Source: a virus. From it: a stretch of DNA of 45,727 bases. This document shows positions 1-45,727 of this stretch, in pieces; position 1 is the first letter of the stretch; every line of letters starts with the position of its first letter. The translations under genes and the position numbers were made by a program. The DNA lies in IMG/VR virus record IMGVR_UViG_3300009285_003348, positions 1-45,727 of that record, one strand, 5' to 3'. The notes beneath the pieces are model-generated. The model saw only the letters and a program-made list of their open reading frames with translations, ran no database searches and was not told the origin of the DNA.

Positions 1-131
1 CAATTCTAAGAAAAATATCTGAAATTTAGTGATTTTCAATCCGATGTACTGTATATAATCTATATAGATTTTTCACTTCTCAAAAGTAGTTAAAAACCGA
101 AAAATTTAAATAAATTCGTTTATTTGGAGTA

Positions 132-2201
132 GTGAAAATGGCACCAGACCTGGAAGAAAGGGCCGAAAGGCTGGGCTTGTGGATGCCAAGGCAAGATTTA
201 CAGGATGTATCACTATACTTGGGGCTTTTTGATAACCCTCTGCCAGCAGGCGAAAGAAGCCAGGACACAGACGGATTTATCTCAAGACTTCTCGGCAATA
301 GTTATGTCAGGACTGCGGTTGTTCCTCTTACAACAGGAAGCCTTGCATTTCTTATGTCCTGCGGAGATATGCGCAGCCCTGCATCATATCAGATGCAGAA
401 CTACGGCACAGAGCAGGTGAGCCAGAAAAAGATACAGACAGAGAAGGGTGCTATTATCTATGATGAGCAGCTTGGCAATGCAGTATTCATGGGCAAGAAT
501 GGGAGCTACAGCCTTTTTCAGAATGAAAAGCCGCAGCCTGATATAGGAAGGCTTTTGCAGGATGAAGACTCACGCGCATCAAAACCCACACTACTCGGCG
601 AGCAGCCTTCTATTCCTGGAGTGGATATTGAATCAGAGGAATTTTGGGCAGGGCTTGCCCCTCTTACAGGAGACTTCGACAACAATAAAATAGTTCAATT
701 CAAAGACTTTCTTGGCTTTGTGGCAAATTACGGAACATCCAACTCATTGTATGACATTAACAAGAACGGCATTGTTGATTTTGCAGATTTTCTTATGTTT
801 GTAAGGAATTACGGCGTAGCACAGACGCAGGACACGATAGAGTCTAAGGCATTCATTGACGGCACAGTCGCTTTAACTCATCCCTTATACGTGCAGCCGA
901 ACAGGACGTTTATGCGATTCAAGGGCAGTGGTGAAAATGACATAGCAGGCGAAATAGGGGATTTCGCTGCAAAGCTTGCCATCAGCGCAGGTCCAAGCGG
1001 GGAAGATGTTGTCACCTACAGGCTGGCAGCCAACAAATTGCGTGAAGCATTCCCAGACGGCAATATTGGAGTTACAGTAAAGGTAGTTGATCCAAGAGGG
1101 AATCACAGGTATCAAGGCAATGTGAATATGGAAGTGCCTGAGTTTTATAAGGAATTCTTACCCCACCTGGCTACTTTCTATTGGGTATATGAAAAGTTTC
1201 CATTTATCCCCTATGTTCACTTTGTCGGAGGCACGAGTACGGGCAAGACTACGGCCATGGAAGCCTTTGGTGAGGTTTGTTACCGGGGAATAGACACCAC
1301 GGGGTCATTAACGGTGTCTTCACTGTTCAGACTGGCTACCAATTGGGGTGGAACCATGATTATTGATGAGTTCGACAATCTGGGAGAACAGGCAGGGGAG
1401 ATAGTCACATTCCTTAAGGCTGGTACATCTAACCGCCTACTGTGGCGCACTGAGGGCGACAAGAAGCGTGAAGTTATGGGTTATATCGTTAAGTCTCCCA
1501 AGCTGTTTACCTCTGAAAAGCCCATTACTGACCCGGCCTTGCAATCAAGAACCATGGTGGTACAGATGGAGAAGTGTAAAAGAGAAATACCACTCTACAG
1601 GTTAGATGATTTTTATAAGGAAGCGGGTGAGATTAGGAATAAGCTACTGCTTTGGAGGCTAAGGAACCTGAATAAAATCGACTTAAAGAGTATTAGATAT
1701 GGGTTTCCCGAACTTAAGTTCTTAGACCGCAGAGTGCAGCAAATAGTTACCCCCACCTACTACCTGTCAGACGATGAGACCAAGGCCAGGATCATTGAGT
1801 TTTCAAAGAAACAGGAAGAAGAAACACTATTAGAAAGAAGAGAATCATTAAACGGCATGATCTTTACCAGGATGATGGACGTTAGGAATCAAGGTAACGA
1901 TGTTCAAATCAAAAATCTAACATCATTGGTTAATGAGGACTCATTTGCTAACGGATTTAAGGAACCTTTAACAGAGAAAAAAGTATCAAATATCGTCAAA
2001 AAAATCTTAGGATTTAACGTAGAGAAGAGAGGACACGATAAACTGTCCTGGATTGTCCCAGATTTGGCCCGCGAGGCTAATTGGTGCAAATATTTTGGCA
2101 TGGTATACTCTGAGGAAACATCCGCACAGTCCGCAAGACCCGCAACTTATGATATAATTGCGGAAGCAGAAAGGATTTTTGTAGACAATGACGAGGGGTA
2201 G
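132..2201 (+). CDS. Chimeric ORF: lipoprotein/EF-hand N-part fused to phage helicase-like ATPase
   Basis: As it stands this is one 689-residue frame, but it reads as two unrelated proteins. Residues 1 to about 332 carry a hydrophobic stretch ending in a lipobox-like LMSC (Cys77) and two Asp/Asn-rich calcium-loop repeats (about 179-201 and 208-229) of the dockerin/EF-hand type, as in exported bacterial proteins. From about residue 334 (VPEFYKEF) the sequence is a phage replication P-loop ATPase: Walker A GGTSTGKTT at about 366-374 and Walker B MIIDEFD at about 409-415, followed by an arginine-rich region. The phage half lacks its own N-terminus, which fits the gene starting at 44515. The join near base 1131 is either an assembly chimera or a rearrangement. 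The ATPase probably unwinds phage DNA. ATG at 132 has a GGAG 9 bases upstream; Met3 (138) is an alternative start. Confidence 0.75.
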   Translation: MKMAPDLEERAERLGLWMPRQDLQDVSLYLGLFDNPLPAGERSQDTDGFISRLLGNSYVRTAVVPLTTGSLAFLMSCGDMRSPASYQMQNYGTEQVSQKKIQTEKGAIIYDEQLGNAVFMGKNGSYSLFQNEKPQPDIGRLLQDEDSRASKPTLLGEQPSIPGVDIESEEFWAGLAPLTGDFDNNKIVQFKDFLGFVANYGTSNSLYDINKNGIVDFADFLMFVRNYGVAQTQDTIESKAFIDGTVALTHPLYVQPNRTFMRFKGSGENDIAGEIGDFAAKLAISAGPSGEDVVTYRLAANKLREAFPDGNIGVTVKVVDPRGNHRYQGNVNMEVPEFYKEFLPHLATFYWVYEKFPFIPYVHFVGGTSTGKTTAMEAFGEVCYRGIDTTGSLTVSSLFRLATNWGGTMIIDEFDNLGEQAGEIVTFLKAGTSNRLLWRTEGDKKREVMGYIVKSPKLFTSEKPITDPALQSRTMVVQMEKCKREIPLYRLDDFYKEAGEIRNKLLLWRLRNLNKIDLKSIRYGFPELKFLDRRVQQIVTPTYYLSDDETKARIIEFSKKQEEETLLERRESLNGMIFTRMMDVRNQGNDVQIKNLTSLVNEDSFANGFKEPLTEKKVSNIVKKILGFNVEKRGHDKLSWIVPDLAREANWCKYFGMVYSEETSAQSARPATYDIIAEAERIFVDNDEG
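1122..1140. other. Left junction between foreign DNA and phage genome (approximate)
   Basis: The protein character changes abruptly from an exported repeat protein to a phage ATPase around codons 331-335 of the frame starting at 132. The phage side begins at or just before VPEFYKEF. The exact base cannot be fixed by eye. The matching right junction is near 44890. This is inferred from protein content, not from a sequence signature. Confidence 0.55.
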
Positions 2202-2418
2202 ATTACAAAAGTTTATTAATAAATATTTTAAGGGAAATTGGGTGGAAGCCGCCAACGAAATGGTGGTGTTATTTTGTGAGAAATACCACATTCCCGGTTC
2301 TGCCGGATATAATTTCTATGAAGGTGTACAACAGGTGTGGGAGAAAGCGTTAGAAGAAGAAAAAGAAAGAGTAAAAGAACAGTCAAAGCTAGACAAAGAG
2401 TGGTTAGAAAATCACTAG
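2188..2418 (+). CDS. Small acidic/charged phage protein following the helicase
   Basis: This 76-residue protein is of no recognised family. ATG lies inside the last codons of the helicase frame (14-base overlap), so it is probably co-translated with it. The C-terminal third is a highly charged helix (repeated Lys/Glu). It is the last rightward gene before the convergent genes at 2415-2809, whose 3' end it overlaps by four bases. A replication accessory role is only a guess from position. Confidence 0.6.
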   Translation: MTRGRLQKFINKYFKGNWVEAANEMVVLFCEKYHIPGSAGYNFYEGVQQVWEKALEEEKERVKEQSKLDKEWLENH

Positions 2419-2633
2419 AAGCAGTTTACACACAGGCTATCTGTGTCTCCCTGAATTGGATCTCCACATTTGGTACAGTGTGCCCCTCGGTCACAGAGCA
2501 TTTTATAACTATAAACCTTGGCTTCTGCCCTGATGTCAGCCACGAGGTCAGCTATGGTTTGGGTATATTTGTCAATTCTATCCATGGCCTGTTGATAGTC
2601 CTTGATTGCCTCTTTGAGTTCGTCTTTGTTCAT
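2415..2633 (-). CDS. Small zinc-ribbon protein
   Basis: This 72-residue protein has an N-terminal charged helix (about 1-45) and a C-terminal CxxC...CxxC element (CTKCG and CVNC), which suggests one bound zinc. It starts by an ATGA overlap with the gene at 2630-2809, so the two form a translationally coupled pair. The family is not recognised; DNA or protein binding is likely for this architecture but unproven. Confidence 0.6.
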   Translation of the reverse strand: MNKDELKEAIKDYQQAMDRIDKYTQTIADLVADIRAEAKVYSYKMLCDRGAHCTKCGDPIQGDTDSLCVNCF

Positions 2634-2809
2634 GTTACGTGTGTTCTACATCTAAAGCAGTACATCCAAACATGGTCTTCATCTCCACAGTCTATAAAAA
2701 ACGGACCATCATGGTTACAGCCCCTCATCCTCCAACAAAAGGCCCGTACTTTCTCCAGACTTAACAGAATTCTTATGCCTACTTCGTAAATTTTATCTTT
2801 AATTATCAT
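2630..2809 (-). CDS. Small cysteine-rich protein, probably leaderless
   Basis: About 59 residues starting MIIKDKIYEVG. An upstream in-frame ATG at 2827 is rejected as the start because it overlaps the -10 box at 2819-2824. The ATG at 2809 lies 9 bases from that box, so the mRNA has almost no leader. The protein has several Cys and His residues (RGCNHDGP, FIDCGDED and a final CFRC), consistent with a zinc knuckle. It is the first gene of a two-gene leftward unit. Function unknown. Confidence 0.6.
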   Translation of the reverse strand: MIIKDKIYEVGIRILLSLEKVRAFCWRMRGCNHDGPFFIDCGDEDHVWMYCFRCRTHVT

Positions 2810-2818
2810 ACTTGGTCC

Positions 2819-2847
2819 ATTATACATCTAACTTAAAATTTTGTCAA
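2819..2847 (-). promoter_or_regulatory. Consensus sigma70-type promoter, leaderless output
   Basis: On the minus strand TTGACA (2842-2847) is followed by exactly 17 bases and TATAAT (2819-2824), a perfect match to both boxes. The spacer ends in GTTAGATG, shared in near-identical form with the promoters at 40502 and 43983. ATG follows 9 bases after TATAAT. Confidence 0.85.
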
Positions 2848-3099
2848 TAGCTTGGAAACTGAAAATTCGAAAAGCTCAGATAGGCTGATTTTGATTTCCG
2901 GTGTCTGTCCTTCTCCTGGTGATTTTTCCCCTTCGTGAAAACATGATCGTTTTCATGGCACGTGTACTCCCCACTGTGACATTTTAACCATTTACTAGTA
3001 TACCACCACAACCCGCCCCGGTTAGGGGTTTTTAAGCCTATTCTGTGACGTTGTATTATATTTATAATTCATTGATTAAACCTCCGACGAATTAAAATA

Positions 3100-3118
3100 G
3101 GGGGGAATAACCCCCCCC
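3100..3118. repeat. G6/C8 homopolymer hairpin
   Basis: Six G, the loop AATAA, then eight C: a perfect 6-base stem at least. It is the first of two adjacent homopolymer stems. Such tracts are absent from coding parts of the window. Confidence 0.75.
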
Positions 3119-3127
3119 ACAAACGAC

Positions 3128-3170
3128 GGGGGGGGATAATCTCGAAACTCGTCGAAATATATCCCCCCCC
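3128..3170. repeat. G8ATA/TATC8 hairpin, 11-base perfect stem
   Basis: GGGGGGGGATA (3128-3138) pairs perfectly with TATCCCCCCCC (3160-3170) around a 21-base loop containing TCGAAACTCGTCGA. With the preceding G6/C8 hairpin it forms an unusual tandem pair. Confidence 0.8.
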
Positions 3171-3181
3171 TGTAATCTACC

Positions 3182-3239
3182 ATCAGACTAATGATAAACT
3201 ACCGATAATTTACCATCGGTCTAACTAGTCTGATTTTTT
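3182..3239 (+). terminator. Nested hairpin followed by T6 (plus-strand terminator candidate)
   Basis: Outer stem ATCAGACT (3182-3189)/AGTCTGAT (3227-3234) and inner stem ACCGAT (3201-3206)/ATCGGT (3215-3220) are both perfect. Six T follow on the plus strand at 3234-3239. The right arm overlaps the last codons of the leftward gene at 3225. It could stop rightward read-through from the helicase unit before it runs antisense into the amidoligase operon; on the minus strand there is no U-tract. Confidence 0.5.
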
Positions 3240-3479
3240 CTCTGATGCTTCTACCGCTTCTGCCGTAAATGATTTAATCAATTCGGCTGTAAATTCAGCG
3301 TTGTAGGTAGCGTTGTCGTTACCGGCCCGAATTGCTTCGGCCAATACTTTGGGTTTAACACCCAACACACGGGCCAAAGTCAGAACGGACTTAGTAATCT
3401 CTTTGGCTTTCGCATAAGCGTTGTCCAAAGCGTTTACCGCTTCTGAGTTGTTTATAGTTATCACCTCCTTCAATTTCAT
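3225..3479 (-). CDS. Small protein of amidoligase operon (paralogue of 41755 protein)
   Basis: 84 residues if ATG at 3479 is used. The strong SD AGGAGGTG lies inside the frame at codons 4-6, not upstream of the ATG. Initiation could instead occur at the ATA codon at 3455, six bases after the SD, giving a protein starting NNSEAVNALD. The central motif ARVLGVKPKVL resembles AKVLSVNPKIL in the 41755-41964 protein, and both end in a similar charged helix. Last gene of the leftward unit. It may be a substrate, tag or regulator for the amidoligase, but nothing in the sequence proves this. Confidence 0.65.
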   Translation of the reverse strand: MKLKEVITINNSEAVNALDNAYAKAKEITKSVLTLARVLGVKPKVLAEAIRAGNDNATYNAEFTAELIKSFTAEAVEASEKKSD

Positions 3480-3530
3480 TTGTATAAATAACTCGTATAT
3501 CCCCTAGTAAACAACTAAGGGATATAGGGC

Positions 3531-3818
3531 TTATTTAATCAAGCGGTCTAAAATGGCTTGATGCTGAAATAGCAACTTGACTGCCGTGTTTCTGGCCAGT
3601 CTTCCGGCAAATTTGTGAATATCTTTGGTCGGCGTTTCTAAATCTGTTAAATACGCCTCCAAAATGGCTATATCCTCCTTGCTAGGGGCTTCTGATAGGT
3701 AAAGTTGTCGTCTGACACCCCCTAGGGTTTTCCGGTGGGTTTTATACCTACCGTGCAACTCACTGAATTGCTTGTCGGTCAAAAATCTTTTTAGTATCTC
3801 AATTTGTAAAGTTCCCAT
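3531..3818 (-). CDS. Small helical protein of amidoligase operon
   Basis: A 95-residue, lysine-rich, helix-forming protein of unrecognised family. It starts with ATG at 3818 after a GGGGGTGA Shine-Dalgarno. A 7-codon leader frame (3847-3824) overlaps that SD and stops five bases before the ATG. It lies directly downstream of the amidotransferase, so it is likely part of the same modification cassette. Its role as substrate or accessory factor is inference. Confidence 0.65.
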   Translation of the reverse strand: MGTLQIEILKRFLTDKQFSELHGRYKTHRKTLGGVRRQLYLSEAPSKEDIAILEAYLTDLETPTKDIHKFAGRLARNTAVKLLFQHQAILDRLIK

Positions 3819-3823
3819 GATTT

Positions 3824-3847
3824 TTAGTCACCCCCTTCAATCTTCAT
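3824..3847 (-). promoter_or_regulatory. Seven-codon leader ORF overlapping the Shine-Dalgarno
   Basis: ATG AAG ATT GAA GGG GGT GAC TAA reads through the SD of the gene at 3818 and stops five bases before its ATG. The same arrangement (TGAAGGRGGTGA inside a tiny frame) occurs before 3479, 18914, 25487 and 41690. It could couple translation, or be a by-product of a very long SD. Confidence 0.4.
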
Positions 3848-3853
3848 AGACAA

Positions 3854-5101
3854 TTAATAGTCTTCGGCCCCCCCACGACTTAAATAATAATTATTCTGTT
3901 CGTTTGGTGGGGGAGGTGGTGGGTATAATTGCTTCCGTCTATCCTGTAGTGCGTTGTCAAGCCGTCTAATCTCTTGCATCTCTAATGCTGTTAGTGGTTT
4001 TTTAAATTCCTTACCTTCGAGATGATCATACCTGGCCTGTAATTGCATTAAGCTATAATCTGATGGTTTTTTTATGGGTTTAGTCATATCAAATTCAATT
4101 GAGTTTTTATCAACCTTTGATCCTGGGATAATCCCGATAAGTCCCGCGTTTTTCCATGATCCCCCCTTGCTGATGCGGGCCATCTCTTTTAAGTTGAATT
4201 TAATTACATCTTCCTTGGCTTTGTGTTTACATTCACTTTTTAAAAACAAGCAATGATGTTTCATGCACCACGGATTATTTTCCGATGCTATATTTTCATT
4301 GTCTTTGTTAAAACTTTGAGCAACAAATGGGGGATTTTCTACAGTAAAGGTTGTGATGCCTTTAGGGGTTATTTTTAACCCCTTACCTAGTGGGATAGCT
4401 TGAATTTGTACTTTATTATGATTTTTTACTTCAAAGAATCCAAATAATAACTTTTTTGGTTTTAATATCTCCGTCAATATCGCTTCATCAGTTGCAAAAT
4501 ATATAAGGTTGTTAGTTTGGTCAATTGCAATATGTAGCTGATTTTCCCTCCTTATTAAATAAAGGTTGTCCGGCTCAAAGCTGAATAACATTGCTGTGGC
4601 TATACTCCCCCTTAGTTTTTTGATAGCCTCTTGTATAGCTTCTGTGGTCAGCATTCCCTGTTTAACGTAATACTCGACTAGTGCCGGAATCGCTTCGCTA
4701 TCCACTTCGGCATCTCGATCTATGGCATAAGTAGTAAATATATCCTTATCGTTTGAAACAATCCCGTTATGTACCGCCATTATTCCCGTTTTTGTGTGTA
4801 TAGGGTGGTTGTTTTTGTTTTCGCTTGCTACCCCCTGAGTTTTTAGTCTACAGTGTCCGATTATTGCCCTGGCTTTGATATTGTTATAACTCTTGATGGT
4901 ATTTTCATTTTTAAAAAAAGCATCAGCCCCGCATCCGTCTTTAATTACTCCGTAATTTCCAAATGAAGGAACCCAACCTACCCCCGTAGCATCTTCATTA
5001 CCTAATGATTGAAATAAGATTAAATCCCGTAATACATCCCTAGCTATGACACCATTGGCCTTAGTCCTCTTAATCCTATAAACTCCCGAAAGTCTACACA
5101 T
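3854..5101 (-). CDS. Class II glutamine amidotransferase (Ntn hydrolase)
   Basis: 415 residues. Cys2 directly after the initiator Met is the expected N-terminal nucleophile. IGHCRLKTQG (81-90) and HNGIVSN (111-117) match the glutamine-binding motifs of GATase-II domains (PurF/GlmS/AsnB type). Residues 1 to about 240 form that domain; the C-terminal part is unassigned and contains AGLIGIIPGS (319-328), whose DNA is identical over 31 bases to part of rtcB. The domain releases ammonia from glutamine. The gene overlaps the upstream amidoligase by 8 bases, so the pair probably acts together, as predicted for phiEco32-like phages. No synthetase domain is present in this chain. Confidence 0.85.
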   Translation of the reverse strand: MCRLSGVYRIKRTKANGVIARDVLRDLILFQSLGNEDATGVGWVPSFGNYGVIKDGCGADAFFKNENTIKSYNNIKARAIIGHCRLKTQGVASENKNNHPIHTKTGIMAVHNGIVSNDKDIFTTYAIDRDAEVDSEAIPALVEYYVKQGMLTTEAIQEAIKKLRGSIATAMLFSFEPDNLYLIRRENQLHIAIDQTNNLIYFATDEAILTEILKPKKLLFGFFEVKNHNKVQIQAIPLGKGLKITPKGITTFTVENPPFVAQSFNKDNENIASENNPWCMKHHCLFLKSECKHKAKEDVIKFNLKEMARISKGGSWKNAGLIGIIPGSKVDKNSIEFDMTKPIKKPSDYSLMQLQARYDHLEGKEFKKPLTALEMQEIRRLDNALQDRRKQLYPPPPPPNEQNNYYLSRGGAEDY

Positions 5102-6626
5102 TTTGATCCCCCATGGTGTTTACCTCCCTCATTGCTGATTCATAACTAAAGCTAGTAAATGATATATCCTCACCATTCGGTCTATCCCGCCCTTCCATAT
5201 TTATATCAGCATTTTTATTTTTTAACCTTGCTAATATGGGGATAATTTCAGCCCGCCTAATCGGTATGGTTGTCATTCGTTCCCCTGTTCGTTTTTCGGC
5301 CTTGTATGCTGTTCTGGTGGTGTATAACCATGTTAGTAAAACTATCAATTCAGCGAGATAATGCGTATTTTTTCGGATGTCTCTGGGTAGTCGGATTGCC
5401 TTACCTCTTCCTATAAATAGTTCGATGTTTCGATCCTCCCCTGTGAATTCCTTGATTAGTGTTTGTAATGTGGCGGATAATGCCCTCATTCTTTTTTGGG
5501 TCATTCCTGGTATATATCCCCACCCCATGATCTGAATTGGCCCCCCCGTCGGGCCTCCTTGCACACCAAAATCGTTTAAATACCCCATTTCGTTTAATTG
5601 ATCCCCCAGTACTCTTTTTAATACCAAATTACAGGTTAAACTAATTGAATTAGTTCTAATCATCCCCTCTTCTGGTGTAAATATTCTTACAAAATTAGAA
5701 TTAGTCCCCCTAACTTGTGATTCAATCACCCTAGTAATGTGCTTTAATAATACTTTGAATTCTCTTAACTTTTTAGTTTTTCGTAAAAATCTAAGAATGT
5801 GCCATCCTTGTTTCACTTCTGAATCAACTAATGGCCTTCCGGCCCTTGAGCTATTAATAATATAATTGATGTGCTGGCGGTATGGCTTGTAAAGTTCTAA
5901 CCTCTTAACGTCTGTAATCACCCGATCAAGTACAAAGCCTAACATGGCTTGTTGATCGTGGTTAAAGGCTTCAATAATAGCTTTATCTTCATAAGGTTGA
6001 AATTTAAATAAATTTTTATCATTGAAAATAGCCTCATACGCTAGTGCATAAGCCAGCGATAAGGTTCCGGCGGTTAGTTTCTGATTGCCTAGCCATGAAG
6101 GCGGTGTGCGATACTCCCATCCCCACGTTTGGCCCCTGGCATCTGATAACCTCCCGTAATTGCCTTGTATCTTGCGTCTGCGTCTATGGCCTGGATTTTC
6201 TAAAAATGATAAAGGAAGGGATAGCCCATGGTCGAGGTAGTATATTTGTTTATCTCGATTCTCCACGCTACCAAAATGAATATGCCCCCCCACCGACAAA
6301 CTGTTACAACTTGGCACAATGTTACATCTTCCCATGCTTGGATATTCCTTTACAAGTTGAACTAATAAACCTTGAATGGTGTTAGCAAGGGTTAGTGGGT
6401 CATTTGCGTAATGGGGTCGTAGTTCCAGGGTGTCGGGGTTGCCGTCTGTGCCTATAGGTGCATCAGTAAATGAACGCCGTGAGGTATCACGGTTCATGGC
6501 TTCATTAAAGAATGTAAACGCGGGGATAACGTCGTTTGTATTGGGTCTTAATACGGCCAGTTCAGGATCGGCCCCTATTGTTAGTAGGCCTTTAGGGTTT
6601 GGAATGCTTACAGGTTTAATTAACAT
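5094..6626 (-). CDS. phiEco32-type COOH-NH2 amidoligase
   Basis: 510 residues with motifs of the glutamine-synthetase-like amidoligase family seen in phiEco32-like phages: GADPEL (18-23), a GTDG...LELRP stretch (59-71), GGHIHFG (113-119), YGRLSD (157-162) and WEYRTPPSW (170-178). Enzymes of this fold use ATP to form an amide between a carboxylate and an amine. With the adjoining class II amidotransferase supplying ammonia, the pair could amidate or conjugate a peptide, protein or cell-wall component. ATG at 6626 lacks a clear Shine-Dalgarno. Family membership is reasonably secure; the substrate is unknown. Confidence 0.8.
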   Translation of the reverse strand: MLIKPVSIPNPKGLLTIGADPELAVLRPNTNDVIPAFTFFNEAMNRDTSRRSFTDAPIGTDGNPDTLELRPHYANDPLTLANTIQGLLVQLVKEYPSMGRCNIVPSCNSLSVGGHIHFGSVENRDKQIYYLDHGLSLPLSFLENPGHRRRRKIQGNYGRLSDARGQTWGWEYRTPPSWLGNQKLTAGTLSLAYALAYEAIFNDKNLFKFQPYEDKAIIEAFNHDQQAMLGFVLDRVITDVKRLELYKPYRQHINYIINSSRAGRPLVDSEVKQGWHILRFLRKTKKLREFKVLLKHITRVIESQVRGTNSNFVRIFTPEEGMIRTNSISLTCNLVLKRVLGDQLNEMGYLNDFGVQGGPTGGPIQIMGWGYIPGMTQKRMRALSATLQTLIKEFTGEDRNIELFIGRGKAIRLPRDIRKNTHYLAELIVLLTWLYTTRTAYKAEKRTGERMTTIPIRRAEIIPILARLKNKNADINMEGRDRPNGEDISFTSFSYESAMREVNTMGDQNV

Positions 6627-6641
6627 ATCTGTTGTTTATAT

Positions 6642-6929
6642 TTAATCGTTATTTTCTTCGGGCCGGATATCGTTAAGCGTGACCTCCGGCCCATTAATTA
6701 GTGAGGCTTCGTCAATTTCATCCGCATCGGGATTGATAAGAGGCAAAGCGCACAATTGGCCCTCGTGTAAATAATGCCAGTTGTCAGATAGTAAGGTGGC
6801 CCCTAATGGCAGTAAGTCATGGTCTGGTGTTATTTCCCCACTTGCAACCATAGACTTAAAGGAGGATAGTAGTAGGTCTAAACTTGATCTAATCCAAAAC
6901 GATTGATGGTAATAATCTAAAAGAGACAT
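6642..6929 (-). CDS. Small acidic protein, first gene of amidoligase operon
   Basis: 95 residues, with a helical N-terminal half and a very acidic C-terminal tail ending EENND. It lies 15 bases upstream of the amidoligase in the same direction. The family is not recognised. Position makes it a candidate substrate, adaptor or regulator for the amidoligase. ATG at 6929 has no clear Shine-Dalgarno; the upstream TTAAGT resembles the CAAGT that precedes the leaderless starts. Confidence 0.6.
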   Translation of the reverse strand: MSLLDYYHQSFWIRSSLDLLLSSFKSMVASGEITPDHDLLPLGATLLSDNWHYLHEGQLCALPLINPDADEIDEASLINGPEVTLNDIRPEENND

Positions 6930-6956
6930 ACTTAAATTGAATATTTAATACTGAGG

Positions 6957-6987
6957 ATAGTATCCCACCCCTTCCGGCTTTAGTCAA
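6957..6987 (-). promoter_or_regulatory. Possible leftward promoter of amidoligase operon
   Basis: Minus strand TTGACT (6982-6987), a 19-base spacer and TACTAT (6957-6962). Both boxes are good but the spacing is long, so this is much weaker evidence than for the other promoters. It lies 28 bases upstream of the first gene. Confidence 0.4.
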
Positions 6988-7342
6988 TAGGACGATATAG
7001 AACAGACTGTATCAGTTAGTAGTACAAAGTATATCAAGTATAAAAATACCCACGTTTGAAGCATATGCGTTAATGGTTATTATCCTTTAATATAAGGCAG
7101 GGATATAGTAAGGTAAGGCTAGGAAGGTATAAGGTGTGTAGTTACTTGAGGGTAAGTAAGTTACCAAGAAGTAAGTTAGTTACCTAAAAGTAAGTATATC
7201 AGACTATATCAGTACAATAGATCATAAAGGATGTACACCATCATGTTACCATTAAGCACTATAGGATATAAGAATTAGGAATGTCCAGTTGAAAAGGGTA
7301 ACCAGTTGGGCGAGTGTGGTTATAAATAATACTAGTCCTTTC

Positions 7343-7396
7343 TAAATATTTAGTATTTTTAGATGATGTTTAAAGATTTAACTATTAAATATTTAG
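7343..7396. repeat. Direct repeat pair TAAATATTTAG
   Basis: Exact copies at 7343-7353 and 7386-7396, 43 bases apart (about four helical turns). Each copy contains the palindrome AAATATTT, so it could also be a dimeric protein-binding site. Confidence 0.6.
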
Positions 7397-7431
7397 ATAT
7401 GACATATATTATATATAATATTTTAATACTT

Positions 7432-7485
7432 AGTTTATTAATATTAAATACTTTAATACATTATATTAATAAGTTTATTAATATT
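7432..7485. repeat. Direct repeat pair AGTTTATTAATATT
   Basis: Exact 14-base copies at 7432-7445 and 7472-7485, 40 bases apart, inside the most AT-rich part of the region. The spacing again approximates whole helical turns. Confidence 0.65.
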
Positions 7486-7531
7486 TGTTTTTTAAGGGAT
7501 ATACCCTTTTATAGGTTATATTAGTACTTGC

Positions 7532-7560
7532 TTGACATCTTAGACGTTTAATGATATTTT
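7532..7560 (+). promoter_or_regulatory. Rightward promoter of the sugar operon
   Basis: TTGACA (7532-7537), 17 bases, then TATTTT (7555-7560). The spacer contains TTAGACG, also found next to the -10 box of the promoters at 40502 and (as TTAGATG) 2819. The start codon ATG at 7568 lies 7 bases after the -10 box, so the transcript should be leaderless or nearly so. Confidence 0.6.
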
Positions 7561-7567
7561 ATTTTTG

Positions 7568-8500
7568 ATGGTAATAGCTCAAGCTCCGACAAGAATAAGT
7601 TTATTAGGGGGTGGTACGGATGTGGGTGAGTATCAAGAGAAGTATGGAGGATTGGTTTTAAGTTTGGCAATTAACCTTAGGCAGAGAATTTCTCTGGTCC
7701 CTACCAAGAGTAATACCATCTTTACCCGTTTGCCCATGAGCCTGGATGGAGATGAGTCTTTTTACAGAACCTTTCTGGATGAATTCAAAGTAAAGAACGT
7801 AGTCGTAGAAACAGACTTTGACGGAGAAATAACTGGAGGCATAGGTTCAAGTGCTTCCGCAGCAGTAGCCACAATAGGAGCCATCAACAAATACAAGGGA
7901 CTGGGAATGACCTTAGACCAGATAGCTGAGAGAGCATGGGACATTGAAGTAAACAAGCTAGGTCTTTTCGGAGGCAAGCAAGATCAATATGCAGCCGCCT
8001 ATGGTGGACTTAATGCCATTCAGTTTGAAAACAAAGTTATTGTAACCCCCTTAGGGCTAGGGTTAATCGAACCAATCTACCCCTATATACTTCTATTCCA
8101 CACCCCCAACAGAAAGAGTCCTAAAATCCAAGAGGGATTACAAAAGATAACAGGCCAACAGAAACAAGCCCTGGACTTCATTAAAGGTTCAGTTGTAAAT
8201 GGATTGGAATACCTAAGAGATCGGGATGTGACCAAGTTCGGGGATCTGCTTAAGCAGTGTTGGGAGGCAAAGAAAGTAAGTAACAACGTAACCACGGATA
8301 CAGTAGACGAACTGTATGAGAAGGCTATAAGCCTGGGAGCACTGGGGGGCAAGCTTATGGGAAGTGGCGGTGGAGGTTATATGTTCTTTCTGGTAGAACC
8401 AGACAGTCAAGACAAATTCAAGAAACAATTCTGTACTAAAGATGTTAAATGGGTAGACTTTGGACCAGACACCCAAGGTCTGGAAACAAGAATTGTATGA
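7568..8500 (+). CDS. hddA: GHMP kinase, D-glycero-alpha-D-manno-heptose-7-phosphate kinase type
   Basis: 310 residues, normal length for HddA. It begins APTRISLLGGGTD, the hallmark N-terminus of this GHMP subfamily, with the nucleotide loop GGIGSSASAAVA at about 90-101 and the C-terminal glycine-rich GKLMGSGGGG motif. The family phosphorylates heptose 7-phosphate at C1 in GDP-heptose synthesis. The ATG at 7568 was chosen over the TTG at 7565 because of the promoter position. The next frame starts by ATGA overlap. A related GHMP sugar kinase (for example fucokinase-like) cannot be excluded, but GmhA elsewhere in the window supports heptose. Confidence 0.85.
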   Translation: MVIAQAPTRISLLGGGTDVGEYQEKYGGLVLSLAINLRQRISLVPTKSNTIFTRLPMSLDGDESFYRTFLDEFKVKNVVVETDFDGEITGGIGSSASAAVATIGAINKYKGLGMTLDQIAERAWDIEVNKLGLFGGKQDQYAAAYGGLNAIQFENKVIVTPLGLGLIEPIYPYILLFHTPNRKSPKIQEGLQKITGQQKQALDFIKGSVVNGLEYLRDRDVTKFGDLLKQCWEAKKVSNNVTTDTVDELYEKAISLGALGGKLMGSGGGGYMFFLVEPDSQDKFKKQFCTKDVKWVDFGPDTQGLETRIV

Positions 8501-8589
8501 AACCAGATAAATGGGAAATAGCTTTAGGTGTGTTTTTTGGGCATATCCTTTATGATATTTTCATAACTCTAATCAAAAAGTTTTTATGA
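8497..8589 (+). CDS. 30-residue single-membrane-helix microprotein
   Basis: This tiny frame joins hddA and the nucleotidyltransferase gene with ATGA overlaps on both sides. It has a charged N-terminus (MKPDKWE), a hydrophobic helix of about 18 residues and a KKFL end, typical of a small membrane peptide. The double overlap argues it is translated. Function unknown; it could anchor the pathway at the membrane or merely couple translation. Confidence 0.55.
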   Translation: MKPDKWEIALGVFFGHILYDIFITLIKKFL

Positions 8590-9110
8590 AAGCAGTTATC
8601 CTGTCCGCGGGTCTTGGCACAAGGTTGGGGACCTTGACGGTAGACACCCCCAAGCCCATGATTGAAGTTGGGGGTAAGCCGGTAATTCAACACCTGGTGG
8701 AAAAGCTTTGGAAACACGGGGTCTATCAAATAATAGTAAACATGCACTATCTTCCCCTTAAAATGATGGAGGTGGAAGGAGCACTGTTGTTTTATGAGAA
8801 AGAATTACTGGGAGAAGAAGGAACTATCATGTCTCTGAGAGACTGGCTAGATGAAGAACCCTTTTTTGTTGTAAACGGTGACACCCTGTCAGAAGTAAAC
8901 CTGAGTGAAATGGTAACTCTGCTTCACACAAAAAGATGTCCAATCAGATACATTTACAACGGAACATTTGGAGGAATAGCCCTTTACCCGGAAAACTGGT
9001 TTAAGCACATGGACAGACCCCCACACCTATACCGACCTAATGTTGGATTTATAGACATGGGTACACCTGAGGGACTAGAGAAGGCTAGGCAGAAGTATGG
9101 AGAAATATGA
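8586..9110 (+). CDS. hddC: Sugar-1-phosphate nucleotidyltransferase (HddC-like)
   Basis: 174 residues starting MKAVILSAGLGTRL, the NTP-binding signature of the NTP_transferase family, followed by DTPKPMIEVGGKP and a VNGDTL metal-site motif. It should transfer a nucleotide to a sugar 1-phosphate. Its place after hddA suggests heptose 1-phosphate, giving GDP-heptose. It is shorter than typical HddC (about 230) and lacks part of the middle. It overlaps the next gene (ATGA). Substrate assignment is inference; rhamnose or mannose nucleotidylyltransferases share the same motifs. Confidence 0.75.
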   Translation: MKAVILSAGLGTRLGTLTVDTPKPMIEVGGKPVIQHLVEKLWKHGVYQIIVNMHYLPLKMMEVEGALLFYEKELLGEEGTIMSLRDWLDEEPFFVVNGDTLSEVNLSEMVTLLHTKRCPIRYIYNGTFGGIALYPENWFKHMDRPPHLYRPNVGFIDMGTPEGLEKARQKYGEI

Positions 9111-9946
9111 CAGAAGTATACATAAGCGGGAGTAGCGGGTTTATTGGCTCTTCATTTGCCACATACCTTGACCACATTGGAAACTCTCACTTCAAAATAA
9201 CCCCCGGAGACAGACAGGGAAAGTGTGTTACCAAGCCAAAGATAATTTTAGACTTTGCAAGTTATGGAAATTACTCAAATCAAAAAGATATAGGACACAT
9301 TTACGAAGCCAACCTCGTCAGACTATTACAATTATTAATGACAACCAACCACCTACCGTATAAAGCGTTTGTGGTTACAGGCAGTTCTTCTGAATACGGG
9401 AGATGTGATATTCCCATGCACGAAATGATTCTTCCAAGACCCGACACGTTCTACGGAGCATCTAAGTTGGCCGCGGTGTCTTTGGCTCAGGTTTGGGCTA
9501 AGGAGTTTAATAAACCTGTTGTAGCTGTTAGACCCTTTTCTGTTACAGGACCAGGAGAGCAACAGAACCATCTAATCCCCACATTAATCAAAAGCTGTAT
9601 GGAAGGACTGGAAGTAAATCTAGTTCCAGACCCGGTACATGATTTTATTGATATAAGGGACTTTATAAACGGAGTCTGGAGGGTGGTAAAAAGGATTAAA
9701 GACACCAAGGGCCAGGTAATCAATATCGGTTCAGGCAGACAGTATACAAATATGGAGGTTTTAGAGATAGTAGAAAGAGAAACAGGAAGAAAGGCTAACG
9801 TCAGTTTCGTAGACAAACTAAGAGACTACGATAAGCCACTCTGGGTAGCAGACAACTTTAGGCTTAAAAGCCTGGGATGGACACAGCAATTCTCGTTAGA
9901 AGATTCAGTTAGAGACATGGTTAGAGTATATGGCAAACAGAGATAG
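9107..9946 (+). CDS. NAD-dependent sugar epimerase/dehydratase
   Basis: 279-residue extended SDR protein. The Rossmann motif GSSGFIG lies near residue 8. The catalytic Tyr-Lys is in YGASK, preceded by the conserved TGSSSEYG serine region, and RPFSVTGPGEQ matches the family. It should epimerise, reduce or dehydrate a nucleotide sugar, probably the product of the two preceding genes. It starts within the last codons of the nucleotidyltransferase and overlaps the transketolase by 17 bases. The exact reaction cannot be read from the sequence. Confidence 0.85.
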   Translation: MTEVYISGSSGFIGSSFATYLDHIGNSHFKITPGDRQGKCVTKPKIILDFASYGNYSNQKDIGHIYEANLVRLLQLLMTTNHLPYKAFVVTGSSSEYGRCDIPMHEMILPRPDTFYGASKLAAVSLAQVWAKEFNKPVVAVRPFSVTGPGEQQNHLIPTLIKSCMEGLEVNLVPDPVHDFIDIRDFINGVWRVVKRIKDTKGQVINIGSGRQYTNMEVLEIVERETGRKANVSFVDKLRDYDKPLWVADNFRLKSLGWTQQFSLEDSVRDMVRVYGKQR

Positions 9947-10595
9947 GGTAATTGAAATCAGCAAGCTTCATAAACTGTCGCACATTGGCAGTTGTTTGAC
10001 CGCATTGCCTATAATTGAAGAGATATATGCAAGAAAACTACCCCAGGATAGATTTGTACTTTCTGCTGGGCATAGCCATCTGGCTCATCTTGTCGTTATG
10101 GAAAGTGAGGGTTTAATTAATGCAGAAGAAAATGTGGAAAAATACGGTATACACTGCGACAGACGGGCAGGGTGTGACGTTTCAACTGGCAGTCTTGGAA
10201 CGGGTTTGCCCATTGCTGTCGGAATGGCCCTTGCAGACAGAACAAAAGACATCTACTGCCTGGTCTCAGACGGAGAACTATCAGAGGGTTCATGTTGGGA
10301 AGCTCTTAGAGTAGCAGAAGAACAAAAATTAGGGAATTTGATATTGATAATGAACGCTAATGGATATGGGGCGTATGGAAAGGTTGACACCCAAAAATTG
10401 TTAAAACAATTAGACTCTTTCATCCCTGGAGGAATGGTAATAGAAGAGAATTCTAGTTCTTTCGAGAAAGCCATGGCCTTTAGTAAACGAAGAGATGGGC
10501 CTTCTTGGATGCTATATAAAACAAATTCGGATATTGGCACTTGGGCAGTAGGGTTGCAGTCGCATTACAAGGCGGCAGACGAGGAGTTAAAATGA
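9930..10595 (+). CDS. Transketolase-like N subunit (thiamine diphosphate PP domain)
   Basis: 221 residues. GCDVSTGSLGTGLPIAVGMA and SDGELSEGSCWEA...NAN correspond to the diphosphate and Mg-binding motifs of transketolase N halves (the usual GDG is SDG here). The following gene supplies the pyrimidine-binding half. Split transketolases of this kind occur in sugar clusters. A likely role is making sedoheptulose 7-phosphate, the GmhA substrate. It is shorter than usual N subunits (about 270-300). It begins inside the epimerase gene and ends in an ATGA overlap. Confidence 0.8.
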   Translation: MANRDRVIEISKLHKLSHIGSCLTALPIIEEIYARKLPQDRFVLSAGHSHLAHLVVMESEGLINAEENVEKYGIHCDRRAGCDVSTGSLGTGLPIAVGMALADRTKDIYCLVSDGELSEGSCWEALRVAEEQKLGNLILIMNANGYGAYGKVDTQKLLKQLDSFIPGGMVIEENSSSFEKAMAFSKRRDGPSWMLYKTNSDIGTWAVGLQSHYKAADEELK

Positions 10596-11104
10596 TCGAT
10601 TTTCCTAACTTTGGTAAACCACATGAATCTCAACGGGGTCATTTTGCAGCCCAATTGTACGAGGAAATGCTACGGAATAAAGATGTGTGGCTTTTAACTG
10701 GGGATCTGGGGTACGGGATGCTGGATAAACACAGACAAGATTTCCCTGAGAGATTTTTGAATGTAGGGGCAGCAGAGTTCTCGTTACTAGGAATTTCTGT
10801 GGGGCTGGCCCTGGAAGGAAAGATTCCATTTGTATACAGTATAACCCCTTTTGTCTTGTATAGGCCATTTGAAATGGTAAGGTATATTAACCATGAAAAC
10901 ATTCCAGTTAAGATTGTAGGAGGGGGAAGAGACAAGGATTATTTACACGATGGATTTTCACACTGGGCAGAGGAAGACAAACAAATTATGCCGGTGTTTA
11001 AAAACATCCATTCCCTGTGGCCAGAAACAAAAGAAGAAATACCCGATCTAGTAAAGAAAATGATTAACAACAACAAGCCAACTTATCTAAACGTAAAACG
11101 ATGA
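10592..11104 (+). CDS. Transketolase-like C subunit (pyrimidine-binding domain only)
   Basis: 170 residues from ATG at 10592, chosen over an upstream in-frame ATG at 10541 because it gives the ATGA overlap seen throughout this operon. NVGAAEFSLLGISVGLALEG contains the conserved glutamate that activates thiamine diphosphate, followed by PFVLYRPFEMVR typical of the Pyr domain. The usual third C-terminal domain of transketolase is absent, so with the previous gene this is a minimal two-domain enzyme. The substrate is not readable from the sequence. Confidence 0.8.
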   Translation: MIDFPNFGKPHESQRGHFAAQLYEEMLRNKDVWLLTGDLGYGMLDKHRQDFPERFLNVGAAEFSLLGISVGLALEGKIPFVYSITPFVLYRPFEMVRYINHENIPVKIVGGGRDKDYLHDGFSHWAEEDKQIMPVFKNIHSLWPETKEEIPDLVKKMINNNKPTYLNVKR

Positions 11105-11328
11105 AAGAAGAAACCTTGGTAGATTTGAAATCATCTGTCCACGATATGGGCGATATAGTAACTGAGATAATTACTTTCAAGGGTGGATATAAGAAAACCA
11201 TCAGGGGGATAATCGCCAAAACAATAATGCAAAGCGAAATGACCCACTTCAAAACCGATGACGGCAGACATGTAATGGTGAATACACCGAATGTGTTTTT
11301 AGTCGAGGTCTTCAAAGAGACTGTATAA
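11101..11328 (+). CDS. Small hypothetical protein before terminase
   Basis: 75 residues, starting by ATGA overlap with the transketolase C subunit, so it closes the sugar operon. It appears mostly beta (alternating ITEIITFKGGYKK, HVMVNTPNVFLVEV). The family is not recognised. A possible -10 box (TATAAT, 11324-11329) lies at its very end, just before the terminase genes. Confidence 0.65.
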   Translation: MKEETLVDLKSSVHDMGDIVTEIITFKGGYKKTIRGIIAKTIMQSEMTHFKTDDGRHVMVNTPNVFLVEVFKETV

Positions 11329-11342
11329 TTGTCTAACATGAT

Positions 11343-11807
11343 ATGGCTAAAACGATTATTCCAGATACACAAATTAAAAAACCTACTTATTGGGAAGGTG
11401 GAGAACTCAAGCCGATGCGACTTGCAGGAAGACCGGCCAAAAGGAAGCTTGAAACTACTCCGCGCTCTCAACTGGTCATCTATAATCAGATCTCTAAAAG
11501 GTCACAAGAACTTGTCGTTAAGCTTTTCAAAATGTCGGAAAGTAAAAACGAAAGAATAAAGTTAGAAGCTATTAAAATACTTTTAGACAAAATATTACCT
11601 AACAAGAAAGCAGAGGAATTTGGAAAACAACACTCTCCCATCTCAGTCTTTATCAACAACCAAGGTTTCGTTCCCCCGGATCCAGATGTTGCCGCACCAA
11701 TGGGAGGTGTTGAACGACCCACACAGATTCAAGGTGCTCGTATGGCACCGAAGGGCGAGGAAGACTTCAACGGCGATAACGGAGATAGCAAAGCAAGCAC
11801 TAATTAA
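11343..11807 (+). CDS. Probable terminase small subunit
   Basis: 154 residues. The N-terminal two thirds are basic and helical (RPAKRKLETTPR, then a helical repeat region of about 50-95), as in small terminase or DNA-recognition subunits. The last 60 residues are low-complexity (Pro/Gly/Asp) and overlap the large subunit frame by 188 bases. Assignment rests on position directly before terL plus the basic helical character, not on a clear family motif. Confidence 0.55.
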   Translation: MAKTIIPDTQIKKPTYWEGGELKPMRLAGRPAKRKLETTPRSQLVIYNQISKRSQELVVKLFKMSESKNERIKLEAIKILLDKILPNKKAEEFGKQHSPISVFINNQGFVPPDPDVAAPMGGVERPTQIQGARMAPKGEEDFNGDNGDSKASTN

Positions 11808-12972
11808 AAAGGGAGTTTACTGGCATTTGTTTCCAACCTATGCAGAGGCTAAAGATGCGGTTTGGCGTGACCCTTCGATGTTGTTTCACATTATCCCACG
11901 GGAATTCATCCAAAGAACAAATGAATCAGAGCTTCTGATTTATTTTCGTAACGGTTCCATTTATCAGTTGAAGGGGGCAGACGACCCAGACGCTCTTCGT
12001 GGAGCCGGACCAAAGGGGTTGGTTTTGGATGAGTTCGCCAAGATCAAACCAGATGCATGGATGGTGTTAGAGCCTATTCTTAGGCAAAACATGGGGTGGG
12101 CTTGGTTTATAGGTACCCCCAAAGGAAGAAACCACCTGTATGACTTCTTTAAGAGAGGTCAGGAAGATAGTCCGACCTATAATCCTGAATGGAAAAGCTG
12201 GATCATGCGGGCATCAACCTCAGGGATAATTGATCCAAAACAGTTGGAAGAGTCTCGGAAAACTATGACGGTAGGAGACTATAACCAGGAATGGGAATGT
12301 GAATTCTTAGAGGGAGAAGGACAGGTATTTAGGGGAGTAAGACAGGTTTGTGTCTCAGTGCCCCGTAAACCAGAAACCAATCACTTATACGTTATAGGGG
12401 TTGACTTAGCCAAGGTAACTGACTTTACGGTATTGTGTGTGTATGACAGGGCGACAAATCAGCAGGTTTACCAGGACAGATTCCAAACCTTGGAGTGGCC
12501 TTTCCAAAAAAAGAAGATATTTGAGACAGCCAAATACTACAACAATGCGTTGGTAATACTTGACGCTACGGGACTGGGAGACCCCATCGCAGACGATCTG
12601 GCTCGTACTGGGATAGCCGTAGAGCCATTCAAAATTTCTGAACAATCAAAGAAGGAACTTATAGAAAAACTATCCATCTGGATAGATCAACAAAAAATAT
12701 TCATTCTTCCTACAAAAGAGACTTTTGACGAGTTTGATAACTTTTCTTACGACATTGGCATTACTGGTAAAATAAGATATGGGGCAAAACCCCCACACCA
12801 TGATGATATAGTCATGGCACACGCTTTAGCTGTCTGGGGGTTAAATCCGATTGTTCCAGCAGTCAAAGAAGTAAAGACGGCTAAAATACACACAGAATAT
12901 GAACGACAAAAAAGAAACTATGAAAGACAAGACGGCTGGGACTTCCCAGTTGAAGACTACATTGAATTTTAG
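11620..12972 (+). CDS. terL: Terminase large subunit (packaging ATPase/nuclease)
   Basis: 450 residues from TTG at 11620 (ATG at 11686 is an alternative). ATPase: adenine/P-loop region WHRRARKTS (42-50), Walker B with catalytic Glu in LVLDEFA (134-140), and coupling motif IGTPKGR (164-170). RNase H-like nuclease: Asp262 in VIGVDLAK, Asp315 in VILDATG, and Asp395/396 in HHDDIVMA. This powers DNA packaging and cuts concatemers. The P-loop reads RRARKT where most relatives have RRAGKT, a notable substitution. The gene overlaps its small subunit and probably the next gene. Confidence 0.95.
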   Translation: MENNTLPSQSLSTTKVSFPRIQMLPHQWEVLNDPHRFKVLVWHRRARKTSTAITEIAKQALIKKGVYWHLFPTYAEAKDAVWRDPSMLFHIIPREFIQRTNESELLIYFRNGSIYQLKGADDPDALRGAGPKGLVLDEFAKIKPDAWMVLEPILRQNMGWAWFIGTPKGRNHLYDFFKRGQEDSPTYNPEWKSWIMRASTSGIIDPKQLEESRKTMTVGDYNQEWECEFLEGEGQVFRGVRQVCVSVPRKPETNHLYVIGVDLAKVTDFTVLCVYDRATNQQVYQDRFQTLEWPFQKKKIFETAKYYNNALVILDATGLGDPIADDLARTGIAVEPFKISEQSKKELIEKLSIWIDQQKIFILPTKETFDEFDNFSYDIGITGKIRYGAKPPHHDDIVMAHALAVWGLNPIVPAVKEVKTAKIHTEYERQKRNYERQDGWDFPVEDYIEF

Positions 12973-13351
12973 TCATGAACAACTCTTGTTTGCCATGAGA
13001 GATGTTCTTGATCTGATGGAAAGATGCCAAGTTTTTGGATTTGTTTTAGGCGAAGTTGCCAGGGCGGCATGGGACGGAGCAACATTAAGTGGAGACAAGG
13101 TAATTTTTGGTATCAAAAAGGGAGAATACACAAGATTAACTAAGGAAATAATCAGGTCAACTAGACCTGGTGCGGTTATAGAAGACAATGAAGCCAGGTA
13201 TTTGGTAAATGAAGTACCAGTAATAATAAAAGTAATCAATCGAGACTACGAATTCTTAAAAAATTTAGACAAAAGAGACTACCACTACGACCAATACCTG
13301 TTTCCAAATCCGTTTGAAAAATATTACAAAGCAAGATTTATAGTTCAATGA
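12899..13351 (+). CDS. Hypothetical nucleotidyltransferase-fold-like head-region protein
   Basis: 150 residues from ATG at 12899 (74-base overlap with terL); a TTG at 12962 would reduce the overlap to 11 bases. The pattern FVLGEVARAAWDG...LSGDKVIFGIKK...VNEVPVIIKVI and the final FPNPFEKYYKARF resemble small phage proteins with a LicD/nucleotidyltransferase-like fold, but catalytic residues are not obvious. Position between terL and portal suggests a morphogenesis or moron role. Low certainty on function. Confidence 0.6.
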   Translation: MNDKKETMKDKTAGTSQLKTTLNFSHEQLLFAMRDVLDLMERCQVFGFVLGEVARAAWDGATLSGDKVIFGIKKGEYTRLTKEIIRSTRPGAVIEDNEARYLVNEVPVIIKVINRDYEFLKNLDKRDYHYDQYLFPNPFEKYYKARFIVQ

Positions 13352-13605
13352 TGGAAGTAGCTCTCACTGTAGTCGTTTTAGCCCAGACGGGGCTAATTTG
13401 GTATATATTAAACTCTCAAAAAGAAGAAAGAGCCAAGATGCTTAATGCTATTGTCGCCAAAGATGCCCAGGAATTGACAGTTCTAAACCAAGTAGACAAA
13501 ATTAAGCCTGAAAAACCCATAAAAATAGACCCAGATGCTTCTCTGGTGGAAAATTTACCAGACGATGAGTTTAATAAATTCTTAGAGAGGGCCAACCGTG
13601 GATGA
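13348..13605 (+). CDS. Small membrane-anchored protein before portal
   Basis: 85 residues: one N-terminal hydrophobic helix (about 3-22) then a charged soluble tail ending in an acidic, helical segment. It starts by ATGA overlap and overlaps the portal gene by 8 bases. The family is not recognised. A second ATG directly follows the first. Confidence 0.6.
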   Translation: MMEVALTVVVLAQTGLIWYILNSQKEERAKMLNAIVAKDAQELTVLNQVDKIKPEKPIKIDPDASLVENLPDDEFNKFLERANRG

Positions 13606-15766
13606 TAAGTTCAAAGACATAGGGACAAATGACGTAAGCACCCAAGGAATAGGTCAGGTTGTGGACGAATTGGTTAGGTCTTCAGAGTCAGCGCGCAGAA
13701 GCCATGAACGCAGGTGGTATGACAACAATTTTTTCGATGATGGGCATCATTTTCGCTATGTTTCACGGACAACCAACAAAATAATCGACCAATCTGAGAG
13801 AGCTACCATTTATTCTCCCCAAAGAGCCATTCCCAAGGCATCAAGACAGATTAGGGGAGTAGCAAATCTATTACTTTCCCAAAATCCCGTCCCAACCGTC
13901 TATCCAGAAAGGGTTTTAAAGCAAGATTACCCCCAACAGATGGTTCAAGACCCCCAAAGTGGTCAACCAATTGATTTGGGACAGTTAAAATACCAAAAAG
14001 CAGAGAAAGAAGCCAAAGACAGGGCCAGAAAGTCCGGCTGGTGGCTAAGAAGAGAGTTTGAATCACAAGACATGATAGAAAAGCTTGCATTGATGGCAAT
14101 ATTGGCTGCCAAACATTCCGTTTCATGGATTCAAATTTGGCCAGACTTAAAAGGAAAGATAAGTAGCCAAGTTTATGATGCTTTTGATCTGTATACGGTT
14201 GGAGAATTGACCGATCCCAGAGATGAGCCATACATGATAAAGGTGGTACCACAATTAATTTCGGACATTATCAATAACGAGAATTATGACGAAGCACAAC
14301 GGATGAAGGTTGTGGCTGACAACAAAAAGGCATCATCTCAAATAAAAGCCGCCTATATGAATTCCAGGTTTGGTGGAGAGTTTTCTTCCAGTAGAAACGC
14401 TACAGGATTACTTCAAGAGGGATTTCTAAAGGAAGTTATTAACGAAAGCAACATTTATCGGATCTCCCAGCAAGACAATGCGTCCCAAGTCTTGCAAGGT
14501 AAGGAAAAGGGAGACACTGTTATCAGACAAGTATGTTCTGTCGGTGGAATTTGGTTGAGCGACCAATATACGACCCTTAGGGAGCACCCTTTTATTGACT
14601 ATAGGATGGAACCTGGACCCATTTATCAAGTTCCTCTCATTGAGAGGTTCATTCCCGCCAACAAATCGCTTGATTTGATTGTGTCCAGGCTTGAAAGAAT
14701 CTCTAATACCATGATTGGTGGAATTTGGTTAAAGAGACAGGGAGAACAATTTGAAATGTCCAACTCTTCGGCCGGACTAACCGTTGAATACAGTGCAACC
14801 AAGCCAGAACAGGCTCAAATGACCCCTATTCCAAGTTATCCGTTTAATTTAATAGGTCTTTTGGAGCAATTTATCGAAGAACAGGGCGTTACGACCTCGA
14901 CTTTGGGTAAAATCCCGCCAGGTGTCAGAGCTAACTCCGCCATCGAAAGCTTGAAGGAAAGTGAGTATTCCACCCTCACGATTGCCACCAGAAGGATGCG
15001 CCAGACCGTAAAACGCATTGCAGAGAGAATGTTGGAGATAGCAGATGATTATTGCTTAAAGCCTCAAACCGTCTACGCAGAAGAGAAAGGCGTGTCTGAA
15101 AGCTTTGATGTTATGGGTCAAGGGGCCATGAATAGATTGCAAGGGTTAGGTGTTAGCCCTCCCGCTGGTGTTATACCCTTAAAGAAGGACTATCGTGTTG
15201 ATGTGACGGTTGAAGCAGGTATGGCATATACAAAAGAGGGTCAAAAGGCAACAATGCTTGATTTGGTAGACAGATTGATTCTGTTTGCAAGGGAAGGGTA
15301 TGTAGCTCCTCAGGCTGTTAAGGTTGTACTGGAGAAATTCTTACAAGTGTATCAGTTTGGCAATGTCAGTGAGTTCATGGAAGCTATGGACGATTTCCAG
15401 AGTCAGGGTAATCTGGCAGATCAACAAATAAAGGAAATGAAGGTTGCAATGATCGAAGTCTTCAAAGATCTAATAACGAAGGGTGTCCTTCCAGATCAAA
15501 AGACGAGAATTACTGAAAACAAAGTTGCTATAGCTGAAGTTATGAAAGATGTTGGTGGTGGAGGTGGGGGTCAGGCCGCAACAAAGCCTCCATCAGAGTC
15601 AATTTCGTTTAAGGACTTGCCCCCGTCTGGAAAAACCCAAATGGCGGCCAAAGTGGGAATTGAAATAAGCGAAGACGATGTTCAGGCCAAAGAATTGGCT
15701 GACAAGGCCGTTGATATTGCAAAGTTATCTATTTCAGCCAAACAAAAAAAGGAGGTAAAGAAGTAA
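13598..15766 (+). CDS. Portal protein
   Basis: 722 residues from GTG at 13598 with AGAGAGG upstream. Long mixed alpha/beta protein directly after terL, with typical portal features: an early PKASRQIRGVANLLLSQNP helix, a central stem/wing region, and an ANSAIESLKESEYSTL motif followed by long helices (RRMRQTVKRIAERM). The Gly6 run and Lys-rich tail are at the C-terminus. It forms the dodecameric DNA gate at one capsid vertex. The large size fits podovirus portals. The last codons (KKEVKK) overlie the Shine-Dalgarno of the next gene. Confidence 0.85.
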   Translation: MDDKFKDIGTNDVSTQGIGQVVDELVRSSESARRSHERRWYDNNFFDDGHHFRYVSRTTNKIIDQSERATIYSPQRAIPKASRQIRGVANLLLSQNPVPTVYPERVLKQDYPQQMVQDPQSGQPIDLGQLKYQKAEKEAKDRARKSGWWLRREFESQDMIEKLALMAILAAKHSVSWIQIWPDLKGKISSQVYDAFDLYTVGELTDPRDEPYMIKVVPQLISDIINNENYDEAQRMKVVADNKKASSQIKAAYMNSRFGGEFSSSRNATGLLQEGFLKEVINESNIYRISQQDNASQVLQGKEKGDTVIRQVCSVGGIWLSDQYTTLREHPFIDYRMEPGPIYQVPLIERFIPANKSLDLIVSRLERISNTMIGGIWLKRQGEQFEMSNSSAGLTVEYSATKPEQAQMTPIPSYPFNLIGLLEQFIEEQGVTTSTLGKIPPGVRANSAIESLKESEYSTLTIATRRMRQTVKRIAERMLEIADDYCLKPQTVYAEEKGVSESFDVMGQGAMNRLQGLGVSPPAGVIPLKKDYRVDVTVEAGMAYTKEGQKATMLDLVDRLILFAREGYVAPQAVKVVLEKFLQVYQFGNVSEFMEAMDDFQSQGNLADQQIKEMKVAMIEVFKDLITKGVLPDQKTRITENKVAIAEVMKDVGGGGGGQAATKPPSESISFKDLPPSGKTQMAAKVGIEISEDDVQAKELADKAVDIAKLSISAKQKKEVKK

Positions 15767-15767
15767 C

Positions 15768-16067
15768 ATGGCCAAGTTTGCAGGAATACCAGTTATTTTC
15801 TTAATGGAGGATACAACTTTCAGCCATTGGCACGAATTCGAGAAATTCCTGTCAGAAGCTTTAGCCGCCAAGAACATGGAAGCAATGAATGTGTCCGTGG
15901 AGGGTTCTCCCTTTAGAATTATAGGTTTGAAATCAAAACCTGCCCTTCCAATTGAGATCCCCAAACAAGATGAAAAGGGTCCCCAGGAAAAATTAAAGCA
16001 GATGGTGTCAAAAACTGAAGCTAAAAAGGGCAAAATGCTTTGGTCTAAAGGTTATTTGAAGAAATAG
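15768..16067 (+). CDS. Small hypothetical head protein
   Basis: 99 residues with a strong AAGGAGGT 11 bases before the ATG, so probably well expressed. It has an N-terminal alpha/beta part (FSHWHEFEKFLSEALAAKN) and a basic C-terminus. Not recognised; conserved position between portal and fibre-like gene suggests a virion or assembly role. Confidence 0.6.
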   Translation: MAKFAGIPVIFLMEDTTFSHWHEFEKFLSEALAAKNMEAMNVSVEGSPFRIIGLKSKPALPIEIPKQDEKGPQEKLKQMVSKTEAKKGKMLWSKGYLKK

Positions 16068-16069
16068 AT

Positions 16070-17149
16070 ATGGCTCATCAACCAGCGATTCAGGATACAA
16101 ACCAGCAATACGCCATAACGGCCCATAGTGGCACGGCGGGAACAGCAGATGTTATAAGGCTTGTTGCTACCGCAGATGGGGCTTTAACGGTATCTGGAAC
16201 AGTCGTTTCTTCTCTGGCTGTTAATTCTGGAACACTAAGCACTCTAGGGACTGTCGGATCAGTAACAAATGTCGGTACGATCAAGGAAATAACCAACATT
16301 GCCGGAGGAACCATTACCACAACTTTAGCATTGAATTCTGGAACAATTACTACGGTTGCCGCCGGAACCCAGAACACCCTTGGAACAGTTGGAACAGTTA
16401 TCGGAATAGGAACGGTTACGGGAATAGGAGCCTTGCCAGCTCATGCAATTAGCCTGGGAACGGTTTTAGGCCCCAATGCTTCTGCGGGGACATCGACTAC
16501 TGCTCCTGTGCAAATCGGTGGGACTACCGCCACGGGAACCGTTTACGCTTTCAAAACGGATACGTCTGGGAACCAATTTGCCAATATCGTTACGGGCACA
16601 CTTCAGTCGGCGGGTACTACAACTGGAGTTGGCGTTGTGAGTAATTTAACTAACGGAACAGTAAGGATCAGTGTTGGAACAATAACCACCGGGTCTTTGA
16701 CCAATATCGCAAATATCGTTACTCAAACAGCAGGAACACTGAACACATTAGGGACGGTAGGTGTCGTAAATAACATTGTCACTGGAACACTGGCCTCAGT
16801 CAAATTAAATGCCATCCCTGCGGGAAGCATCGTCTTAAGCAATCATGTCTTGGGAACTTCTGGAGCAGCTCTGTTTGGAACATTGTTGGCAACGGCTGGA
16901 GCGGGAACAAATGTTTACCTTTCTGGCTTACAAATTGTAGTTCATAGCGGAACCCCCGACTGTGCCGTTACGAACAATGTTGCTGGTTCAACCGGGGCAG
17001 GGGTCTATGCTCGCGGAGTTTTCCCTCCTGGTGGTGGTATTGCAAGGAGTTTCTTTCCCCCCATAAACTGTGGTGCGGCTGGTACTTTGTGTTATTACAT
17101 AAACACGGGAACCGCAAGTTTTATTGTTAATTACTGGGTAGCCCCATAA
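16070..17149 (+). CDS. Gly-Thr-rich repetitive virion/fibre protein
   Basis: 359 residues, about 29 Gly-Thr dipeptides, with hydrophobic residues between them (LGTVGTV, NSGTLSTLGTV, GGTITT). This is a beta-strand-turn repeat likely to form a beta-helix or fibrous shaft at about 40-250, followed by a compact beta-domain (about 260-359). Relatives are at 26016 and 29760. Such proteins decorate heads or tails. Gly is almost always GGA and Thr ACN, giving a recurring GGAAC in the DNA. The many exposed threonines could be glycosylation sites. Inference only. Confidence 0.65.
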   Translation: MAHQPAIQDTNQQYAITAHSGTAGTADVIRLVATADGALTVSGTVVSSLAVNSGTLSTLGTVGSVTNVGTIKEITNIAGGTITTTLALNSGTITTVAAGTQNTLGTVGTVIGIGTVTGIGALPAHAISLGTVLGPNASAGTSTTAPVQIGGTTATGTVYAFKTDTSGNQFANIVTGTLQSAGTTTGVGVVSNLTNGTVRISVGTITTGSLTNIANIVTQTAGTLNTLGTVGVVNNIVTGTLASVKLNAIPAGSIVLSNHVLGTSGAALFGTLLATAGAGTNVYLSGLQIVVHSGTPDCAVTNNVAGSTGAGVYARGVFPPGGGIARSFFPPINCGAAGTLCYYINTGTASFIVNYWVAP

Positions 17150-17150
17150 C

Positions 17151-17636
17151 ATGGCATCTGGTGATACCATCGCTGTTTTTACCCCTCTTTCAAACGAGCC
17201 GCCCGCTGCGGCTTATGCAACATTTGATACTAGAAATGCCTACCCCACTCTCGATTTTGATGATACAACGGAAGAGAAAGCGGTATTTACTGGAATAATC
17301 CCAAACAATTGGGGTAGCAGCGGTATAACTGGGGCAATTTGGTGGACGGCTGGAACCGCTGCGGCGGGAACTGTTGTTTGGCAAATGGGTTTTGAAAAAG
17401 TAAATACAGACATAGACGCAGACTCTTTTGTCACTGGAATAAATGGAACTACGGTCACGGGAACAGTGTCGGGAATACCGAACACTACGAGCATCGCAGT
17501 GCCAGCCGGAACAGCAATGGACTCCTTGGCCGTGGGAGATCTTTATAGGGTTTATTTGACGAGAGAGGTTGGGGATGCTCAGGATGCTATGGGTGGCGAT
17601 GCTGAGTTTTTAGGATTAGAATTAAAGGAGACATAA
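17151..17636 (+). CDS. Beta-sandwich virion protein
   Basis: 161 residues. The NAYPTLDFDDTTEEKAVF opening, the IWWTAGTAAAGTVVWQMGFE strand pair and the final DAMGGDAEFLGLELKE match a recurrent small phage structural protein that makes a jelly-roll-like domain (receptor-binding or decoration type). It has one TAATG overlap with the next gene. No enzymatic motif. Confidence 0.6.
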   Translation: MASGDTIAVFTPLSNEPPAAAYATFDTRNAYPTLDFDDTTEEKAVFTGIIPNNWGSSGITGAIWWTAGTAAAGTVVWQMGFEKVNTDIDADSFVTGINGTTVTGTVSGIPNTTSIAVPAGTAMDSLAVGDLYRVYLTREVGDAQDAMGGDAEFLGLELKET

Positions 17637-18031
17637 TGGCAAATGTAGCAATTTTCAAATTAGGACAAACACCTCAATATCTAATGAGCGTAGATTCTGG
17701 TGAATATGCAGTTAATATAAATGCGGGAGCAGACAATCTTGTTCCAGTAGATCCAGATGTAATTATCAATCCAGACGTAAGCACCATGTCTGGTATTCCG
17801 TTGAAATACTGGAAACGGGTAGGAAATCTAATTGCTGAAATGTCTGCAAGTGAAAAACAAGCGGTTGATGATGCGGAATTGTTAGCAAGGAAAGCTGGAG
17901 CTGATAATTTCGGTGTTGGATTAGTAGAGATATTTACAGCATTAATAAAAGTTATTAACGTCAGGCTTCCTGCTAATCAAAAGATTACCAAACAGGAATT
18001 AGTAGCAGCGGTCAAAGCTGAAATAACATGA
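17636..18031 (+). CDS. Hypothetical phage structural-region protein
   Basis: 131 residues. The N-terminal half is beta-like. KYWKRVGNLIAEMSASEKQAVDDAE is a pattern common in small proteins near phage tail or fibre genes (a strand then a helix). It starts on the stop codon of the previous gene. Role unknown. Confidence 0.6.
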   Translation: MANVAIFKLGQTPQYLMSVDSGEYAVNINAGADNLVPVDPDVIINPDVSTMSGIPLKYWKRVGNLIAEMSASEKQAVDDAELLARKAGADNFGVGLVEIFTALIKVINVRLPANQKITKQELVAAVKAEIT

Positions 18032-18032
18032 C

Positions 18033-18797
18033 ATGGCTAGAAATTTCGATGAGACTGACGACTATCTGGAAGTAACCGCTGATGCGGCAGTTAACGGACT
18101 AACGACTTATTCGATTGGTTGTTGGGTTACTAGAGAAAGTGGTGGAGAGAGTGGATACGGAAGGCTGGCACAAAAAGGCCCTAATACAGCCCCCAATAGG
18201 TATTGGAGAATAGAAAATGATAATGAAGGGGCTGGGTGGGGAATGATCTTTGTTGCCGAATGGTCAAGTGCTCAAGGAGCCTGGTCTATCGCCTACCCAG
18301 ACACGGCATGGCATCATCACCTAATTACTTATGATGCTACCAGTACGGCAAACAACCCCCTCTGGTATCTGGACGGTGCATCACAGTCTGTGACAGAAAG
18401 AATTACGCCAAGCGGCACGCTGGCGACAGATAACAATGAGTTTAACATCGGCTCCTCTACTACCCGCTCTCTGACTTGGGATGGGAGCATAGCTGAATTT
18501 GCTATTTGGAATAGGATTTTGACCCCTGGAGAAGCTAAAGGGTTGGGAGCAGGGTTTTCACCAGTTTATTATCCAAACGGATTAGTTTTTTACTGTCCGA
18601 TTTTTGGAAACAATAGTCCTGAACCAGAGCTGATGAAAGGAACAGGGGCAGTCGTATTGGGTGCGGCAAAGGTTGCTCACCCCCGTATCATCTACCCTGC
18701 CGCAAAGGAATTGCGTAGGTTTTTTGCAACCCAGGCTCAGCCTCCAGCAGTCGCGGCCATCACTGGTTGGCGTAATCTTTTAGGAGTAGGTTTCTAA
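18033..18797 (+). CDS. LamG/concanavalin-like jelly-roll protein
   Basis: 254 residues. DDYLEVTADAAVNGLTTYSIGCWV, AWHHHLITYDATS, PLWYLDGAS and the WDGSIAEFAIWNRILTP motif are classic for LamG/concanavalin-A-type lectin jelly rolls (about 5-175). The C-terminal third is unassigned. Probably a virion surface protein binding carbohydrate during host recognition. It is followed by a 116-base gap before the scaffold gene. Confidence 0.8.
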   Translation: MARNFDETDDYLEVTADAAVNGLTTYSIGCWVTRESGGESGYGRLAQKGPNTAPNRYWRIENDNEGAGWGMIFVAEWSSAQGAWSIAYPDTAWHHHLITYDATSTANNPLWYLDGASQSVTERITPSGTLATDNNEFNIGSSTTRSLTWDGSIAEFAIWNRILTPGEAKGLGAGFSPVYYPNGLVFYCPIFGNNSPEPELMKGTGAVVLGAAKVAHPRIIYPAAKELRRFFATQAQPPAVAAITGWRNLLGVGF

Positions 18798-18815
18798 TAA
18801 GTTTGTGGAGTTCGG

Positions 18816-18821
18816 TATAAT
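18816..18821 (+). promoter_or_regulatory. Possible -10 box upstream of scaffold/capsid genes
   Basis: TATAAT in the 116-base gap before the scaffold gene, with no recognisable -35 box 16-18 bases upstream. A late promoter dependent on an unknown factor is possible; the evidence is one hexamer. Confidence 0.3.
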
Positions 18822-18892
18822 AATATATAGCTAGACATTTAATTGGCGACAACCATTTTATGTCCATGCATACGTTACCTAACAAGTAGACG

Positions 18893-18913
18893 ATGAAGGA
18901 GGTGAAAAATTAA
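18893..18913 (+). promoter_or_regulatory. Full-length Shine-Dalgarno inside a six-codon mini-ORF
   Basis: ATG AAG GAG GTG AAA AAT TAA lies directly against the scaffold ATG (stop at 18911-18913, ATG at 18914). GAAGGAGGTGA matches the complete anti-Shine-Dalgarno. It decides the scaffold start and predicts very strong translation. Confidence 0.6.
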
Positions 18914-19618
18914 ATGTCAGATTTTTTTAGTAATCCCAAGGAGGAAGTTAAAGTGGAACCAACAGATAATCTTGAAGAAGGTAAAATTAAAGTAGGCGAA
19001 CAGGTCTATGAACAGGCCGAGCTTGAAAGGCTGGTTGGTTTAGGAAAATTGGGTGTTGAATTGGAAGAAAAATGGAAGACTAAAATTGATAGAGTCTATC
19101 CAGAATATACCAAGTCCCGTCAGGAAATTGAAAATCTTAAATCTAAACTGGAAGAAAGGGAGCAGGAGGTCATCAACAGAAAACAGATTAAGGGTGAAGA
19201 ATTAACTCCTGAACAAGCCAGAGATCTTGTTCGTAAACAAGCCAGAGAAGCTGGTTTGATGTCCCAAGACGACTTCGACCAAATGTATGTTCAACGTAGG
19301 GCCGCCGAAAGATTGGTGGACGAGGTGGAAGGTCTTCTTAACAGTGCAAAAGAAAAGGGCCAACCATCAACAACCAAGGAGGATCTTTTAAGGCACATGC
19401 AGGAAACTGGTATTCGCAGTCCTGAAAAAGCCTATAAGGATATGTTTGAACCAGAAATAGACAAGTGGAAAGAGGAACAAACTAAAAAGGCAAAGGTGTC
19501 TGGATTGTTCTCTCCTTCTGGGTCTACCGCTGGTGGAAAAACTCCCCCAAAGGTAGCTGTAACAAAAGATAATCTCCAGGCTATGTTGCACGAAGCACTA
19601 GGCGGAGGTTCAGAATGA
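18914..19618 (+). CDS. Capsid scaffolding protein
   Basis: 234 residues, highly charged and almost entirely helical. It has a coiled coil at about 50-90 (EIENLKSKLEEREQEV), a second helical part, then a low-complexity GLFSPSGSTAGGK linker and a short C-terminal helix. This composition directly before the major capsid gene is typical of scaffolding proteins that guide procapsid assembly. It has a very strong SD. A 12-codon frame starts by ATGA overlap at its stop (19615-19653) and precedes the capsid SD. Confidence 0.8.
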   Translation: MSDFFSNPKEEVKVEPTDNLEEGKIKVGEQVYEQAELERLVGLGKLGVELEEKWKTKIDRVYPEYTKSRQEIENLKSKLEEREQEVINRKQIKGEELTPEQARDLVRKQAREAGLMSQDDFDQMYVQRRAAERLVDEVEGLLNSAKEKGQPSTTKEDLLRHMQETGIRSPEKAYKDMFEPEIDKWKEEQTKKAKVSGLFSPSGSTAGGKTPPKVAVTKDNLQAMLHEALGGGSE

Positions 19619-19679
19619 CCACCCTCTTACTGTTAATTATTGGAGGAGTGGATTAGCCAACAGAAAGGTGGTGATATAA

Positions 19680-20936
19680 ATGGCTTTTGTACTATCAGAT
19701 TTCTCTAATGCGCTGCATAACATCTTGTTACCGTATATCAAAGATAATTTTCCGAAACAAACTGTCCTTTTGGATCAGTTGAAAAGGAATTCTGGTGTTA
19801 CCTTCATGAACAACAACTTCTATGCCCCAGTCAGGACGACTCGTCATGGCGGAGTGTCGAATTTGGCAACAGATGGTGACTCTACTATCTCTGGTACCGC
19901 AGGAGTTGGACAAGCAAGCGTTGGGGTTAAAATAATCACTGGTGCGTTCGATATCTCTAAACTAGCTATTGATGCGACCAAATCATCGAGAAGTGCAGTC
20001 GAATCGGCACTGACTTTTCAGGCAACCTCATTAGCTTCTGATTTCGCTCGACATGTTAATCGGCAATTTTATGGAGATGGATCTGGAATTATCGGAGAAA
20101 TCATCGGATCGGTTGGTGCTGGAACCTTTACAATGGGTCCTAGAACTGCCAGCTTAGACGATGGTCGATCTACAGATAACTATGGTGCAGTAAATGGTGA
20201 TCTTCGCCCGGAAAAGTATATTACTACGGGTAATATCATCGGAGTAGGTAGTGCTGCTGGCGTGATTGGTACCGTAACTGGTGTCACCGCTGGTGCTACT
20301 TCTGGCTCTTGTACTGTTACCATGGGAGCTGGTGCTTTAGCTGCCAACGATGCAATTTATTTGCTGTCGGGTGGAGCTATTGGTGCTGGTTCTTCTGAGT
20401 TCGGCGGTGTTCGTGCTGCTCTGTCTGGTTCCACAACTGGAACTTACGCAGGGTTAACTAGAACATATCAGGGATGGGGACCTCAATTTGGTTCTGTCTC
20501 TGAGGCTCTCTCTCTTTCCGCGATGGAATTGTCATACCTAAAGGCGCGTGAATACGGCCAAATGGGAGACAAGTACGCTATCTTCGTAAATCTGTCACTC
20601 TACAAGAAATATGGTGATTTGCTTCAGGCTATGCGCCGGAATGTAAATGAATCAGATCTCTTGGGTGGATGGACAGGTCTTGAATTCGCCGCAGGTGCAG
20701 GTAGAGTAGGAGTATTCTTGGACTATGATGTACCAGATGGGGAGGTTGAAATTCTCAATCTCGACACCTGGACAATTTGTCAGGTAGGCGATCTCGACTG
20801 GATGGAAGACCCCAATCAAGGGGCCATGCTCCGCTTGTCGAACAAGATCACTTATCAGGCTACCATGGTCTGGTTTGCTAATCTACTTTGTCTGTGTCCC
20901 GCTGCTAACGGCAGAGAAACTCAGAAAACTGATTAA
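19680..20936 (+). CDS. Major capsid protein (HK97-fold type)
   Basis: 418 residues, SD AAAGGTGGTGAT. N-terminal helix, FYAPVRTTRHGG (E-loop-like), FDISKLAIDATKSSRSAVESAL (spine helix), FARHVNRQFYGDGSGIIGEI, a Gly/Thr/Ser-rich insertion (about 190-245), and a C-terminal P-domain ending in NKITYQATMVWFANLLCLCP. This pattern is characteristic of HK97-like major capsid proteins, and position after the scaffold supports it. It forms the icosahedral shell. Confidence 0.85.
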   Translation: MAFVLSDFSNALHNILLPYIKDNFPKQTVLLDQLKRNSGVTFMNNNFYAPVRTTRHGGVSNLATDGDSTISGTAGVGQASVGVKIITGAFDISKLAIDATKSSRSAVESALTFQATSLASDFARHVNRQFYGDGSGIIGEIIGSVGAGTFTMGPRTASLDDGRSTDNYGAVNGDLRPEKYITTGNIIGVGSAAGVIGTVTGVTAGATSGSCTVTMGAGALAANDAIYLLSGGAIGAGSSEFGGVRAALSGSTTGTYAGLTRTYQGWGPQFGSVSEALSLSAMELSYLKAREYGQMGDKYAIFVNLSLYKKYGDLLQAMRRNVNESDLLGGWTGLEFAAGAGRVGVFLDYDVPDGEVEILNLDTWTICQVGDLDWMEDPNQGAMLRLSNKITYQATMVWFANLLCLCPAANGRETQKTD

Positions 20937-20944
20937 GAACGGGG

Positions 20945-21066
20945 TTGCGGTTTGACTCGATGAGAGGCAAAGTTAGGCGAACACATAAACCTAACCGACA
21001 CCTCACAAACCGCAAATTGAAGGTCAGAGATGGTTCGTAACAGAACTTCGTGAGTGCAACTCTCAC
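20945..21066 (+). other. Structured intergenic segment downstream of capsid gene
   Basis: TTGCGGTTTG (20945-20954) pairs perfectly with CAAACCGCAA (21006-21015). Inside are TGAG/CTCA (20961-20964, 21002-21005) and GTTAGG/CCTAAC (20972-20977, 20990-20995). A second hairpin GTGAG-TGCAACT-CTCAC (21050-21066) sits just before the next ATG. There is no U-tract, so it is less like a terminator and more like an mRNA-processing, stabilising or translation-control structure. Confidence 0.55.
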
Positions 21067-21077
21067 AACCTTCGCTA

Positions 21078-21410
21078 ATGAAAAAAACAGTAATTCCAAA
21101 AAAGGATTGGCACTTAGTTCCGGCTGACCCAGAGCCGGGATTTGACTATGACAGAAACAAAAAGATAATTGATGGAACGATTAAAAAGTATCAAGCCATG
21201 AGGAAAAAGAAATGGCAAGAGTTTCATGAAGGACTGGGAGAACGAAACGATGCCATCATTACCTGGGTTAAGTCATTACAGGGCAGTTCAAAGCCCATCG
21301 ACCAGTATTTGGGGCGTGAATGGATGGGAAAACTGGCAGGGGAGAAGATAATGGCCAAAATCAACAAATTGAGGGAAATTAGAGAAAAAACTAACAAATG
21401 GATAGTATGA
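21078..21410 (+). CDS. Small basic head-region protein
   Basis: 110 residues from ATG at 21078 (MKKTVIPKKDWH), preferred over GTG at 21054, which lies in the hairpin. Lys-rich and helical, with a KKYQAMRKKKWQEF basic helix. Position between the capsid and decoration genes suggests a head-completion or DNA-associated virion protein. Family not recognised. Confidence 0.6.
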   Translation: MKKTVIPKKDWHLVPADPEPGFDYDRNKKIIDGTIKKYQAMRKKKWQEFHEGLGERNDAIITWVKSLQGSSKPIDQYLGREWMGKLAGEKIMAKINKLREIREKTNKWIV

Positions 21411-21554
21411 ATGGCCAGACACAATCCCAAAAAATATATCAAAACTACAACCTTTCGCGGGATCTGTCGGGTGTTGGGGGTAAATCCCCGACAAAGAATT
21501 GTCCTTGTAAGATATTTCAAGGAAAGAAAGAAGGTGAGCAACGATAGACGATAA
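21411..21554 (+). CDS. 47-residue very basic protein
   Basis: ATG at 21411 immediately follows the stop of the preceding gene. The protein has many Arg/Lys residues (MARHNPKKYIKTTTFRG, RQRIVLVRYFKERKK), no acidic cluster and one Cys. Small basic proteins in this position may bind DNA in the head. The frame is open for 48 codons in a gap otherwise unexplained. Moderate support. Confidence 0.5.
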   Translation: MARHNPKKYIKTTTFRGICRVLGVNPRQRIVLVRYFKERKKVSNDRR

Positions 21555-21569
21555 AACGTCTAATTTAAT

Positions 21570-22244
21570 ATGGGTATAAAAAATGGTTATCCCGAATTGG
21601 GGATGTTGGGGCAACGAATAGCCCCAGAAGAGATTGACCGCTATGAGCAATATGTAATTGCTTTTCCTTCATATTCAACAACTTGGTTTGGAACCTGGCC
21701 CGTTGCTGGCACTGCCGCAACTGGCACTCTGGTTTTGATAAATGCCATAGCAGATTATCCAAGAAACTTGGAATTTGCTTTAACTGGTACTGCTGCCGGA
21801 ATGACTGGTACAGCTACCATTTATGGTACAAATCAATTTGGTGGGTCAATTAGCGAGATCTTTACCTTTGCTGGTGCAAATAACGGTGGAACCGCGGTCG
21901 GAACCAAGATTTTCGCACAAATCAGTGCGGGAACTTTGGCTTTTGGAACCGCAGTTGGTAATGGAACTGCTCGCCTTGGCGTTGGTACTTTGGGCACGAC
22001 AACTCTGTTTGGTCTTCCTTGTAAGTTGGGTGGAACGACTGACGTAAAGTTGGTGTCTAAGGGTGGATCTGTTGGTATGTTGACGGCTGGTGGTGGAACA
22101 GTTGCACAATATGTGGATGTTCCTAATCACGCAATCAAATCTCCTACGAATGTGGTTTCAGCAAATATAATCTCGGTGATCTATAAGCCGACTTATGATG
22201 CTAAAGCTGATCCGAACATGGCCGCAATGGGCCAACACGTTTAG
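21570..22244 (+). CDS. Gly-Thr-rich decoration or head protein
   Basis: 224 residues. The N-terminal 40 residues are ordinary; 42-190 are strand-turn repeats rich in GT and AG (ALTGTAAGMTGTATIYG, GVGTLGTTTLFG). The C-terminus (PTNVVSANIISVIYKP) is a beta-rich capsid-decoration-like end. It is the last gene before a strong hairpin terminator, so it closes the head operon. Related in composition to 16070, 26016 and 29760. Confidence 0.6.
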   Translation: MGIKNGYPELGMLGQRIAPEEIDRYEQYVIAFPSYSTTWFGTWPVAGTAATGTLVLINAIADYPRNLEFALTGTAAGMTGTATIYGTNQFGGSISEIFTFAGANNGGTAVGTKIFAQISAGTLAFGTAVGNGTARLGVGTLGTTTLFGLPCKLGGTTDVKLVSKGGSVGMLTAGGGTVAQYVDVPNHAIKSPTNVVSANIISVIYKPTYDAKADPNMAAMGQHV

Positions 22245-22261
22245 GATTTAGTTTTTCAGGG

Positions 22262-22283
22262 GGGCAGATCGAAAGGTCTGCCC
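22262..22283 (+). terminator. Stem-loop terminator with GAAA tetraloop
   Basis: GGGCAGATC-GAAA-GGTCTGCCC forms a 9-base stem (one G-T pair) with a GNRA tetraloop, followed by TCTTGACTTT, a weak U-tract. It separates the head genes from the methyltransferase/glycosyltransferase cluster. Confidence 0.75.
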
Positions 22284-22321
22284 TCTTGACTTTGTTTATA
22301 TGGTGTTATATCTTTAAGAAG

Positions 22322-22966
22322 ATGAACGGGTTTTTCTTTGAGGGTAAGGCTGAAGACAACTATATCGGACACATCTTGGCAGAAATTTATAAAGACAGAG
22401 TTTACGCATCAATTCTTGAAGGAAGAAAAGACTTAACTATTGTTGACGTAGGGGCGAATATTGGATTGGCCACCTACTATTTCTCTCAATTTGCTTCTAG
22501 GGTAATAAGCCTAGAACCTTCAAAAGAACATTTCGGATGCTTGTTAAAAATGCTAGATTTTAACCAAATAAAGAACGTGACCCCATTGAACATGGCCTTA
22601 TACATGAATGACGGAACCTTTGAACTTGGTCATAATGTAAACAAGACCATGTACTCACTTCACCTGTCGGTAAAAGACCAAACATTGCCCTCGGAACAGG
22701 TTCCAGCCGTAACCCTGTCTACTCTGTTTAGAGATCAAAATATCGAACATGTTAACTTTATGAAGTTGGATGTTGAGGGAAGTGAGTATGAAATATTGGG
22801 ACATTCTTCTTTTTCAGAAGTGGCAGACAAGATAGATTCCATGTTAATTGAGGCCCACTCCTGGGCGGGGAGACACCCAAACCAACTAAAAGAGTCGTTA
22901 AAGAACCGGGGATTTGTGGTTGAACAAATATTAAATGACGCTTCACTCTTTTACGCACACAAATGA
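22322..22966 (+). CDS. FkbM-family SAM-dependent methyltransferase
   Basis: 214 residues from ATG at 22322; the TTG at 22286 lies next to the terminator stem and is not preferred. SAM motif VDVGANIGLATYYFS, acidic post-I loop ISLEPSKEHF, and the family-typical NFMKLDVEGSEYEIL. FkbM enzymes methylate hydroxyl groups, often on glycans. It overlaps the next gene (ATGA), which is a second FkbM enzyme. Likely modifies a sugar made or attached by neighbouring genes. Confidence 0.85.
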   Translation: MNGFFFEGKAEDNYIGHILAEIYKDRVYASILEGRKDLTIVDVGANIGLATYYFSQFASRVISLEPSKEHFGCLLKMLDFNQIKNVTPLNMALYMNDGTFELGHNVNKTMYSLHLSVKDQTLPSEQVPAVTLSTLFRDQNIEHVNFMKLDVEGSEYEILGHSSFSEVADKIDSMLIEAHSWAGRHPNQLKESLKNRGFVVEQILNDASLFYAHK

Positions 22967-23562
22967 TACTAGACTTATACTCTCATTTAAACCAGAACGG
23001 ACAGCGATTTGTAGACGAAGTTTTTGTTGCTGAGATTTATTCGCGATGTAAGCCAAAATTAACGGTGGTTGACTTGGGGGCGTTTAATGGAGAGTTTGCT
23101 TACTATTGTTTGCCATTTGCTGATGCTGTTTATTGTGTAGAACCAGACCCAGGACCATATACCAAAATGGTTGAAATAATTGAAAAGTTCAAACTTGAAG
23201 ACAAAATATTTACTTTTCCAATTGCCATTTCCGGCAAAGACGGAAAGCGGCATTTTAACGTCAATGGAGGCGGAGGCGGAACACTGCTTGGCCAAGGTAA
23301 CGACAAGGGACTAGAAATAGACACTCTAACTCTTAATAGTTTCTTAAAAAGAGAAGGATTAGACAAAGTAGATATTCTAAAAATAGACGTGGAATCGGCT
23401 GAAGGAGAAATTTTTAGTGCACCAGATTTTCAAGAAGCAGCCGATAAGATTAAATACATAATTGGCGAACCACATACAGGAGAACAAGTTAGACCCTTTT
23501 TAGAAAACGCTGGTTTTAAGGTTAATTTCTGGCCAGAAAGTATTTTTACCGCTACAAAATGA
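22963..23562 (+). CDS. Second FkbM-family methyltransferase
   Basis: 199 residues. VVDLGAFNGEFAYYCL is the SAM loop, YCVEPDPGPY the post-I acidic segment, and DILKIDVESAEGEI the FkbM core. Diverged from its neighbour at 22322, so this is probably not a recent tandem copy. A glycine run (NGGGGGT) lies mid-protein. Coupled by ATGA to the genes on both sides; part of a glycan-modifying cluster. Confidence 0.8.
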   Translation: MILDLYSHLNQNGQRFVDEVFVAEIYSRCKPKLTVVDLGAFNGEFAYYCLPFADAVYCVEPDPGPYTKMVEIIEKFKLEDKIFTFPIAISGKDGKRHFNVNGGGGGTLLGQGNDKGLEIDTLTLNSFLKREGLDKVDILKIDVESAEGEIFSAPDFQEAADKIKYIIGEPHTGEQVRPFLENAGFKVNFWPESIFTATK

Positions 23563-24290
23563 AAAAAGTCATTGCATTTACTATAGCTGACGTAAATAAC
23601 GAAAAATATCTCAAGATGTTCGTTAATTCGTTGCGCAAATTCCACTCAGAGGAAGAGTTGCCACTTACTATTGTGAATCAGCCTTGGTTAGACAAAATCA
23701 AAGACCCAATGAAATTCTACAGGATGACCCCGATGATTGCTAAAGACTTAATCAATGAATATGAAACCGTAATTAAGTTTGACTGTGACCAGATAGTAAC
23801 CGGGAAACTGAACCATTTGTGGGAGAGTGATTGTGATTTGGGATGCGTTCTTAACGGAAACCCCAAAGAGCCTCCTTATGCCGTTTGGGACATTCACCCC
23901 CTTGCCTATATGAATTGTGGGTTGGTGGTAATGAAAAGTAAAGAAATGATTGATCACTGGTGGAAACTTTGCTTAACACCGCACTTTAATTCATACCAGT
24001 TCAAAGAACAGGATTTGCTTAATATAATATTTCACTATGGTAACTACAAAACCATTTGTTTTGACTGGTCTAATGAATGGCATGGGCTAGTAAGTAAGGG
24101 TTTTTGGAATTTCTGTGAATTAAAAAATGGTGAATTAGTTTTACCTAAAGGAGATAGGCCCTGGCCCCAGGACGCAGACAAGACCATTAAGGTGTTACAC
24201 TGGGCCGGGGGGAACGATCCTGATAAAATGAATTACAAAATTAGATTCAAAGAGGAGGTCGTAAAATGGCTAGATCAGTTAGTGAAGTAA
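23559..24290 (+). CDS. GT-A glycosyltransferase, GT8-like
   Basis: 243 residues. N-terminal nucleotide-sugar fold with the metal motif DCDQ (DxD) in VIKFDCDQIVTG, YMNCGLVVMKS as in GT8 enzymes, and a C-terminal HWAGGNDPDK analogous to the family's HxxGxxKPW motif. It should transfer a sugar from a nucleotide donor to a glycan or protein. No membrane segment. Clustered with two methyltransferases and a GT4 enzyme. Confidence 0.75.
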   Translation: MKKVIAFTIADVNNEKYLKMFVNSLRKFHSEEELPLTIVNQPWLDKIKDPMKFYRMTPMIAKDLINEYETVIKFDCDQIVTGKLNHLWESDCDLGCVLNGNPKEPPYAVWDIHPLAYMNCGLVVMKSKEMIDHWWKLCLTPHFNSYQFKEQDLLNIIFHYGNYKTICFDWSNEWHGLVSKGFWNFCELKNGELVLPKGDRPWPQDADKTIKVLHWAGGNDPDKMNYKIRFKEEVVKWLDQLVK

Positions 24291-25459
24291 AAGATAGAAG
24301 ACTGAAGATACTCTGGTCGAGTAATGCCTCGTTCGTGCCCAGTGGCTACGGGGTATTTACTAGAGACCTGCTTTACAGGCTGTTGAAGGATGGGTGGGAT
24401 GTAGCTGAAAGTGCTTTTGTGGGGCTGGAGGGAGCACCTATAACTCTGGAGGGATTGAAGATTTATCCTAAACTAAACGAACCATTTGGAACCGATTCAA
24501 TGTTTGCCAACAGTAAACACTTCCAGGCAGATGTTACTTTTGCCATGCAAGACATCTGGACACTAAATCCACAGATACTAAACCAAATTCCCCGATGGAT
24601 TCCTTATCTCCCAATAGACCAAGAGCCTATCTCTGCTGGAATATTACAAAATTTGAAGTTTGCTTACAGAATTATTACTTTTTCCAGATATGGCCAAAAG
24701 GCACTAGAAAGAGAAGGATTTACTTCTACATTGATACTTGAAGGAACAGATACAGATATATTCAAACCACAAGACAAGATCATGTGTAGGCAGAAATTTT
24801 CCATACCAGAGGGGGCCTTTGTGTTTGGGCAGATTGGAGCCAATAAAGAAAACCCATCAAGAAAGGGGTGGCAACAGTCCTTAGAAGCTTTTAGGATGTT
24901 CCACGACAAACACCCAGAGGCGTTGTACTTTTATCAGACCAATCAGTTCCAGCCGGGAAATTTCCCCATGGCTGAATATGCCAAGTATCTAGGGATACTT
25001 CCACAAGTTATGACCATGGAACCCTACATGGGGACCGTTCATGCAGGAAGCACTGTAATGTCGGAGCTTATTAATTCCTTTGATGTCCTACTTCATCCCT
25101 CAATGACTGAAGGGTTTGGTTTACTGATTATTGAGAGCCAAGCCTGTGGTATTCCTCCGATTGTAAACAACTGCCATTCACAACCTGAGTTGGTTATTCC
25201 TGGTGTCTCAGGAGAGATTTGTGAACCAGCATATAAACACTTTTCATCAGCGGGGGGATTCTGGTATGCCGCAGACACAAATTCTCTTTATGACAAAATG
25301 GAAACACTGTTTAGGGCTGACAGAAAAAAGATGGGTGAAGCAGGGAGAAAAAATGTATTAGAAAATTACGACATTAACAAGCTAGTAAAAGACCAGTGGA
25401 TTCCCCTGTTGTCTGATCTTCAAGAAGAACTACTCCCCCCTGCTATAATAAATAAGTAA
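24266..25459 (+). CDS. GT-B glycosyltransferase, GT4/GT1 superfamily
   Basis: 397 residues, strong SD AGGAGGT at the end of the previous gene. N-terminal SSNASFVPSGYGVFTRDLL is a donor/acceptor-loop pattern, and the C-terminal EGFGLLIIESQACGIPPI is the GT4 signature (ExFG...E nucleotide-sugar site). Normal length, no transmembrane segment. It probably uses the phage-made nucleotide sugar. The acceptor could be virion proteins or host surface glycans. Confidence 0.9.
   Translation: MARSVSEVKDRRLKILWSSNASFVPSGYGVFTRDLLYRLLKDGWDVAESAFVGLEGAPITLEGLKIYPKLNEPFGTDSMFANSKHFQADVTFAMQDIWTLNPQILNQIPRWIPYLPIDQEPISAGILQNLKFAYRIITFSRYGQKALEREGFTSTLILEGTDTDIFKPQDKIMCRQKFSIPEGAFVFGQIGANKENPSRKGWQQSLEAFRMFHDKHPEALYFYQTNQFQPGNFPMAEYAKYLGILPQVMTMEPYMGTVHAGSTVMSELINSFDVLLHPSMTEGFGLLIIESQACGIPPIVNNCHSQPELVIPGVSGEICEPAYKHFSSAGGFWYAADTNSLYDKMETLFRADRKKMGEAGRKNVLENYDINKLVKDQWIPLLSDLQEELLPPAIINK
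25441..25449 (+). promoter_or_regulatory. Extended -10 promoter candidate
   Basis: TGCTATAAT is a perfect extended -10 element at the end of the GT4 gene, 37 bases before the next start (TTG 25487). No -35 box was recognised. A TTG mini-frame of six codons (25468-25485) overlaps the AAGGAGGTGG Shine-Dalgarno downstream. Confidence 0.4.
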
Positions 25460-25486
25460 TTTTATTATTGAAGGAGGTGGATTAAT

Positions 25487-25780
25487 TTGCAACCAGTATC
25501 GGGATATAATTGGAAAGCTATTTCTGGTGGAGTTGGAACGGCAGTTTTGGCTGCTAGACCAGCCACACTAGAACGCGTAGTCCTACCAGGAACCTTTGTT
25601 GGAACGCTAGTATTACACGATGCGGCAGCCACAGACGGAACAACTTCTACATCTGCAATCATTACAGTACCTATTCCTGCCTCTGTTCTTTTCCAAACAA
25701 TTGACTTAGGTATACAGTGTCGAAAAGGGCTTGTTTATGAAGCTACCGGGACTCCGTTAGCCGTTGTCTGTTGGACCTAA
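25487..25780 (+). CDS. Small beta-barrel virion protein
   Basis: 97 residues from TTG, supported by AAGGAGGTGG 8 bases upstream. All-beta pattern with a conserved-looking VLPGTFVGTLVLHDAAATDGTT core, typical of small phage head-tail or decoration proteins made of one beta sandwich. The same fold seems present at the C-termini of the 16070 and 26016 proteins. No catalytic motif. Confidence 0.6.
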   Translation: MQPVSGYNWKAISGGVGTAVLAARPATLERVVLPGTFVGTLVLHDAAATDGTTSTSAIITVPIPASVLFQTIDLGIQCRKGLVYEATGTPLAVVCWT

Positions 25781-25812
25781 TCGCATCTCGACTGGTGCGG
25801 TATACTTAAAAT

Positions 25813-26013
25813 ATGGATATAAAGCCAACAGCTTCGGTTATTGATGTTAAACCCATAACCCAAGCTAAAGACGTATTGGCTAACCAAGCAATTGCCAGTG
25901 GTAAAACGGAAAAGTTTTATTCAGTAACCAGCGTTGCTGGACAACCAATGGGCTTATTACTGGCTCTTACATACAAAGAAGGTTTTACCGTTAGTTCAAG
26001 TAAATCATTCTAA
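25813..26013 (+). CDS. Small hypothetical protein in tail region
   Basis: 66 residues. N-terminal repeat-like SVIDVKPITQAKDV, then a beta-rich end. Two bases separate it from the next gene. GGTATACT at about 25799 resembles a -10 box. Function unknown. Confidence 0.5.
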   Translation: MDIKPTASVIDVKPITQAKDVLANQAIASGKTEKFYSVTSVAGQPMGLLLALTYKEGFTVSSSKSF

Positions 26014-26015
26014 AC

Positions 26016-26630
26016 ATGGCATTTATAAAAATAAACGAAGGAACACAGTCTGCTATAAATACCCAAACGGTGGGTACAGTAGAAACTCAGGTAATAAGGC
26101 TTGATATGGGCAGTGGAACTGTGGCGGGAGCATTTACTGGCACTTTGGGTGCAGTGACTAACCTGGCAGGGGGAACCATAACTTCGGTTGTAAATTTGGT
26201 TGGTGGTACCATTACCAGGATTAATGGAGGAACAATGATTGCCAATATGAATTCAGGCACCTTGAACGTGGGAACTGTTGTGAACAATGGGGGAACGGTA
26301 ATTGCAGACACTTATACCTTTAGGCACGGAGATGAATTCTCTACTGTGGTTTCGAGTGGTACGAGCACTCTGGGAACAATAAAGGCTGCCGTGTCAGGAT
26401 CAGCTATTTATGTCACCGATATCATTATGTCGGTGGGAACCCCATCAAACGTGACCATTGCTAGTGGAGGAACGTCTACTCCGCTTATTGGCTCAATCCA
26501 ACTCAACACTTACGGTGGATTAGTTTCTAATTTCAGAATTCCAATAAGAACCGCCGCGGGAAGTGCCCTGGTATATCAGCAATCTGCAAATGGTCCACTG
26601 ACAATAACGGTTAATGGATACGTGGATTAA
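26016..26630 (+). CDS. Gly-Thr-rich fibre-like protein
   Basis: 204 residues. Residues about 20-105 are regular strand-turn repeats (NLAGGTITSVVNLVGGTIT, NGGTMIANMNSGTLNVGTV). The C-terminal 100 residues form a beta-sandwich-like domain with SNFRIPIRTAAGSALVYQQS. It begins with ATG two bases after the previous stop. Same architecture as 16070 and likely a fibre or decoration protein; threonines could be modified. Confidence 0.6.
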   Translation: MAFIKINEGTQSAINTQTVGTVETQVIRLDMGSGTVAGAFTGTLGAVTNLAGGTITSVVNLVGGTITRINGGTMIANMNSGTLNVGTVVNNGGTVIADTYTFRHGDEFSTVVSSGTSTLGTIKAAVSGSAIYVTDIIMSVGTPSNVTIASGGTSTPLIGSIQLNTYGGLVSNFRIPIRTAAGSALVYQQSANGPLTITVNGYVD

Positions 26631-26632
26631 GT

Positions 26633-27217
26633 ATGGCAACAATTGGTACTTTTGCTTTAGTGTCAGACTCTTATGACGGTAGGGATAACTATAGTGGTGA
26701 TACCTGGCCTCCGCCAATTGTCAGTTCTGAAACAGTGCAAATACAATGTTCATGTGGTAAAAATGGATCATCACCTCTTTATAGTGAATCCAGGGCCTTT
26801 TTTGCTTTCAATACTTCAACCATCCCAGATGAATCACTAATTTTGTCTGGGACTTTACAATTCTGGATTAATAGCAAAGATACAAGCCTAAGCAATTCTG
26901 CCATAATTGTCGTTCCTTGTGTCGCGGGAGGGGCTACTTATACTTTCACTAATTTAGGTTCAGCAAACGGAACAAATGCTGCCACGGGTGCTTATACAAG
27001 CATAAACCTGGATGTGGCAACCAATCCCATCAACAAGGCAGGTACCACTGGGCTTGGTTTAATGGAATGGCACAGATTTGTTAATAGTGCCCCCGGCTCC
27101 ATAGCCGCAAGTGCATTTACTATTTCCGATGCTGGTGATGCAACAAATCAACCCGCAAAATTGATTGTTGTGTATGACAATGCTACTGGGTTAGATACAA
27201 CTGCTAAAATGTGGTAA
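26633..27217 (+). CDS. Virion surface protein, DNRLRE-like beta domain
   Basis: 194 residues. RAFFAFNTSTIPDESLILSG resembles the DNRLRE/carbohydrate-binding beta-sandwich pattern (F-x-F-D/N-x-S-x-I-P). The rest is beta-rich, ending KLIVVYDN. Likely a tail or decoration protein that binds glycans. No enzymatic residues seen. Confidence 0.55.
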   Translation: MATIGTFALVSDSYDGRDNYSGDTWPPPIVSSETVQIQCSCGKNGSSPLYSESRAFFAFNTSTIPDESLILSGTLQFWINSKDTSLSNSAIIVVPCVAGGATYTFTNLGSANGTNAATGAYTSINLDVATNPINKAGTTGLGLMEWHRFVNSAPGSIAASAFTISDAGDATNQPAKLIVVYDNATGLDTTAKMW

Positions 27218-27221
27218 CAAT

Positions 27222-28355
27222 ATGATAATCAGAGTAGAAAACAACTTAACAGAAAAAGCTCCCCAGACATTTCTTACCAATCCTGAGTCTGCCGGGACAA
27301 GTGTTCTTCGTTGGAAAAACCCTGCTGGCTTCGGGGCAAGCTGGGCGATACAGTTGGGAGAGACAGGAGAAGAACAATCGGAAATAGTCATTCTTTCTTC
27401 AGATACTCCGGCCGGTACTGCAGGGACCATTACAGCAAACGACCTCTACCATCACCCTGCTGATACACCAATCTATGGCATAAAATATAATCAGGTTGTA
27501 TTCGAGAAGTCTACAGCCGGAACAGCGGGAACAGCTAGCCCCATTACTGACGGAACTGTTACGATTCAGGCAGATAGCAAATACACTATTTTTGATGACA
27601 CCACGGGAACCTCCACAGATGCCTGGAAAACTTATTTCAGGAATTCGGTTTTGGGGGTAAATACCACCGAATCGGACTGGATTACTTCAACGGGGTTTAG
27701 TTTTTACTCCTTAGCCAAGTTGAGAGAGAGGGTTAAAGATAAGCTGTGGAAAGCAGATTACTTAACAGATGATATGGTTAATAACTGGATTAACGAATGG
27801 CAGGAAAGAATGAGAAACACAGCCGTATCTGTGAATCAAGACTATGCGTTGGGAACAGCAGATGTGGCATTTGGCACCAATGGATTGGGAACAATTACCA
27901 CGGCTAATTTTAAAGATTTGCGTAGAGTAGATATTACATACAATGGATCAAACTATTATCTGGCGGGTAAAATTTCATCCAACCAATATCTTACAGATCA
28001 GGTGTTTGATGAGAGTATGCCAAAAATATATATGGCTGGAGAAAATGTATTTGGGGTTAAACCTTCGTCAAGCGCAGGGACGGCCAGACTTTCCTTCTAT
28101 ACCCTAGTTAACCCTCTAACAAGCGATGCTGATGAGATTCCAGTTTCAATGCGGGGGTACACTTCTTCGTTTGTAAACTACGCCTATAGCCAAGCCTTGT
28201 TCAAAGACGGAAAGTCGGAAGATGCTAAAGCTGTGTGGGCTTCAGCCTTGGCCGAAATGGAAAGATTCAAAACAGAACTCAGTCCCAGGGGAAAGCTCGG
28301 AATTGATTACATTCGATATGTTGAGCCACTCTCCGCAGAGGAAGGCTGCGTATGA
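27222..28355 (+). CDS. Head-to-tail adaptor / tail tubular A-like protein
   Basis: 377 residues. The N-terminal 140 residues form a beta domain with GT runs. From about 165 comes an adaptor-like part: YSLAKLRERVKDKLWKADYLTDDMVNNWINEW, then beta strands, and a C-terminal helical pair (NYAYSQALFKDGKSEDAKAVW and AEMERFKTELSPR) typical of phage adaptor proteins. It would dock on the portal. The N-terminal domain is an unusual extension. The next gene starts one base after its stop. Confidence 0.65.
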   Translation: MIIRVENNLTEKAPQTFLTNPESAGTSVLRWKNPAGFGASWAIQLGETGEEQSEIVILSSDTPAGTAGTITANDLYHHPADTPIYGIKYNQVVFEKSTAGTAGTASPITDGTVTIQADSKYTIFDDTTGTSTDAWKTYFRNSVLGVNTTESDWITSTGFSFYSLAKLRERVKDKLWKADYLTDDMVNNWINEWQERMRNTAVSVNQDYALGTADVAFGTNGLGTITTANFKDLRRVDITYNGSNYYLAGKISSNQYLTDQVFDESMPKIYMAGENVFGVKPSSSAGTARLSFYTLVNPLTSDADEIPVSMRGYTSSFVNYAYSQALFKDGKSEDAKAVWASALAEMERFKTELSPRGKLGIDYIRYVEPLSAEEGCV

Positions 28356-28356
28356 C

Positions 28357-29760
28357 ATGTCCAGACTTAGGTGTTTTACCCTCGGGGGATTAAATCAATA
28401 CTTAAACCCATTTCTTCACAAAGAGGGAGAATTGATTCAGGCAGTTAATGTTCAGAATTATCCAGCCTACGCAAAGACCAAAAGACCCGGGTATGGAACC
28501 TATTTGGCCGCAGTTGGGACAAGCCCAATAGACGCCCTGTTTGACTGGCATAAAGATGACGGGACCACTTTCTGGAATTATGCTTTCAGTGGAGGTACAT
28601 TGTTTTATTCTACCCAGGGAACGAGTGCATGGACTGTTTGTGGAAACGGGACGTTAACAAGTGGGGTGCAAATAGGACACGGAGTATTGGAAAATACCAT
28701 GTTGGTTGGGGATGGAGTTTTAGCAACAAGACATACGACTAACGGAACAAGCTTTACTGACACTACTGGAGCACCCCTATCAAGGTTGTTTTGTGATTAC
28801 CAGGGAAGGATGCACGCATTTGGCACGGGGTCTGATGATTTTTATTCAACTACGGGATCTCCTACGGACTGGGTGTCTGACTCTAGTTCGTACCACATTC
28901 ACGGTCCAGGCAAAGGAAACGCACTATTTAAGGTGGGAGACAGACTAATTTTGAGCAAAAATTCAGGTAACATGTTTCGATGGGATGGGTATACGCTGGT
29001 TGATCTGGTTACAAACCAGGGACCGACTTCATCAGCCTCGATTGGAAGTATTGACGACTACAAAATCTGGCCGACAAGAAGGGGTGCTTTTGGTTATGAG
29101 GGAGCCGTCCCAACTCTAATTTCAAATGCCGTTAATAGACAATTTTATAATGATCTGGGGACTCCGATTCCTGGTACTTCTTTTGAAAGATTGGTTGGAG
29201 AATCGTATAAGTATGATTACTACCTTGCGGCAGGGACCTCCATGGCAGAAGACCTTACTGGAGAGACAGTAACAAACTGTGTCATGCAATACGACTACAA
29301 GTATGACCTGTGGTTTAATCACAGTTTCGCCCACTTCCCAACGGCCATGCACACCTTTAAAGATGAAAATGGAAATGATCAAATGATATTTGGCGATTCG
29401 TCAGGCCAGTGTTATCTTTTTGGTGGAACATACACCAGCGATGCTGGTCAACCCATTCATGCAGTAATGGGTGGAGTGCTTCACTTTGGATCACCAGAAA
29501 GCCAAAATAAGCTGAACTACATCTGGGCGTTTGGAAATCCTGGCTGTCAGGCGCATATCCAAGTGGCTCTTTCGGACTCCTTTACTAAGGGTAAAAAGAA
29601 ATGGATGAGCCTGGGAGACTTCTCTGACGGGGTGGCCGAAATGAGATTTCCACAAGACTCTTCAGGTAGATTACTCTTTTGGAGACTAAGCGAGTCGTCA
29701 ACTAATACAAGATTTACCTTTTACGGGTTCGTGATTGACGTTGATACTGAGGAGCACTAA
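28357..29760 (+). CDS. Beta-propeller-like tail nozzle protein (tail tubular B type)
   Basis: 467 residues from ATG at 28357 (MSRLRCFTLGGLNQY). A longer frame from 28222 would overlap the adaptor by 134 bases and is rejected. Many repeated aromatic strands (TTFWNYAFSGGTLFYST, KIWPTRRGAFGYEG, YKYDYYLAAGTS, QYDYKYDLWFNHSF) are consistent with a beta-propeller nozzle as in P22 gp10 or T7 gp12. Paired with the adaptor as in short-tailed phages. Confidence 0.65.
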   Translation: MSRLRCFTLGGLNQYLNPFLHKEGELIQAVNVQNYPAYAKTKRPGYGTYLAAVGTSPIDALFDWHKDDGTTFWNYAFSGGTLFYSTQGTSAWTVCGNGTLTSGVQIGHGVLENTMLVGDGVLATRHTTNGTSFTDTTGAPLSRLFCDYQGRMHAFGTGSDDFYSTTGSPTDWVSDSSSYHIHGPGKGNALFKVGDRLILSKNSGNMFRWDGYTLVDLVTNQGPTSSASIGSIDDYKIWPTRRGAFGYEGAVPTLISNAVNRQFYNDLGTPIPGTSFERLVGESYKYDYYLAAGTSMAEDLTGETVTNCVMQYDYKYDLWFNHSFAHFPTAMHTFKDENGNDQMIFGDSSGQCYLFGGTYTSDAGQPIHAVMGGVLHFGSPESQNKLNYIWAFGNPGCQAHIQVALSDSFTKGKKKWMSLGDFSDGVAEMRFPQDSSGRLLFWRLSESSTNTRFTFYGFVIDVDTEEH

Positions 29761-30428
29761 TGGATTATTCAGACATAGGACTAGATAAACACGGTCTTAA
29801 CATGAACAGACCCCTCAAGGGTCGTGAGTTCAATCAAACAATTAATACTGACATCCGAAACGAAAGGTCTCCCTATCTAAATCCAGTAGCAATTTCAAAG
29901 GGAAGCGTTCTTAGCACCAGCGGAGGAATAACTACACTAAGGGATACCACCGGGGGTACGATTTTATTCACAGTTGATCCCGACACGGGAACGGTTACGA
30001 TTGCTGGTGGGGTAGTAGTAAACCAAACGGTTAATATTGGGACTATTTATAATTCTAATTTTACAGGTACTTTGAGCAATTTGGGAACCCTTAACTTTGG
30101 TGTTGGTACCTTAGGTACTCTGCACAACAGCGTTTTAACTGGCGGTACCGTAAATGCCGTAGCTGGGACATTAGACAATGTTGTTCTTGGAAGCCAAAGC
30201 TCTCAGGGCGGAACAGTTATTCAAGCACTGTTAAATGCCTGTGCCATTGAAGGGGGAACCATTACTAGTGTAAAAATGACAGGAACACAATTGTTTGATG
30301 TCAATGCTGGGTCAGCGATCTTAGGAGCGGATGGTAACTTGGCACTTCAAACCTATGGTACTGGAATTATTATTTCAGCCAGACTTGGCGGGACCACCTT
30401 TCGTTTTACCCCCAGTGGAACTATATGA
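29760..30428 (+). CDS. Gly-Thr-rich fibre-like protein
   Basis: 222 residues, starting on the last base of the nozzle stop codon. Residues 1-60 form a non-repetitive head-binding-like part. 60-190 are strand-turn repeats (FTGTLSNLGTLNFGVGTLGTL, GGTVNAVAGTLDNVVLG), probably a beta-helical shaft. The short C-terminus has LGGTTFRFTPSGT. A short tail fibre is the best guess. Confidence 0.6.
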   Translation: MDYSDIGLDKHGLNMNRPLKGREFNQTINTDIRNERSPYLNPVAISKGSVLSTSGGITTLRDTTGGTILFTVDPDTGTVTIAGGVVVNQTVNIGTIYNSNFTGTLSNLGTLNFGVGTLGTLHNSVLTGGTVNAVAGTLDNVVLGSQSSQGGTVIQALLNACAIEGGTITSVKMTGTQLFDVNAGSAILGADGNLALQTYGTGIIISARLGGTTFRFTPSGTI

Positions 30429-30471
30429 TGATTGTTATGTCTGATAAAATAAATTCAAGAGATCTTTAATT

Positions 30472-31356
30472 ATGGCCCAATATACAGTTCCAGAACAATA
30501 CGCAGGTAAATCAATAAGGCAATTGGCTCAGGGTGGCTTTGACCCTACCGTTTACATGAGCGGTGAAGAACTGTCGCGACAATTGGGAGTCGGATGGGAA
30601 ACGCCTCTTACGGCAGGGCAAACATTATCTACAAGTTGGAACGATACTGGACATGGTGATTATGGTCTTTTGAAATATTTCAATCCAGTTACGGCTGCTT
30701 CTACTTTGGCTGAATCTCAAAAGCAAATGAATGAAGCACTGGCTCCAGCCATTAATTCTCTCGAATCGTCTAAACCAATCACTCAACAACTATATGCTCA
30801 ACAGGCAGAAAACCTGAAACAGACTTCCTCTAACATAGAAAAGAGATATGATGCTCTTTTGTCTTCGCTGGTAGGGGAAGAGAAGAGAACGGAAAACGAT
30901 ATTGGTTTGGCTACTAGCAGAGAGTGGGGCAAAAGAGGAATTTCGTTATCTTCTGGAGCCTATGACGAAGCCTTACTAGAAAAGTATAAACCCACAAGAG
31001 AATATTACTCTGGATTAACACAACAGACTGGAGTTGCCAGAGAGGGTGATCTCATGAAAATATCCCAGGCATTGGCATTAAACCCAATTGAATTACAGGG
31101 TGCATTAAATAGTATTCAACAGGCCATTGCTGCCATCCAAACAGGAGGAGCTAAAGATGCCATTTCTAATTCTATTAATCAATCACAATTCCAGGCCAGT
31201 ATTGACCAAAAGAATAAAGAATTAGCACAAGCCATGGAAATATCAAAAAGAGAACAAGACTACATGAATCCATATTATCGTGCTTATGCCCAGTCGTTGT
31301 CTGGAAGCAACTCCAAGTGGGACCCTTCTTCTAATTCCTGGGTACCAATTGTATGA
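30472..31356 (+). CDS. Internal virion / DNA-injection protein (helical)
   Basis: 294 residues. The first 85 residues are mixed; the rest is long amphipathic helix (NSLESSKPITQQLYAQQAENL, IEKRYDALLSSLVGEEKR). The composition (Gln/Ser/Ala-rich, no enzymatic motif) and position before a second large internal-type protein and a transglycosylase match podovirus ejection proteins. ATGA overlap with the next gene. Confidence 0.6.
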   Translation: MAQYTVPEQYAGKSIRQLAQGGFDPTVYMSGEELSRQLGVGWETPLTAGQTLSTSWNDTGHGDYGLLKYFNPVTAASTLAESQKQMNEALAPAINSLESSKPITQQLYAQQAENLKQTSSNIEKRYDALLSSLVGEEKRTENDIGLATSREWGKRGISLSSGAYDEALLEKYKPTREYYSGLTQQTGVAREGDLMKISQALALNPIELQGALNSIQQAIAAIQTGGAKDAISNSINQSQFQASIDQKNKELAQAMEISKREQDYMNPYYRAYAQSLSGSNSKWDPSSNSWVPIV

Positions 31357-33032
31357 GAGTTTTTGATAGCAAAACTAACCAATTTATAGACATCTCTACA
31401 GATGAGTACGAGAAAAGGATTGCGGCCCGTAAAGCTCCAAGCCCAGAGAAACTGGTAACAGACGCTGCTTTAGATGCAAATACTCCAGGCGAAAAACTAG
31501 CCTCAGCAAAAGCTCTTCAGGATTTGGTTGCAGAAAGTGATATGCCAGCCTTGTTTGATCAGGTAACAAAGAATCCGCAATTAATGGCAAAAATTAGTGG
31601 TGGACAGCTTGAAATGTTGTCCAATTACGCTGTAAATATTAAAAAGGAAGATCTACCTAAGGACATGTCAGCTAGTCAGTTGGAATCTAACCAGGCAAAA
31701 ATAACAGGAGAAATGGCAATAAGGACACTGGAAGATCTTTATTTCTTTAATGAAAGAGGGCCGTTGGCCTACACCCAAAAGGGAGATCAATTCAGAAAAT
31801 CTGGACATATTGAGAACTTCCAAGCCAAGAATCAACCAGATTACAACCCAGAATTAAAAACATATCTGTCCCAACTGGGAAGCATGGGAGCAAGGTTGGC
31901 CAAGATGGGGGGAGACACGGGAAACATTGCCATTCAAGAGCAAGCCACGGCACTGAAGGGCTTAATGGGGGGTGGAGATATGACACTTACAGAAGCTCTT
32001 CAGGTTGACGCTGCTACCAGGAAAAAATTTGGATTGCCAGAAAGAGATATTAAAGCCGAGTTAATAGAACAAGGCAAAACTTCTACTACGACTGGTGATG
32101 GTAAGACCATAAACTACCCAGAGCTGTATTCTGGTAAAAAGTTTGTTCCTCAAATGAGCCAGCAAACAGAGATAATGAAGACCTTAACTCCACAGTCTTC
32201 CGCTCAACCCTCCGCACCATCAAGCACCACAGATGTTCCGTTCAAAGAATTGTCTGGGGCATTAGCACTGTTCCAAAAGAATCCATTTGTTGCGGCAACT
32301 ACCGGGGCGGTTGGACAAGCAGTTGACGATGCTTCTTTTGCCGCACAGCAAATAAACAAACCCTTTGCTGAAATGTCGCAAGAAGAAAAAGGCCGCTTGC
32401 AGAAATTAAATAGTCCAGGTTATTTTACTGAGCCGCTTAAGACTGCGGCTGGGTTTGGGATTGCCAAGCTGGGACAAAACGCTTTAGCTTCACTACTTAG
32501 TCCCATAAGTACAATTAAAAAATTATCTACTGGGGGGATTACTGACGTATTGGGGATGGGGCCAAACTTAAGCCAAGTTCCAGCTACTATTAATGCTACG
32601 GGGATTCCTCAATCCATGGCTAGAGATATGTCTTCTCAGGCAACGACAGAAACTTACGGAGCCTGGAATAAGGCAGTAAATACAGCAAAAGATATTTACT
32701 CAAACAAGAGTCAGTTGCCAGTTTCGGATGCAGTTACCAAGGCAGCAGGAATCGGAGCAAGAGCATGGAAATCAGGAGGAGAAGACCTGGCCTCTAAGGT
32801 GGCTGCTCCCGCTATGGAGTCAGAGCGTAAGGCTCTTACCAGCTTGGTAAAGGAAAGTAATCCATTATTCAAGTCGTTGTATAAACTGGCAGAAAAAGAG
32901 ATGAAACTTAAGGGTGGACTGGAAAAGAATAAGAATATTGTCTTGGGGTTGTTTAAGACCCTGGGAATGATTGGTGGTGGTATTTGGGCTACAAAAGAAA
33001 TAACTAATTCTTTAAGTGGAAAGGGAGAATAG
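31353..33032 (+). CDS. Large internal virion protein
   Basis: 559 residues, largely helical and Ala/Ser/Lys-rich, with Gly-Ala-rich stretches at about 310-400 that could be membrane-active, and a C-terminal hydrophobic segment (LGLFKTLGMIGGGIWATKEI). Such proteins are ejected with DNA to form a channel in the host envelope. No recognised enzyme domain. The lytic transglycosylase immediately downstream is probably its functional partner. Confidence 0.6.
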   Translation: MRVFDSKTNQFIDISTDEYEKRIAARKAPSPEKLVTDAALDANTPGEKLASAKALQDLVAESDMPALFDQVTKNPQLMAKISGGQLEMLSNYAVNIKKEDLPKDMSASQLESNQAKITGEMAIRTLEDLYFFNERGPLAYTQKGDQFRKSGHIENFQAKNQPDYNPELKTYLSQLGSMGARLAKMGGDTGNIAIQEQATALKGLMGGGDMTLTEALQVDAATRKKFGLPERDIKAELIEQGKTSTTTGDGKTINYPELYSGKKFVPQMSQQTEIMKTLTPQSSAQPSAPSSTTDVPFKELSGALALFQKNPFVAATTGAVGQAVDDASFAAQQINKPFAEMSQEEKGRLQKLNSPGYFTEPLKTAAGFGIAKLGQNALASLLSPISTIKKLSTGGITDVLGMGPNLSQVPATINATGIPQSMARDMSSQATTETYGAWNKAVNTAKDIYSNKSQLPVSDAVTKAAGIGARAWKSGGEDLASKVAAPAMESERKALTSLVKESNPLFKSLYKLAEKEMKLKGGLEKNKNIVLGLFKTLGMIGGGIWATKEITNSLSGKGE

Positions 33033-33033
33033 C

Positions 33034-33687
33034 ATGTCTGCTCTTGATACTGCCATTAAACAACTGGGCTACGATACCTCGCGCAAGTCGGCTCTGGAAA
33101 TTTTAATGGGGAATCCTCAGGATTCAGCAAAGATTCTTCAGGCCATAGCAATGTCAAGATCTGAAATTCCTCCTATGCAACTAGATTCGGTGGCTCAACC
33201 TGGACCGTCAGTTCCAATTGATACTACAGGGGCATTAGAACTCATTGCCAAACAACGACAGGCACAAGGGAATACTACCCCTGTTCCACAGCCAGTTCCA
33301 ACGCCAGCCCCTCCTATGTCGACTCAGCCAGGATTACCAGTTCGCACTCCTCCACCTGTAGCGCAACCAACAAGTGCAAGAGTGTTTAATCCAAATGCCC
33401 CACACGCCGCACTAATACAGAAATATTTCCCTGAGGATCAGTGGGCAAACGCCCAGGCGGTAATGATGGCCGAATCGGGTGGAAGGGCAGACGCAGTTGG
33501 AGACAATTTTCCAATAAGGGGTGAGGTCAGGCCTTCTTATGGACTGTTTCAAATAAGAACTTTTCCAGACAGACCGTCACCAGATCGGTTACAAGATCCA
33601 GAAGAAAATGTTAAATATGCAGCCTCAATGTTTTCCAAACAAGGATGGGGTCCTTGGACGGCGGCTAAGAAGTTAGGAATAATATGA
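33034..33687 (+). CDS. Virion-associated lytic transglycosylase (lysozyme-like)
   Basis: 217 residues from ATG at 33034 with AAGGGAG upstream; GTG at 33016 is rejected. The N-terminal helical part is followed by a Pro-rich linker (about 82-112) and a lysozyme-like domain (120-217): catalytic Glu147 in MMAESGGRADAVGDN and SYGLFQI (168-174), the SLT signature. Cleaves peptidoglycan, probably during DNA injection. It ends with WGPWTAAKKLGII as in many tail-associated lysins. ATGA overlap with the next gene. Confidence 0.85.
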   Translation: MSALDTAIKQLGYDTSRKSALEILMGNPQDSAKILQAIAMSRSEIPPMQLDSVAQPGPSVPIDTTGALELIAKQRQAQGNTTPVPQPVPTPAPPMSTQPGLPVRTPPPVAQPTSARVFNPNAPHAALIQKYFPEDQWANAQAVMMAESGGRADAVGDNFPIRGEVRPSYGLFQIRTFPDRPSPDRLQDPEENVKYAASMFSKQGWGPWTAAKKLGII

Positions 33688-33914
33688 TCAACAAACTACC
33701 ACCCTACTTCGAGCAATACCTCGATCAGAAGTTCGGAGAGGTTAATAAAAACATAACTAAGTTGAGTGACAGCATTTCCAGTGTAGAGTACAGGGTTTCT
33801 ACTATTGAAGGTTGGAAAGAGAATTTAGCCGGGAGACTGACAGTAATAACTACCATAGCTTTCATCGGATTCAATCTCATAGCTGATTGGGTCAAGAAAA
33901 AGTTTGATTTATGA
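33684..33914 (+). CDS. XhlA-like holin accessory / small membrane protein
   Basis: 76 residues: a short coiled coil (about 15-50, with ITKLSDSISSVEYRVSTIE) and one C-terminal transmembrane helix (VITTIAFIGFNLIADWV). This matches hemolysin-XhlA-type proteins that cooperate with holins. It lies between the transglycosylase and amidase genes, with ATGA overlaps on both sides. Confidence 0.75.
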   Translation: MINKLPPYFEQYLDQKFGEVNKNITKLSDSISSVEYRVSTIEGWKENLAGRLTVITTIAFIGFNLIADWVKKKFDL

Positions 33915-34684
33915 AAGTCTGCATTTCAGCTGGACATCAAAATGTAAAATACAACAGCATTGTAGCCCTACACGGTTCTACTGGCGCACCTGGTGAGGTA
34001 GACTTCAACATTGATGTTGCCAACCAAGTTTCAGGACAGCTTCGTGAAAAGGGCTTCGAGGTAAAGCAGACTGATGCCAATGCAAACGATGACCCAAAGG
34101 TTACAGGTGTTGATTGGGATTTGTTCTTAGCCATTCATTATGACGCAGATGTCTATTCCAAGCCGGGTGGGTTTGTAGATTATCCAGAACCGTCAACCGA
34201 TGCGGCAACCATAAAATCCCAAGCTATAGCCAAAATTTTAGCTGCTGAATACTTCAAGACCACTGGTATAGAGTACCATCCAGAGAGAACAAACATGAAT
34301 ACCAGATATTATTATCTTTGGAAGTATCTAACCCCCGCTACCCCATGTGTAATCATCGAATGCGGTGTGGGCTGGCGTGTTCCAGAGGACCACAACCTAT
34401 TCACTTACCACAGGGAGAAGGTCGTGGAGGGAATTGTGCGAGGTGTGTGTAAAGCCTTTTCAGTGCCATATCAAACAGAGCCAGTTTTGACCGTCGAGGA
34501 GCAGATTAAACAGGCTGTAGACAAGGCTTTAATCGAAAGAGACAATTATTGGCAACCTATTGTACAGAGTGCTAACCGGCAGATAGAAGAGTTACGTAAA
34601 ATAAGCGTTGATGGGTATACGTGGAGGGAGTTGCTTAGCCTTGCCGTGAAAAAGATGTGGGTTTGGAGAAAAACCGGAGTATGA
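33911..34684 (+). CDS. Endolysin, N-acetylmuramoyl-L-alanine amidase (Amidase_3)
   Basis: 257 residues. Zinc-site residues His9 (ISAGHQ), Glu29 (GAPGEVDFN), His76 (AIHYDAD) and catalytic Glu150 (IIECGV) are all in place for an Amidase_3 fold (1-185). A C-terminal helical region (190-257) may bind cell wall or dimerise. It cleaves the amide between muramic acid and peptide for lysis. No signal peptide, so release needs the holin. It shows the host has peptidoglycan. Confidence 0.9.
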   Translation: MKVCISAGHQNVKYNSIVALHGSTGAPGEVDFNIDVANQVSGQLREKGFEVKQTDANANDDPKVTGVDWDLFLAIHYDADVYSKPGGFVDYPEPSTDAATIKSQAIAKILAAEYFKTTGIEYHPERTNMNTRYYYLWKYLTPATPCVIIECGVGWRVPEDHNLFTYHREKVVEGIVRGVCKAFSVPYQTEPVLTVEEQIKQAVDKALIERDNYWQPIVQSANRQIEELRKISVDGYTWRELLSLAVKKMWVWRKTGV

Positions 34685-34724
34685 AATTTAAAAATATACC
34701 ATTGAGGGTTGGGGGGTGAATTAC

Positions 34725-34961
34725 ATGAAATTTAACTTTGAAATACTATGGGAAAGTGTTAAAGAACCTCTGCGTGAAGCTGTTTTAGCTGCTATTCCAG
34801 TATTGTTAGCTTATCTTGGAACCATTGAAGCTCCTTGGGCAGTCGGTCTTTATTTTATTCTTAGGTTTATCGATTCACTTTTACACGAATCCAACAAAGC
34901 CTTGCCAATCAAAAAGCAGAACGATGGGTTATTGGGTGCTACTGGATTAACTGGGTTCTAA
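34725..34961 (+). CDS. Holin-like small membrane protein
   Basis: 78 residues from ATG at 34725 (GTG at 34716 is also in frame). Two hydrophobic segments (about 17-34 and 40-56: AAIPVLLAYLGTIEAPWAVG and YFILRFIDSLL) around a short loop, and a charged C-terminus, as in class II holins. It follows the amidase and precedes the HNH gene with a TAATG overlap. Expected to form the membrane hole for endolysin release. Confidence 0.7.
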   Translation: MKFNFEILWESVKEPLREAVLAAIPVLLAYLGTIEAPWAVGLYFILRFIDSLLHESNKALPIKKQNDGLLGATGLTGF

Positions 34962-35434
34962 TGAAAGACAGAGAGCAAAAAATCCTAACTACGGTAGAAA
35001 TAGTTGGGGCTACTGCCCTGGCTCTCTTTCTGTCCACTTTAGCTTTTACCCAAAAACAACGCAGATGGATATTGGATAGAGATAATGAACAATGTCAGGC
35101 CCCGTTTAGACACCGACATGGGGGAAGGTTAGAAGTCCATCACATTCTTCCACAGGGATATAGTTCTCGAATGGGGATTGAAGACTACGATTATCCTGAA
35201 AACGGGATAACCTTGTGCCAGGTAGCTCACGATACTATCCATCCAGACGTACCCAAAGCCAGGGGTGACTATCATCAAGATGTTGGTTCTTTCGGAAAAC
35301 TCAGAGAACAGAGGTCAGAGAAATTAGACAAGAAACAAATCTATTGGAATGACGATCACGACAGACAATTACAGGTGGTTGCAATAAGAAGAACGCAAGG
35401 TTATAGGAAGTTGTTTAAGTTTCCAGACAAGTAA
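34961..35434 (+). CDS. HNH endonuclease with N-terminal hydrophobic helix
   Basis: 157 residues. LEVHHILPQG and NGITLCQVAHDTIHPD give the HNH core at about 58-93; FRHRHGG precedes it. Residues about 9-28 (TVEIVGATALALFLSTLAF) are hydrophobic enough to span or touch the membrane, unusual for an HNH protein. HNH nucleases near phage packaging genes help cut DNA; here it is in the lysis block. It ends 20 bases inside the convergent gmhA gene. Confidence 0.75.
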   Translation: MKDREQKILTTVEIVGATALALFLSTLAFTQKQRRWILDRDNEQCQAPFRHRHGGRLEVHHILPQGYSSRMGIEDYDYPENGITLCQVAHDTIHPDVPKARGDYHQDVGSFGKLREQRSEKLDKKQIYWNDDHDRQLQVVAIRRTQGYRKLFKFPDK

Positions 35435-35867
35435 GCTCTACCTCTCTCACGATATCGTGCATTAGTTTTAGTTGATACTCTTGCACCTGGGCAGTTGAAG
35501 AACCCCTTCTTGTAAAATCAATGGCTATGAGATTCATTTTTATGGCAGTGTCTAGGCCAAGATTAACATTTTTTGACTTACCCGAGGTGCTTATTCCAAT
35601 TGCAATGTCACCGGGCTTACCCAAGGCTGAAATTTGTCTCGAGAATATGTGGTGAAAGTCATAGTCGTTAGACCATGCTGTTAAAAAAGATGTATCAGTG
35701 GTAAGAGCAATCGCGGGTAACGGTGGTCTGTTTAGCTCAAACCTCCCCATAAATTCAGCGGCCATGTGTTGAGACATAGAAGCACTTCCTCCGTTTCCAA
35801 AAATAAGAACCTTATTGCCGGACCTAAAACATTCAACTAATTTTTTTATTATTTGGTTTTTTGTCAT
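35415..35867 (-). CDS. gmhA: Sedoheptulose 7-phosphate isomerase
   Basis: 150 residues. GNGGSAS (24-30), ALTTDTSFLTAWSNDY, FSRQISALGKPGD and ISTSGKSKNV (92-101) are the SIS-domain signatures of GmhA; relatives are about 190 residues, so it is shorter at the N-terminus. It converts sedoheptulose 7-phosphate to heptose 7-phosphate, the substrate of HddA. It lies on the opposite strand and 27 kb from the rest of the heptose genes, last in the early leftward region. It is overlapped by the convergent HNH gene. Confidence 0.85.
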   Translation of the reverse strand: MTKNQIIKKLVECFRSGNKVLIFGNGGSASMSQHMAAEFMGRFELNRPPLPAIALTTDTSFLTAWSNDYDFHHIFSRQISALGKPGDIAIGISTSGKSKNVNLGLDTAIKMNLIAIDFTRRGSSTAQVQEYQLKLMHDIVREVELTCLET

Positions 35868-35997
35868 AAACTTTCATTATTTCTAAAACGTATTGATCAA
35901 CTTCATCATCACGAATCATGTGTGGCCATGTCCCTCTGTCGTGGGCCACCTTACGTTTAATTATACGCTTAACTTGGTCATATCGAGTGTTTTTCAT
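35833..35997 (-). CDS. 54-residue basic protein upstream of gmhA
   Basis: Starts by ATGA overlap with the 35994 frame and ends 35 bases inside gmhA. Arg/Lys/His-rich (MKNTRYDQVKRIIKRKVAHD, GTWPHMIRDDEVDQYVLEIMK). Helical. The family is not recognised; the tight overlaps support translation. May act with GmhA, but this is only position. Confidence 0.55.
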   Translation of the reverse strand: MKNTRYDQVKRIIKRKVAHDRGTWPHMIRDDEVDQYVLEIMKVYDKKPNNKKIS

Positions 35998-36101
35998 TTT
36001 TTCTCCCACCCCTTCAACTGCTTTTTAATAGCTTGCCAGCCTCCGTCTACAAAGAGTAGGAATAATTGGTTAATATAATCATCTGGTACGGTAATGGTCA
36101 T
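35994..36101 (-). CDS. 35-residue microprotein
   Basis: MTITVPDDYINQLFLLFVDG followed by a basic helix ending GWEKK. AAGAAGGC precedes the ATG, and the stop is in an ATGA overlap with the next gene. Too short to classify. Confidence 0.45.
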   Translation of the reverse strand: MTITVPDDYINQLFLLFVDGGWQAIKKQLKGWEKK

Positions 36102-36183
36102 GCCTTCTTAGTAAATATAAAATAAAGACAACACAAACGAAAAACAGTAAGTCGAAACTTATGTTAAAAGTAAATGATTTCAT
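36079..36183 (-). CDS. 34-residue membrane microprotein
   Basis: ATGA overlap with the gene at 36180. A hydrophobic helix (FDLLFFVCVVFILYLL) is followed by RRHDHYRTR, a typical single-pass topology. It overlaps the 35994 frame by 23 bases, including that gene's Shine-Dalgarno. Confidence 0.45.
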   Translation of the reverse strand: MKSFTFNISFDLLFFVCVVFILYLLRRHDHYRTR

Positions 36184-36329
36184 GGTTTAATTGGTAAATG
36201 TCTGGTAACGATCTTTCCGTTTTCTTCTACCTGACACTCGGCCCAGCCCAAATGCGCATGGTAAATACCTGCGTTGTTTATGTCACGCTTAGTCTTTTTG
36301 TGTTCCGATAGTATTTTTAATATTTTCAT
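36180..36329 (-). CDS. 49-residue small protein
   Basis: Coupled by ATGA at both ends. A basic N-terminal helix (MKILKILSEHKKTKRD), then a compact strand-rich end (YHAHLGWAECQVEENGKIV). Not recognised; may form a small nucleic-acid-binding fold. Confidence 0.55.
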   Translation of the reverse strand: MKILKILSEHKKTKRDINNAGIYHAHLGWAECQVEENGKIVTRHLPIKP

Positions 36330-36721
36330 ACTTTATACTTAATTCTCTTGTGTTTATTTGTTGAGGTGAGGGTGGGGTTCCTGGGGTATTCGTTCCCATA
36401 AGTACCAGTCCACGTTATCCCTTTTCCGGCCTTTATTTGTTTGTTTAGTAGTTTGGAGGCTCTGTTAGTAATCTCGAAAGAGACTTTGGGCTTCCGTCTT
36501 ATATTGTTTTCATTTAGAAAAAAAATAGTATTGGGAGGACAATTCGGATTTGAATACCACGGAACACCTTTATAGTAACCCTCTAATTTATTAGCGTTTG
36601 CAATTTCATTAAATGAATCTTCTTTCGTTTTCTTTTTGTGCCGTTTTGATACTTTCCTCCAAATCAACCACTCCATTACCGCAATAACTATCAGAGAGAG
36701 ACTTATTAAGAGAAGGGTCAT
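36326..36721 (-). CDS. Membrane-anchored basic protein
   Basis: 131 residues. An N-terminal transmembrane helix (TLLLISLSLIVIAVMEWLIW) is followed by a very basic stretch (RKVSKRHKKKTKED) and a soluble domain with PWYSNPNCPPNT and GKGITWTGTYGNE. Topology suggests a cytoplasmic basic domain after a membrane anchor. Family unknown. Confidence 0.6.
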   Translation of the reverse strand: MTLLLISLSLIVIAVMEWLIWRKVSKRHKKKTKEDSFNEIANANKLEGYYKGVPWYSNPNCPPNTIFFLNENNIRRKPKVSFEITNRASKLLNKQIKAGKGITWTGTYGNEYPRNPTLTSTNKHKRIKYKV

Positions 36722-36724
36722 AGA

Positions 36725-36868
36725 TTATTGCTTTCTAAATAAAAATTCATCTAATTTTCTAAGAGTCCAGGTTTCACCAATGTTGCTTGCCAAAAATAAG
36801 AATTTTAACCCAATCCTCAAAAAAGGAAGTGCTAACCAATCCTTAATTACCATTTTATTTTTTGGCAT
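36725..36868 (-). CDS. 47-residue small basic protein
   Basis: ATG at 36868 (MPKNKMVIKDWLALPFLRIG) follows CCAGGA. A longer version from 36979 is rejected because it overlaps the better-supported frame 36855-37013. Hydrophobic and basic, ending LDEFLFRKQ. Function unknown. Confidence 0.5.
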   Translation of the reverse strand: MPKNKMVIKDWLALPFLRIGLKFLFLASNIGETWTLRKLDEFLFRKQ

Positions 36869-37013
36869 GTTTTCCTGGTAAGTGATAAACTTTCCATTGG
36901 TTCGGAACGGAACATTGTTCACAGTAAACTTTCCCGTCTTCTTCACACCACTGTTTTTGTAGTGCTTCAAGTTTCTCAATGGCGGATTCTGTATGTTTCT
37001 TGTGGATATTCAT
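36855..37013 (-). CDS. 52-residue cysteine-containing small protein
   Basis: Starts by ATGA overlap with the zinc-ribbon gene upstream. Sequence features: MNIHKKHTESAIEKLEALQK helix and QWCEEDGKVYCEQCSVPNQW with three Cys that could bind zinc, ending in HLPGKHAKK. Overlaps the next gene by 14 bases. Confidence 0.6.
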   Translation of the reverse strand: MNIHKKHTESAIEKLEALQKQWCEEDGKVYCEQCSVPNQWKVYHLPGKHAKK

Positions 37014-37159
37014 TTCTCCCCCAGCTTCTTGTAAGTAACACCGTATTTTTTGATTGAGTATTCGACTATCTTTTCTACGTTGTCTACTTTGGGGTCGTAC
37101 TTAGGACAGGCGAATAAATGAATGTCTTTAGAGCCACAGGAGGGACAGGGTTTAGTCAT
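37010..37159 (-). CDS. 49-residue zinc-ribbon-like protein
   Basis: MTKPCPSCGSKDIHLFACPK contains CxxC and a third Cys, then a helical Lys-rich tail. ATGA overlaps at both ends. Likely a one-zinc knuckle that binds nucleic acid or protein; the fourth ligand could be a His. Confidence 0.6.
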   Translation of the reverse strand: MTKPCPSCGSKDIHLFACPKYDPKVDNVEKIVEYSIKKYGVTYKKLGEK

Positions 37160-37329
37160 GATTTATGTGGACGGTTGGCAATTAAATAAACAACTTCACT
37201 TGCCGTGCAAGTCGTAACATAGAACTTCGCTACAAAGTGATGATTAGGGTCGTTGTAATACCCCTTAATAGATACCCTGACTGGATATTTCTTTTCTTTT
37301 TGTACTACTCCTGGTGCTTTAGTCTTCAT
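37156..37329 (-). CDS. 57-residue protein sharing its 5' module with the next gene upstream
   Basis: SD GGAGGT then ATG. MKTKAPGVVQKEKKYPVRV followed by a beta-like domain (YYNDPNHHFVAKFYVTTC) and ATGA overlap. The first about 26 bases are nearly identical to the start of the 37319 gene. Function unknown. Confidence 0.6.
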   Translation of the reverse strand: MKTKAPGVVQKEKKYPVRVSIKGYYNDPNHHFVAKFYVTTCTASEVVYLIANRPHKS

Positions 37330-37507
37330 GTTCTACCTCCACTTTTTTAACCACTTGACACCCACGACACAACAGATAGGCATATTCAACCGCCATGGTA
37401 GTTCCAGACAAATTCGGTGGATATTGCCACGAGCTTGAGACAAACTCCCAATAATGGGTATGCCTTTCTTTATTCTTGGTGTCTACTACTGGTGCTTTAA
37501 TCTTCAT
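37319..37507 (-). CDS. 62-residue CxxC protein
   Basis: MKIKAPVVDTKNKERHTHYW, then a strand-rich core and LLCRGCQVVKKVEVEHED with CxxC. Its stop lies 11 bases inside the next gene, using the shared CATGAAGACTAA overlap. Possibly zinc-binding with His residues near the N-terminus. Confidence 0.6.
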   Translation of the reverse strand: MKIKAPVVDTKNKERHTHYWEFVSSSWQYPPNLSGTTMAVEYAYLLCRGCQVVKKVEVEHED

Positions 37508-37631
37508 GTGTTTTTAGATAGTCTGAATAACTTTTTACCCTGGAGGCCATTGATATACTGATTAGAATTAGAGTCCAGGTAACGCCTCCCATACACCAGG
37601 CAATAATTAAATCTCGTGCGTAATCAGTCAT
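37497..37631 (-). CDS. 44-residue membrane microprotein
   Basis: AAAGGAGATA SD and ATG at 37631. MTDYARDLIIAWCMGGVTWT with a continuous hydrophobic helix to about residue 29, then a charged tail ending THED. Its stop is the CATGAAGATTAA overlap with the next gene. Confidence 0.5.
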   Translation of the reverse strand: MTDYARDLIIAWCMGGVTWTLILISISMASRVKSYSDYLKTHED

Positions 37632-37836
37632 GTATCTCCTTTTTCATTTCAGCTCGGCAAGCGTTCCAGCCCTCATCAAAAAACGTTACCTCATCAATTA
37701 CGCCAGGTAACTCTTTCGGTAACACATCTATTACAGCTTGGAGGATTTCATTTGTTGAGTCTTCGGGAAATAGTTTATCGCTCCTGATTACGTTGTCAGA
37801 TAGTATTTTATTTATTTTTTCCTTTAGTTTATTCAT
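37624..37836 (-). CDS. 70-residue acidic helical protein
   Basis: MNKLKEKINKILSDNVIRS, central DEVTFFDEGWNACRAEM, ending KKEIHD. Helical throughout and overlapping its neighbours by 8 and 4 bases. Not recognised. Confidence 0.6.
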   Translation of the reverse strand: MNKLKEKINKILSDNVIRSDKLFPEDSTNEILQAVIDVLPKELPGVIDEVTFFDEGWNACRAEMKKEIHD

Positions 37837-38135
37837 TTCGTCTCATCTGATAAATAAGTAAGCAAATTGGTAAGCCAAACATGCTGACTCCCCATCTTGC
37901 TACCTTGTGCGTTTCTCCTCGCCCACTTCCTCACTCTCTCTCTTTCCTGCTGGATGGCTTCGGAGAGAAGACGTTTAATAAAATGGTGCAAGGGTGGGTG
38001 TATAAAGCCCATTTCATTTAGTTTTACTTCCCATTTTTGTATTGAAGTTGTCATTCCAATCCCCATCGGCCCTTTAGCTTTCTGCACTCTTTCAGAAGTG
38101 CTTAATCCGAATCCCTTAACAGTGGTCTTATTCAT
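37833..38135 (-). CDS. 100-residue protein with ERERVRK helix
   Basis: N-terminal low-complexity part, then HHFIKRLLSEAIQQERERVR and a helical end. The AIxxERERVRK element is shared with the gene at 38132, suggesting a common protein-binding helix. ATGA overlap with that gene's stop. Function unknown. Confidence 0.6.
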   Translation of the reverse strand: MNKTTVKGFGLSTSERVQKAKGPMGIGMTTSIQKWEVKLNEMGFIHPPLHHFIKRLLSEAIQQERERVRKWARRNAQGSKMGSQHVWLTNLLTYLSDETK

Positions 38136-38839
38136 TTTTGTAAAGAAATTAAATCATTGACTACTTCATTAGCTTTGTTCCAAGTGTGTTTCTCCTGATG
38201 TTCAAAACAGTCCTTTACTTTCAAATACCCAGTTTTCTCCCCTTCTTTCCTCACCCGTTCCCGTTCTTCCTCTATTGCTTGGGTTCTGACTTGAGAGATG
38301 AAGTTCTTCATCGCACCAAAATGGTTTTTATGATTGTCGACCACCAGGGTGCTTCCGTCCTTCCCGTAAATTGCGAAACGGTCAAAAGAATACCAGTTTT
38401 TGTCAAATTCCTTTTCCCAGTTCTCAATCGCTTTGGTGGAGTTGTCTTTAACTGTGGGGCTTTCTTTGGGAGAATGAGAAACTTTGACATATTCCACGTC
38501 ATCGTCGTTTATCTTATCTCCACACCACGACTGCTCATCTGGGTCGGTATTCCATTGAAGCCAAATTCTTTCTGGGCTTTCTTTGGTGGAGCTGGTGGGC
38601 TGGTTATTTTTTTTACATATTTGACAAAACATTGCCATGTTGCATCTACAAACTCCACCTTGGTGGTCTACAAGACAATTCAAATGTGGACAAGTGGTGT
38701 AGTTGGTATGGTTTGTGGGGTTTTCCCTTACAAGTGGTTTAGAGATGTTAGGTTTGGTGGAGTTGGTGGGAAAATAAGTTCCAGTGGGCGGATTTCCACT
38801 TGATATTGTCTCTACTGATGGTGATTTATTTGTCTTCAT
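38132..38839 (-). CDS. 235-residue Thr/Asn/Pro-rich Cys cluster protein
   Basis: The first 45 residues are low-complexity (Pro, Thr, Asn). Residues 45-80 hold five or more Cys (TTCPHLNC, GGVCRCNMAMFCQICKK) like a zinc cluster. The rest is helical with AIEEERERVRK, as in its neighbour at 37833. ATGA overlap with the gene above. Possibly a modular regulator; no family recognised. Confidence 0.6.
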   Translation of the reverse strand: MKTNKSPSVETISSGNPPTGTYFPTNSTKPNISKPLVRENPTNHTNYTTCPHLNCLVDHQGGVCRCNMAMFCQICKKNNQPTSSTKESPERIWLQWNTDPDEQSWCGDKINDDDVEYVKVSHSPKESPTVKDNSTKAIENWEKEFDKNWYSFDRFAIYGKDGSTLVVDNHKNHFGAMKNFISQVRTQAIEEERERVRKEGEKTGYLKVKDCFEHQEKHTWNKANEVVNDLISLQK

Positions 38840-39012
38840 TTACTTCTCCATTTGTAGAAAACTAACAACACAAGTCCCCAGTAAAAAAAGTAAGTTATCG
38901 TCATTGCATATTCAGCCACCACCCCAAATTCTGGTGCATTAACCTTCCAGAGGATGGGCATGAGAAATATTGTCAATAATGGAGATAGCAATAGAGCGAT
39001 TAGATATTTCAT
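38836..39012 (-). CDS. 58-residue two-helix membrane protein
   Basis: SD GGAGGAAAA, ATG at 39012. MKYLIALLLSPLLTIFLMPI then a second hydrophobic helix (ITYFFYWGLVLLVFYKW). Two-pass hairpin topology. ATGA overlaps at both ends. Confidence 0.6.
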   Translation of the reverse strand: MKYLIALLLSPLLTIFLMPILWKVNAPEFGVVAEYAMTITYFFYWGLVLLVFYKWRSK

Positions 39013-39239
39013 TTCTTTTCCTCCTCTGGTTGGGTAAGGGTGGAGAGATAGGTTTGTAACTCAGTAGAGACTATCTTCTTCGCTTCCTCCACCACCGCTT
39101 CTACTGCTATACGGATTTCGGAGTCGAGAAAATCACAAGTTTCGTTATACCTTGGATAACCTGGATAAGCAGTTGACCTATCAATCATTTGGTCAAACCG
39201 TTCTCTCGCTTGTGATTGGAGTTGAGTTAAGTTAGTCAT
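39009..39239 (-). CDS. 76-residue helical protein
   Basis: MTNLTQLQSQARERFDQMID, then YPGYPRYNETCDF, and a long C-terminal helix. Starts and ends in ATGA overlaps. Unknown function. Confidence 0.6.
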   Translation of the reverse strand: MTNLTQLQSQARERFDQMIDRSTAYPGYPRYNETCDFLDSEIRIAVEAVVEEAKKIVSTELQTYLSTLTQPEEEKK

Positions 39240-39397
39240 ATTATTCCCCTTAAATCTGGATAACGTTTTTTTAGTTGTTTAAGCGTTAGTCGCTCTTTGA
39301 TGAGGAGATTTTTTACATCACCACCATCCCACTTAACCCACTCCCCGTTTTTGAACATAAATACTTCTTTCTTCTTTGGTGAGTGAGTGGTGGTCAT
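39236..39397 (-). CDS. 53-residue basic small protein
   Basis: MTTTHSPKKKEVFMFKNGEW, KWDGGDVKNLL and a basic end. Coupled by ATGA to both neighbours, unlike the out-of-frame 39333-39536 frame, which is a shadow. Unknown. Confidence 0.6.
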   Translation of the reverse strand: MTTTHSPKKKEVFMFKNGEWVKWDGGDVKNLLIKERLTLKQLKKRYPDLRGII

Positions 39398-39606
39398 AGT
39401 TCTGGCCTCCAATCTTCAATTTGGTCATAGCTCCCCGTCCAGCCCCAAAATAATTCCTTTTCCCCGCACTTACGACACTTTCTGTGTTGTTTGTTTTTAT
39501 ATGCCCAATCATGTTCGTATCTGTCAGGGTTTCCAAAAAATCCCCCCGTTCCCTTTACAAGACACTTTTCTTTTCCCTCTCTCCTTATATTCTTTGGTTG
39601 GTTCAT
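39394..39606 (-). CDS. 70-residue CxxC protein
   Basis: MNQPKNIRREGKEKCLVKGT, FGNPDRYEHDW, and a CRKCGEKELFWGW zinc-ribbon-like pair with nearby His. ATGA overlaps at both ends. Unknown, probably nucleic-acid binding. Confidence 0.6.
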   Translation of the reverse strand: MNQPKNIRREGKEKCLVKGTGGFFGNPDRYEHDWAYKNKQHRKCRKCGEKELFWGWTGSYDQIEDWRPEL

Positions 39607-39857
39607 AAATCCACATAAATAATTAAATAATCATGGTTCCAACCAGCTACTTCCAATCCTTTAGACTTCCGCCACTCATCACTTAACTGCTGTTGTTTTC
39701 TAATTAAATCAAGACTGTTCACTGCCAAATCAGATAGTTTTTCTTTACTGTGAGCAAAGCATATCTGTTCACCTGGATAGTAACGAGCGGGTCGGCCGTC
39801 CATTGTATGAATATATATTTTCCTAATTTTTTTGGTTGGTTGGTTAGATTTAGACAT
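39603..39857 (-). CDS. 84-residue hypothetical protein
   Basis: MSKSNQPTKKIRKIYIHTMD, PARYYPGEQICFAHSKE, then a helix. Strand-helix composition with a basic N-terminus. Two bases separate it from the upstream gene's stop. Unknown function. Confidence 0.6.
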   Translation of the reverse strand: MSKSNQPTKKIRKIYIHTMDGRPARYYPGEQICFAHSKEKLSDLAVNSLDLIRKQQQLSDEWRKSKGLEVAGWNHDYLIIYVDL

Positions 39858-39859
39858 GG

Positions 39860-40030
39860 TTATATGTAATTAAAGATTCTCAGAGGAAATAAATACCATC
39901 GTTCCCAGACACAGGCCATACAAACCCAGGATAATCTTGCGTTCTCGTAACCACAGAAACGGCATTTCCCATGGCGCTTTGGATGCGTAATGTAAATTCG
40001 CAATTCTCCTTTTTCTATTTTATTTTTCAT
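39860..40030 (-). CDS. 56-residue zinc-finger-like protein
   Basis: ATG at 40030 (MKNKIEKGELRIYITH) preferred over GTG at 40057 because it is in ATGA overlap with the 26-residue frame upstream. It contains HPKRHGKCRFCGYEN and WVCMACVWERW, two CxxC pairs. Likely binds one zinc. Unknown partner. Confidence 0.55.
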   Translation of the reverse strand: MKNKIEKGELRIYITHPKRHGKCRFCGYENARLSWVCMACVWERWYLFPLRIFNYI

Positions 40031-40107
40031 AAATACAAAGCTATCCAACAAACCCACATACCTAGAATTAATCCGGCTAAAAGGTAAAAGGGTAGATAAT
40101 TATTCAT
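40027..40107 (-). CDS. 26-residue membrane microprotein
   Basis: ATG at 40107, ATGA overlap with the next gene. MNNYLPFYLLAGLILGMWVC is a single hydrophobic helix. So short that only the overlap and topology support it. Confidence 0.35.
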   Translation of the reverse strand: MNNYLPFYLLAGLILGMWVCWIALYL

Positions 40108-40111
40108 ATTT

Positions 40112-40492
40112 TTAGTAGGCGAGGGAGCCTTCGGGTTTTACGCTGGGTATCGCGAATCCCATGTATGTCGAGTCGCTCTGCGCGATAAGGGAATCCAGAC
40201 TCTCAGTAACCTCGCCGTCAATTTTTCTTTTAAGTTCTAATTCCTTCATTTGTTTTTTCCCAGGTTCCCACCATCCTTCTCCTCCGGGGGTAAAGTCTTG
40301 AATTATTTCATCAATTTCTTTGTCGTTAGCCCGATACCACATTCCTGGCGGTTTCATTCTTAATTTAAGATAACCACGTTTAATCCAGGTGTGTAAAGTT
40401 TGAACTCCGCCCTCTCTGGTTAAAGAAGAGATTGCACCTTCTTCTCTAAGACGGTCTACTATATATCTGACTCCATGATCTTTATACCTCAT
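40112..40492 (-). CDS. Helix-turn-helix DNA-binding protein
   Basis: 126 residues. YIVDRLREEGAISSLTREGG, VQTLHTWIKRGYLKLRM and GMWYRAND form an excisionase/MerR-like winged HTH pattern (about 8-60). It is the first gene downstream of a perfect promoter and is probably a phage regulator. The leader is about 3 bases, so translation is leaderless. Confidence 0.65.
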   Translation of the reverse strand: MRYKDHGVRYIVDRLREEGAISSLTREGGVQTLHTWIKRGYLKLRMKPPGMWYRANDKEIDEIIQDFTPGGEGWWEPGKKQMKELELKRKIDGEVTESLDSLIAQSDSTYMGFAIPSVKPEGSLAY

Positions 40493-40501
40493 ACTTGAGT
40501 T

Positions 40502-40530
40502 ATTATACGTCTAACAATGGAATTTGTCAA
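40502..40530 (-). promoter_or_regulatory. Perfect TTGACA-17-TATAAT promoter
   Basis: Minus strand TTGACA (40525-40530), 17-base spacer ending in GTTAGACG, TATAAT (40502-40507). ATG at 40492 follows nine bases later, after AACTCAAGT. It lies at the end of the NinG-like gene. Confidence 0.9.
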
Positions 40531-40933
40531 TATTTACTATTAGCTTGGCTAAGTCTTTTGCGTTAATAGCCTCTAATAATACCGCATAATCAGCCTCAGT
40601 TCTTTCTACAATCTGATTTTTAGCCCAAAGGAGGTATTCGTATCTCTGGGGAAATTTTATTTTGAACCATTCCATCGCATCCAAGGGGTTCTCATGCCAT
40701 TTGAAACGGTGGCAATAGGAGCAAAGACACAAAGAATTAATAATGTCCCAACGCAGTGTCTTGTTGGTCCGGCTGACCACGTGAGACCAGTTAAGTTGAT
40801 TTGTTCTTGACCCACACCACTGGCAAAAACCGAGTTCCCGCACCAAACTCCCCATAGCCGTATCAAGCTTAGTGTACCAATACTTTTTACCCTTTACTTT
40901 TTTGGCTTGAAACTCTCTCCGCAAGCGGGGCAT
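40511..40933 (-). CDS. NinG-like HNH recombination nuclease
   Basis: 140 residues. CQWCGSRTNQLNWSHVVSR and LCLCSYCHRFKWHENPLDAM give the two CxxC pairs and His of NinG/Rap-type structure-specific endonucleases. The N-terminus is basic. NinG acts in phage recombination. It overlaps the upstream gene by 40 bases; the true start could be a few codons later. Confidence 0.7.
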   Translation of the reverse strand: MPRLRREFQAKKVKGKKYWYTKLDTAMGSLVRELGFCQWCGSRTNQLNWSHVVSRTNKTLRWDIINSLCLCSYCHRFKWHENPLDAMEWFKIKFPQRYEYLLWAKNQIVERTEADYAVLLEAINAKDLAKLIVNIDKFHC

Positions 40934-41310
40934 ACGACCACATCCTCCTCCACTCCTTTGGCCTTACGCAAAAGGCGATATACTTCCGCGGAACTTAGTC
41001 CTTCGTCTAGTATCTTTTTAGCCCAGCCCTCGGGGTCACCTGAGGCAGAGATCCATTGTAGGGTTCGGTAAGACAGGTCTTCTGGGAGATTCAGGTTTTT
41101 TGTCTTTTGATACACCCAAAGATAGTTTCTTAGAGTAGACGGACTTAAACTTAACCCGTAGTCTTCTTTTACTTCTGCCGCAAACTCATCCAATTTACTT
41201 AATCCAAACTCGGCAGTGATCTCAGAAGCCAGAGAACCCAGCCTACGCTGGTAGTGTTCTCTGTTTTCAACCAAAGTTGAAGCTTCTAGCTTAGCCTGTG
41301 ACCAATCCAT
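40894..41310 (-). CDS. DNA-binding protein with HTH and zinc ribbon
   Basis: 138 residues. A helical N-terminus (NREHYQRRLGSLASEI), an HTH-like LSPSTLRNYLWVYQK, and a C-terminal CPACGESFKPKK that may bind zinc with a partner. It begins six bases after a -10 box. Likely a regulator. Family not named. Confidence 0.6.
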   Translation of the reverse strand: MDWSQAKLEASTLVENREHYQRRLGSLASEITAEFGLSKLDEFAAEVKEDYGLSLSPSTLRNYLWVYQKTKNLNLPEDLSYRTLQWISASGDPEGWAKKILDEGLSSAEVYRLLRKAKGVEEDVVVCPACGESFKPKK

Positions 41311-41316
41311 GTAATA

Positions 41317-41346
41317 ATTATACCATTAACATACAAACGGTATTAA
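41317..41346 (-). promoter_or_regulatory. Leaderless promoter with weak -35
   Basis: Minus strand TATAAT (41317-41322), preceded by GTTAATGG like the GTTAGAyG of the strong promoters. The -35 (TTAATA, 41341-41346, 18-base spacer) is weak. ATG at 41310 is six bases downstream, so the mRNA should start at about the start codon. Confidence 0.55.
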
Positions 41347-41348
41347 GG

Positions 41349-41690
41349 TTATTTTCCTAATACGGTGTTTGCTAGTTCATCTACACCTGGTTCTGTATTG
41401 TAGGAAATCTCAAAGCTGTTGAACTCTGTACCGTTTTTGCCTTTGGTTTTGCCAGTATAGGTAATGTCTACCATTGTCCCTTCCGGCAATTCCCGCAAGA
41501 CGCGGTTGATAACGGTGGTTCCCAAGATGGAAAATGTACCTTTGCCTTGAACCTCCACATCATAGAAACACAGTTTCTTGGCGGTAATGTCCAGTGCTTT
41601 TCTGGTCATAATCCCTTTAATGTTCTTCTCTTTGAGATAGTCCCATTTTGGATTTTTCTTAAAATCTCCTGTTGCTTTTACCCATGCCAT
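41349..41690 (-). CDS. Possible single-stranded-DNA/OB-fold-like protein
   Basis: 113 residues, strong AAAGGAGGTGA. VINRVLRELPEGTMVDITYTG followed by KGKNGTEFNSFEI is a pattern common to small phage OB-fold proteins that bind single-stranded DNA. The N-terminal region is basic. High expression is suggested by the SD. Assignment from pattern only. Confidence 0.5.
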   Translation of the reverse strand: MAWVKATGDFKKNPKWDYLKEKNIKGIMTRKALDITAKKLCFYDVEVQGKGTFSILGTTVINRVLRELPEGTMVDITYTGKTKGKNGTEFNSFEISYNTEPGVDELANTVLGK

Positions 41691-41695
41691 AAGTT

Positions 41696-41758
41696 TTAAG
41701 TCACCTCCTTTGGTTTACATACCGTTCTTGGTTCTTCACACAACCGACATGGTTTCAT
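41696..41758 (-). CDS. 20-residue CxxC leader-like peptide
   Basis: ATGA overlap with the 41755 gene. The frame MKPCRLCEEPRTVCKPKEVT runs through the Shine-Dalgarno of the next gene and stops five bases before its ATG. A translational-coupling peptide or coincidence; CxxC suggests it may bind zinc. Confidence 0.4.
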   Translation of the reverse strand: MKPCRLCEEPRTVCKPKEVT

Positions 41759-41964
41759 GTCTTCTTTCCCTTTAGTGATTCAAGTAATCTGTTATACCTT
41801 GCTTCCTGAATAGAATCTTTCGCACCCTGGGCTTTTACCATCTTCACAGCTTTTTCAATTTTTTCTAACGTGTCCTTTAGAATCTTTGGATTCACCGACA
41901 AAACCTTCGCTACCCTTATTAAGTCTACTTTAGATTTAATAGTACCTACTTCGTTTTTTTCCAT
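41755..41964 (-). CDS. Small helical protein, paralogue of 3225 protein
   Basis: About 69 residues from ATG at 41964 after GAGAAGA; the ATG at 42030 would overlap the zinc-ribbon gene fully. KVDLIRVAKVLSVNPKILKD resembles the core of the 3225 protein; also a helical C-terminus (ARYNRLLESLKGKK). Role unknown. Confidence 0.55.
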   Translation of the reverse strand: MEKNEVGTIKSKVDLIRVAKVLSVNPKILKDTLEKIEKAVKMVKAQGAKDSIQEARYNRLLESLKGKKT

Positions 41965-42121
41965 TCTTCTCAATCCACCCCAATAAGTGTTGGATAACGA
42001 TTTGGCCAGTGATTTCTTTTTTTGCATCATGACATTTTTGACTACAATAGGTAGCTCTAGGATTTTTTACCGTCTGTTGACAGATCGGGCATAGTTTTTG
42101 GTTCTTCGCTGGTAGTTTCAT
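41936..42121 (-). CDS. 61-residue zinc-ribbon protein
   Basis: Basic, with CPICQQTVKNPRATYCSQKC giving a four-Cys zinc site, then HDAKKE and a helix. GGTGGTGA lies 8 bases before the ATG at 42121. It overlaps both neighbours (65 and 29 bases), so its start is less certain. Probably binds DNA or RNA. Confidence 0.6.
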   Translation of the reverse strand: MKLPAKNQKLCPICQQTVKNPRATYCSQKCHDAKKEITGQIVIQHLLGWIEKNGKKRSRYY

Positions 42122-42326
42122 TCAAGAAGTCACCACCCTCTCTATAATTTAACACTTTCCTAACTTCATCCTGGGCCATTTGATTAGCCTTAGCTGTGTC
42201 TATCTCTCCCTCAAAAGTTAAAATCACTTCTGCTCCGTTTTCGTCAGAGTTATACCCACCTGCCGGAGTCTTCTGGGTGACTTTGGTAAGTAGAGATTTC
42301 TTAACGGTGTATTCTGTTAGTTTCAT
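42057..42326 (-). CDS. 89-residue hypothetical protein
   Basis: MKLTEYTVKKSLLTKVTQKT, a beta-like core (GAEVILTFEGEID), a helix, and an acidic low-complexity tail. It lies three bases downstream of the rtcB stop. No family recognised. Confidence 0.6.
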   Translation of the reverse strand: MKLTEYTVKKSLLTKVTQKTPAGGYNSDENGAEVILTFEGEIDTAKANQMAQDEVRKVLNYREGGDFLNETTSEEPKTMPDLSTDGKKS

Positions 42327-42329
42327 TGT

Positions 42330-43472
42330 TTATCCTTTAATAACCCCCAGCGGTGTTAATTTGACTTTTATTTTAACTAAGTCTTTTTGGTTTTCCATAA
42401 CTTTATCTATGTCCTTATAAGCACCTGGGGCTTCCTCTAAATCATCTTGTCCCCTGGGTGCACCTAAAATGCCCTCCATCTTTTTTTGTTCTTCTTCTAA
42501 ATTAAGAGTTCTGATTGCTTCTTTTCTCCCCATTCTTCTGCCAGCACCATGAGAGCATGATTGAAAACTCTCTTCATTACCCAATCCCTCTACTATATAA
42601 CTTGATGTTCCCATTGATCCTGGGATAATCCCGATAAGTCCCGCTGTTGCTTTTGTTGCTCCCTTACGATGAACTAAGACGTTTTTATTAAAGTGGTTTT
42701 CCATGGCTGCGTAGTTATGATTAATATTTACTTCGTCTTCCATTTTTGCACCCGTTATCTCTGTTACTATTCCTGTCAGTTGTTTCATCATCAAGCTACG
42801 GTTAGCCAACGCAAACCTTAAACAGAAATTCATAGCCTTAAAGTAGTCCTGACCCTCTTGTGTATCCATGGGTAAGAACGATAACTCCCTGTCTGGAATG
42901 TCCGAACTCCACCTCTCACAAAGTTTTAAAGCGATCTTATGGTATACATCTGCTGTTTTTAATCCAAAGTTCCGGCTACCAGAGTGAATCATCAGCCAGA
43001 TAAAACCATCATCGCCTTTTTGAATTTCAATAAAATGATTTCCACCCCCTAAAGTGCCGAGTTGTTTCTTGGAGGCGTTTAATTCCTGCTGAATAATTGG
43101 CAAGTCTGGGGCTTCGCTAAATCCTTCCCATGCTTGTTCTACTTGCTGATGGGAAAACCCTACAGGAATAGCTTTTCTGGTTTCACCCATAATTAGTTTT
43201 AGAACTTCTGTTTCTATTTCCTTTAATGAAGTCCTAACGGCCACCATTCCGCACCCTATGTCCACGCCGACAGCATTGGGAACGATTACTTGTTCAGTAG
43301 CCATCACACCACCTATAGGCATACCGTAACCCTGGTGACTGTCAGGCATGACAGCAATATGTTTGAAAGCGAAGGGGAGATTGGCTAAGTTCTTAGCCTG
43401 GGACAAGGCCCCGTCTTCGATATCATCCAACCACAATTTTACTGGTATCTTTTCGGTATCAATTACTTTCAT
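42330..43472 (-). CDS. rtcB: RtcB RNA ligase (3'-phosphate RNA ligase)
   Basis: 380 residues with all RtcB signatures: DSHQGYGMPIGGV (44-56), VGVDIGCGM with Mn ligand Cys74, GTLGGGNHF (139-147), HSGSRNFG (163-170), NHNYAAMENH (251-260), RKGATKATAGLIGIIPGSMG and SCSHGAGR with guanylated His309. It joins RNA ends with 2',3'-cyclic or 3'-phosphate to 5'-OH using GTP. In a phage it probably repairs host-cleaved tRNA or other RNA. The 31 bases encoding its AGLIGIIPGS motif recur exactly in the amidotransferase gene. ATGA overlap with a small gene upstream. Confidence 0.95.
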   Translation of the reverse strand: MKVIDTEKIPVKLWLDDIEDGALSQAKNLANLPFAFKHIAVMPDSHQGYGMPIGGVMATEQVIVPNAVGVDIGCGMVAVRTSLKEIETEVLKLIMGETRKAIPVGFSHQQVEQAWEGFSEAPDLPIIQQELNASKKQLGTLGGGNHFIEIQKGDDGFIWLMIHSGSRNFGLKTADVYHKIALKLCERWSSDIPDRELSFLPMDTQEGQDYFKAMNFCLRFALANRSLMMKQLTGIVTEITGAKMEDEVNINHNYAAMENHFNKNVLVHRKGATKATAGLIGIIPGSMGTSSYIVEGLGNEESFQSCSHGAGRRMGRKEAIRTLNLEEEQKKMEGILGAPRGQDDLEEAPGAYKDIDKVMENQKDLVKIKVKLTPLGVIKG

Positions 43473-43594
43473 GATTTATGTCTATAACAGTATTTAATTC
43501 TTTTGTCTTTTGGACTTAATTTGTTATTACAATCCTTTTTGGCACATGTCCTGAAAACCTTCTTTTCGAAGTGGTTTCCTTCCCACTTGGTCAT
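43469..43594 (-). CDS. 41-residue zinc-finger-like protein upstream of rtcB
   Basis: MTKWEGNHFEKKVFRTCAKK, then DCNNK and CYRHKS: three Cys plus His residues suggest a zinc knuckle. ATGA overlap with rtcB. May regulate or assist RtcB, by position only. Confidence 0.55.
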   Translation of the reverse strand: MTKWEGNHFEKKVFRTCAKKDCNNKLSPKDKRIKYCYRHKS

Positions 43595-43595
43595 A

Positions 43596-43973
43596 CTATG
43601 CCTTTTTGCCTTTCTTGCTCTTTAAAGCCCCCTTAACCACCCGTTTGGGGGGAGCATTTACGCCATTAATTTGTTCCTCCAGTAAGCGATACCATGTCAT
43701 TTTGTCTTTCTTGCCGTTCCCCTTATATTCTTCTGAATAAGATAGTGCTGTTTTAATTTGATCTTCTGTTATCTTAGCCCCTTGTTCGATTAGTACATCC
43801 AGGGAATAGCTCAGAATCAAATAGTCTCCAAATATTGAAAACTTAGGGTTACGCCTGACAGCCTTAAACAATCGGCTAAGAGATGTTCTTTCAACTTTCT
43901 TAAGATCGTTAGCGTGTAGAATTTGCAAAAGATACGGCCTGGTCATTTCTAAATCTGAATATTCAAACATCAT
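43596..43973 (-). CDS. Hypothetical early protein
   Basis: About 125 residues from ATG at 43973 (MMFEYSDLEMTRPYLLQIL); the ATG at 43982 touches the -10 box and would precede the mRNA start. A helical body, then a basic C-terminus (RVVKGALKSKKGKKA). First gene of the long leftward early region. Family not recognised. Confidence 0.6.
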   Translation of the reverse strand: MMFEYSDLEMTRPYLLQILHANDLKKVERTSLSRLFKAVRRNPKFSIFGDYLILSYSLDVLIEQGAKITEDQIKTALSYSEEYKGNGKKDKMTWYRLLEEQINGVNAPPKRVVKGALKSKKGKKA

Positions 43974-43982
43974 ATTTGACAT

Positions 43983-44011
43983 ATTATATATCTAACATTG
44001 ACTCTTGTCAA
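43983..44011 (-). promoter_or_regulatory. Leftward early promoter, perfect consensus
   Basis: Minus strand TTGACA (44006-44011), 17 bases ending GTTAGATA, TATAAT (43983-43988), then nine bases to ATG 43973. Its -35 box overlaps the -35 box of a rightward promoter. Confidence 0.9.
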
Positions 44012-44033
44012 TACTTTGGGGGAGGAGTATAAT
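44005..44033 (+). promoter_or_regulatory. Rightward promoter sharing its -35 with the leftward promoter
   Basis: TTGTCA (44005-44010), 17 bases, TATAAT (44028-44033), ten bases to ATG 44044. The spacer contains GGGGGAGGAG. Overlaps the leftward promoter, so the two would compete for polymerase. Confidence 0.75.
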
Positions 44034-44043
44034 CCTGGTTAGT

Positions 44044-44283
44044 ATGGAAGATTTCATAACAGATGATACATTTTTAGCATCGGCCTTTGTTTCGCTTGGG
44101 TTTCCCATAAGGGAGATGGACGACAGAGAACAGAATATCAAATTTAGTTTTGAAAGGACACCCGAGTTTGAAGAAGCCTTCAAGGATTATCTATCCGGGA
44201 AGTTCTATGTCGAGTATTATGCCTTTAGGTCAGCCAGAGACACCTTGGCCGCCAATATTAAATATCTACGTCCAAGAAAATGA
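44044..44283 (+). CDS. DUF5659-like small protein
   Basis: 79 residues from ATG at 44044; the 44005 start lies upstream of the mRNA start. DTFLASAFVSLGFPIREMDDREQ, FSFERTPEFEEAFKDYLSGK and YAFRSARDTLAANIKYLR match the strand/helix pattern of DUF5659-type small phage proteins. Function unknown. ATGA overlap with the next gene. Confidence 0.6.
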   Translation: MEDFITDDTFLASAFVSLGFPIREMDDREQNIKFSFERTPEFEEAFKDYLSGKFYVEYYAFRSARDTLAANIKYLRPRK

Positions 44284-44522
44284 ACTGGTGGAGGCAGTAC
44301 CTAGAAGACAAAAAACATCCCCTTAAGGGTGAATATCTACTTGATGCTCTGTGGGAAACAATAAACTGGACGGAAAATGAATATTGGAATAAAGAAAAGA
44401 CCATTTGGAGCAACCGTTCCAGGCTTCATAAGCTGTGGAGTGAAAAAAACCGAGTAATCCACAAGTTTACCTCAGACTTTGTTGAGTTGAGTGAATATTT
44501 GTTAAAACAAAAAAATGGATAA
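44280..44522 (+). CDS. 80-residue hypothetical protein
   Basis: Trp- and Lys-rich (MNWWRQYLEDKKHPLKGEY, NWTENEYWNKEKTIW), helical. Overlaps the helicase-fragment gene by 8 bases. Unknown. Confidence 0.6.
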   Translation: MNWWRQYLEDKKHPLKGEYLLDALWETINWTENEYWNKEKTIWSNRSRLHKLWSEKNRVIHKFTSDFVELSEYLLKQKNG

Positions 44523-44997
44523 TCCCTTTGATCCCACAACCAAAGAAATCTTCAAAAAAGTAATGGGAAAAGACCTCCCTAAAACAGATAAAGAAGATGA
44601 TAATAAAATATATATATCTTTCTTAGAAACTAAAGAGTATATCCTAGAGGAAATTAGAGTTGCGGATGATGCGGGCTTTGCGGATGGTGCCTCAGATGGT
44701 ACCCTTGTTAAATTTGTTAAGTACTTCAAGGCTACAGGGGAGGTTGAGGAGGTAAACAGCCAAGAATACCAAGGAAAGGTCTACTATCCTATAGTTGATG
44801 ATGCAGTAAGGAAAAATGGCATACATTTATCTACTGGAATTCAAGAATATAAGAACCTGGCAGAGATAACAGACCAGATAAGAGAGTTTTTATGGTTAAA
44901 GATTATCTGGAAGATCAGATACAGAAGGAGAACAAAACCAACAAAAGCTATAATTTGCGGGCGTGCGACAAAGAATTCGTATACTGAAGTGGTTTGA
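44515..44997 (+). CDS. N-terminal fragment of the phage helicase (split at contig join)
   Basis: Residues 1-125 (to about 44889, ending ITDQIREF) look like the N-terminal extension of the helicase-like ATPase: GKVYYPIVDDAVRKNGIHL and STGIQEYKNLAEI usually precede an HLATFYW...GKT core, which here is found at 1131-2201. After about 44890 the frame runs through basic, Arg-rich non-phage sequence to 44997 and is not real protein. This suggests one gene of about 480 residues spanning the contig ends of a circular genome. Confidence 0.65.
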   Translation: MDNPFDPTTKEIFKKVMGKDLPKTDKEDDNKIYISFLETKEYILEEIRVADDAGFADGASDGTLVKFVKYFKATGEVEEVNSQEYQGKVYYPIVDDAVRKNGIHLSTGIQEYKNLAEITDQIREFLWLKIIWKIRYRRRTKPTKAIICGRATKNSYTEVV

Positions 44998-45347
44998 AGT
45001 AATCCCAAGGCCAAGCTGATAAAGAAACCTTGCTTAAAACAGCGGGAGAATATGGCAAAAGAAACAAAAAAGAATGCCACAAGGGCTAAAGCAACGTAGA
45101 TTTCCAGTGCCTTAAGGTCGCCTATGGCATGTAAGAGGTATACCCAGACCTGCGCCAGCCATTCGTATGCGATAATCGGCCGGCCGTACGCAGACCAGGA
45201 AAAAATTTCCCGGGTCGGCACATGGCCGGTTTTGACAACCGTTTCTCCTATTTTTACGCCAAAGAAAGTGTCAAAGGTCGTCAGAGGGCGAATGCCATAG
45301 ACAAAAAGGAAAACGCCAACAATAATGAGGCTAATTTTTTTTAACAT
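44841..45347 (-). CDS. Truncated membrane glycosyltransferase-like protein (foreign)
   Basis: 168 residues as read, starting MLKKISLIIVGVFLF. The N-terminal membrane helix, then TTFDTFFGVKIGETVVKTGH, FSWSAYGRPIIAYEWLAQVW and multiple transmembrane helices match the N-terminus of PMT/dolichyl-phosphate-mannose-type membrane proteins common in CPR bacteria. It loses sense near 44890, where phage DNA starts (its last residues come from the phage strand). The C-terminal half of the gene is missing from this window. Confidence 0.65.
   Translation of the reverse strand: MLKKISLIIVGVFLFVYGIRPLTTFDTFFGVKIGETVVKTGHVPTREIFSWSAYGRPIIAYEWLAQVWVYLLHAIGDLKALEIYVALALVAFFFVSFAIFSRCFKQGFFISLALGLLQTTSVYEFFVARPQIIAFVGFVLLLYLIFQIIFNHKNSLIWSVISARFLYS
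44880..44900. other. Right junction between phage and foreign DNA (approximate)
   Basis: The phage frame changes character after TDQIREF, and the opposite-strand membrane protein begins to read as a natural sequence from about the same point. Base-exact placement is not possible. It pairs with the left junction near 1131. Confidence 0.5.
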
Positions 45348-45726
45348 AATAACTATAGAAAGAGTCGGTGTATCTTTTTTCCCAGCTGCCGCTTTTGGCA
45401 AGTTCATTCAGGTAGTTTGCGGCGGCGGATCGAGTGGGAATGATGACCCAGCCAAAATGATATTGGCTGTCAAGCCTCCTAAAGGTAATGGGAGTAGTAT
45501 CAATAAAAGCTTGGTCAACGTCAGAAATAGGAGGAGTTTCACCGCCCTCGATCCAAGCGGCCATCCGGCCATCGACAAATGTTTTTACTTGGGGGACTCG
45601 CCAGGCCAAATAGCCGCCGAAATTATAGGGATGGTAGCCATTCCTTTTCGGAGGATCGGCGATCATACGCGTGCCGATTTCTTCCGAGCAGTCATTGGCA
45701 GAGTCGCAGTAATCAGACCAGGAATA
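45331..45726 (-). CDS. C-terminal fragment of a membrane glycosyltransferase-like protein (foreign, partial)
   Basis: Open to the window edge; the visible part reads SWSDYCDSANDC, then RMIADPPKRNGYHPYNFGGY, VPQVKTFVDGRMAAW and a soluble end. This is the usual periplasmic C-terminal domain of the same membrane protein family as its neighbour. It overlaps the next gene's start by 17 bases, so the two are tandem paralogues. The 5' part lies beyond the window. Confidence 0.65.
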   Translation of the reverse strand, partial: YSWSDYCDSANDCSEEIGTRMIADPPKRNGYHPYNFGGYLAWRVPQVKTFVDGRMAAWIEGGETPPISDVDQAFIDTTPITFRRLDSQYHFGWVIIPTRSAAANYLNELAKSGSWEKRYTDSFYSYYVKKN

Positions 45727-45727
45727 G

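Follow-up and report, generated by a model that had tools for sequence, protein, structure and literature searches.

A tandem array of homopolymer G/C hairpins in the genome of an uncultivated tailed phage as a probable clustered intrinsic terminator

The closest described counterparts of the element considered here are clustered (tandem) intrinsic terminators. According to PMC8355165, hairpin clusters with spacings below 15 bases are common terminator units, and 98% of the correctly identified sites are located at most 80 bases from a stop codon. In PMC4824070, a terminator very near a stop codon was repressed and its efficiency climbed with distance, in the one system tested. Like the clusters described in PMC8355165, the present array contains several hairpins at spacings below 15 nt, directly past a stop codon and between putative transcription units. 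Unlike them, its stems are largely G8/C8 homopolymers, and it belongs to a phage and not to a chromosome. The last of its three hairpins (hairpin C) resembles a canonical Rho-independent terminator in having a GC-rich stem (10 pairs on the minus strand, including 6 G-C pairs), a 4-nt loop and a moderately T-rich tail, and differs from it in that the tail is broken by an A and two hairpins precede.

The window, that is, the whole stretch of DNA that was analyzed, comprises 45,727 bases and corresponds to a single virus record. Matches to terminase, portal and major head protein were found in it and indicate that its source is a tailed phage. The features in and around the gap under study are listed in Table 1.

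Table 1. Positions of the features discussed (window numbering; folding energies in kcal/mol)
Feature	Positions	Strand	Details
G6	3100-3105		exact, sequence read
C8	3111-3118		exact, sequence read
G8	3128-3135		exact, sequence read
C8	3163-3170		exact, sequence read
Perfect 11-nt arms	3128-3138 / 3160-3170		
Perfect 9-nt outer arms	3182-3190 / 3226-3234		
T6	3234-3239		
Hairpin A	3182-3234	minus	nested; opens at stop codon of 84-aa gene; -18.6 minus, -14.1 plus
Hairpin B	3128-3170	minus	G8AUA...UAUC8, 18 bp, one bulge, G.U pairs on minus; -30.0 minus, -26.3 plus
Hairpin C	3097-3120	minus	G8/C6 core, 10 bp via added G.U and U-A pairs; -17.4 minus, -13.6 plus
Gap under study	3224-2828		between leftward genes; ORF list
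Leftward gene block upstream of array	6929-3225	minus	
84-aa leftward gene	3225-3479	minus	without family match; ORF list and family search
17-codon ORF (with stop) just past hairpin C	3022-3085	minus	GGAGG, 8 nt, ATG; ORF 3072-3022; sequence only
Putative promoter TTGACA-17-TATAAT	2819-2847	minus	GTTAGA in spacer; ATG at 2809, 9 nt past -10 box
Putative next leftward transcription unit	2415-2827	minus	two small ORFs, 2630-2827 and 2415-2633; ORF list
All three perfect TTGACA-17-TATAAT sites	2819-2847, 40502-40530, 43983-44011	minus	
TerL	11620-12972		8.5 kb from array

The sequence-only reading had described G6/C8 (3100-3118), G8ATA/TATC8 (3128-3170) and a nested hairpin with T6 (3182-3239), and both the coordinates and the sequence of these elements were correct. 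It had also called this the only large gap between leftward genes, which does not hold: 35868-36325 and 36980-37318 are likewise located between leftward ORFs (ORFs of at least 60 aa). No G or C run of at least 8 nt occurs in the window outside the hairpin array, which contains three of them. Such runs are by themselves common in shuffled sequences (mean of 1.66; at least three runs in 68 of 300 shuffles), but their clustering is unusual, with 4 of the 20 runs of at least 6 nt starting within 71 nt, which was matched in 3 of 20,000 random placements. A G6..C6 pair with a spacing of 3-30 nt was present in 19 of 300 shuffles. The predicted fold of 3060-3245 was better than that of all 200 shuffles on either strand (z of -6.7 for the minus strand and -4.7 for the plus strand). 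In addition, the 60-nt stretch from 3121 has the top minus-strand stability among the 9134 windows compared (-31.9; mean -8.6, sd 4.2).

The three hairpins start 0-105 nt past the stop codon that ends the 84-aa gene, hairpin C being the one at 105 nt, and they are separated by gaps of about 11 nt (between 3182 and 3170) and about 7 nt (between 3128 and 3120). On the minus strand each hairpin gains 3.7 to 4.5 kcal/mol compared with the plus strand, because the G.U pairs of the minus strand turn into A-C mismatches on the plus strand; the bare core of hairpin C is the exception, being equal on both strands (-13.4). Two more hairpins at 3' ends within the leftward block, 3862-3916 (-17.2/-15.6) and 3494-3527 (-17.5/-13.3), share the minus-strand preference. 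Such an asymmetry would be expected under selection on the minus-strand RNA; as the hairpins were picked by eye, it is supportive evidence rather than a formal test. The tail of hairpin C on this strand reads TTTAATTCGT past the extended stem and TATTTTAATT past the core; it passes the scan's threshold of 5 T in 8 bases, and its U run is interrupted by an A and is not clean. No T tract follows hairpins A and B on the minus strand. On the plus strand, hairpin A is followed by T5 (3235-3239), a combination that could stop rightward (antisense) transcripts. Folding of the minus-strand RNA prefix by prefix showed that A, B and C appear in turn and that B is complete before the second G8 is made. 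A 35-aa ORF crosses the hairpins (3183-3076, minus strand); no Shine-Dalgarno sequence was seen in front of it and it was judged to be a chance ORF. The Rfam search of the window gave no matches above the gathering threshold (best sub-threshold score of 24.7 bits versus 50).

The true start of the 84-aa gene may be a few codons downstream of the listed one, because a perfect AAGGAGGTGAT was found just within the listed start. At the other side of the array, the promoter match lies about 250 bp beyond hairpin C. Perfect TTGACA-16..18-TATAAT sequences occur three times in the window, all of them leftward, and were found in 0 of 40 shuffles. In each of them GTTAGA occupies an identical spacer position and an ATG follows the -10 box at 9 nt, a distance that suggests a leaderless start, and they are probably a leftward promoter family of the phage with leaderless genes. 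A 29-mer shared by these promoters was derived from the three sites, which makes its shuffle count partly circular. The scan of viral contigs with this 29-mer gave seven loci; tblastn of the window ORFs against them (E 1e-5) gave no match, leaving their kinship to the window unsupported. In the relative L127, two promoter-like sites are located just before ORF starts (11039 before 11075 and 14833 before 14870).

A gene end, the hairpin cluster and then a promoter follow one another on one strand, and with the T-rich tail of the last hairpin this arrangement is that of a terminator standing between two transcription units. In the terminator scan of 2000-8000, hairpin C was the first entry; 14 rows were obtained versus 4.9 expected, 6 of the 14 being nested versions of C. 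These characteristics allow us to assume, with moderate confidence, that the array is a clustered intrinsic terminator between two leftward transcription units. A strong terminator had been among the options offered from the sequence, and it is the one now favored by the position past a stop codon, the strand-specific G.U pairing, the T-rich tail and the downstream promoter. The sequence, the predicted folds, the difference between the strands, the match to the promoter and the order of the genes are observed; that the upstream and downstream leftward genes are separate units, that termination occurs here, its efficiency and any stabilizing role are inferred. A phage transcript running leftward would then have its 3' end in the array, which would act as a strong three-hairpin intrinsic (Rho-independent) terminator, parting the leftward block from a second leftward unit begun by the promoter at 2847-2819. 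Hairpins A and B would fold behind the RNA polymerase and limit its backtracking, and might also protect the 3' end from exonucleases, while the G8/C6 hairpin C and the U-rich tail would release the polymerase. On the other strand, hairpin A and T5 may also halt antisense transcription from the rightward helicase gene.

Several observations speak against a terminator. The tail of hairpin C is no more than moderately T-rich, hairpins A and B lack a T tract on the minus strand, and hairpin C begins at 105 nt, outside the 80-base range given in PMC8355165. Comparable G-C-G arrays in other viral contigs also occur away from gene 3' ends, 7 of the 23 examined being located in an ORF of at least 100 aa and 5 between divergent ORFs. 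The 17-codon ORF with its GGAGG 8 nt before the ATG is odd if transcription always stops ahead of it; it is possibly translated should the terminator leak. Furthermore, no homologous gap was found in related records, thus there is no support from conservation or covariation. DNA searches of near and distant phage records gave no homologue of the gap or its neighbors, tblastn of the COOH-NH2 ligase against phage records gave none, and when viral contigs were scanned with the COOH-NH2 ligase, the glutamine amidotransferase (GATase) and the 84-aa protein, none was confirmed. Scans with TerL, capsid and helicase revealed seven relatives (L002-L005 and L127-L129). The gap was not found in the records of four of them in DNA searches run without a positive control, and blastn on loci from the other three gave no more than short weak matches to it. 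The G6..C6 hairpin, the GATase and the 84-aa protein were found in none of the seven relative records, two of which are short (5 and 11 kb), again with no positive control.

Two other readings at the RNA level were considered. The hairpins could be mRNA 3'-end stabilizers or processing sites, and not terminators, within one continuous leftward operon, which would agree with the hairpins of the same strand preference at the two other 3' ends of the block and with the small ORF bearing a Shine-Dalgarno sequence past the array; the consensus promoter at 2847, suggesting a separate downstream unit, and the T-rich tail of hairpin C make this fairly unlikely. Attenuators of amino acid operons (trp type) contain four alternately complementary segments in the order 1-2-3-4, and the array likewise has such segments: G8 (1), C8 (2), G8 (3) and C6 (4) on the minus-strand RNA could pair as 1:2 and 3:4 (terminator) or as 2:3 (antiterminator), giving a leaky terminator that regulates how far transcripts read through to the 17-codon ORF and past it. 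Across a 9-nt loop, the C8 at 3135-3128 and the G8 at 3118-3111 are indeed complementary, and a well-spaced Shine-Dalgarno sequence and ATG come next in line. However, unlike in the trp type, the 2:3 pairing is clearly less stable, with a fold forced to keep it costing 6.6 kcal/mol (-42.8 versus -49.4), and by the prefix folds B has already formed when the second G8 is made. No leader peptide with a Shine-Dalgarno sequence was seen upstream of or over segment 1, and neither an Rfam family nor comparative data support the attenuator, which we consider unlikely.

At the DNA level, the strong inverted repeats might mark a packaging (pac/cos) site, a replication origin or a fork barrier, and the cumulative GC skew does turn at about 5-6 kb, inside the leftward block. 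This turn falls where the genes change direction, 2-3 kb from the array, TerL is far away, the G.U asymmetry between the strands speaks for an RNA element, and by eye the AT-rich divergent gap 6930-7564 is more origin-like than the array. The pac or replication-block site proposed earlier found no support, and a DNA-level element is very unlikely. The proposal of a G-quadruplex-forming strand, for which the two G8 tracts of the minus strand could be cited, did not stand either: no four-tract G3+ motif with loops of 1-7 or 1-12 nt was found at the array on either strand, and the C8 partners compete for pairing, so that this structure is extremely unlikely. An artefact of assembly or homopolymer calling, with run lengths or part of the array spurious, was considered since the virus record is of metagenomic type and, among the matches to the array pattern listed in viral contigs, many consist of poly-G junk or are located at the ends of loci. 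The runs here are only 6-8 nt long and internal, their arms are matched, and unique AT-rich spacers between them prolong the pairing beyond the runs, which makes such an origin highly improbable.

The pattern G7-N-C7-N-G7 was found at no fewer than 119 loci in viral contigs; the counts are raw, without a chance control, and do not imply enrichment. The 119 listed loci and the window (120 sequences) were filtered by dropping 45 located no more than 150 nt from an end, 13 having runs of at least 11 nt, 27 with a GC content above 60% and 10 duplicates. Among the matches listed, 24 loci and the window remained, and 23 of these loci were examined, L088 being left out as near-identical to L082. According to mechanical ORF calls, 9 of these 23 arrays are located between tandem ORFs, 7 inside an ORF of at least 100 aa, 5 between divergent ORFs and 1 between convergent ORFs, and 1 has no left flank. 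The divergent arrays speak against a terminator role common to all such arrays. A broader possibility, considered quite unlikely, is that tandem hairpin arrays with homopolymer G/C stems recur under selection in the genomes of uncultivated phages, serving not just as terminators since some lie between divergent genes, with slippage-variable arm lengths that tune their function; the recurrence itself is no proof of a wider class and does not exclude one either. Also among the matches listed, the same G8-C7-G8 array is located within a larger AT-rich palindrome in five viral contigs (L011, L079, L115, L120 and L123).

The present array is probably a real and strong terminator of an ordinary kind, with homopolymer stems. 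It is likely to mark the border between two transcripts in this uncultivated phage, where a strong stop is succeeded by one of the three putative copies of the phage leftward promoter, and although the kind of element is ordinary, array and promoter together give a testable transcription map.

A number of other features were observed in the genome. In the relatives L127 and L129, the helicase part that is homologous to 1131-2201 comes immediately after a homologue of ORF 44515-44997. This order suggests that both ends of the window are neighbors, the outer stretches (1-1130 and about 44,900-45,727) being an insert if the genome is circular, or else chimeric ends of the contig; a dockerin-like repeat was noticed by eye in these stretches. 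Matches to GHMP kinase, nucleotidyltransferase, epimerase, SIS-domain and glycosyltransferase proteins are located at 7565-11104 (plus strand), 35415-35867 (minus strand) and 24266-25459 (plus strand). We take the SIS-domain match to be GmhA-like, and ORFs 9930-10595 and 10541-11104 resemble transketolase halves by eye. These genes are possibly a phage-borne heptose-nucleotide pathway. The glutamine amidotransferase gene adjoins a phiEco32-type COOH-NH2 ligase gene (3854-6626, minus strand), and an RtcB-type RNA ligase is encoded at 42330-43472 (minus strand).
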